IMG/VR virus record: IMGVR_UViG_3300042323_000333
Location: 1-39,113 of that record
Source: a virus
DNA: 39,113 nt
Strand: one strand, 5' to 3'
The translations under genes were made by a program, and so were the position numbers. The notes beneath the pieces are model-generated. The model did no database searches. It had not been told where the DNA came from and saw only the letters and a list, made by a program, of their open reading frames with translations. Below are positions 1 through 39,113 of this stretch, piece after piece (the first letter of the stretch is position 1; each line of letters begins with the position of its first letter).

Positions 1-2340
1 AAACGAGCGGCAAGAGGATTAAACGTAAATGCTGATGAGGTATTCATTAAGGTGATTACTTCAGTTCCAACAGAGGGTGTTATTACAACCAAAGAGTTGG
101 ATAAATTAGTTTATGAGATTGCGGCGGCATATACCGGAAGTCACCACGATTATTCAAGATTAGCATCATCTGTGGCAATATCTGCATATCACAAAGAGAC
201 TGATGAAAGTTTCTGTAATACAATGCACACCTTACACGTTGATGGTATCATTAACGATAAGTTAATGGAAACTATTGAACTATATGGTACTGAAAATATT
301 GATTCTGTAATAAATCACGAGAATGATTACAATTTTGATTATTTTGCGTGGAAATCGTTACAAGAAATGTATTTGTTAAAAAATCCTGAAGGTAGAGTAA
401 TTGAAAGACCTCAACATATGTATATGAGAGTGGCTTTATGGGTTACTAAATCATTTGAACAAGCGGTTGAGTATTATCAATCATTATCAAATCAAGTTAT
501 ATCTCCTGCCACACCAATTATGATTAATGCGGGGACTAAAACCCCTCAACTAGCGTCTTGTGTGTTGAAATACAATCACGGGGATTCAAGAGAAGGGTTA
601 TTACAAACATTCAACGACATTTCAACGTATTCGTCAGATGCTGCAGGTATTGGATTATGTATGTCAAGTATTCGTAGTAAAGAGAGTCGTATTAACTCAT
701 CAGGTGGATTTGCCGGTGGTTTATTAAAATACTTAAAGATTGTTAATGAAGGATTAAGATTCTTTAATCAACAAGGTAGAAGACCCGGTAGTGCAGCAAT
801 CTACATTGAACCTTGGCATAAAGATATTATTGATTTACTTGAAATCAAAAAGAATACGGGGGCTGAAGAATTGAGAGCAAAAGATTTATTTACTTCAATT
901 TGGTTACCGGACAACTTTATGAATGCGGTTAAGAACAATAGTGATTGGTATTTGTTCTGTCCTAACGATATTATCAAAGCGGGTATCAAACCATTACAAG
1001 AAGCTTATGGTGATGAGTACGAATCAAACTACAACAAAGCGGTTGAACTTGGTCTTGGTAAAAAAGTAAAGGCACAGACAATTTGGAATAAAATTATTGA
1101 ATCTCAGGTTGAAACAGGAGTTCCTTACTTATGTTCTAAAGATAGTGCTAATAGAAAGACAAACCATCAAAACATTGGGGTGATTAAACAATCTAACTTA
1201 TGTAATGAGATTTACCAATATACTGATGAGAACACCACAGCAATCTGTACATTATCATCTATGGTATTGAAGAACTTTATTGTTAAAGGAGAGTTTGATT
1301 TCAAGTTACTTTACAGTGAAGTTAGAAAGGTTGTTAGAGCACTTAACAAAGTTGTTGACATTAATAGTTATTCAACTGAACAAGGTAGAAAAGGTGGGTT
1401 AGAACAAAGAGCGATTGCTATTGGAACTCAAGGTCTTGCTGACGTGTTTTTCTTAATGGATTACATATTCACATCTGAAGAGGCAAAACAATTAAACAAA
1501 GAAATATTTGAAACAATCTACTTTGCGGCAATCACTGAGAGTATGGAGTTATGTAAATCAGGTGAATATAAACCATACGAATTCTTTAAAGGTTCACCAA
1601 TGTCAAAAGGTATATTCCAATTTGATATGTGGGGATTAGATTACGAAGGATTAGGTAGAATGTGGGATTGGGACTCACTTAAGTTAGAAGTGTCCAATCA
1701 CGGGGTTTGTAATTCGTTATTCACGGCTCAGATGCCAGTTGCGTCTTCAGCTAAAATTACAGGTTCATTTGAAATGACAGAACCGGCTCACTCGGCATTA
1801 TTTAATCGTCGTGTAGTTGGGGGAGAAATTTTAATTGTTAACAAATACTTAATTAGTGATTTTGAGAAAATTGGTATTTGGTCTGAAGATTTGAAAAACG
1901 AAATCATTATGAATGAAGGGTCAATTCAAAATATTAACTTTAATAATTATCTTGACCAAGAAGATAAAAATTACAACAAGAAAGTTAAAAGAATTGAACA
2001 TTTAATTCCAAAATACAAAACAATTTGGGAAATATCTCAAAGAGAACTTATTGATATGGCGGCAGACAGAGCACCATTCATTGACCAATCACAATCAATG
2101 AATATCTATATGTCAAACCCAACATTATCAAAAATTTCATCATCACACTTCCATTCTTGGGGTAAAGGATTAAAAACTCTTTGTTATTATGTTAGAACGA
2201 AAGCGATATCGACCGGAGCAAAACACTTGGCTGTGGATATATCTAAAGTAGGTCAACCAAAATCAATTGATAAACCAACGGTTGAATTAACACAAAAACC
2301 AACAGATACGGAATTTGAATGTTTCGGATGTGGTTCTTAA
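1..2340 (+). CDS. nrdA: Ribonucleoside-diphosphate reductase large (alpha) chain, class I, 5'-partial
   Basis: Reduces ribonucleoside diphosphates to deoxyribonucleotides in the cytoplasm, with a small NrdB subunit not seen in this window. The frame is open from base 1 and already resembles the family (GLNVNADEV, then TTKELDKLVYEIAA), so the GTG at 52 is internal and the true start and any ATP-cone lie upstream. Visible catalytic residues: first redox Cys (codon at 559, context LASCVL), the N-x-C-x-E radical site NLCNE (codons 1195-1209), second redox Cys (codon 1246), radical-transfer tyrosine pair (codons 2185 and 2188, LCYYVRT), and a C-terminal CFGCGS tail with the shuttle cysteines. The sequence and the CGS tail look closer to the eukaryotic RRM1 type than to E. 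coli NrdA. All key residues are present, so it is probably functional. It is followed by a terminator. Confidence 0.96.
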   Translation, partial: KRAARGLNVNADEVFIKVITSVPTEGVITTKELDKLVYEIAAAYTGSHHDYSRLASSVAISAYHKETDESFCNTMHTLHVDGIINDKLMETIELYGTENIDSVINHENDYNFDYFAWKSLQEMYLLKNPEGRVIERPQHMYMRVALWVTKSFEQAVEYYQSLSNQVISPATPIMINAGTKTPQLASCVLKYNHGDSREGLLQTFNDISTYSSDAAGIGLCMSSIRSKESRINSSGGFAGGLLKYLKIVNEGLRFFNQQGRRPGSAAIYIEPWHKDIIDLLEIKKNTGAEELRAKDLFTSIWLPDNFMNAVKNNSDWYLFCPNDIIKAGIKPLQEAYGDEYESNYNKAVELGLGKKVKAQTIWNKIIESQVETGVPYLCSKDSANRKTNHQNIGVIKQSNLCNEIYQYTDENTTAICTLSSMVLKNFIVKGEFDFKLLYSEVRKVVRALNKVVDINSYSTEQGRKGGLEQRAIAIGTQGLADVFFLMDYIFTSEEAKQLNKEIFETIYFAAITESMELCKSGEYKPYEFFKGSPMSKGIFQFDMWGLDYEGLGRMWDWDSLKLEVSNHGVCNSLFTAQMPVASSAKITGSFEMTEPAHSALFNRRVVGGEILIVNKYLISDFEKIGIWSEDLKNEIIMNEGSIQNINFNNYLDQEDKNYNKKVKRIEHLIPKYKTIWEISQRELIDMAADRAPFIDQSQSMNIYMSNPTLSKISSSHFHSWGKGLKTLCYYVRTKAISTGAKHLAVDISKVGQPKSIDKPTVELTQKPTDTEFECFGCGS

Positions 2341-2350
2341 TAAGAATATA

Positions 2351-2379
2351 AATCACGACTTAGGTCGTGATTTTTTATT
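2351..2379 (+). terminator. Rho-independent terminator after nrdA
   Basis: A perfect 9-bp stem, AATCACGAC / GTCGTGATT, with a TTAG loop is followed by a T-rich run (TTTTATTTT). It begins 10 bases after the nrdA stop codon and separates nrdA from the tail block. Confidence 0.9.
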
Positions 2380-2424
2380 TTGGGGGTATTTATAAAAAAT
2401 AATGACGACACTATATTTATAGTT

Positions 2425-2883
2425 ATGGCAGATGGAACAACATACGGGTTAACTTTTCCTTTCAGAGATTCTTTTGATGGGAAATATTTAGATTTATCTA
2501 GTACAACCGAAAAAGAAATTAGAAACAACTTAATACATCTTTTACTAACAAGAAAAGGTTCAAGATATTATTTACCTGATTTTGGGACAAGATTATATGA
2601 ATTTCTTTTTGACCCATTAGATACACCTACATTTTCACAAATAGAATCTGAAATACGTGACGCTGTTGATTTGTATATGCCAAATTTAAAACTTACTAAT
2701 ATTAGTGTAACTGCGGCGTCTGATGGACAAGAAGATAAAGGGTCTTATATTAATGGTGAGAACGATAGAGTTTTTAGAGTACCTGGTATTGGTCAATTAG
2801 AACATACCGCTAAAGTTAGGATTGATTATATCATCACAGATGATGTTTTTAATACTAGCGATTTTGTAATAATTAATATATAA
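2425..2883 (+). CDS. Baseplate wedge protein, T4 gp25-like
   Basis: Predicted 152-residue baseplate wedge component of the gp25/GpW lysozyme-like family, which in contractile tails and related systems helps connect sheath to baseplate. The family pattern is clear: an N-terminal GLTFPF, an I-R-N-N-L-I-H-L-L-L-T-R-K-G-S-R helix, PDFGTRLYEFLFDP, then a C-terminal beta region. A TTG at 2380 would add 15 residues, but ATG 2425 gives the usual family length and start (MADGTTYGLTF). It is followed after 4 bases by the gp6-like gene, the order expected of a baseplate operon. No Shine-Dalgarno is visible; TATTTATA ends 3 bases before the ATG. Confidence 0.88.
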   Translation: MADGTTYGLTFPFRDSFDGKYLDLSSTTEKEIRNNLIHLLLTRKGSRYYLPDFGTRLYEFLFDPLDTPTFSQIESEIRDAVDLYMPNLKLTNISVTAASDGQEDKGSYINGENDRVFRVPGIGQLEHTAKVRIDYIITDDVFNTSDFVIINI

Positions 2884-2887
2884 TATT

Positions 2888-4726
2888 ATGGCTAATAAAA
2901 AGATTTCATACACAACAAGAGATTTCCAATCAATCAGGACGGAACTTATAAATTTTACTAAAACTTATTATCCTGAAACTGTTCAGAATTTTAATGACGC
3001 ATCGGTATTTTCGGTTTTATTAGACCTGAATGCTGCGGTAACAGACAACTTACAATTTAATATTGATAGAAGTGTTCAGGAGACTGTGTTACAATACGCT
3101 CAACAAAGGTCGTCAGTATATAATATTGCGAAAACTTATGGATTAAAAATACCGGGAATGAGACCGTCAGTTGCATTAATTGATTTCTCTATTACAGTAC
3201 CGGCTTATGGAGATAAAGAAGATTTAAGTTATTGTGGGGTATTAAGAAGAGGTTCTCAATTTAACGGAGCGGGACAAATTTTTGAAACGGTTTATGAAAT
3301 TGATTTTGCTTCACCAACTAATGCTGATGGGTTCCCAAATAGATTGAAAATTCCAAATTTTGATTCAAATAATAGAATACTTAATTACACAATTACTAAA
3401 CGAGAAACCGTTGTTAATGGTTTGACTAAAGTATTCAAAAAAGTTATAACACCTAATGATGTTAAACCTTTTTATGAATTATTCTTACCAGAAAAAAATG
3501 TATTAGGAATCACCGGGGTTTTATTAAAAGATGGAACTCAATATACTAACGTACCATCATCACAAGAATTTTTAGGAACTGATAATAAATGGTATGAAGT
3601 TCAAGCTTTAGCTCAAGATAGAGTTTTTGTTGAAGACCCAACAAAAGTATCAGATTCTCCGGGAATTAAAGTTGGGAAATATATTCAGACAAGTAATAAG
3701 TTTATTTCTGAATTTACGCCTGAAGGGTTCTTAAAAATGACATTCGGTGGTGGTAATCAATCCGCTGACGAACAATTAAGAGAATTCGCGGCAAACGGAT
3801 TTATGTTAAACCTAAACAAATACTCAAATAATTTAGGGTTAGGTAGTACTCTAAAGGCAAACACTACACTATTTGTTCAATACAGAGTTGGTGGTGGTAC
3901 CGGAAGTAACTTAGGTGTTGATACAATCACGCAAGTTGGTACAGTTTCTTTTTTTGTTAATGGACCGTCAGAAAGTATTAATACAACAGTCGTTAATTCA
4001 TTAAGATGTTCAAATGTTACTGCGGCAATTGGTGGGGCAGACTTCCCAACAACGGAAGAAGTAAGGAATATGGTTTCTTATAATTTTTCCGCACAAAATA
4101 GAGCGGTGACAGTTAATGATTATGAGTCAATTATTCGAACAATGCCGTCTCAATACGGAGCACCTGCTAAAGTTGCAATTACTGAACAAAATAACAAAAT
4201 TATTATTCAAATGTTATCGTATGACGAATCGGGGGCATTAACTGAAGTTGTTTCAAATACGTTAAAAAGTAATGTAGCTAATTACCTTTCAAATTATAGA
4301 ATGATTAATGATTACGTTTCAGTTCAAAGTGCTAATGTAATTGATTTAAGTGTAAACGTTGACGTTGTATTGGATAACTCTCAAAATCAAGGTACTGTTA
4401 TATCTCAGTTAATAACTGTAGTTTCTGACTATTTTAGTCCGTCAAACAGACAAATGGGTCAAAATGTTAACGTATCTGATTTAAAAAGATTATTACAAAA
4501 TGAAAATGGGGTTATTACAATTTCAGATGTACAATTTTTTAATAATGTTGGTGGACAATATTCATCATCTCAAACATCTCAAAGATATTCAGACCCAACA
4601 ACAAGACAAATTGAATTGATTGACGAAACAATTTATGCGGAACCTACACAAAGCTATCAAATCAGATATTCTAACAAAGATATTAATATTAGAGTTAAAA
4701 ATCTTAAAACAGTTAATTTCTCATAA
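2888..4726 (+). CDS. Baseplate wedge protein, T4 gp6 / baseplate J-like
   Basis: Predicted 612-residue baseplate wedge subunit. Near residues 30-95 it has the gp6-type helical region (NDASVFSVLLDLNAAVTDN, then QQRSSVYNIAKTYG). Around residues 385-430 it has the Baseplate_J signature, with TEEVRNMVSYNFSAQNRAVT followed by NDYESIIRTMP. It directly follows the gp25-like gene, as in T4-like and other contractile-tail systems. In T4, gp6 dimers form the wedge ring; that role here is inferred from family and context. The ATG at 2888 is well placed, with only AT-rich sequence upstream. Confidence 0.88.
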   Translation: MANKKISYTTRDFQSIRTELINFTKTYYPETVQNFNDASVFSVLLDLNAAVTDNLQFNIDRSVQETVLQYAQQRSSVYNIAKTYGLKIPGMRPSVALIDFSITVPAYGDKEDLSYCGVLRRGSQFNGAGQIFETVYEIDFASPTNADGFPNRLKIPNFDSNNRILNYTITKRETVVNGLTKVFKKVITPNDVKPFYELFLPEKNVLGITGVLLKDGTQYTNVPSSQEFLGTDNKWYEVQALAQDRVFVEDPTKVSDSPGIKVGKYIQTSNKFISEFTPEGFLKMTFGGGNQSADEQLREFAANGFMLNLNKYSNNLGLGSTLKANTTLFVQYRVGGGTGSNLGVDTITQVGTVSFFVNGPSESINTTVVNSLRCSNVTAAIGGADFPTTEEVRNMVSYNFSAQNRAVTVNDYESIIRTMPSQYGAPAKVAITEQNNKIIIQMLSYDESGALTEVVSNTLKSNVANYLSNYRMINDYVSVQSANVIDLSVNVDVVLDNSQNQGTVISQLITVVSDYFSPSNRQMGQNVNVSDLKRLLQNENGVITISDVQFFNNVGGQYSSSQTSQRYSDPTTRQIELIDETIYAEPTQSYQIRYSNKDINIRVKNLKTVNFS

Positions 4727-4749
4727 TAATTTATTTTAAATAATAATGA

Positions 4750-4796
4750 ATTATCTTTTAAAAATAGTGTATAAACTATTTATTAAAAAAGATAAT
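4750..4796 (+). promoter_or_regulatory. Long AT-rich hairpin just upstream of the giant gene's start
   Basis: The outer arms ATTATCTTTT (4750-4759) and AAAAGATAAT (4787-4796) are perfectly complementary. They enclose a second perfect 7-bp stem, AAATAGT (4762-4768) and ACTATTT (4775-4781), with loop GTATAA. The structure ends 2 bases before the ATG at 4799 and has no following T-run, so it looks like an mRNA leader or protein-binding element rather than a terminator. Confidence 0.6.
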
Positions 4797-4798
4797 AT

Positions 4799-7700
4799 AT
4801 GTCAAATTCTTATAGAATAAGAACCCAAGTCGGTGTAGATACCTCATTAAAGGTATTAATTGACCAAGAGTTCGAATATTTAGAAATTCTATCCTTAAAA
4901 ATCCTGCAAAGTGATATCTACACACGACAATGTGCCGATTATGGTGTTGTTGTTGGTAGAGTCAGTGTAAACAATGGTTTTGGTCTTCCAAATGCTAAAG
5001 TTTCAATATTCATACCATTAGATTCTATTGATAAAGATGACCCTGTAGTGTCTAATATATATCCATACAGTAATTTGTATGATGTTAATGATGATGGATA
5101 TAGATATAATCTGTTACCTTACAAACCATCTTATAGTGCTCACATACCAACCGGTACTTTTTTTACTCGTCAAGATGTATTATTAAGCCCTGTTCTTGGT
5201 GAAATTTATGACAAATACTACAAATATAACGCGGTGACCAATCAAAGTGGTGACTATATGATATTTGGGGTTCCTGTAGGTTCTCACACTATTGTTGTTG
5301 ATGTTGATTTATCCGATATTGGTGAGTTCTCATTATCTCCTCAAGATTTAATTAGAATGGGTCGAGCGACCGAAAATCAAGTTGATGGAACTAAGTTTAG
5401 GTCTTCAACTAATTTAGGTGAATTACCTCAGATTGTTAGTTTTAAAAGAACTATAGAAATAGAACCATTATGGGGACAACCTGAAATATGTAATTTAGGT
5501 ATAACTAGAACAGATTTTGATTTAACAGGTGAGTCCAATATTGATATACGACCTACCGCTATTTTTATGGGGTCAATGGTTTCTGATTCTGACAGTAATT
5601 CGATTAGGCGAAATTGTAAACCAACTAGAGATTCAGGTTATTTATGTAATTTAATTACAGGACCTGGTGAAATATTGGCGATTAGACAAACTATTCAACA
5701 AGATAGTCTTGGAAGACCAATACTTGAATCGTATGGTTTAGAAGGGGGTGGTACAATTATAGATACTGACGGTACTTGGTTAGTGGATGTTCCTATGAAT
5801 TTAGATTATTATATAACTAATGAATTTGGGGAACAAGTATTATCTCCTGACCCAAATAAAGGTATACCAACAAAAGGTAAATATAGGTTTAAAGTTAAAT
5901 GGGCTCAATCTCCATCAGCTTCCGCTCAAACTAAAAGAGCTTATTATTTGGTTCCAAATATTAAAGAATGGACTGACGTTCAAAAATCATACGCGTTTAG
6001 TCTTGATTGGGATGATTATTGGGATTTGAGTGATGATACAATGTTACAAGAGGCGATAGACTGTAAAGATAAATTTTATCTTATGCAATATAATAAAGTT
6101 TATACTGTATCTCAATTTATTGGGGAACATCGTAGAGGTGGTTATCAACAATTTACAGGAATTAAAAACATATTGGATGAGGCGTGTGAAAGTGAGAATA
6201 ATAGGTATCCAACAAATGATGGGTATTTTAGATTTGATTTCTTTTATGTTTTATTTTCATTTTTAAGTATAATTTTAACACCAATATTTTTTGCGTTAAT
6301 ACTTCTCTTACATTTACTTTATTTTGTGATATGGATATTAAGAGTTGCTTATATACCTTATTTAATTATTTATTATGGGATAGCGTCGGTTAATAACTTT
6401 GTTGGTGCGTTTGCTGTAGGTTTTGGGGCAACATTTAGTGCGGGTATTTTTGCAATGGGAGTATTATATTTAATAATTGTCGCTCTTTTAATTTATATTT
6501 TAATTCAGTTATGGAAAATGAATTTAGTTGGTATTCAGGTACCAATATTAACATACCCTGATTGTAGTATGTGTTCTTGTAATCAAGGTCAAGGTATTGA
6601 TGAAAACCCGGATGAGGATAATGGTTTAGGTGATTTAGAGACCGGCAATGAGGATTTAGTTCCTTGTACTTATATTGTCGGTGACGCTCTTTCTTCATCA
6701 CCACTCAGTTTAGGTAAACCTGTAGTACAGTTATCATCGGTGGGTGGTTATAAAGTTCCAAAAACAGGAAATACATCAACTAATTTTATTTATACAACAG
6801 GTTTGGCACTCCCTTTAGGACCTTATGATTTAAAAGGTTCAGGAATTAGGTCAATGGTTGCAACTCAATTTGCTGGTAAACAATTTGATGGACAAACGGC
6901 TAATCCGGGGTATGGTGTCCCATCACCATATTCATTAAATAATGGGACTGAAAAATATACTTGGACAACAACCGCATTACCAATTGCGGATAGAATAAAT
7001 TTATTTAATGTTAAAGCAAAATATTTTGATGGAGGTCCAAGTAATCCTGGTGGAGGTGTTAATAGGATTAGTGTTAAATATGACCCAACAAGAAATCCGG
7101 GGACAAATCAAATACATTACGACAATACAGTTGTAATTCTTTGTGATAAGTCAACACTTAAAAAATACGTTTCAGGTCAAATGATTGCGTTCCAAAATCC
7201 ATCATATAGTAAAGACCCAAATTTAAATAGTCCTTTGATTAATAAGGCGGGTAATTATGCAATTACTGGTATAACAGTTACAGGATTGACAACAGTAACT
7301 GTTCCTTACGCTAATCCAAATGGTACAAGTGGAAATGTTCCCGGACCAACATATAATGTTTTTTTAACGGGTAATACTAAATATAATTACATTTATAGAT
7401 TCCCAACAGATGTTGAATACTTTCAAGTTATTACGGGTATGACTTACAGTACATTTACAGGGATGTGTAATCCATCAACGACTAGTGGGTTAGGTTATAC
7501 ATCATTAAATAACCGTTATATAAGTAATAAAACTACAATGTGGTCTATGCAACGTTTTAATGCTGAGACTGGTTTATCTATACCAACTCCAATGGTTTTA
7601 AAGGCTGCCGATTCAATTAAAAATCGGGATTTAATGGGTGTTATTATTTTAAATAGAGGTGTTGACCCATATACTGATAAAATAGAAATAGAATATGGTT

Positions 7701-10078
7701 TAGGTAAATTATTTGGTTTTACTAACGAAGGTGATAGGAAAATTACAACTAAATGTAGAATGAACATACCTATACAGGGTAAATTTTTAAACATAAGTCA
7801 CTCTAGTGGTGACTATCTGCAAACAACAGTTAATGGAGTTACAGCTGGTAGTAATGTTGAAACGGATTCGTACTCTAATACCGGCCAAAAATTATATTTC
7901 GATTCATTCTCATTTACACCTCAACAGGTTGATGTGTCAGGAATGACAGTACAGTATAATGAATTTATGCTTACCGCAGATACTTTAACACATTTGGCCG
8001 CGGGATATAGTGCGTTTAACTCCAATTTAGTTAGTTATTATTCAAAATTAGATAATAAATCAAATAGTTTTACTTTACAATGTAGTAATCAGGGGTCAGT
8101 AAATCCATCAATTACAACTGCGGGAAAACCCGTTCCAAATAGAGGGTTTTCTGTTTTAGGTGGTAGTAATTGGTTTACTAGGGTTCCAAGAATGTTACCA
8201 GCATCAAGCCCCGGAGGTACTTGGCAACCACCTTATTTGGTGATTAATTCCAGTCTTTTATATAATATAAACGGTAACAATGAGGGTTATGTTCCTAATG
8301 AAATTGTTGAAGGTTCGGCAATTATGAATTTAAGTGGTAATTATGAAAGGTTAACAGGTTATTGGGAATGTACAAGAAGAATTATTGGTTGTCTTAGATG
8401 GGAATATCGATGGAACACACCTGCAGACCCGGTAGACACGTTAATACCGTATTATTGGTCTCCAACATATAATTCTACCGGAAATACTTTAAATTTTAGT
8501 AAAGGAGTCTCAGGTAAACAACTAGTAATGAGAGGAGATAGATTACCAACATCAACAGTAACTCAAGAGTTTTGTTGTAATTCTTGGGTATTACAAAAGA
8601 ACGCAAATTTACAGGTTTATTTAATTCCTGAAAAAGGTACTGTTGGGATTTATTCTTCGGCAGGTTCATCTTCGGTGATTGGTGGAGGTAATTCAATTAG
8701 TTTAAATGACAATCAAACACAAATTAATGGTTTATTTAACACATTTACTTGTGGGGGGTCAGTTAATTTAGAGTGTTACGGTTGTTATACCCCACCAGGA
8801 ACAGTTAATTCAACAATTAAGATTGATTATGGAAGACAATATTCTGCTGGTAAACGAATATTTAATAAAGGATGTTATATTTTTATAACAAGAATGTTTT
8901 TATCTTTAGTTAGAGATTGGGAGTTGATGGCCGAATGGATTTCAAGAAATATGGTTATGTTAGGTGCTTGTAGAAATGTTTTTTCACACACGTTTAATAA
9001 TAATTGGGTTAATGGTAATTTATATGTTATGCCATTTAAAAATGATATTGTTGGTTATACGTCCCCAACATCTAATCCTCCAAACGCACCGATAAACGGA
9101 TACTGCCTTCAACCATCTTTTCCTGTTGTTTATCATATTGCGACTAAATCATTTTATTACAAATGTGCACCATATGACGGAGATGATTTCAGTGGTGATA
9201 TTAAATACCCTACCACTATGATTGATTTAGGTCCAAGAAGTTATTTTTTACAAGAAATTGTAATGTCTGATGAATATGATGGATATATTGCAAATAAATT
9301 AAATTCTTCTACTTTTTCACACGTTGATGAAATACTTAATTTATTTATAGTGAGTAGATTTTTAGATAATGGGTTTATACAAAATTTACTTGCCGGAGCA
9401 AACATTTTAGCTTATTTCCAACAAGAAGACGACCCAAGAGGAAATTTAAAAATTGATGCGGATTATGCTCAATTAATCTCAATTAATTCTGAACTAGGTG
9501 TTGCGGCATTTCAGTCATCAAATTACCCTAATAATTCTGACCCATCAAAACAGAACCCTATATATTTTGAATGTAATGGAGGTTATTTAGGTATTTTTTA
9601 TTCATCGGATACACAATTTAGAGATTATGTAACACCTAAAAGAACAATAATTGACCCAACGGCATCAATTAATAATCAATCCTGTGCTTTTAGTAATTTT
9701 CCGGTATATTCTCAAGTTGTACCATTATCTCAATGGGAAATTAAAACCGCTGGAAGTATTTTTGGTAATGAAGGGAATAATTGGAATTATGATACAATAT
9801 ATAAGTCAAAATATCAATCATTAGATAGATTAGATGTTAATTCAAGATATTTTAGGAATAATGGAATATCGGTTATTGATGATAAAGGATACATTTACGC
9901 GGTGGACGGTGCGGGTGACTTAAGTGCTGGTGTTTCAAATTGGACGCGTAATAACCCTGACTCTCAAATGGTAACTGTTGGTGCACCTTTCCATTTTTAT
10001 TTTGGATTAAAACGAGGTAAAACCGCTTATGATAGATTTAGAAGTAAATGGGTAAATACTGAAATAACAACAATATAA
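4799..10078 (+). CDS. Giant tail/baseplate-region protein with membrane-like segment
   Basis: 1,759 residues; I do not recognise a named family. Residues about 45-175 look like a carboxypeptidase-regulatory/CNA-B type beta-sandwich (GRVSVNNGFGLPNAKVSIFIP, later TNQSGDYMIFGVPVGSHTIVV). Residues about 478-572 are strikingly hydrophobic, enough for three or four membrane spans, and are followed by a cysteine cluster (CSMCSC) and an acidic stretch. The rest is Gly/Asn/Ser/Thr/Tyr-rich beta-type sequence typical of tail proteins, with many cysteines. It lies between the gp6-like gene and further structural genes and is read in the same direction, so a virion tail role is inferred. The start ATG sits immediately after a long hairpin. 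No signal peptide is seen at the N-terminus. Confidence 0.8.
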   Translation: MSNSYRIRTQVGVDTSLKVLIDQEFEYLEILSLKILQSDIYTRQCADYGVVVGRVSVNNGFGLPNAKVSIFIPLDSIDKDDPVVSNIYPYSNLYDVNDDGYRYNLLPYKPSYSAHIPTGTFFTRQDVLLSPVLGEIYDKYYKYNAVTNQSGDYMIFGVPVGSHTIVVDVDLSDIGEFSLSPQDLIRMGRATENQVDGTKFRSSTNLGELPQIVSFKRTIEIEPLWGQPEICNLGITRTDFDLTGESNIDIRPTAIFMGSMVSDSDSNSIRRNCKPTRDSGYLCNLITGPGEILAIRQTIQQDSLGRPILESYGLEGGGTIIDTDGTWLVDVPMNLDYYITNEFGEQVLSPDPNKGIPTKGKYRFKVKWAQSPSASAQTKRAYYLVPNIKEWTDVQKSYAFSLDWDDYWDLSDDTMLQEAIDCKDKFYLMQYNKVYTVSQFIGEHRRGGYQQFTGIKNILDEACESENNRYPTNDGYFRFDFFYVLFSFLSIILTPIFFALILLLHLLYFVIWILRVAYIPYLIIYYGIASVNNFVGAFAVGFGATFSAGIFAMGVLYLIIVALLIYILIQLWKMNLVGIQVPILTYPDCSMCSCNQGQGIDENPDEDNGLGDLETGNEDLVPCTYIVGDALSSSPLSLGKPVVQLSSVGGYKVPKTGNTSTNFIYTTGLALPLGPYDLKGSGIRSMVATQFAGKQFDGQTANPGYGVPSPYSLNNGTEKYTWTTTALPIADRINLFNVKAKYFDGGPSNPGGGVNRISVKYDPTRNPGTNQIHYDNTVVILCDKSTLKKYVSGQMIAFQNPSYSKDPNLNSPLINKAGNYAITGITVTGLTTVTVPYANPNGTSGNVPGPTYNVFLTGNTKYNYIYRFPTDVEYFQVITGMTYSTFTGMCNPSTTSGLGYTSLNNRYISNKTTMWSMQRFNAETGLSIPTPMVLKAADSIKNRDLMGVIILNRGVDPYTDKIEIEYGLGKLFGFTNEGDRKITTKCRMNIPIQGKFLNISHSSGDYLQTTVNGVTAGSNVETDSYSNTGQKLYFDSFSFTPQQVDVSGMTVQYNEFMLTADTLTHLAAGYSAFNSNLVSYYSKLDNKSNSFTLQCSNQGSVNPSITTAGKPVPNRGFSVLGGSNWFTRVPRMLPASSPGGTWQPPYLVINSSLLYNINGNNEGYVPNEIVEGSAIMNLSGNYERLTGYWECTRRIIGCLRWEYRWNTPADPVDTLIPYYWSPTYNSTGNTLNFSKGVSGKQLVMRGDRLPTSTVTQEFCCNSWVLQKNANLQVYLIPEKGTVGIYSSAGSSSVIGGGNSISLNDNQTQINGLFNTFTCGGSVNLECYGCYTPPGTVNSTIKIDYGRQYSAGKRIFNKGCYIFITRMFLSLVRDWELMAEWISRNMVMLGACRNVFSHTFNNNWVNGNLYVMPFKNDIVGYTSPTSNPPNAPINGYCLQPSFPVVYHIATKSFYYKCAPYDGDDFSGDIKYPTTMIDLGPRSYFLQEIVMSDEYDGYIANKLNSSTFSHVDEILNLFIVSRFLDNGFIQNLLAGANILAYFQQEDDPRGNLKIDADYAQLISINSELGVAAFQSSNYPNNSDPSKQNPIYFECNGGYLGIFYSSDTQFRDYVTPKRTIIDPTASINNQSCAFSNFPVYSQVVPLSQWEIKTAGSIFGNEGNNWNYDTIYKSKYQSLDRLDVNSRYFRNNGISVIDDKGYIYAVDGAGDLSAGVSNWTRNNPDSQMVTVGAPFHFYFGLKRGKTAYDRFRSKWVNTEITTI

Positions 10079-10079
10079 A

Positions 10080-11936
10080 ATGGGTAATAGAGATGAAATA
10101 AGAATAGTGTTAGGTTCGTTGCGTTATAAAACCGCAACGAATACTAATTTATCGATACCGACACCATTAGTTCAAACTGCGAAAACTTTACAGGAATTCG
10201 ATAGAAGTATTGATATTAATTTAGCTCAATTGTTTAAAGATGAACGAGAAAAATCCACAATTTTCAGACCGGTATGTAAATTTGCGTTAATATTTGACAA
10301 TGCGTATTCAGGTAGTTGTCCATATACACCGTTAGAAAATAATTTGTATTATACCAATGAAACTCAAAATACTATTGACCAATGTAAACAAAATCCGGAT
10401 GCTATTGATTGGAATGGTTACCCTCAGTATAATGAATTTGATTTTATAAGAAATGATTATAATATTTCCGGATATACAACACCTGATAGTAACGGTATGG
10501 TTCATATTAATTTTGTGAGTAAAAGTGCTTCAACCTATAATTGGAATCATTTTATTAGTTATCCTTATTTAAATGTACCGGGTAAACTATTACAATATTT
10601 TGACGAAACAACAAGTCCTCCGACATTTAATCAATTTAGAGCTTTTGAAGGCATTCCATTTATAGTTAGGGTTGACGACAGTAATAGTAATAGTATTGTA
10701 CCGGGAAATGATTTAATGATGAATGGTAATCGTATTATTGAGTTTAGATGTCCAATTAAACACGGATTATCGGTTGGGGAATATGTTAAGATTAAACTTA
10801 GAGCAACCGGTTTCGAAGAAACATTTCAAGTTTATTCTTTAGGTAATGGATTACCGGGATACGACGAATATGTTTTTAATATTTACAATATTGGTTACGT
10901 TTCTAATCCATTTTCTCAAGATGATTATGGTAATTTTATAAGAATTATAAATAATGAAAACGCTGATGATACAATGTCAGAATATTATGTTGTTAGACAT
11001 AAAATAATAACAAATGTTGGCGACGCTGCTTTAACTAATGCGGGGTTTGAACAAAACATATTTGGCGACAAAAGAAAATTTGAAAGTTCTGCATATACAC
11101 CAAATAAAATTAGTCGAGTTTCATATAAAGAAGGTGCAAAATCTTATTCATTGTCGTTTAATAAAGATATTGACGTTAGTGATTTAAGAGATAATCATAA
11201 AAGACCAATTAATGAACTATATGTTACAACAGTATGGAAAGGTTATTTTGGGTTAATGTTCAATGATAATGTTAAATTAAAACAAGGTTTTGAGTTTAAC
11301 TTACCGTTGAGAAATTCATTATCACCAAATCCTTGGTGGCAAACAACATTATCTAATTTTGTAGGGGCTACGATAGATAATTACACAGGCCCTAATTACA
11401 ATACTAGTAATCCGGGTACAATTCAGTTTAATTATGTTAGGTCGCTTAAAAGTGGTGACACAATTGATGGAGGTTTTTATGAGTGGAATAATTTTGAACA
11501 AAAAGAAAGATTGTTAAGTGAAAATTATCATAAAATAACATACAATGATAGTGTGTTTACTGTACCTACAAGACCTACAAATAATCTTAATGTGGGTAGA
11601 TATGGTTATTATTATCAACCACATAGGAAACTTACCCTTAGAGTTTTTTCTGATTATATTGAAACGGGTGATATAAGAAATACTGTGGATATTCCGGACT
11701 ATTCATATTTTTCAACAACATATAATTCATTTATATGGAGAGACATATATGAATATGGGTTTAAAGATGCTGAAGGTAATGGTGTTGATTATCCATTTTT
11801 AAATAGTACTCATTATCCTTATGGTAATTTTATTTTTAGAATAATACCGGAAGGAACTAATTATAGAGAGAACGATATGAACTATTACGCAACACTTTAT
11901 GGTGCTGCAGAACCTAAAAACGATGAATGTGAATAA
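10080..11936 (+). CDS. Putative tail/baseplate structural protein
   Basis: 618 residues, family not recognised. The ATG lies one base after the preceding stop, indicating translational coupling with the giant protein. The protein is soluble-looking, rich in Asn, Tyr, Phe and Gly, with no transmembrane segment and an N-terminus MGNRDEIRIVLGSLRYKTAT. The composition and tight packing between baseplate-type genes support a virion structural role, but nothing more specific can be read from the sequence. Confidence 0.75.
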   Translation: MGNRDEIRIVLGSLRYKTATNTNLSIPTPLVQTAKTLQEFDRSIDINLAQLFKDEREKSTIFRPVCKFALIFDNAYSGSCPYTPLENNLYYTNETQNTIDQCKQNPDAIDWNGYPQYNEFDFIRNDYNISGYTTPDSNGMVHINFVSKSASTYNWNHFISYPYLNVPGKLLQYFDETTSPPTFNQFRAFEGIPFIVRVDDSNSNSIVPGNDLMMNGNRIIEFRCPIKHGLSVGEYVKIKLRATGFEETFQVYSLGNGLPGYDEYVFNIYNIGYVSNPFSQDDYGNFIRIINNENADDTMSEYYVVRHKIITNVGDAALTNAGFEQNIFGDKRKFESSAYTPNKISRVSYKEGAKSYSLSFNKDIDVSDLRDNHKRPINELYVTTVWKGYFGLMFNDNVKLKQGFEFNLPLRNSLSPNPWWQTTLSNFVGATIDNYTGPNYNTSNPGTIQFNYVRSLKSGDTIDGGFYEWNNFEQKERLLSENYHKITYNDSVFTVPTRPTNNLNVGRYGYYYQPHRKLTLRVFSDYIETGDIRNTVDIPDYSYFSTTYNSFIWRDIYEYGFKDAEGNGVDYPFLNSTHYPYGNFIFRIIPEGTNYRENDMNYYATLYGAAEPKNDECE

Positions 11937-12810
11937 TAAATTTAAATTTACACTACCAAAAGGTGACGACAAATATATTAATCTACCTGTAGAAATCAAA
12001 TGGGATTTTTTGGGTAGAACAGATGCTGTGGATGAATATCAAAAAACTGCGGTTGAACGAGTTACAGGAGTTGCTGATGATTTTGAGATATTAAGATTTG
12101 CTCACGCATCGCATCCTAATGGTTCAAGAACTGATGTCAATTATGATTTCCATTTTTTTAGTGTGTTACTACCTGATGATAATGGTGATTTACAACCAAC
12201 AGTTCCACCAAACCCATCTTTAGATATAACAACAGCAGTTCCAACTGATTGGAAAACTAGTTATATTCCGGAAGGATTTACAACTTATGACTTATATTAT
12301 TATACACAACCTTTTACAAAATCATTTTTTAAATTGGATTTTTATGATACTAAAGATGCAACAACACAAACTAATTATTTTACAGTAATTATACCGGTTC
12401 AACAAGGTTATTCCGTTACCGGAATAACATCTTCTTTGATGCCACCGGTCAATATTAAAACACCGTCATTTAAATTAGATTATGTTGGTGATAAGGAAGG
12501 GTTCTTCTTGTATTGGTTAAGGAAAAAGAATTTTTTAAACATTAATCCTAACCCAACAAATACTACGGAAACTTTTTATATGACTGCTAAGTTTTTTGAT
12601 GCTAGATTAGGGATTTTTGTTAAAATGATGACAACACCTCAAGTATTACCGTTAGTTCCGTCATTATTTCAATTTAAACCGGAAAACTTTTTCTATTATA
12701 AAGTTGTGTTGGATTATACCGATTACACTTATAAAATATTTGATAATATTAGTGGTAATAGAGTTGGTGACGTAAGTTCAATAAAATGGTATGAATATAT
12801 TAATCCTTAA
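11923..12810 (+). CDS. Putative tail structural protein
   Basis: 295 residues from ATG 11923 (MNVNNKFKFTLPKGDDKYINL). An upstream in-frame ATG at 11899 exists but would overlap the previous gene more deeply. The chosen start overlaps the preceding gene by 14 bases. There is no recognisable domain; it is a beta-rich, aromatic-rich sequence with no signal peptide or membrane span. It is embedded in the same co-directional late block, so a structural role is inferred from context alone. Confidence 0.7.
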   Translation: MNVNNKFKFTLPKGDDKYINLPVEIKWDFLGRTDAVDEYQKTAVERVTGVADDFEILRFAHASHPNGSRTDVNYDFHFFSVLLPDDNGDLQPTVPPNPSLDITTAVPTDWKTSYIPEGFTTYDLYYYTQPFTKSFFKLDFYDTKDATTQTNYFTVIIPVQQGYSVTGITSSLMPPVNIKTPSFKLDYVGDKEGFFLYWLRKKNFLNINPNPTNTTETFYMTAKFFDARLGIFVKMMTTPQVLPLVPSLFQFKPENFFYYKVVLDYTDYTYKIFDNISGNRVGDVSSIKWYEYINP

Positions 12811-12812
12811 TT

Positions 12813-13979
12813 ATGATAGATAAAAATTATAGTATAAAGATTTCACCTGGTGTAATTAGTGGGGACGTATTCAAAGTTAATTATAATGGTACCACTATTA
12901 CGGGAACATCATATTCTAAGGAATGTTGTGTCCTTCAATCAAAAATGATTGAAATAATTGTAACAGGTTCAACATATGCGTATTCCGCAATGACAGAAGT
13001 ATTATCAGGAGGTACAGGGGGAACTTCATTATTAACCGGTTTAACAGTACCAATTCTACTTACAGAAAACACGGTTGATATTGGGTATTATTCAGTGTTT
13101 GACGGTATGGTTGTACAAAAAGACACTATGTTAAATTTTTTATTTTCCGCAACAACTTTAGAATCCCAAAGAGTTTATTTTTATAATACATCGGATGTTG
13201 AATTTAAGAAATACTTACAGTTTTCAACATATACTGTTGATTGGGGGGACGGTTCATTACCAGAACCTATAACATCGACCGCTCAAATACATCACGATTA
13301 TACGGCAACGGGTGAAACTCAAATTAAATTGACAGGTTTGAGTCCTTGGGGAACAAATACTATAACTAAAACAATTAATCTTCCGTTTACCGGAACAACT
13401 ATTGATAACCCAAACGGTGAGGCTTTTTTTACACCTATGGGTGGTAATTGGCAAAATATATTAGTTCCTTATAAATATATTTTTAGTGGTGATAATAATT
13501 GTGATTCAACAACTCAAGATATTACTCAATTTACAACAGTACCATTTTTAATTACAGGGTATACTACATCATCATTAACGGATTTAAAACAATATGGTCC
13601 TACACCTTATTCGGTAACTACATACGATATAACCGGAAACACTGGATTTGTTGGTAGATATTTAGGTGTGTTTGAAGATGGGTTATATACAGCCTATACA
13701 ATTAATGATATTACCTACTATGATTATAATAATGGTACGACACTTTTCATAGTTGAATCATCAGGTTTGACTACTGATACAGTAATTTGTCAACCAATTG
13801 TGAAAAATGAGCTATTATTAGGAATAATTGATGAAGCAGAAGTGCAAAGCAATGTATTTATAGAACGAGGGAAGAACTCAGCCTTAGAGAGTATTGAAAG
13901 ACTTGGTGAGGTTAACAGTATCGGTAGTTTAGAAAAGTACGGATATAAATTTTTTAACATAATTAACGCGACAACATAA
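12813..13979 (+). CDS. Putative tail protein with PKD-like domain
   Basis: 388 residues. At about residues 135-185 there is a PKD-like beta-sandwich signature, VDWGDGS followed by HHDYTATGETQIKLTG. The same WGDG signature appears in two minus-strand fibre genes of this window. The remainder is Thr/Gly/Tyr-rich beta sequence of no recognised family. The gene starts 2 bases after the previous stop and ends one base before the next start. PKD-like modules usually mediate protein-protein or protein-glycan contacts, so a decoration or fibre-attachment role is plausible but unproven. Confidence 0.75.
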   Translation: MIDKNYSIKISPGVISGDVFKVNYNGTTITGTSYSKECCVLQSKMIEIIVTGSTYAYSAMTEVLSGGTGGTSLLTGLTVPILLTENTVDIGYYSVFDGMVVQKDTMLNFLFSATTLESQRVYFYNTSDVEFKKYLQFSTYTVDWGDGSLPEPITSTAQIHHDYTATGETQIKLTGLSPWGTNTITKTINLPFTGTTIDNPNGEAFFTPMGGNWQNILVPYKYIFSGDNNCDSTTQDITQFTTVPFLITGYTTSSLTDLKQYGPTPYSVTTYDITGNTGFVGRYLGVFEDGLYTAYTINDITYYDYNNGTTLFIVESSGLTTDTVICQPIVKNELLLGIIDEAEVQSNVFIERGKNSALESIERLGEVNSIGSLEKYGYKFFNIINATT

Positions 13980-13980
13980 G

Positions 13981-14889
13981 ATGGCAACAGGAACCTATGG
14001 AACGATAAGACCGGCAGACGTAAGTCCGGAAGATGTGGAGATAATATTGAATTATACTCCAACAAGAGATGAAACAAACAACTTTGTGTTAACAAAATTG
14101 GATGCGTTATCTGTATTAACACCTTACTACAATAATGATACGACAGGGGTTAACTCTAATATTGAGATTTTAGGGGGATTATACAATTTAAGACTGCCTG
14201 CGGAACAATTTAATAAAATTGGTATATATACCTTATTTCTTAGACCGGCTCAAATTAGAACCACTATATTGGATTGTGGGGTGTTATCTTCATTACCTAA
14301 TGTTAAAGGTTTAGTGATTGATTTAAATTCGGTTCCATCAAACTATAGAAACAAATTTGTTAGTCAAGGTTTAGTTGGATTCAGAATTGAATATTTAAAT
14401 TCAGACGGTACAAAAATACCTAATTTTTTTAGAATAATTACATCATCATTCTTTTGTGAACCTGTAGTTCAAAATTTAACAAACTCATCACAAAAGGCGA
14501 TTAGATATCGTTATACTAACAACAATACTAATTTATTGTTTTGTACTGTATCACCATCTTCGGCGCCAACAAATAATCCAAACGCGACTCCTTATATTGG
14601 ACAGCCAAATCAAAATATTATAATTACAAATACTTTCTTTAATCCAATAAGTTTAGATATTGAAATTGCTGAACACGATATTTCGACATTAGCAATTGCT
14701 CTTTATGGTAATCAAACTAAATCAATTGATGATGGTATCTATACTCTATACGATACAAGTAATAATATTTACAAACAATACAACTTATACGAAATTAGAG
14801 ACCAATTTAATAGTTTATTATATGAAGTTAGACAAGATAGAGGAAATAATATTGATTTTAGTAAAAACTTTACAAATATAACACAATAA
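13981..14889 (+). CDS. Putative tail structural protein
   Basis: 302 residues, MATGTYGTIRPADVSPEDVE at the N-terminus, with no recognised family. The N-terminal 45 residues look helical and acidic; the rest is beta-type and Asn/Thr/Ile-rich. Its stop overlaps the next start by one base (TAATG), indicating coupling to the following 1,002-residue protein. Nothing suggests an enzyme. A baseplate or fibre-connector role is inferred from position. Confidence 0.7.
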   Translation: MATGTYGTIRPADVSPEDVEIILNYTPTRDETNNFVLTKLDALSVLTPYYNNDTTGVNSNIEILGGLYNLRLPAEQFNKIGIYTLFLRPAQIRTTILDCGVLSSLPNVKGLVIDLNSVPSNYRNKFVSQGLVGFRIEYLNSDGTKIPNFFRIITSSFFCEPVVQNLTNSSQKAIRYRYTNNNTNLLFCTVSPSSAPTNNPNATPYIGQPNQNIIITNTFFNPISLDIEIAEHDISTLAIALYGNQTKSIDDGIYTLYDTSNNIYKQYNLYEIRDQFNSLLYEVRQDRGNNIDFSKNFTNITQ

Positions 14890-17800
14890 TGGCAAATCAA
14901 AATTTTACTTGTCCACCACAACCGGCAACAGGTGCGGGTACTTTCTCAGATAACTTAGTTGGGTTCCAATTAGTTGCTGGGGGAGGGTTAACGCAAGGTA
15001 ATTTTGAGTTTACCACCGCCTTAAATGAAAAGGTTAATAGAACTTTTACAACAGGAACATTTTCAAGTCCTGTAAATTTAGAGGGATTAGGGCTTTCAAG
15101 TGTTGACCAATCAAGGGCTATTTTTGAAAATAATTTTAAAGTTTATCCTAATTTTGACTTAACTCAAGTTACTAATTTTACTACATATGGGTCAATGGTT
15201 AAAAGGATTTCAACATCGGTTGAAACTATTATTAGTAATTTCCCCGCGGCTTTAGAAATGACATTTATGTCTGAAAATTATACTACGGGTGATACAGCAA
15301 CTAATATAGTTTATAATCCAATTACAATGGAAACTAGTTTTGATTTAGTTGTTGATAGAATTAGAAACCCATTTGATATTGATTTTTCAGTTAATGCAAC
15401 TAGAAATCTACAGTTGAGAGAAATACAAGTTTCCGAGTTACGTAATATGACGACACAATACGCTAAGTATTCGTTATATTATAATGGTATGGGATATAAT
15501 GTGGTACAGATTGTTCCGACAAATACAACATCTTCAGGTACTCTTACGATTTATGTGACGGGTAATCCATTTTCCGGTAATACAAGTACAACTGATGATA
15601 TAGTTATTAGACCAAATGACCACGAAGTTAATGCGGTGTTTAGTGTTAAATTTGACGAAGTTCAACGATTTTTATTGAATAGAAATATATCACCAATATA
15701 TACAGCAACTTTCCAAGTTCCAATGGAAACGGATGACGGGGCCTATTATATTAACAATGAAAATGTTACTTGGCCTTTATATGGTAATTGGAATTTAGAT
15801 ATTTTAACTAATGCGTTTACGGTTTATTTGACTACATTAAACGATATTAGTGCGTCTTTTGATGGTTACCAAACAAATTTAGTGTCGAGATTTTTGACTA
15901 CAGATTCGTTTAGAGAATTTGACACTACAGACCAAAAGATTCAAAAAGTGTTACAAATATATGGTAGAAGTTTTGATGAAACTAAAAAATTCATAAACGC
16001 TTTGGCTTATATGAATTCTGTGAATTATAATTCAGGGAATGATATTCCATCTCAATTATTAAAAAATCTAGCTCAAACATTAGGGTGGGCAACAAACATT
16101 ACTCCAATATCAAATGATAGTTTTTTAGACTCTGTTTTTGGACAAAAAAATAGTGATACTTCGTCATTTACTGGGGTTGCTCAATCTCAGACTCCGGATG
16201 AGTTAAATTACAATTATTATAATAATTTAATTCTTAATTCCGCTTACTTATTCAAGTCAAAAGGTACTAGAAAATCAATTGAAACGTTAATGAGAATGAT
16301 TGGTGCTCCGGATGCTTTAGTTGAGTTTAATGAGTATGTTTATTTAGCTGACCAAAAAATTAATATAAATGAGTTCAATACTCAATTTGCGAACATCTCA
16401 GGAGGCACATACTCAAAGAGTATCCCTGTTGTAGACCCATCATACACTTTTAGAATTCAAAACATTGAATATAGTGGTTTCACAACAACATCCCAATTAA
16501 CAGATTCAAATGTAAGTCTTGATGATTACCCTATAGATAACTTAGGTTATCCAAAATCACCCGTTAATACGGACTCTTATTTTTTTCAAATGGGTAGTGG
16601 TTGGTTTGAGTCAACACCTAAACATAGGTCGCTAGAACAAGTTGATTTAACAACTAGTGTGTTTACAGGGTCTAATCCTAACTATCAAACTAAATTAACA
16701 CCATTTAGTTATGGTCAAGATTTCTTAAACGTTTATAGACAATTACCTTACACTACATTAGGGTTTAATTTAAAACCGGTAGTTGATAATAATAAAAGTT
16801 GGGTTGATACAGAAGTAGGTCTTAGGTCTAATTTTGATGGTGGACTTGATTCATTTTATAATACGGATAATGATAATTTAGTAATTAACGTTAAAAACAT
16901 TGACTTGTTTTTGAATCCGGGTCAGGGGTTATTATACGATGTTTGGTATATGTCAAACCAATTTAATTACCCAATACCTAATGAAGGTTTAAATTATGTT
17001 CCACCAACTCATTGTGACCCTAATCCGGTGTCGATTTATCCTAGTAAAGGTGATATTGATTGGACGGTTATTAATCCGCAACCAAAGAATAAATCATTCT
17101 TTGAGTTTGCTCAAACATTTTGGAAAAATACTATTAATGTTAGAAATAGACAATTTGCGACAGATGGTGGTACGAGTGGTTATCCAACATTACAATCAAT
17201 CTATTGGAGATACTTAGAGTCTGAAAATATTGCGGGTATTGCTAACGATAACTTCACATATGAAACTATGACACAATATGTTGATGGTTTGGGTGATTAT
17301 TGGATTCGTTTGGTAGAACAAATGATACCTGCAAGTACTATTTGGAATACGGGGGTTAAATTAGAAAATTCAATTTTCCACAGACAAAAATTTGTTTGGA
17401 GAAGACAAAGAGGATGTCAATTTGTACCGGTTCCTTGTAGACCTTGTGAATTAACTACCACAATATATAATACCGATTGTCCCCGTCAGTTAAAAGAATG
17501 TAACGTTTACCCGTTTGGTGGTAGGGTATCTAATTTTAATGGTGTTTTAAATTCTGTTATTAATTCTTATACAGTAGATAATGAATTGGTTGATTGTGAA
17601 AGTAGTAGTGTGATATCCCAATGGTATGTTAATGTTACGTTTAATGACACATTAATAATAAATGATTGGTTCTTTAGTGGTTCTGCGGTTAATCAAATTT
17701 ATAGTGCACCAACTAACGAAAAATGGGTTACATCGTTAAGATACTCTTTAAATGGTTTACTCACAATGGGGCTTGATTATTATTTTAACGAGACTTATAC

Positions 17801-17897
17801 GACCGTAACAATATTTAACACAAACTGTGCGGATAAAGACTTAGGATGGAATATAAAAATAGATGTAGGAATAAACTTTACAATTAGTTGCTCATAA
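14889..17897 (+). CDS. Large baseplate/tail protein, tail-protein-I/gp7-like region
   Basis: 1,002 residues. The middle part (about residues 350-490) resembles the helical part of distal tail proteins of the P2 gpI / T4 gp7 type: QKVLQIYGRSFDETKKF, then SQLLKNLAQTLGW, then LFKSKGTRKSIETLMRMIGAP with a glutamate-rich strand after it. This match is by eye and moderate. The C-terminal 130 residues are cysteine-rich (CQFVPVPCRPCELTT and more). The gene overlaps the previous one by a base and is followed 4 bases later by the SprB-repeat fibre, so it is a good candidate for the baseplate platform to which that fibre attaches. Confidence 0.7.
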   Translation: MANQNFTCPPQPATGAGTFSDNLVGFQLVAGGGLTQGNFEFTTALNEKVNRTFTTGTFSSPVNLEGLGLSSVDQSRAIFENNFKVYPNFDLTQVTNFTTYGSMVKRISTSVETIISNFPAALEMTFMSENYTTGDTATNIVYNPITMETSFDLVVDRIRNPFDIDFSVNATRNLQLREIQVSELRNMTTQYAKYSLYYNGMGYNVVQIVPTNTTSSGTLTIYVTGNPFSGNTSTTDDIVIRPNDHEVNAVFSVKFDEVQRFLLNRNISPIYTATFQVPMETDDGAYYINNENVTWPLYGNWNLDILTNAFTVYLTTLNDISASFDGYQTNLVSRFLTTDSFREFDTTDQKIQKVLQIYGRSFDETKKFINALAYMNSVNYNSGNDIPSQLLKNLAQTLGWATNITPISNDSFLDSVFGQKNSDTSSFTGVAQSQTPDELNYNYYNNLILNSAYLFKSKGTRKSIETLMRMIGAPDALVEFNEYVYLADQKININEFNTQFANISGGTYSKSIPVVDPSYTFRIQNIEYSGFTTTSQLTDSNVSLDDYPIDNLGYPKSPVNTDSYFFQMGSGWFESTPKHRSLEQVDLTTSVFTGSNPNYQTKLTPFSYGQDFLNVYRQLPYTTLGFNLKPVVDNNKSWVDTEVGLRSNFDGGLDSFYNTDNDNLVINVKNIDLFLNPGQGLLYDVWYMSNQFNYPIPNEGLNYVPPTHCDPNPVSIYPSKGDIDWTVINPQPKNKSFFEFAQTFWKNTINVRNRQFATDGGTSGYPTLQSIYWRYLESENIAGIANDNFTYETMTQYVDGLGDYWIRLVEQMIPASTIWNTGVKLENSIFHRQKFVWRRQRGCQFVPVPCRPCELTTTIYNTDCPRQLKECNVYPFGGRVSNFNGVLNSVINSYTVDNELVDCESSSVISQWYVNVTFNDTLIINDWFFSGSAVNQIYSAPTNEKWVTSLRYSLNGLLTMGLDYYFNETYTTVTIFNTNCADKDLGWNIKIDVGINFTISCS

Positions 17898-17901
17898 TAA
17901 A

Positions 17902-20900
17902 ATGGCTTGTGAAATAACATATAATATTAGTATAACAGGTGATTGTACTAACTCTTTTTCGGGGGGATTTACTATAGATGTAATAACAGGTACAACATCT
18001 CCACCGTTTACTATACAATGGATAACCCCAATTACTGATGTAATACCACTGGGTGTTGATGTTTATACTTATGAAAAACTATTCTTAAGTGCTGGTACCT
18101 ATACATTTAATATAATAGATAGTTGTTCTCCAAATACTGTGTTACCTGTAAATGTTTTAATTTCTAGTGGTACTTGTACTTCGATAGATAGTCATACTGA
18201 TACTTTATGTGGATTAAATAATGGGTCAATAACTGCCTCTACAACATATTCTTACGGAAATGCAACATTCTCTCTATATGAAAATACTTTTGGGTTAATT
18301 GAGTCGGGGTCATCTTATTCAAATGTTACTGAATTTACGTCATTAAGTGCAGGAACATACTATGTTATTGCGGATGACGGTGCGGGATGTACAGGGATGT
18401 CAGAGACTTGTATAATTAAAACTTCAACTACAATTAATTATGATTTGTTTGTGGTTAACGATGCGGGTTGTACTACAAATTCAGGTAAAATATTTATTAG
18501 TGGTTTAACAGGTAACCCACCGTACACTTATTTATGGTCAAATGGGGGTTTTGGTGATTCATTAACTGGATTGACAGAAGGAATATATGATGTTACTGTT
18601 ACGGATAATTCGGGATGTAGTGTTTTAAAAAGTGCGACAGTCGAATTGGTGAATCCGGTATCGATTGGTTCATTGTTCGTGACTCAACCAAGTTGTTTTG
18701 GGAGTGATGGTGAAGTGACCGTAATTGTTGTAGACGGAACCGCCCCGTTTTATTATTTAGCATCAAATGGTGAATCAATTGTTACGTTTGATAGAACTGT
18801 TATTTTTACAAGTTTGGCTCCGGGTAATTTTACTGTTGAAGTGACAGACGCGGGGTTATGTAAAGCAACATCGTCAACAACATTATTAACTCCTGCAGGA
18901 ATCTCAAGTGTTTTTGTTAATACTACAAATTCAAAATGTAATGATTTATCAGGTATATTAGGGCCAATAACCGTATTAGGTGGAACTCCACCATATACAT
19001 ATACCTTAACAGATTCAAATGGTAATATAACCACAAATAGTGCAAATAGTAATGTTTGGAAATTTGAAAATTTATCCTCAGGAAATTATACAATAAGTGT
19101 TACTGATTTAGGTCCTTGTACTTATTCAGGTACTTATACGATTAATAACGAAGTCCTATTTGGTTTAACTACGACAACTACCGGAACAACTGGTGGTAAT
19201 GAGAATGGTAGTGTTACTTTATATATTACTAGTGGGGGGACACCACCATATAGATATAGTATTAACTCACAATTAATAACAACTTCGGTAACCTCGTATA
19301 CGTTTAATAATTTAGCCTCAGGTAATTATCTTGCAAGTGTTGTTGATAATACTAAATGTTATCAATCAACACCATTTACAATTGGTGCGTCAAAACAGGT
19401 TGATTTTCATTTATTAGGTAGTGATTTTGCGGTAAATTCTGATGGTAGTATATCGGCTTATGTTTTAGACGGGGAACCACCGTTCCAATTTATATGGTCA
19501 AATGGTGAAACCGGAATGACGGTAAATAATTTATCAGCAGGTACTTACTCACTTAGAGTTGTGGATTCAGGTGGATTTTCAAAAATAAAACAAATTCTAA
19601 TTCCTGGTGTAACTACTTATAATGGTTCAGGTACATATAGTGTTTGTAGTGGTGATTTAACATTCGGTAAAAATCCTGTTATTGTCAAAACAGGTCCTCG
19701 AGAAATGTTAAATGAAGGTTTTTATGATTTAACCTCAGGGTTTACAAATTGTGTTTTAAATAGTGCGATTTTTACTCTTAGTGTTACTGCAGGAACTTTT
19801 GTCACGTCTAGTGTGATTTATACAGGATATACTTTAGGTGTAAATGGATACCCAACCGATGATATTTTTTATGGTTGGGTTAGAACATTAATTGAAAGTT
19901 CACCACAAATTGGTGAGGGTAATGTTGAAACTTATCCGGATAATACAATTTATGTTAAAACTAATTGTGACCCGGAATCGTTGCATAACACAACGGTAAT
20001 AGTTAGTACAACTATTAATTATGATATTTCTTGTGAACATTGTACACCAGTTCCAAGTGTGTCTCCAACACAAACACCAACAGTAACACCAACAGTAACA
20101 CCAACAGTAACACAAACACCAACAATGACTCCAACATACACACCAACCGTGACTCAAACTCCGACCAATACTCCAACACCGACAATGACAGATACACCAG
20201 ATGCGTCAGTAACTCCAACACCAACAGTGACACCAACACCGGATGCGTCAGTTACGCCAACACCGACAATGACTCAAACGCCAACAATGACGCCAACTAT
20301 TACTTTAAGTCCAACACAAACGCCAACAATGACGCCAACAATGACGCCAACAATGACAATGACGCCAACAATGACAATGACAATGACACCGACTAACACA
20401 TCAACACCTACACCATCACCATTAACAACATATTATGCTTATAGACAGTGTGGTGGAGTCAAAGAGTCACTTGTGATTCTTCAATCTGTATTGGCGATAA
20501 ACGGAATGGTATTAGGAGATACAATATTATTTACTGACGGAAAAGAAAATAAAGCTTGTTGGGAATTAATTGGTAATACATCAACTTTAAACCAATACTT
20601 AGGTATGTATGTTAATACATATGATTCGGGTACTGTTAATTATTTTACAAGTATTGATGGTGAGATATATGATTGTGAAAAATGTCTTGATACAATTAAA
20701 TCATTAACTCTTGTGGATGTTAAAGAATGTAAATTAGATTTTAAATTTTCTAATAAATGTAGAGGAGAGGGTCAAGGTAAGGTTTTATTAAATAATGTTA
20801 ATGGTACTACTGTTATTTATTCTTGGGATAATAATTTAATTACTACTTATTCTCAATCATATAATGTAGGTCAGGGTGATACAATTACTATTCTGATGAA

Positions 20901-21075
20901 TTTTATTGGGGAAAATTATTCTTTAATTCAAGACATTAAAACATATAATGGTTTAGGTGAACCTGTTGTTCTAAATGACACAATTAATGGAATAACTAAT
21001 GATTATTCATATTCGTATAAAGTTGGTTGTGGTAAAGAAAATAATACGTTATCATTAAGTCACATATGTAAATAA
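17902..21075 (+). CDS. SprB-repeat tail fibre/adhesin with Thr-Pro linker
   Basis: 1,057 residues. About the first 570 residues hold some seven tandem SprB-type repeats of roughly 75 residues, each with a DGSI/NGSV-type strand, then PPYTYLWSNG or a variant, then LSAGTYTVTVTD or a variant ending near a cysteine. SprB repeats are known from the Flavobacterium gliding adhesin SprB. A cysteine-containing domain follows (570-712), then a low-complexity Thr-Pro linker (about 713-838), then a distinct C-terminal domain (about 840-1057) starting near YAYRQCGG. There is no signal peptide or type IX sorting tail, fitting a virion protein rather than a secreted one. It is last in the plus-strand tail operon and ends at a strong terminator. 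The C-terminal domain is the likely receptor-binding tip (inference). Confidence 0.82.
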   Translation: MACEITYNISITGDCTNSFSGGFTIDVITGTTSPPFTIQWITPITDVIPLGVDVYTYEKLFLSAGTYTFNIIDSCSPNTVLPVNVLISSGTCTSIDSHTDTLCGLNNGSITASTTYSYGNATFSLYENTFGLIESGSSYSNVTEFTSLSAGTYYVIADDGAGCTGMSETCIIKTSTTINYDLFVVNDAGCTTNSGKIFISGLTGNPPYTYLWSNGGFGDSLTGLTEGIYDVTVTDNSGCSVLKSATVELVNPVSIGSLFVTQPSCFGSDGEVTVIVVDGTAPFYYLASNGESIVTFDRTVIFTSLAPGNFTVEVTDAGLCKATSSTTLLTPAGISSVFVNTTNSKCNDLSGILGPITVLGGTPPYTYTLTDSNGNITTNSANSNVWKFENLSSGNYTISVTDLGPCTYSGTYTINNEVLFGLTTTTTGTTGGNENGSVTLYITSGGTPPYRYSINSQLITTSVTSYTFNNLASGNYLASVVDNTKCYQSTPFTIGASKQVDFHLLGSDFAVNSDGSISAYVLDGEPPFQFIWSNGETGMTVNNLSAGTYSLRVVDSGGFSKIKQILIPGVTTYNGSGTYSVCSGDLTFGKNPVIVKTGPREMLNEGFYDLTSGFTNCVLNSAIFTLSVTAGTFVTSSVIYTGYTLGVNGYPTDDIFYGWVRTLIESSPQIGEGNVETYPDNTIYVKTNCDPESLHNTTVIVSTTINYDISCEHCTPVPSVSPTQTPTVTPTVTPTVTQTPTMTPTYTPTVTQTPTNTPTPTMTDTPDASVTPTPTVTPTPDASVTPTPTMTQTPTMTPTITLSPTQTPTMTPTMTPTMTMTPTMTMTMTPTNTSTPTPSPLTTYYAYRQCGGVKESLVILQSVLAINGMVLGDTILFTDGKENKACWELIGNTSTLNQYLGMYVNTYDSGTVNYFTSIDGEIYDCEKCLDTIKSLTLVDVKECKLDFKFSNKCRGEGQGKVLLNNVNGTTVIYSWDNNLITTYSQSYNVGQGDTITILMNFIGENYSLIQDIKTYNGLGEPVVLNDTINGITNDYSYSYKVGCGKENNTLSLSHICK
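17910..19610 (+). repeat. Tandem SprB-type protein repeats
   Basis: About seven consecutive copies of a roughly 75-codon unit. Copies 3 to 7 are the clearest; the first two are degenerate. Similarity is strong in protein (PPYTYLWSNG, AGTYxVxVxD) but weak in DNA, indicating old, diverged duplications. Confidence 0.75.
20050..20418 (+). repeat. Low-complexity Thr-Pro coding repeat
   Basis: Imperfect tandem arrays of short units such as CCAACAGTAACA and ACAATGACGCCA encode the PTxTPTxTP linker of the fibre. One longer unit ([14 protein letters not shown] type) is nearly duplicated around 20198-20260. Such tracts are prone to slippage and unequal recombination. Confidence 0.85.
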
Positions 21076-21102
21076 AAAAACCCCCAATTAAGGGGGTTTT
21101 TT
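21075..21102. terminator. Bidirectional terminator between converging operons
   Basis: CCCCC (21081-21085) pairs with GGGGG (21092-21096) across a 6-base loop, flanked by A6 on the left and T6 on the right, so a U-run follows the stem on either strand. It lies between the end of the plus-strand fibre gene and the end of the minus-strand resolvase gene. Confidence 0.93.
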
Positions 21103-21104
21103 AT

Positions 21105-21704
21105 TTACCATATATTTTCTTGTCTCATATGACCTAAGACACAACAATAAGCGTCTGTTTGGTCAAAGTTTTCTTTTTTGAGGGTATTGTTTCTTGTGTA
21201 TTGCCAAGTGATTTGTGGTTCTTTCTTGGCAATTAAATCCCATATTATTAGTTTCTTATCTATGTCTTTTGGAAGACCACCAAATAATACAAATTTACCT
21301 TTGTCATTTTCCTTGACTAATTCAGGAAAGGCGAACTTACGAGAGTTGTATGTTGATATGAAGTCAGGAACCACCCCTAAAACATCGTAAATTTCTTTGG
21401 TGACCAAAGTATTAAACCTTAACAATGTTTGAACTGTGTAGACGTTATTTGAGTTTAATAGAGGTTCCTCAATGATTACTTTAGTAATCCCCATATCTTT
21501 ATATTCTAAAAGTTTAGTTCTAAAGATTTCCCCTTTAAGAAGTAATTCTTTTATTTTGTTATCTTCCTTTGGTTTTGGAGTTGGTGATACGTGGGTTAGT
21601 TCTAATAATTCTCTACTTTGTATGTCAAATAATGCCCATCCAATAGTTTTGGTAGAAACATCAAGCCCTAAAACTTTAGGGCTTTCCTTTAATGTTTTTT
21701 TCAT
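21105..21704 (-). CDS. RuvC-like Holliday junction resolvase (RNase H fold)
   Basis: 199 residues. The RuvC/RNase H-like catalytic set is visible: Asp15 in VLGLDVSTKTIGWALFD, Glu79/Glu80 in KVIIEEP, and Asp181 and Asp184 in FDQTDAYCCVLGH. These would bind the two metal ions that cleave branched DNA. In phages such enzymes resolve recombination and replication intermediates before packaging. It is the last gene of the minus-strand fibre cluster, 3 bases after the preceding stop, which is unusual company for a DNA enzyme. Codons 7-14 contain a perfect hairpin. RuvC-like fold is well supported; the exact DNA substrate is not. Confidence 0.85.
   Translation of the reverse strand: MKKTLKESPKVLGLDVSTKTIGWALFDIQSRELLELTHVSPTPKPKEDNKIKELLLKGEIFRTKLLEYKDMGITKVIIEEPLLNSNNVYTVQTLLRFNTLVTKEIYDVLGVVPDFISTYNSRKFAFPELVKENDKGKFVLFGGLPKDIDKKLIIWDLIAKKEPQITWQYTRNNTLKKENFDQTDAYCCVLGHMRQENIW
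21663..21684 (-). other. Perfect hairpin inside the start of the resolvase gene
   Basis: Arms AAGCCCTAAA and TTTAGGGCTT, 10 bp each and fully complementary, flank a 2-base loop within codons 7-14 of the resolvase gene. No T-run follows on the minus strand, so it is not a standard terminator. It could limit translation of the gene or be a coincidence of codon choice. Confidence 0.5.
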
Positions 21705-21707
21705 AGG

Positions 21708-24122
21708 TTAAAAATCAAATTTTACTAAAAACTGTTGAATACCCTGTCTAAGAACAGGAGATTGTAGCTTTGATACAATCATAAGATTCATTTCGTCATC
21801 GTAAAGCCCAATTTCAGTAATATATGAATTTGTGTTTGCTGACCAACTTGGATTTGAAGACGCTTGAAACTCGGCTTGACCAAGATTTATCTTATATTTC
21901 ATCTCATAAATTGTTGCTTGAATGTCAGTTTCTAACGAACCGTAGAAATAATATTCATCACCAAAATTAAGAGTTGTATTAGATGTTGTTCCGGTTGGTA
22001 AATCAATATAATCATTTAAGTTATATGTGTTACCACTTGCAGAATTATATAAATCATTAGTAATGACAAATGTGTTACCTGTAAGACCTGATTGAGTAAT
22101 ATATCCGTTAACATTTGTTGATGTTAATTCAGTACTAAAATCAATCAATCTCCATTCAGACGATACTGGTCTAGTATCACCTGTTACTTTTTGACAAAGT
22201 ATTTGGAAAGTGTCCGCTAAATAACCTGTTGGTATAGGTGTATTAGTAATTTGATTTAAACAATTAAATTCACCGTTAAATCTAACTGCCACGTTTTGTG
22301 CGCCAATATTATTACAATCATTAAACGGTCCAACAATATTTGAATAATAATTACAATGTAATGAGTTGGTCGCTCCTGACGATGAATTAGTTAGTAAATA
22401 CGAAATATACATACTTTCATCAGGGTTTGTTAAAACACCTATGTTAGATGATTGAGTATTACAAGTATTTGGTGTTATTAAGGATGTTGTTGATGCTGGT
22501 AAAGTCCAATTACGATTTGACTTATATGAAAGTGCTGCGACTAATTCATCATCATCAATTACTATAATTTTTTGGTCAGGAAATACCTTACCAACTCTAT
22601 TAGGTATTGAATTATCATTCGTTGATGGATATGTGTCCCATAAATTATAGTAACGAATACCAGGGTCATTCATATCAGTATTTTTAGTTGATTGAATGTA
22701 GTATGGTGTTAATAATTTAGAATCAACAAATTCATCGTTAGGTGGGTCAACATAAAATGTTTCTCCAATACAACAAGTTGGTGATTTATGCCACATTAGC
22801 CAAGGAATGTGTAATTTAAAGTTTCTTGCATCACCTGTTGTATCATCAGGTGTTAATGTACTATAAGGTTCCATAGCAAATTTTTCACCATAGAAAAAGT
22901 CTATAGTTTGATTTGTATAGTGAATAATCGCGATAGCTTTTTGGTCTTCAGGTTTAACAATAATCTTGTTTCCAAAAGTATCAGAATAATAAGTAGGGTC
23001 AATTAAATTTTTGTTACTATTAACAAAAGTTTGTCCACTACTTGTCATATATCCTAAGTATTCTTTAGTACCTAAATAAGTTGAAGACGTAAAGTTTTTA
23101 AATCCGATGTTTTGGTCATCAAATAATCCAGCAGGATTCTCCGACCAAGGAATATTCATATTCCAAACTTTAACGTCAAATTGGTCTGTATTACAAACAG
23201 ATTCATAATTAATTACATCCGTATTCCAATGTTGTAATGGTGTTACACTATCATATATAGTTGTCATATTTGGTGGATAAACTAATACTCTTGAATATGA
23301 ACATCCCGACGCAATATATGAGAAATCAGGTGTGACTCTATCTAATGTGATAACGTCTATACAAATATCTACAATTCTGTATGTTAACATACTATAACAA
23401 CTACTCATAGACATTACGTATTGTTGAGTAGGTGTTGGTGTACATCCTGTTGGTGTTACCACACAACAAGTTGCTGATGGAGTTGGTGTTGGTAAAGGTA
23501 AAGCACAAGCATCGTAAGATGGTGTTACTGTTGGTGTGGGTGTTGGTGTAGGTGTTGTAGGTGTTGCGACTAAACCACAATCCGTCGCACCATTACCATC
23601 ATAATAAATGGTGATTAAATCACCTTTGGCTGGTAGTCTAACAATATTTGTGTTACAACCTGAATAAATTATCTTTATTGTTGTACCACCCGATAATGAA
23701 TTCATATCGACAACATAATTTGAATTAATAACGTATGAATTACTTGTAATTGCACTCCAAGTATTTAACGTAGTATTACCTGAGAAAAAACCTCTAATTG
23801 CTGCTGTATTATAAATTGGTGCGACTTCAGAAGACATAAATGGGATACCATAAGTGTTACCATTTGTACCGTCAACATAATACGGATATTTAATATTTTG
23901 TTTATTAGTTTGTCCTTGAGCCGAATTTTGTGAATTAAAATTTGGTTCTAATATATTAGTTCTTGTTTGATTGTAAGTATTTGCTAATGTATTGTAAGAT
24001 ACTTCACTATCTCCAATTTGAAAATATGAAATATTAAAATTACCTTGAGACAGTTTTAATCTACCTGTATCAGTTAATCTTGTATTTACTAAACCCGATG
24101 TATTTTTAAGTATATATGCCAT
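21708..24122 (-). CDS. Putative tail fibre/structural protein with Thr-Pro linker
   Basis: 804 residues. The N-terminus MAYILKNTSGLVNTRLTDTG followed by GRLKLSQGNFNISYFQIGDSE looks like a compact virion-attachment domain. Around residues 182-234 there is a Thr-Pro linker ([16 protein letters not shown]) interspersed with cysteines, after which comes a long beta-rich, Asn/Thr/Tyr-rich region to the C-terminus. There is no signal peptide or membrane span. It belongs to the minus-strand fibre cluster and is 3 bases from the resolvase gene. Its start is preceded by TATTTATA 4 bases upstream. The exact role is unknown; a tail-associated protein is inferred. Confidence 0.75.
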   Translation of the reverse strand: MAYILKNTSGLVNTRLTDTGRLKLSQGNFNISYFQIGDSEVSYNTLANTYNQTRTNILEPNFNSQNSAQGQTNKQNIKYPYYVDGTNGNTYGIPFMSSEVAPIYNTAAIRGFFSGNTTLNTWSAITSNSYVINSNYVVDMNSLSGGTTIKIIYSGCNTNIVRLPAKGDLITIYYDGNGATDCGLVATPTTPTPTPTPTVTPSYDACALPLPTPTPSATCCVVTPTGCTPTPTQQYVMSMSSCYSMLTYRIVDICIDVITLDRVTPDFSYIASGCSYSRVLVYPPNMTTIYDSVTPLQHWNTDVINYESVCNTDQFDVKVWNMNIPWSENPAGLFDDQNIGFKNFTSSTYLGTKEYLGYMTSSGQTFVNSNKNLIDPTYYSDTFGNKIIVKPEDQKAIAIIHYTNQTIDFFYGEKFAMEPYSTLTPDDTTGDARNFKLHIPWLMWHKSPTCCIGETFYVDPPNDEFVDSKLLTPYYIQSTKNTDMNDPGIRYYNLWDTYPSTNDNSIPNRVGKVFPDQKIIVIDDDELVAALSYKSNRNWTLPASTTSLITPNTCNTQSSNIGVLTNPDESMYISYLLTNSSSGATNSLHCNYYSNIVGPFNDCNNIGAQNVAVRFNGEFNCLNQITNTPIPTGYLADTFQILCQKVTGDTRPVSSEWRLIDFSTELTSTNVNGYITQSGLTGNTFVITNDLYNSASGNTYNLNDYIDLPTGTTSNTTLNFGDEYYFYGSLETDIQATIYEMKYKINLGQAEFQASSNPSWSANTNSYITEIGLYDDEMNLMIVSKLQSPVLRQGIQQFLVKFDF

Positions 24123-24146
24123 ACTATATAAATATTATATTTTTGA

Positions 24147-25475
24147 TTATGTGTTAATTAATATTGTACAACAATCACAACCTTCTATACGAGCGTTGGC
24201 AATTGAGTAAGAATCGTCACTATACCCAACAACACAAAGTCCTAATGTAGTTTTATCTACTCTAGTTGATGTGGTAATGGTTATAGTATCTGTGTTTGTT
24301 AATCCCAAAGTATTCCAAGATTCTGTTGTATTATATTGATATATTATATTACTTTGACAACCCGGTGATGTATTAATAGATGTTGAATCATCATTAAATG
24401 TTGACGATAATGGAATTGAAATTTCATTTTTATATAATGAAGTACCTGTTGTCAATATTGAAGTACCACTTAACGGACCTGAATAGAAACTATTGTTATG
24501 TATCAAATCAAAATACACTGTAGTACCATCCGGTAACTCCGGAGTAACAATTATAGTCGTCTCGTAAGTTTTAGAAATAGTTGTCGGGTTATTAATTTGA
24601 GTACTTGGTATAGTATTTACTGATAATGTATATGTTGTTGCAAATGTTGGTTCGTCTAAAGTAATTGTTTTACCAAAATTATTACCTAATGAATCTAATA
24701 TAGATAAACTATAAATCCCTGAACATAAATTTGAAAATATTGGTGAATTACTATATGTCACACCATTATTAATTGAATATGTGAATGGAGGGTTATCTAA
24801 GTTAGGGTTAAATAATATACTACCATCACATAAACAAGTTGGTTGATTAATACTTGCTGGAAATGATGATTTTTCGTAAAGTGAAGAACATTCATTTATG
24901 TTATAAACAACTTGAAATACTCGTGAAGATACACCATCAATAGACCACCCTTCAGGTGGGTTTGCAGTTACACCTGAACCTGATTTTATAGTTATAGGGA
25001 TATCTAATGGGTTATACCCTAATACTACCCAATTAGTACCATTCCATTTAATATTTATACTACTATCACTATCAGAAACCCAAATAGGATTTCCGTTACT
25101 ATCAAACCCATTTTGGGTAAAATGATGTTGAGTGGTTACTGTTATTGCTTCCGAAAAATTGGTGAAAGTTAAACAAAAATCTTTATAAACAATATTGTTA
25201 GTTGGTACTAAAGTAATTGTGTTATCAGGACAAAGTTGATTATACAGATATAGAACAGTTGTTGATATTGGTACCTCAACAATAATTCCTTCTCCCGTTA
25301 ATTCATCTATGTCTAGATTTTGAGCGTAGACTATTGGGTCACTTATTGGATAAATAGGTGGTACAATAGAATTTGTGAATAATGGTGGGTTAGGAACCAC
25401 ACCGTAGTAAACGGTGTATGGTCCGGTAGATGTTCCTCCCGTTATTTGTATTTGATAATGTTTAGTTGTACTCAT
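24147..25475 (-). CDS. Putative adhesin/fibre protein with one SprB-like repeat
   Basis: 442 residues. The N-terminal about 90 residues (TGPYTVYYG, then IIVEVPISTTVLYLYNQLCP) match in pattern the N-terminus of the next gene upstream (25477-27675), suggesting a common attachment domain. Residues about 205-280 form one SprB-like unit (NQPTCLCDGSILF, then PPFTYSINNG, then LCSGIYSLSILDS). The C-terminal part is beta-rich and ends with a cysteine-containing CDCCTILINT. There is no signal peptide. Its start lies one base from the stop of the neighbouring gene, so the two are co-transcribed. Confidence 0.75.
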   Translation of the reverse strand: MSTTKHYQIQITGGTSTGPYTVYYGVVPNPPLFTNSIVPPIYPISDPIVYAQNLDIDELTGEGIIVEVPISTTVLYLYNQLCPDNTITLVPTNNIVYKDFCLTFTNFSEAITVTTQHHFTQNGFDSNGNPIWVSDSDSSINIKWNGTNWVVLGYNPLDIPITIKSGSGVTANPPEGWSIDGVSSRVFQVVYNINECSSLYEKSSFPASINQPTCLCDGSILFNPNLDNPPFTYSINNGVTYSNSPIFSNLCSGIYSLSILDSLGNNFGKTITLDEPTFATTYTLSVNTIPSTQINNPTTISKTYETTIIVTPELPDGTTVYFDLIHNNSFYSGPLSGTSILTTGTSLYKNEISIPLSSTFNDDSTSINTSPGCQSNIIYQYNTTESWNTLGLTNTDTITITTSTRVDKTTLGLCVVGYSDDSYSIANARIEGCDCCTILINT

Positions 25476-25476
25476 A

Positions 25477-27675
25477 TTAAATTACATATGTTGGATTAGT
25501 AGTTATTATACCACCTATATTACTATAAGCTAAAACTTGAGGTGGGACCCTAATACCATTGACTATTGGTGTGCCCCAAATCTCAAAATCATTTGAAGAG
25601 TTTAATAATCTAGTTTGATATTCGTGTCTATAGTGTAAAAAAGTTGTCTGACCTGCAGTAGCGTTAAATGTTGACTGTCCATATGAATCATAATTACAAA
25701 CTGTTCCCGACAAGGACGGTATTAATGTTGATGGGGTGCCTGAAAATGGATATGTATTAAAACTACCACTTGTACTTAACCAATAACCTGATTTAGTATC
25801 AGCGGTTGTAGATGAGGTGAAACCTGTGGCTATGTATGTGGCTGAAACTGGACTTTTATAGTAAAGACCTGTTGATGGGAATGTTCTATTTGTTCCCCAT
25901 AGTGCCGAAGAACTTGTTGATGTGCTATTAATCTCGTTTACTAAGGTTGTTATTGAAGTATTAGGGTCTCCACACGGGTCAGATGGTAAGGTTATTTGTT
26001 TTGTTATTGTATTTGCAGTTATTGTCATATAATATTGAGAACCTGTTGTACCTGTTTCGATGATTGATGTTGGGTGGAATATTAATCTAGTATAACTTGC
26101 GACACCTGTATCACCAACACAATTTACTGTAGAGCCCTGTGAAGGTATCGTTACGGCAAAGGATTTGTAATATCCTAAATCTGTAGGTGGTGGTCCTGGT
26201 GGTGACCAACAAGTTGGTATTTTGGACACCCACGATTGGTAATATGTTGATATAAATGTACTCGACCCTGTGAAACCAAAAACCCCTCTACCGTCAGGTA
26301 AAAAAGTTTTATTATATGATGTTGACTCAGAATCTAAAAAACATTGTGCGGTATTACCAAGACAAGTCGTGTTTTGAGAATAAAAGCGTGGTGTGTAAAA
26401 TACTGCAGAAATTGGGAAAGTTGAAATATATGAAGTACCGTTGTTATATGCGGCAAAATAATTTATATAATCGGATGTGTTTGGGTAATTTACGTTGCAC
26501 CCATCAAGAGTGTAACCAATAGTAACATTACAACCGGATGTATTACGATAAACAGAACTACCAATAATTTTCATTTGAGTAGGATTTGTTATACAGTCCA
26601 CACAAGTCCAATCATCTAAACAAGACATATAAAAGTCCCATAATGTATTGGGTACGCTAGGTTTGAAATCAACTATAATCTCGTCATAATCATTTATGGT
26701 GAATGCAGTTAGCGTTGTTATTTTTTGAAAATAACTTTCTGTTCTTGCTGATTTAGGAAACAAGTTTGGTGCGAATCTATTTGAAACATTAGTTTGGCAA
26801 GGGGTTAGATTATCTAAACAAGCCCCAATTACAAAATCTTCTAAACCAATTTTATCGGGATAATTTGCGCCACTAAAACTTATAGTAATTCTATCGGCAA
26901 ACGCTCTTCCTTGAAAAGCCCAAACAAGGTATTTAGTGTTTGATGTGATTTTAAATGTTGCTTGTGAGTCAACTAAATCTGTAGAGGCAACATCTAAATT
27001 TATATAATGTTTATATTCGGTCAAAGGATACGTTGTTGTTGGGTTTGTATCTATGTCACAAGTTATTGGTAATACATTAATTGATGATAAACAATTTAAA
27101 TCCGCGGGTATGGTAGAACTATCACCTGTAATAGAATAGTGTATCCCATTTGCTATTACATTAGTAATAACAGGGATGTAAACACCGGCTTCTCTAGGCA
27201 TTGCTTGTGACCCTAGTAAAGGATGATTAACTGTACTTGCAGATATTCCATATACTCCGAAAATACCAACACCGGACGAAAATGAAAATAATGTTGGGTT
27301 ATTTGGGCCATACCAAATTATTTGATAATCTGATGGATTACAAGACCCCGTTAAATATCCTGCGGTAATGTTACCAATTGAAGTTGCTGAATAATCGGAT
27401 AATCCTAAGTCACAATTAATACATAAGTTATTATCTTGAACAGGAATGTTAATACAGTAATTGGTTACAATGTCTTTAAAGTTAATAACTGTTGTTCCTG
27501 TAGGAACTTCAATTATATAAGGACATTGTGTTCCCGTAACATCCCATAAAGTAAGATAAGGTATAAATGGGGCTGCGTCATAATCATTATTTAAATAAAT
27601 CTCAAAAGGACCTTCCGCAGGTACAGGACCGGGATTATATGTTATACAAGTTGCGGCTGAAAATGTTGCTGGCAT
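25477..27675 (-). CDS. Putative adhesin/fibre protein
   Basis: 732 residues, Cys/Thr/Ser/Tyr-rich and beta-like, with no recognised catalytic motif. The N-terminus (GPFEIYLNN, then IIEVPTGTTVINFKDIVTNYC) parallels that of the 24147-25475 protein. The long remainder is unlike the other fibres, as expected if these proteins share an anchor and vary distally. It sits in the minus-strand cluster with 1-base and 4-base gaps to its neighbours. The virion role is inferred from composition and context. Confidence 0.72.
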   Translation of the reverse strand: MPATFSAATCITYNPGPVPAEGPFEIYLNNDYDAAPFIPYLTLWDVTGTQCPYIIEVPTGTTVINFKDIVTNYCINIPVQDNNLCINCDLGLSDYSATSIGNITAGYLTGSCNPSDYQIIWYGPNNPTLFSFSSGVGIFGVYGISASTVNHPLLGSQAMPREAGVYIPVITNVIANGIHYSITGDSSTIPADLNCLSSINVLPITCDIDTNPTTTYPLTEYKHYINLDVASTDLVDSQATFKITSNTKYLVWAFQGRAFADRITISFSGANYPDKIGLEDFVIGACLDNLTPCQTNVSNRFAPNLFPKSARTESYFQKITTLTAFTINDYDEIIVDFKPSVPNTLWDFYMSCLDDWTCVDCITNPTQMKIIGSSVYRNTSGCNVTIGYTLDGCNVNYPNTSDYINYFAAYNNGTSYISTFPISAVFYTPRFYSQNTTCLGNTAQCFLDSESTSYNKTFLPDGRGVFGFTGSSTFISTYYQSWVSKIPTCWSPPGPPPTDLGYYKSFAVTIPSQGSTVNCVGDTGVASYTRLIFHPTSIIETGTTGSQYYMTITANTITKQITLPSDPCGDPNTSITTLVNEINSTSTSSSALWGTNRTFPSTGLYYKSPVSATYIATGFTSSTTADTKSGYWLSTSGSFNTYPFSGTPSTLIPSLSGTVCNYDSYGQSTFNATAGQTTFLHYRHEYQTRLLNSSNDFEIWGTPIVNGIRVPPQVLAYSNIGGIITTNPTYVI

Positions 27676-27679
27676 ATGG

Positions 27680-28354
27680 TTATGTTATATCAAATGTGTA
27701 TCCGGTAATATTATTAGGTATACATTCAATAACAGGAAATTCTGTTATAGACGCACCAAAAGAACAATCTTTATCTGTGAAAATTGTGCAATAAACTGTT
27801 ACTGTAAAATCTCCGTAAGAATCTACAACAGTTGCTGCGTAAGTACCGTTTGGTATATTATTTAATGCGGGATGAATCCCCATACTTGGATTTGTTGATG
27901 AAGACCAATAAACTGTATATGGTGGTGTTCCACCTGTAATTGATACTGAAACTTCGCCATCCGATGACTGAGATGAGGATGGGTTATTTGAAACACACTC
28001 AACTTGCATAGGTAAAATTGTAATTACACCACATTCATTTATTTGTCCTGTTATTACAGGAATATTAGCTGGTGCGGGTGTAAAACACGGAAAAGTTATC
28101 TTACATACATCACAATCGTTATATAATAGAAATGATGGTGGTGCGTCATATATTGTTAAACCTTCTAATGGTGTTGTTGTGACACCGCTATAGGTAACAC
28201 AACCTGAAAATAAACCATTTATGACAACGCCATATTGATTCCCTGTTGTAGCACTAAAATTAGTCCAAGGAGTTGTTGTTTCCCCACTTGATATACCAAT
28301 TGAAGAAACATTTCCACAACACGATTCAAAGTAATATATGTTATTCCCTACCAT
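27680..28354 (-). CDS. Small adhesin/fibre protein with SprB-like repeat
   Basis: 224 residues. Cysteines are frequent in the first 110 residues (ESCCGN, NDCDVCKITFPC). Residues about 118-195 form a SprB-like repeat: SDGEVSVSITGGTPPYTVYW then IPNGTYAATVVDSYGD. There is no membrane span or signal peptide. It is first of the downstream half of the minus-strand cluster, after an intergenic region that holds a TATTTATA element and the divergent small gene. Probably a short fibre or decoration protein (inference). Confidence 0.72.
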   Translation of the reverse strand: MVGNNIYYFESCCGNVSSIGISSGETTTPWTNFSATTGNQYGVVINGLFSGCVTYSGVTTTPLEGLTIYDAPPSFLLYNDCDVCKITFPCFTPAPANIPVITGQINECGVITILPMQVECVSNNPSSSQSSDGEVSVSITGGTPPYTVYWSSSTNPSMGIHPALNNIPNGTYAATVVDSYGDFTVTVYCTIFTDKDCSFGASITEFPVIECIPNNITGYTFDIT

Positions 28355-28356
28355 TT

Positions 28357-28364
28357 TATATTTG
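28357..28364 (+). promoter_or_regulatory. Candidate Bacteroidota-type -7 element for the small plus-strand gene
   Basis: TATATTTG matches the TANNTTTG -7 consensus exactly and lies about 94 bases upstream of the ATG at 28458. No TTTG is found at the required upstream distance. A competing sigma70-style pair, TTGACA (28411-28416) and TGTAAT (28435-28440) with an 18-base spacer, is closer to the gene. Neither is secure. Confidence 0.3.
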
Positions 28365-28457
28365 TTATTTTACTATAAATAATCTAAAGTTTGATTTTAT
28401 TAAAATATAATTGACATTTACTTTTAATAAATGGTGTAATTGGTGATATTTATAGAT

Positions 28458-28640
28458 ATGAAACTTATTAGTACCATATCAAATATTGTTACAGAAGCTA
28501 AAGAACAATATGAATTGGCTTGTGACAAAGGTGTTCCGGAAAAAGAATTGGAACGTCTTGAGAAAAATTATTATGAATCCTTAAAACTTCTAAGGATATA
28601 TGAAAACTTGGGTAAATCGCCTAAGAAATTAACAGATTAA
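28458..28640 (+). CDS. Small helical protein of unknown function
   Basis: 60 residues from ATG 28458 ([20 protein letters not shown]). A TTG at 28440 in frame is less likely. It is predicted almost wholly alpha-helical, with alternating Lys/Glu and Leu ([25 protein letters not shown]), so a short coiled coil is likely. It is the only plus-strand gene inside the minus-strand fibre cluster and its stop overlaps the end of the converging DUF285 gene by 4 bases. TATTTATA ends 3 bases before its ATG. No family is recognised. Confidence 0.65.
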
Positions 28641-30862
28641 ATTCCACCATCAGTAATTACCCAATTGTTTGGGGCTCCTGTAAGTATATTTTTACCTGAT
28701 TGACCGGATAATGTGTATTTAATATCATTAAAGAAGATATTAACATTTGGTTTTACAGATGGTAATGAACTCCATCCATTATAAATTGCGTCTAAGTTTG
28801 TTGTTGAATAATCCGTAAATGTTTTACCAGACATAAATCCTGTAAAGTTACTAACGTTTTTCACATTCCATCCACCAATATTTTGATTAAATGCTGTTGC
28901 GGCGTAAAACATTAAACTCATATCTGTAACACCTGAAACATTCCAACTTGAAATGTCTTGATTAAATGCTCCACTTGACCTAAACATTTCTTGCATACTA
29001 ATTACCTTTGAAACATTCCAATTACCAATAAATTGATTAAATGGCGTTATACCAAACATAATGTACATATTAACATTACTTGAGGTGTTTATTGTCCACC
29101 CACTAATTGATGGTGAACCACCATTATTAAATGCTGAAACTAAAAACATTCCACTAAAATTGGTAATAGTACTAACATCCCAATTTCCGATATCTTGATT
29201 AAAATTATTTGCCCCATTAAACATACCAAATGTAGATATAAGAGATGTTGGAGTCCACGCACTAATTGATGGTGAACCACCGTTATTGAAAGAACTAATT
29301 GAGACACCAGACCTTTGGAACATAACTGTCATAGACTGAACATTTGAAACATCCCAACCTCCAATATCTTGATTAAAAAATTCGGCATTTCTAAACATTT
29401 GACTCATATTAGTCACATTAGATGTGTTCCAAGAACCTATTGGTTGGTTAAATTGAGTTGCGTTACTAAACATTGACCCCATATTCGTAACATTAGATGT
29501 ATTCCAAGAACCTATTGGTTGATTAAATAAAATTGCACCTAAAAACATACCTCCCATATCTATAACGTTAGATGTATTCCAAGAACCTATTGGTTGGTTA
29601 AATAGGATGGCACCATTAAACATATTATCCATATTTGTTACGTTCGATAATGTTGATGTGTCAGGAGATGATATTCTTTCCCAATTATTTATAGGTTGAT
29701 TAAATGATGTTGCGTTAATGAACATTTGACTCATATTAATCACATTTGAAACATTCCAAGTTCCAATAGGTTGGTCAAATAGGATAGTGTTATTAAACAT
29801 TTGACTCATATTAGTCACATTAGATGTGTTCCAATAATCTAATGGTTGGTTAAATTGGGTCGCGTTCCGAAACATTCCTGACATATTGGTGACATTAGAT
29901 GTATTCCAAGAACCTATTGGTTGATTAAAAGGTGTTGTGTTCCAAAACATTTGAGACATATTAGTAACATTTGATGTTGACCACCCACTAATAGACGGTG
30001 AACCACCGTTATTGAATGGACAATTCTGAAACATCAACGACATATTCGTCACATTTGATACATCCCAAGTACTAATATTTTGATTAAATGAAGTAAATCG
30101 AAACATTTGAGACATATCAGTAACATTTGAAACATCCCAAGAATCTAAAGGTTGGTTAAATGAACTACAAAAATTGAACATATTTGACATATCTGTTACA
30201 TCTGAAACATCCCAATCATTTAAATTATTTATTGTGGTGATTGATGAACAAAAATAAAATAATGATTTTAAATTATTTGTTCCTGTCAAATTTAATGTAT
30301 CACTAACAGAAGTTAAAATTAAATTATTACAACCGGCGAAATTAAATCCTAAATTACCTAATTGTAAACAGCCCCATTGGGAAACTCCCTTAATTTTTAG
30401 TCTATCTCCACTATTATTAAAACTCCACCCAACTAATGTTCCTGTAATTGTTATAGTATAAGAACCTGGTGTAAAATAAGTGTGTGACCTATTAAGGTAG
30501 GTGTTATCAGTTATGACCCCATCACCCCAATCAATTGTGCCATAATAAAACCCTGTTGGTTCATATGGTAATGTTATTGTTTCAATAAATAATGTAGTAT
30601 CCCAATTAGATATAAATGGTAATGCTGGGTTGATAGAATAACAATCGACTATTTTGAATCTCTCACAACCATCTAAAGTTATTACTTTAATTCCAACGGA
30701 TGATGCGTTGTTAAATTGAGGTGGTAATAATATTGTATTACTTGGTGGAATACTTGTAAATACGGTTGACACTAATATGCAATTATTACCGTAGATATCA
30801 CAGACATAAATGTCATATGGATAACTTAATCCTATTATATTTGTGATATCGATTGTAGTCAT
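28637..30862 (-). CDS. DUF285-repeat fibre/adhesin (BspA-like) with PKD-like domain
   Basis: 741 residues. The N-terminal about 75 residues ([19 protein letters not shown]) match the start of the 33453-34001 protein, suggesting a shared attachment domain. A PKD-like domain follows ([12 protein letters not shown] near residue 110, then [16 protein letters not shown]). From about residue 210 to 700 there are some 17 repeats of the DUF285 type, each of about 24 residues, in the form [25 protein letters not shown]. These repeats are known from surface proteins of Mycoplasma and Bacteroidota and are thought to form stacked, ligand-presenting solenoids. There is no signal peptide or lipobox, so this is better explained as a virion fibre than a cell-surface lipoprotein. 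Confidence 0.83.
28770..30240 (-). repeat. DUF285 solenoid repeat region
   Basis: About 17 units of roughly 70-80 bases. Several are nearly identical in DNA, for example the units near 29420, 29490, 29560 and 29900 that all encode [13 protein letters not shown] second unit type encoding [11 protein letters not shown] or ISAW occurs near 29100, 29260 and 29990. The high DNA identity implies recent duplication or continuing recombination. Confidence 0.85.
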
Positions 30863-30876
30863 ATTATATTTTCATT

Positions 30877-33420
30877 TTATGATATTGTTATAGTAACATT
30901 TAATGGTGGGTTTTCTAATGTGCTGTATGATGTGGTGTTATTCCATAGAGGGAATGATGTACCATTTAATTTTAACAATCGACCTCCCCCAATCCAAGTT
31001 GAATTAGCGTAACTTGTTAGTAAATTATCGATATTAGCACTATCGAATCCATCACCAATAATTTCAATTTGTTGTAAACCTGTGAAAATTTTTGTACTAT
31101 CTGTGAATCCTGATATTGTGTTAGCACCATAAACATATAATGTTCGGGTGTTTAAATTAATTAATGATAAATCACCCGATATTGTGTTATTACCGTATAT
31201 ACCAATTCTTATTGCATTAGAAGGTAAATCTTGAATATTACCGTAAATGTCGTTATTACCTTTTATAGTTATTGAACTATATGCGTTAGAATTACCTAAA
31301 GTTGCGATATCACCAGTTAACGTATTATCACCATCTAAATCAAAAGTGGCGCCAACATTTAAATTTAATGAACTAATATTTCCAATAATATTATTATCCC
31401 CATAAATTTGTATGAATGATAATGTTGAATAGTTGAATGTATTAATATCTCCGTAAAGAGTATTATTACCCCAAACTAAAAGAGTTGTTAAATTTAATGG
31501 TAATGTTGATATGTCACCCGATACATAGTTTGTTCCTTTTATTCTTATTTGGGTAACACTATTACCTGATAAACCACCTAAATCACCAAAAAGATTGTTA
31601 TTACCATATAGGTCGAATCGTACTAAATTAGTTAGTGTTGACATCGATGATATATCACCGTCGATAGTGTTTTGACCATCTATGATTATATTGATAAGTG
31701 ATGAAGGGAAATCAGATACATCTCCGTTCAGAGTATTATCTCCACCAATTTCAATTTTTTGTAAAGTTGATGGTAAATTTACAATATCACCTGTAATAGT
31801 ATTTGATTGATTTAAATTACTACTTAAGGAATTAATAGATAAATCTATCAAATTTGGCGGTAAATCTAAAATATCACCGTAACAATTACTATATGTTGAA
31901 TAAAAATAAATCAATGTTGAAGGTAATGAACTAATATCTCCTGATGAAAAATAATTATCAGGGGAACTAGAGTCACCCATTGATATCAATCCATCCAAAA
32001 GATTTAACTCAGAGGTTTCAATTTCTAAATATCTTGTTGAAAATGAATTAATTTGAGGTGTAACATTTTTAGGAACCAAATGAGTTATTGATGTTAAATC
32101 TGAAGATTGAATTAATATATTTCCTGTATAAGGTGTAGAGTATGTATGTGATATATAACTTAAACCGGCTAGATAATTAGTTGTATTACCATCACCCCAA
32201 TCAACTGTAAATGGTAATGATGCGCTAACTCTAAACCCTTGTCCACTAATAATTGGTGTAATACTATCCAAACTTGTTGCACTCATTGTGAATGTTTCAA
32301 TAGGTGTCGCACCCGATGTTGGTGTAGGTGTTGGTGTTGGTGTCTCAGTTGGTGTCGGTGTCTGTGTCGGTGTTAGTGTGTTTGTCGGTGTTACAGTAGG
32401 TGTTGAACCTATTGTTGGACTTACTGTCGGTGTATTTGTTAATGTTGGTGTTGGTGTTGGTGTAGACGGAATTGAACTTGTCGGCGTATTTGTTGGAGTA
32501 ACTGTTGGGGTAGGTGTATTTGTTGGAGTAACGGTTGGTGTAGGTGTGTTTGTTGGTGTTTGTGTCGGTGTTGGTGTTGGTGTTGGTGGTATATAATTAT
32601 CACATTCAACACATTTACCATTATTAACATTTCCAAATGATATTGTCTCAATAATAATTTCATTTGTGTTAATATCTACATTATTATCGGAGTTACCAAT
32701 GTATGTTATACATTTAGATTCATTATCAACTAGTGTACCATATACCTGAAATAATTCTAACGATTGTCCTGGTAGTAATGATACGTTAGAACAATAAAAT
32801 AATTCATTGTCAAAACAATTTTGGAATGTTAAAATGCTTGTACAAATAATATCGTCATTAATTAAATTAAATGTAACATCACCTGAAACACCACAATTAA
32901 AAATAGTTAGAGGTTCAAACATCTGTAATGGTTCGTAGTTTTCCGACATAAACATTAACGGTAATGTCTGAGGTGTTCGATACGCTATTGCATCAATACC
33001 TATAATAGAACAAGGGTTTGTCGCTGTTGGCGTTATTGTCGGTGTTGGGGTAATAGTTGAGGTTGGTGTTATTGTAGGTGTTGGAATAAATTCACAATCA
33101 AATACCGCGTTAAAATCTAAAACGCTACAATTATTTGTTGGTGTTGGCGTTGGTGTTGGACACACTCCGGAATAAACATAGGCGGTACTTAAATCAGGGC
33201 AAGAGCTAAAACAAGGTGTTTTTCCTGCTAATGAACAAGTTCCACTAAAAGTGTTTGATAGACACCATTGACTAGTTGTTCCGGTTGAATAAAAGATTAC
33301 CCAACCATTAGTTTGTCCCGACCAATAAGTGTAACCATTGTAGGTTCCACCTGTGATATAGGTGTCGTCGGCACCAACTAATCCGGTGTTATTTATACAG
33401 TATGTTGAACTACAAGGCAT
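30877..33420 (-). CDS. Multi-domain fibre/adhesin with Thr-Pro linkers, PKD-like and LRR-like repeats
   Basis: 847 residues. Order: a Cys-rich N-terminal domain (1-85), two short Thr-Pro linkers (about 87-97 and 111-137), a globular domain, a long Thr-Pro linker (about 275-373), a PKD-like domain ([11 protein letters not shown] near 405, then HTYS), and from about 440 to 830 a regular repeat of about 22-24 residues. The repeat resembles leucine-rich repeats: [20 protein letters not shown] and [20 protein letters not shown] are typical, with a conserved G/NNTxxGDI turn. There is no signal peptide. The architecture of flexible stalk plus solenoid fits a host-recognition fibre; the ligand is unknown. 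Confidence 0.8.
31080..31980 (-). repeat. LRR-like GDI repeats
   Basis: Some 12 or more units of about 66-75 bases encode a solenoid with the recurring turn G-N-N-T-I/L-x-G-D-I and a leucine-rich strand. The units are more diverged in DNA than the DUF285 units of the adjacent gene. Confidence 0.7.
32300..32594 (-). repeat. Thr-Pro linker coding repeat
   Basis: On the plus strand this is a GT-rich tract of units such as GGTGTTGGTGTT; on the coding strand it encodes about 98 residues of TPTPTxTPTNTP type. Near-identical blocks around 32490-32540 repeat GTATTTGTTGGAGTAAC. The tract is prone to length change. Confidence 0.85.
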
Positions 33421-33452
33421 ATTATTTTTTTATTTTAATTATTATCATTTAA

Positions 33453-34001
33453 TTATGGGCAACCACCAAATATTATTAACCAATTCGTACAATCATTATA
33501 ATTGTTGAAAATGTCAGTTATTGTAACCGTTGGTGTGCCATAAGATGGTGTTGCATTTACAACTTCATAAGGTTGACCATTTGTTGCCGTATAAACACCC
33601 GGAAGGGATGCCAAAGTTGGGTTATATAAAACATATTGGGTCGTTAAATCACAACAACCAAATAACTCTAAAACTAATGTCGCGGGTGTTGGAGTAGGGG
33701 TCGGTGTTGAGGTTGGTGTGGATGTTGGTGTAATAGTTGGTGTTACAGTATTAGTTGGTGTTGGTGTTGGACTAACAACAATAGCGGTTAAATTTTGATA
33801 AAATACGCAATTATTACTATCAACAACTTTTAAACTAAAAGAATTTTGACTCCCCATAATAACAGGGACCACAAAGTCATAAGGTAATGACGACGAAGGT
33901 ATCGTATCAATGTATATACAAGTAATATTTGATGGGTCACATAAATAAATGTTAAATGGTGATGCTCCCGATATGTTGTTAATTAAAATGTTCGTTGTCA
34001 T
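33453..34001 (-). CDS. Short fibre/adhesin protein with Thr-Pro linker
   Basis: 182 residues in three parts: an N-terminal domain (1-74; NISGASPFNIYLCDPSNITC) that parallels the N-terminus of the DUF285 fibre, a Thr-Pro linker (about 75-105), and a small Cys-containing C-terminal domain (LELFGCCDLTTQYVL to IFGGCP). There is no signal peptide. It is the first gene of the minus-strand cluster, next to the divergent primase gene. It looks like a minimal version of the cluster's architecture: anchor, stalk, tip. The function of the tip is unknown. Confidence 0.75.
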   Translation of the reverse strand: MTTNILINNISGASPFNIYLCDPSNITCIYIDTIPSSSLPYDFVVPVIMGSQNSFSLKVVDSNNCVFYQNLTAIVVSPTPTPTNTVTPTITPTSTPTSTPTPTPTPATLVLELFGCCDLTTQYVLYNPTLASLPGVYTATNGQPYEVVNATPSYGTPTVTITDIFNNYNDCTNWLIIFGGCP

Positions 34002-34021
34002 TTAATGAAATGTTATTATCA

Positions 34022-34029
34022 TAAATATA
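34022..34029 (-). promoter_or_regulatory. Candidate promoter element for the minus-strand fibre cluster
   Basis: TATATTTA on the minus strand differs from the Bacteroidota TANNTTTG -7 box by one base and lies 20 bases before the ATG of the first cluster gene. No TTTG -33 box is seen at the usual distance, so support is weak. Confidence 0.3.
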
Positions 34030-34053
34030 GTGGCATTAAAAAACTAATAAAGT

Positions 34054-34084
34054 TTTGATAATAATAATTTTATTCGTATATTTG
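34054..34084 (+). promoter_or_regulatory. Bacteroidota-type promoter of the primase operon
   Basis: TTTG at 34054-34057 and TATATTTG at 34077-34084 are separated by 19 bases, an exact match to the TTTG / N19-21 / TANNTTTG consensus of the Bacteroidota primary sigma factor. The ATG at 34089 lies only 4 bases after the -7 box, so transcription would begin at or very near the start codon and the mRNA would be leaderless or nearly so. Confidence 0.65.
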
Positions 34085-34088
34085 ACTT

Positions 34089-34988
34089 ATGTCAGATGAT
34101 GCGGAAATTTTATTAGAGATACTACACGAAATCTTAGGTGATGAGAAACTTCACTATGAGTCAAAGGGTCAAATATCTTTTGACTGTCCAATATGCGATG
34201 AAGACAGACATAAAGGAAACCTTGAAGTAAATTACTTTGAACACGTCTACAAATGTTGGAGTTGTGGTGATGAGAATAATACTAAAGGTCCTCTTGGTAA
34301 ACTTATAGATAATTTTGGTAACAAGAAACAAAAAAAGGTTTATAACCTACTCCAACCTGAAAATCACAAACCAAAGGAAAAACGAGTTAACAAATTAAAA
34401 CTACCTGAAGGATTTACAAAATTCAAGGATAGTAGTTTGGTGTACCCTGTTCGTCGTCAAGCGTATAACTACCTAACTCAAAGAGGAATCACTGATAAGA
34501 TTATTGAAAAGTATGGGATTGGGTTCTGTGACCAAGGTGCGTTCTCGGGTAGAATTATTATACCATCCTATGATAGTAAGGACGAGTTAAACTATTTTAT
34601 TGCTCGAAGTTGGGACCCAAACAGTCGAGCTAAATACAAAAACCCGGAAGCATCTAAAGACGAAATAATCTTTTTTGAGAGTACAATCAATTGGAATGAG
34701 GACATCCATCTTTGTGAGGGTGCGTTTGACGCTATATTCCTACCGAATAGTATTGCTATGTTGGGAAAACATATGTCAGACTTATTACTTAATACCTTAT
34801 ATGAAAAAGCAAATGGAAATGTAATTATTTGTTTGGATAGTGATGCTTGGAATGACGCTGTTAAGTTATTCCATAATTTAAATGGGGGTAGATTATATGG
34901 TAAGGTTAAAATAATAAAATTAACGGGTGATGCCGATGTAGCTGATTTAAGGGGTGACATAAATAATCATTTTTATACAATGAAATAG
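34089..34988 (+). CDS. DnaG-type primase with zinc finger and Toprim domain
   Basis: 299 residues. It would make RNA primers for DNA replication. A CHC2-like zinc-binding site is formed by Cys33, Cys36, Cys56 and Cys59 (CPIC and CWSC). The Toprim core follows: an acidic EGAFDA motif near residue 209, then CLDSD near 247-251, with the metal-binding acids present. The linker carries RRQAYNYLTQRGITDKI, typical of the primase catalytic core. No helicase domain is fused, so a helicase must be encoded elsewhere. It is the first gene of the right-hand plus-strand block, and the next start follows directly on its stop. Confidence 0.88.
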   Translation: MSDDAEILLEILHEILGDEKLHYESKGQISFDCPICDEDRHKGNLEVNYFEHVYKCWSCGDENNTKGPLGKLIDNFGNKKQKKVYNLLQPENHKPKEKRVNKLKLPEGFTKFKDSSLVYPVRRQAYNYLTQRGITDKIIEKYGIGFCDQGAFSGRIIIPSYDSKDELNYFIARSWDPNSRAKYKNPEASKDEIIFFESTINWNEDIHLCEGAFDAIFLPNSIAMLGKHMSDLLLNTLYEKANGNVIICLDSDAWNDAVKLFHNLNGGRLYGKVKIIKLTGDADVADLRGDINNHFYTMK

Positions 34989-35852
34989 ATGATAGATTTA
35001 AATGAGGTTGCGAAAGAAATAAGGGGGTTATTAGATAAACGAAGAGAGGAACTTGAACTAACATTCGTTGAGGATACCCACACTTATTATATGAAGGATG
35101 AGACCGGAGTTATTAGAAGTGATTATCCATCTGTTAGTAAGGTGATGAAATACTTCTATGAAGAGTTTGATACTGAAGGTATATCGTTAAAGAAAGCCAA
35201 AGGTGACGTGTTTGTCCAACAACAATTATTAGATGAGTGGAAGGCTGCCGGAGATTACTCAACCAATATGGGTAGTAGGGTCCACTATATGTTGGAGAAG
35301 AAAACCATTGAGATGTTTGGGAATTACAAAGAAGTTAGACAACCCATCTTTGAATGTGACTTCACCCAAATCTTAAAAGGGGATAGTATGATTTCTGCCG
35401 GAACGGCATATTTAAATCTTATGGTTGAGAGAGGCGCGGTGTTATTGGACACGGAAATTGTATTGGGGGACCCTGAGTTGAAATATACCGGACAGCCCGA
35501 TAAAGTGTGGTTGATAATGAATAAAGAACAAACAGAGTTTGGTTTGGTAATTACAGATTGGAAATCCAATAAACCAAAAAACTTTGAGGAGTCATTTTTC
35601 ACCAAAAAAATGTATTACCCATTTGATAACTTACCTAACAACGCATTGGGTCACTACTTTACACAATTACCATTTTATGGGAAACTTCTTATTAAAATGT
35701 TACAAGGAACAAAATACGAGAACATTAAATTGTATGGGTGTATTATTGTTCTTGTTAAGGAAATTGGGGAGTATGAAGAGTTCCGTGTACCAAAAGGTGT
35801 TCAAGAAACCATATTGGAAATGGATATGTCAAAGTATTTGACAAAGAAATAA
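34989..35852 (+). CDS. PD-(D/E)XK nuclease, RecB/Cas4-like exonuclease
   Basis: 287 residues. The catalytic pattern of the PD-(D/E)XK superfamily is visible: an early GSRVHYMLE helix (His and Glu near 93-98), GQPD with Asp171, VITDWKS with Asp190 and Lys192, and the later QLPFYGKLL of motif QxxxY (near 226). Such nucleases process DNA ends in phage recombination or degrade host DNA. It lacks the iron-sulphur cysteines of classical Cas4, so phage RecB-like exonuclease is the better name. The ATG directly abuts the primase stop, so the two are co-expressed. Confidence 0.85.
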   Translation: MIDLNEVAKEIRGLLDKRREELELTFVEDTHTYYMKDETGVIRSDYPSVSKVMKYFYEEFDTEGISLKKAKGDVFVQQQLLDEWKAAGDYSTNMGSRVHYMLEKKTIEMFGNYKEVRQPIFECDFTQILKGDSMISAGTAYLNLMVERGAVLLDTEIVLGDPELKYTGQPDKVWLIMNKEQTEFGLVITDWKSNKPKNFEESFFTKKMYYPFDNLPNNALGHYFTQLPFYGKLLIKMLQGTKYENIKLYGCIIVLVKEIGEYEEFRVPKGVQETILEMDMSKYLTKK

Positions 35853-35880
35853 AAATAAACTAAATTTATAAAAAAAGAAT

Positions 35881-36096
35881 ATGGACGATTTATTAAAACC
35901 AAAGATTGATTTAAAACAACAACCTACATTAGTATGTGAGGACTGTGGTGGTATATACTTCAAAGAAGTTGTATTAATTAAAAAAGTTAACAAATTGTTA
36001 ACGGGAAGTCAGGAAGACACTATAGTTCCGTTTCCAACATACAGATGTGACGATTGTGGTCACGTAAATGAAGAGTTTAAATTATTTGATAATTAA
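35881..36096 (+). CDS. Small zinc-ribbon protein
   Basis: 71 residues with two CxxC knuckles, Cys19/Cys22 (CEDCGG) and Cys56/Cys59 (CDDCGH), the layout of a zinc ribbon. The space between holds basic and hydrophobic residues (IKKVNKLLTGSQ). Its gene sits between the PD-(D/E)XK nuclease and the Mre11/gp47-like gene, with a 1-base gap to the latter, so a part in DNA recombination or transcription is likely. The exact partner is unknown. Confidence 0.75.
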   Translation: MDDLLKPKIDLKQQPTLVCEDCGGIYFKEVVLIKKVNKLLTGSQEDTIVPFPTYRCDDCGHVNEEFKLFDN

Positions 36097-36097
36097 G

Positions 36098-36886
36098 ATG
36101 ATTAAAAAATTAGTTCACTTTAGTGACTTACATATAAGATTATTCAAAGACCACGACTTATATCGAGGAATATTGAATAATATGTTGAAACAATTCAGAG
36201 AGATTGCTCCGGACAGGATTGTATTCACCGGAGATTTAGTTCATTCTAAAAACCAAATGACACCCGAACTTATTGAGTTCGTGGCTTGGATTCTTACAGA
36301 ATGTTCTCAAATTGCCAAAACTATTATTATAATTGGAAACCACGACTTCTTGGAATCTAACTCTTCAAGATTGGATGCTCTTACACCGGTGATTGATTCC
36401 TTAAAGAACGACAACATCGTTTATTTGAAGAACAGAGGTGAATACGAGGATGATAATGTTGATTGGGTTGTATATTCATTACTTGACCATAACATTCCAC
36501 CTGAGATTGAAAAAACGGGTAGATTGAAGATTGGTTTATTCCACGGACCGGTTCAGGGATTAACAACCGACATCGGATATAAGTTTGAAACCGGATTTGA
36601 AACTGATAAGTTTAATGGATGTGATTTAGTTTTATGTGGTGATATTCACAAAAGACAAATCTTCAACATCCCGGGTGGTAAGAAAGCGTATATGGTAGGT
36701 TCAACAATCCAACAGAACTATGGTGAGACAATTACTAAACACGGGTTTGGAATCTATAATTTAGAATCTGATGAATATTCATTTGTTGATTTGGATAATC
36801 CAAAACCTTTCTTATCATTTAAGATGAAATCATTTGATGATATAATAAACGGAACAGAAAAATTAGTTAATAGTGGGAAATCTTAG
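36098..36886 (+). CDS. Recombination endonuclease subunit, Mre11/SbcD/T4 gp47-like
   Basis: 262 residues from ATG 36098 (MIKKLVHFSDLHIR); an ATG at 36068 would put ten unlike residues before it and overlap the zinc-ribbon gene. Calcineurin-like phosphoesterase motifs are complete: Asp10 and His12 (SDLHIR), Asp46 (FTGDLVHS), GNHD at 80-83, His149 (LFHGP), Asp182 and His184 (GDIHKR). In T4, gp47 works with the ATPase gp46 to resect DNA ends for recombination-dependent replication. No gp46/SbcC-like gene is seen in this window. It is shorter than SbcD, as phage forms are. Confidence 0.9.
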   Translation: MIKKLVHFSDLHIRLFKDHDLYRGILNNMLKQFREIAPDRIVFTGDLVHSKNQMTPELIEFVAWILTECSQIAKTIIIIGNHDFLESNSSRLDALTPVIDSLKNDNIVYLKNRGEYEDDNVDWVVYSLLDHNIPPEIEKTGRLKIGLFHGPVQGLTTDIGYKFETGFETDKFNGCDLVLCGDIHKRQIFNIPGGKKAYMVGSTIQQNYGETITKHGFGIYNLESDEYSFVDLDNPKPFLSFKMKSFDDIINGTEKLVNSGKS

Positions 36887-37133
36887 AGACAAATATACTA
36901 ATGAAGAGTGGGATGAAATTGAAAGAGAAATTGAACACGAAAAGAAATTAGGGAAACCTGATAATAGTTATTTGGCGATTTTCGTTGATGACTTAAATAA
37001 AGACCAATTAATCAACCTAAAATATAAGTTGTTGATTGAATGTAATATCCCAAAACATCAGTGTTGGTTAATTGATGATTGGATAAAATATCGAGAAAAC
37101 AAAGAACGTGAGTCAGATAAAATTAACAGCTAG
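36873..37133 (+). CDS. Small acidic protein of unknown function
   Basis: 86 residues beginning at GTG 36873; no ATG is in frame and a stop codon lies 9 bases upstream, so the GTG start is the only sensible one. It overlaps the gp47-like gene by 14 bases, indicating translational coupling. The protein is Lys/Glu-rich and largely helical (NEEWDEIEREIEHEKKLG), with an aromatic C-terminal part (CWLIDDWIKYRENK). No family is recognised. The coupling suggests an accessory to the recombination nuclease (inference). Confidence 0.7.
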   Translation: MGNLRDKYTNEEWDEIEREIEHEKKLGKPDNSYLAIFVDDLNKDQLINLKYKLLIECNIPKHQCWLIDDWIKYRENKERESDKINS

Positions 37134-37860
37134 TCAATTAAAGTCAGTCCAAGAATATTGTAAGTTAAATAATATTGAGGATATTGATAAGTTCATTACG
37201 AAATGTTATACTGAAGGGTTTAATATTAAGAAATATGGTCTTCTTGGTAATGATTCAGGAAAAACGGATATTGTCGGTGAAAAACAGGTAGAAATTGAAG
37301 TAATCCGTGAAATACGGGTAGAAGTTCCTGTTGAAGTTATCAAAGAGGTTGAGGTAATCAGAGAAGTTATTAAAGAAATTGTTAAAGAAGTTCCGGTTGA
37401 AATTATCAAAGAAGTTGAGGTTATTAAAGAAATCCCTATTGAAAAAGTAGTAATTAACGAGGTTGTAAAAGAAGTCCCTGTTGAAAAAGTTGTCACAAAA
37501 ATAGAATATATTAGTGACAATACTCAGATAAATGAACTATTGTTAAAAATACAACAGTTGGAAAATAGACCACCGGAGATAATTGAAACAATTAAGGAAG
37601 TTGAAATTATTAAAGAAGTTCCCGTTGAAAAGATTGTCGAAGTTAATAAAATAGTTGAGGTTGAAAAAGTAATTGAAGTGGAAAAATCAAATGATAAGAC
37701 ATTACTTCTCCAAGAAACTTTACAGAAACTTAGAAAAGAACTATCTTTAAAGAACACAAGGATTGAGGACCTTGAAAAAATAAATAAACAATTGGAATCG
37801 ATGAAAGTCAGTCAAGGGGCTGTATTTCTTAAAGGTTCTAATATAAGTGAAACAATGTAA
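37108..37860 (+). CDS. Val-Glu-Lys repeat protein with coiled coil
   Basis: 250 residues from GTG 37108, overlapping the previous gene by 26 bases. Residues 1-45 form a small helical head (TASQLKSVQEYCKLNNIEDI). Residues about 60-200 are an extended repeat of the kind EVPVEVIKEVEVIREV and KEVPVEKVV, broken by a short non-repeat segment (TQINELLLKIQQLENRP). Residues about 200-240 are a predicted coiled coil. The repeat resembles Val-Pro-Val-Glu arrays seen in other phage and bacterial proteins of unknown function; its role as a rigid rod or spacer is only an inference. There is no signal peptide or membrane span. Confidence 0.75.
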   Translation: MSQIKLTASQLKSVQEYCKLNNIEDIDKFITKCYTEGFNIKKYGLLGNDSGKTDIVGEKQVEIEVIREIRVEVPVEVIKEVEVIREVIKEIVKEVPVEIIKEVEVIKEIPIEKVVINEVVKEVPVEKVVTKIEYISDNTQINELLLKIQQLENRPPEIIETIKEVEIIKEVPVEKIVEVNKIVEVEKVIEVEKSNDKTLLLQETLQKLRKELSLKNTRIEDLEKINKQLESMKVSQGAVFLKGSNISETM

Positions 37861-37861
37861 T

Positions 37862-38215
37862 ATGATAACACAATTATTATTATGGATGATTATGGCTTAC
37901 GGGATGACCAACATAATTGTTTACGGAAGTATCTTTAATGGGCCGAGAAACTCCATTAACAAAGCATCAAACACACCACATTTTCCTTTTCGAGGATTCT
38001 TTATATTTGTGAGTGATATGATTAAATGTATGATGTGTGCCTCGGTATGGGTTGGATTCTTTTTTGGAATTTTCTTATATTCACCAGTACACGAAATGTT
38101 AGGGGTTTCAAGTTGGGTCTCTTGGTTCTTTGATGGTATGTTAGCGTCAGGGTCAGTATGGGCTTTCAACGGTATGGTGGAATGGTTTGAAGAAAATAGA
38201 CCGACAAAAAATTAA
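37862..38215 (+). CDS. Small membrane protein with CMMC motif
   Basis: 117 residues from ATG 37862, one base after the preceding stop; a GTG at 37847 is possible but less likely. It has an N-terminal hydrophobic segment (ITQLLLWMIMAYGMTNIIV), a second at about 60-80 that carries KCMMCASVWVGFFFG, and a third weaker one near 90-108. The C-x-x-C-x3-W-x-G arrangement recalls DUF1360-type small membrane proteins found in bacteria and phages. It would sit in the host inner membrane. The function is not known. Confidence 0.72.
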   Translation: MITQLLLWMIMAYGMTNIIVYGSIFNGPRNSINKASNTPHFPFRGFFIFVSDMIKCMMCASVWVGFFFGIFLYSPVHEMLGVSSWVSWFFDGMLASGSVWAFNGMVEWFEENRPTKN

Positions 38216-38218
38216 AAT

Positions 38219-38734
38219 ATGAAAAGTAAATTAGGTGACTTTGTTATTAAGTTTTTGAAAGATAAGACTGAGACAAGAAAGATTATTAAGTGTGATGATT
38301 TTTTTCAGTTGGTGAATGATATGGGGATTAATGATGATAGTGATGAAATTGTTGATATTATATATTATTTAGAAGATAATAATACTGATATTAATTTTCA
38401 CGGGGCGAATACTCAAAATTTTTACACTAGATACAGAAATATTGAAAGAAAGGTTCAGATGTCTAAAATGTTAAAAGGTTCTAAACCGGAAGTTCAAAAA
38501 CTAATTGAAAAAGTTGAAAGTATAAGTGTTAAAGAAAGACCGGATTGGTTAGAAACATATCGAAATGATGATGAAGACACAACACCTGTTGCCTTTACAG
38601 ATAATGATAACAATTTAGGTAAAAGTATTCTTGATAGATTAACTAATGAAGTTAAAGAACGAATTGAAAACGAACCGGGAATAACTTTAGAAGAAATACA
38701 AGAACAAATGAATAATGAATTAAATAACAATTAA
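38219..38734 (+). CDS. Acidic protein of unknown function
   Basis: 171 residues, rich in Asp, Asn and Glu and largely helical. The N-terminal half (KLGDFVIKFLKDKTETRKII, then DFFQLVNDMG) looks like a folded domain; the C-terminal half is charged and ends in EEIQEQMNNELNNN. There are no recognised motifs, membrane spans or cysteine pairs. It starts 3 bases after the membrane-protein gene and precedes the basic small protein by 12 bases, so it belongs to the same operon. Confidence 0.72.
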   Translation: MKSKLGDFVIKFLKDKTETRKIIKCDDFFQLVNDMGINDDSDEIVDIIYYLEDNNTDINFHGANTQNFYTRYRNIERKVQMSKMLKGSKPEVQKLIEKVESISVKERPDWLETYRNDDEDTTPVAFTDNDNNLGKSILDRLTNEVKERIENEPGITLEEIQEQMNNELNNN

Positions 38735-38746
38735 ATAAATACAATT

Positions 38747-39004
38747 ATGCCAAAGTCAAAATTACGTGGTGGTGCAAAGGCACACAAAGCAAGAGTATCA
38801 ACAAGAAACAACACTATTAAAGGATTAAGAAAGAAAGCTCAAGCGGAGTATCAAGAAATGTTTGAGAAACAAATGGAAGAGTTAAAGGCTCAATACCAAA
38901 ATGAGAATGGTGAAACAACAGAATTAAACGCCGATGTGATTGTTGGTGATACAAATGAGGTTAATGTAATAGACGCTGAGGTTGTTACACCTGAAACTGT
39001 TTAG
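38747..39004 (+). CDS. Small basic-headed protein of unknown function
   Basis: 85 residues with a strongly basic first third (MPKSKLRGGAKAHKARVSTR, then KGLRKKA), a helical middle (EMFEKQMEELKAQY) and an acidic, probably disordered tail. The basic head could bind nucleic acid or the virion, but no family is recognised. The first of three TTAGACATT repeats overlaps its stop codon. Confidence 0.7.
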   Translation: MPKSKLRGGAKAHKARVSTRNNTIKGLRKKAQAEYQEMFEKQMEELKAQYQNENGETTELNADVIVGDTNEVNVIDAEVVTPETV

Positions 39005-39031
39005 ACATTCGTTAGACATTTTTTAGACATT
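39001..39031. promoter_or_regulatory. Three TTAGACATT direct repeats at 11-base spacing
   Basis: Identical 9-mers begin at 39001, 39012 and 39023, so they lie on nearly the same face of the helix. They overlap the end of one gene and precede the next start by 7 bases. They could form a binding array for a regulator; no protein is known to bind them. Confidence 0.5.
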
Positions 39032-39037
39032 CAACCA

Positions 39038-39113
39038 ATGGATTTATTCAATCCCCCCATAGAATTTAATTACACAATAATGATAAAAGATTTAGATATC
39101 ACAAGTTTTGATA
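39038..39113 (+). CDS. Start of a further gene, 3'-partial
   Basis: An open frame from ATG 39038 (MDLFNPPIEFNYTIMIKDLD) runs off the right edge after 25 codons. A second in-frame ATG at 39080 is an alternative start. It follows the TTAGACATT repeats and is co-directional with the preceding genes. It is too short to assign. Confidence 0.5.
   Translation, partial: MDLFNPPIEFNYTIMIKDLDITSFD

Follow-up and report, generated by a model that had tools for sequence, protein, structure and literature searches.

Tail gene cluster and P0001

The 39,113-base stretch of IMG/VR virus DNA analyzed here (the window) carries a contractile-tail gene cluster. A gene on the plus strand at 2380–2883 is predicted to encode a gp25-like baseplate wedge protein (phrog_261, E = 3e-16; PF04965, E = 9e-12), and it is followed at 2888–4726, on the same strand, by a gene predicted to encode a gp6/Baseplate_J-like wedge protein (phrog_219, E = 6e-26; PF04865, E = 1e-7). 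Based on these adjacent gp25 and gp6/Baseplate_J homologs (2380–4726), the cluster is a T4-type contractile baseplate cluster. Next in order is an intact plus-strand open reading frame (4799–10078) encoding a 1,759-aa protein, here called P0001, and then come further tail genes. Five of these downstream genes (10080–17897, plus strand), with products of 618, 303, 388, 302, and 1,002 aa, are conserved and syntenic in all three groups of homologous loci described below.

The nearest known phages by gp6 are Flavobacterium phage immuto, Microcystis phage Mel-JY01, and uncultured LR756508 (27–28% identity). In these three phages, gp6 is followed by homologs (1,265–1,400 aa) of the window's 1,002-aa protein (14889–17897), which includes a K-G-T motif region; the relationship was detected with hhalign (E = 1.6e-10). 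Sequence searches did not find P0001 in any of the three. Because the nearest phages by gp6 share only the homolog of the 1,002-aa gene and not P0001, P0001 appears to be an extra, clade-specific protein of the tail cluster; of the two, the 1,002-aa gene is the likelier to encode a general wedge protein.

The P0001 gene lies directly after gp6, in the slot of gene 7 in T4. P0001 and T4 gp7 have this slot in common, but no sequence relation between them was detected: Pfam and PHROG gave no match indicating homology to gp7 or P2 gpI (Tail_P2_I), and PF09684 was not above the cut-off in five related genomes. We discarded the identification of P0001 as gp7 by homology, given the lack of a profile match and the fact that the 1,002-aa gene is the shared one. 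No Pfam or PHROG family matched P0001 above the cut-off, and a profile search of solved structures returned only a weak ABC-transporter match, located on the hydrophobic stretch described below (E = 0.085). Gene order suggests that P0001 belongs to the baseplate region and to the virion.

AlphaFold predicted a beta-rich conserved module at the N-terminus of P0001 (residues 1–450; 4799–6148, plus strand; pLDDT mostly 80–97) with features of a CnaB/transthyretin-like sandwich. Foldseek aligned this module to sandwiches of the pilin, SdrD, and PA1324 type (E = 4e-5 to 2e-3, with low TM-scores), which weakly suggests a partial resemblance to the CnaB/transthyretin-like sandwiches of pilins and adhesins. 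A Foldseek search against BFVD identified one homologous uncharacterized phage protein, A0A8S5LA66 (E = 2e-48).

Other tail-region proteins in the window contain Pro/Thr repeats (PTPTVTPT...) as linkers (17902–21075, 21708–24122, and 30877–33420), and the protein encoded at 17902–21075 additionally contains SprB repeats (PF13573, E = 3e-18). A 741-aa protein encoded on the minus strand at 28637–30862 has repeated units and a BspA-like appearance. A 250-aa protein encoded at 37108–37860 consists mostly of E-V-I-K-E-V repeat units and is probably a coiled coil.

Hydrophobic segment and predicted hairpin

Within P0001, residues 478–572 (6230–6514, plus strand) form a hydrophobic segment, just where a sequence-only reading of the DNA had placed one of about 95 residues (6229–6515). 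Three of its 95 residues are charged, and it includes one histidine. All 19-residue windows of P0001 with a Kyte-Doolittle mean ≥1.6 start at residues 479–561, and the best elsewhere in the protein reaches 1.24. The best 95-residue window has a mean of 1.89, whereas the maximum in 2,000 shuffles was 1.11. Single 19-residue peaks as high as those of P0001 do arise in shuffles (maximum 3.02); because such lone peaks are matched by chance, the case for the segment is made by the length of the hydrophobic run together with its conservation. We discarded a frameshift or a chance hydrophobic run as an explanation, since the reading frame is intact, the segment is conserved, and its hydrophobicity lies beyond the shuffles. 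A second, weaker hydrophobic patch of P0001 occurs at residues 1358–1396 (8870–8986; GCYIFITRMFLSLVRDWELM), where Kyte-Doolittle values of 1.4–2.05 are reached in several relatives.

The hydrophobicity of the segment is at the level of membrane helices. On the additive 2005 scale, the best 21-residue insertion sums are −4.3 (at residue 549) and −3.3 (at 484), compared with +8.5 for the best elsewhere. Four non-overlapping windows can be drawn, two strongly membrane-grade (2.8 at 497 and 2.9 at 551) and two weak (1.5 at 476 and 1.6 at 523). The three or four spans initially proposed can therefore be drawn, but only two of them are strong, and AlphaFold gives two helices.

AlphaFold produced a poor model from an alignment of 40 similar sequences (pLDDT 43). 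A second model of residues 1–612, with 150 diverse sequences in the alignment, reached a pLDDT of 84.9 and a pTM of 0.71. Modeling of residues 450–620 had been suggested as a check on the segment; over the part of that range covered, the model shows a helical hairpin after the beta-rich module, but not four spans. The first hydrophobic helix is long (residues 481–539; 6239–6415, plus strand; pLDDT mostly 76–97), and the second is shorter (residues 548–573; 6440–6517, plus strand; pLDDT 76–97). With 59 residues, the first helix exceeds the thickness of a membrane.

The first helix has a polar stripe at residues 483, 487, 490, 494, 498, 505, 508, 512, and 515, which includes a histidine (His505; 6311–6313, plus strand) that is invariant in all 83 distinct sequences of the window's clade. 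The hydropathy moment of this helix lies beyond all 5,000 shuffles (p < 0.0002), whereas its conservation moment is not significant (p = 0.37). The stripe is heptad-like, with about two of every seven positions polar and the rest hydrophobic, which is the reverse of a soluble coiled coil. Because the polarity pattern is opposite to that of a soluble coiled coil, we infer that this helix lies in hydrophobic surroundings, either lipid or protein.

Cysteines occur on both sides of the hairpin. Cys463 (6185–6187, plus strand) lies on its N-terminal side, and a Cys589-X2-Cys592-X-Cys594 motif (6563–6580, plus strand) lies on its C-terminal side; each is present in 83/83 distinct clade sequences. 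The motif is the CSMCSC cluster noted previously from the letters of the DNA, and the acidic stretch said to follow it is also present, as a linker of residues 595–620 (6581–6658, plus strand). This linker is probably disordered, judging from its sequence and from pLDDT values <50 from residue 598 to the model end at 612; the AlphaFold model has low confidence at the cysteine cluster and beyond it. Together, Cys463 and the CxxCxC motif may form a site that pins both ends of the hairpin excursion.

Conservation among homologs

We scanned IMG/VR with P0001 and identified 150 stretches that encode a homolog; a profile scan identified at least 583. Two matches in genome assemblies led to two more distant groups of loci, group 2 (L150 and L152–L230; 79 loci) and group 3 (L151 and L231–L310). 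The window's own group is a single clade in the tree, with a support of 1.0 and a long stem. All three groups have the N-terminal ~460 residues in common, and total length ranges from ~950 to 3,000 residues. A TBLASTN search of 50,697 phage records with four members of the family gave no match.

One group 2 record, QCKH01000004.1 (L150), is filed under a Prochlorococcus single-cell genome; over the region it is identical to IMGVR_UViG_2716884754_000002, and it is phage DNA inside a GTDB genome. The phage tail cluster also occurs on a 287-kb contig of the Bacteroidales MAG RUG12352.

A search for homologs with the same insert, also suggested from the sequence-only reading, identified a hydrophobic helix at the same place in essentially all of 308 homologs from IMG/VR contigs. 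Peak hydropathy is ≥1.6 in essentially all of them (L207 ends before the hydrophobic segment) and ≥2.0 in 94%; within the window's clade it is 2.5–3.4. By comparison, a peak ≥1.6 occurs in 0–3% of the members of six neighboring families (gp6 and the 618-, 303-, 388-, 302-, and 1,002-aa families). The share for gp25 is 10%, as measured on stop-to-stop frames that possibly include upstream sequence. Among the large proteins listed for two related records (272 and 309 kb), P0001 ranks first in hydrophobicity.

The number of potential spans varies. In the window's clade, the distance from Asp480 to a Y-P-D-C motif ranges from 52 to 115 residues, and among the 52 members counted, 8, 22, 20, and 2 have one, two, three, and four membrane-grade windows, respectively; eleven sequences without the Y-P-D-C motif as searched were excluded. 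The second helix is absent or charged in some clade members: L133 and L134 have a single helix of ~36 residues, and the second helix of L106 and L140 is charged. Group 3 has a single helix, often with Lys or Arg. A polytopic integral membrane domain would be expected to conserve its span number, which here ranges from one to four within the clade. It is implausible that the remaining ~1,000 residues lie on opposite sides of a membrane in closely related proteins, which makes a fixed polytopic domain unlikely on these sequences. The polar stripe of the first helix, with its invariant His505, likewise speaks against such a domain. A re-entrant wedge, a hairpin, or else a buried bundle suits the data better.

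Genes upstream of P0001

Loci of groups 2 and 3 have a short gene between gp6 and the P0001 homolog; it encodes 72–172 aa, lies directly upstream of the homolog, and often overlaps its start. The product of the short gene begins with M-x-C-x-C or a similar motif and continues with a strongly hydrophobic segment (hairpin). This MxCxC gene was identified in 127/128 distinct loci of the sister groups with enough upstream sequence but in 0/92 loci of the window's clade, which instead has Cys463 and CxxCxC flanking an enlarged hairpin. A cysteine near position 463 together with CxxCxC occurs in 1/53 sequences of group 2 and 0/67 of group 3. An example of the gene is L150:9579–9992, with equivalents in L152–L310; its product had no family match above the cut-off. 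We did not find an MxCxC protein elsewhere in the two long clade records (272 and 309 kb).

A profile comparison found no sequence relation between the MxCxC protein and the clade hairpin (13% probability over 18 columns), and we discarded, as unsupported, a physical fusion of the one into the other. The clade hairpin may still be a functional replacement for the MxCxC protein.

In 25/92 clade loci, the slot between gp6 and P0001 instead holds a gene whose ~300-aa product has a hydrophobic segment at its N-terminus and a motif of the GHSxG type (for example, L032:7006–7932, which encodes a ~308-aa protein with GHSIG). Pfam alpha/beta-hydrolase matches to this protein were below the cut-off.

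Probable relationship to moraphages

Moraphages are described in a published survey as large, mostly freshwater phages with predicted Bacteroidota hosts and genomes of 200–307 kb; gp25 and gp6 belong to their conserved core set, they have a family B polymerase, and some have DnaK and glutamine synthetase (PMC12619734). The survey identified no tape measure protein (PMC12619734). All five related records analyzed here have a family B polymerase (PF00136), one of the five has glutamine synthetase, and the 272-kb record has the start of a DnaK-like protein. The window's group resembles the moraphages as described and probably belongs to their lineage.

In the 272-kb relative, two large tail genes were considered as tape measure candidates; they had no family match above the cut-off, and their products are rich in beta-type residues. 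P0001 itself was considered and discarded as a tape measure protein, since it is beta-rich and, in the AlphaFold model of the N-terminal module, only the two hairpin helices are long.

Comparison with known systems

The tape measure protein is the usual carrier of membrane-spanning tail segments, and its hydrophobic segments have been proposed to help DNA across the inner membrane. Such segments are found in the tape measure proteins of many siphophages, for example TP901-1 (PMC5099701). P0001 resembles tape measure proteins in being a tail protein with membrane-grade segments; however, those are long helical proteins that lie within the tube, whereas P0001 is beta-rich and encoded among wedge genes.

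The following comparisons are of described roles. Cis13, from the thylakoid-anchored contractile injection systems (tCIS) of Anabaena, is a trimeric, fiber-like protein bound to the contractile baseplate; a helix at its C-terminus penetrates the membrane and fixes the machine there (PMC8894136). The hairpin of P0001 may act in a similar way but is internal to a 1,759-aa phage chain. CisA of the Streptomyces CIS, a membrane protein, recruits a contractile machine to the membrane and may be compared with the MxCxC gene of the sister groups; unlike P0001, it is a separate membrane adaptor outside the complex (PMC12237407). Hbor_38620 of haloarchaeal systems is a separate protein and only a putative anchor (PMC11566945). 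The statement that no described baseplate protein has this layout holds for phages as far as we found; outside phages, Cis13 is a known example of a baseplate-bound protein with a helix that penetrates a membrane (PMC8894136). We found no description of a phage baseplate-region protein with an internal hydrophobic hairpin in the literature searched, which covered only a minor part of the subscription journals. Membrane-anchored contractile machines are already known (tCIS Cis13, CisA), and the phage-internal hairpin would be a variant of these. What is new here is the contrast between an MxCxC gene in the sister groups and an enlarged hairpin with invariant cysteines in the window's clade.

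Possible roles of the hairpin

Engagement of a bacterial membrane is the most likely function of the hairpin; we consider its chances about even, with use in infection and use in assembly taken jointly. A hydrophobic helical hairpin would project from the N-terminal beta module of P0001, with the four cysteines (463, 589, 592, and 594) holding the ends of the excursion together by metal or disulfides. Both large soluble parts of P0001 would thereby stay on one side of the membrane, and several copies around the tail end might dip into it as a re-entrant wedge, not as fixed spans. In infection, the hairpin would serve for docking or for sealing the host membrane around the tube, and we modestly favor this use over a tether in assembly. 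The membrane role first suggested for the segment remains plausible, since its hydrophobicity is extreme and family-wide and the adjacent gene often codes for a small membrane protein or for a hydrolase-like protein with a membrane anchor, but a ready-made polytopic pore is disfavored by the span number of one to four in the clade and by the Lys and Arg in the group 3 helix.

Counted in support of membrane engagement are hydrophobicity beyond the shuffles, conservation across the 308 homologs against 0–3% in the neighboring families, the top rank of P0001 in hydrophobicity among the large proteins of the 272- and 309-kb records, the two confident AlphaFold helices, the reversed coiled-coil stripe, the distribution of the MxCxC gene, the N-terminally membrane-anchored GHSxG-type protein in 25/92 clade loci, and the lack of an identified tape measure protein in the survey of what look like the same phages (PMC12619734). 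Counted against it are the variable span count, the charged second helices, the Lys and Arg of group 3, and the length of the 59-residue helix. A rival reading is that the helices form an ordinary, very hydrophobic bundle buried between baseplate subunits and never contact a membrane. In its favor, the number of hydrophobic helices varies, the single helix of group 3 has Lys and Arg scattered along it, the polar stripe is heptad-like, and the 59-residue helix is predicted to be straight. Against it, the segment has only 3 charges in 95 residues and clade hydropathy peaks of 2.5–3.4, these phages do without such a feature in their other large tail proteins, and small membrane proteins co-occur; we regard such a bundle as possible but less likely than membrane engagement.

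Use in assembly would mean that P0001 enters the inner membrane of the producing cell as it is translated and that baseplates form at this site, to be released before or at lysis; in our view this is unlikely. A hydrophobic hairpin exposed on a cytoplasmic protein might be expected to attract membrane-insertion machinery, the sister groups encode a membrane protein immediately upstream, and contractile systems held on membranes by transmembrane helices or adaptors are known (PMC8894136, PMC12237407, PMC11566945). No known phage baseplate is built in this way, as far as we found, however, and P0001 would need to leave the membrane. More improbable still is a role outside the virion, in the infected cell's envelope (for example, in exclusion of other phages or in lysis). 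P0001 would then sit in the membrane with external parts that vary, but in essentially every locus of the three groups its gene is flanked by gp25/gp6 and further tail genes, its folds are beta-rich and tail-like, and its N-terminus has no evident signal peptide.

A more specific form of membrane engagement in infection is that the baseplate's built-in, cysteine-pinned hairpin took over the job of the MxCxC protein and enters the host membrane at infection, replacing tape-measure segments. This is speculative, and we think it improbable as a whole. Little is understood of how DNA crosses the inner membrane once the tube of a contractile phage has pierced the outer layers. The hairpin is near-universal in a baseplate-region protein of hundreds of uncultured large phages, and the clean one-for-one swap with a gene for a small membrane protein (127/128 against 0/92 loci) offers two concrete genes to test, in a lineage without a recognized tape measure protein. 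If the more specific reading above is true, a large uncultured clade of contractile-tailed phages would have a membrane-inserting device inside its baseplate.
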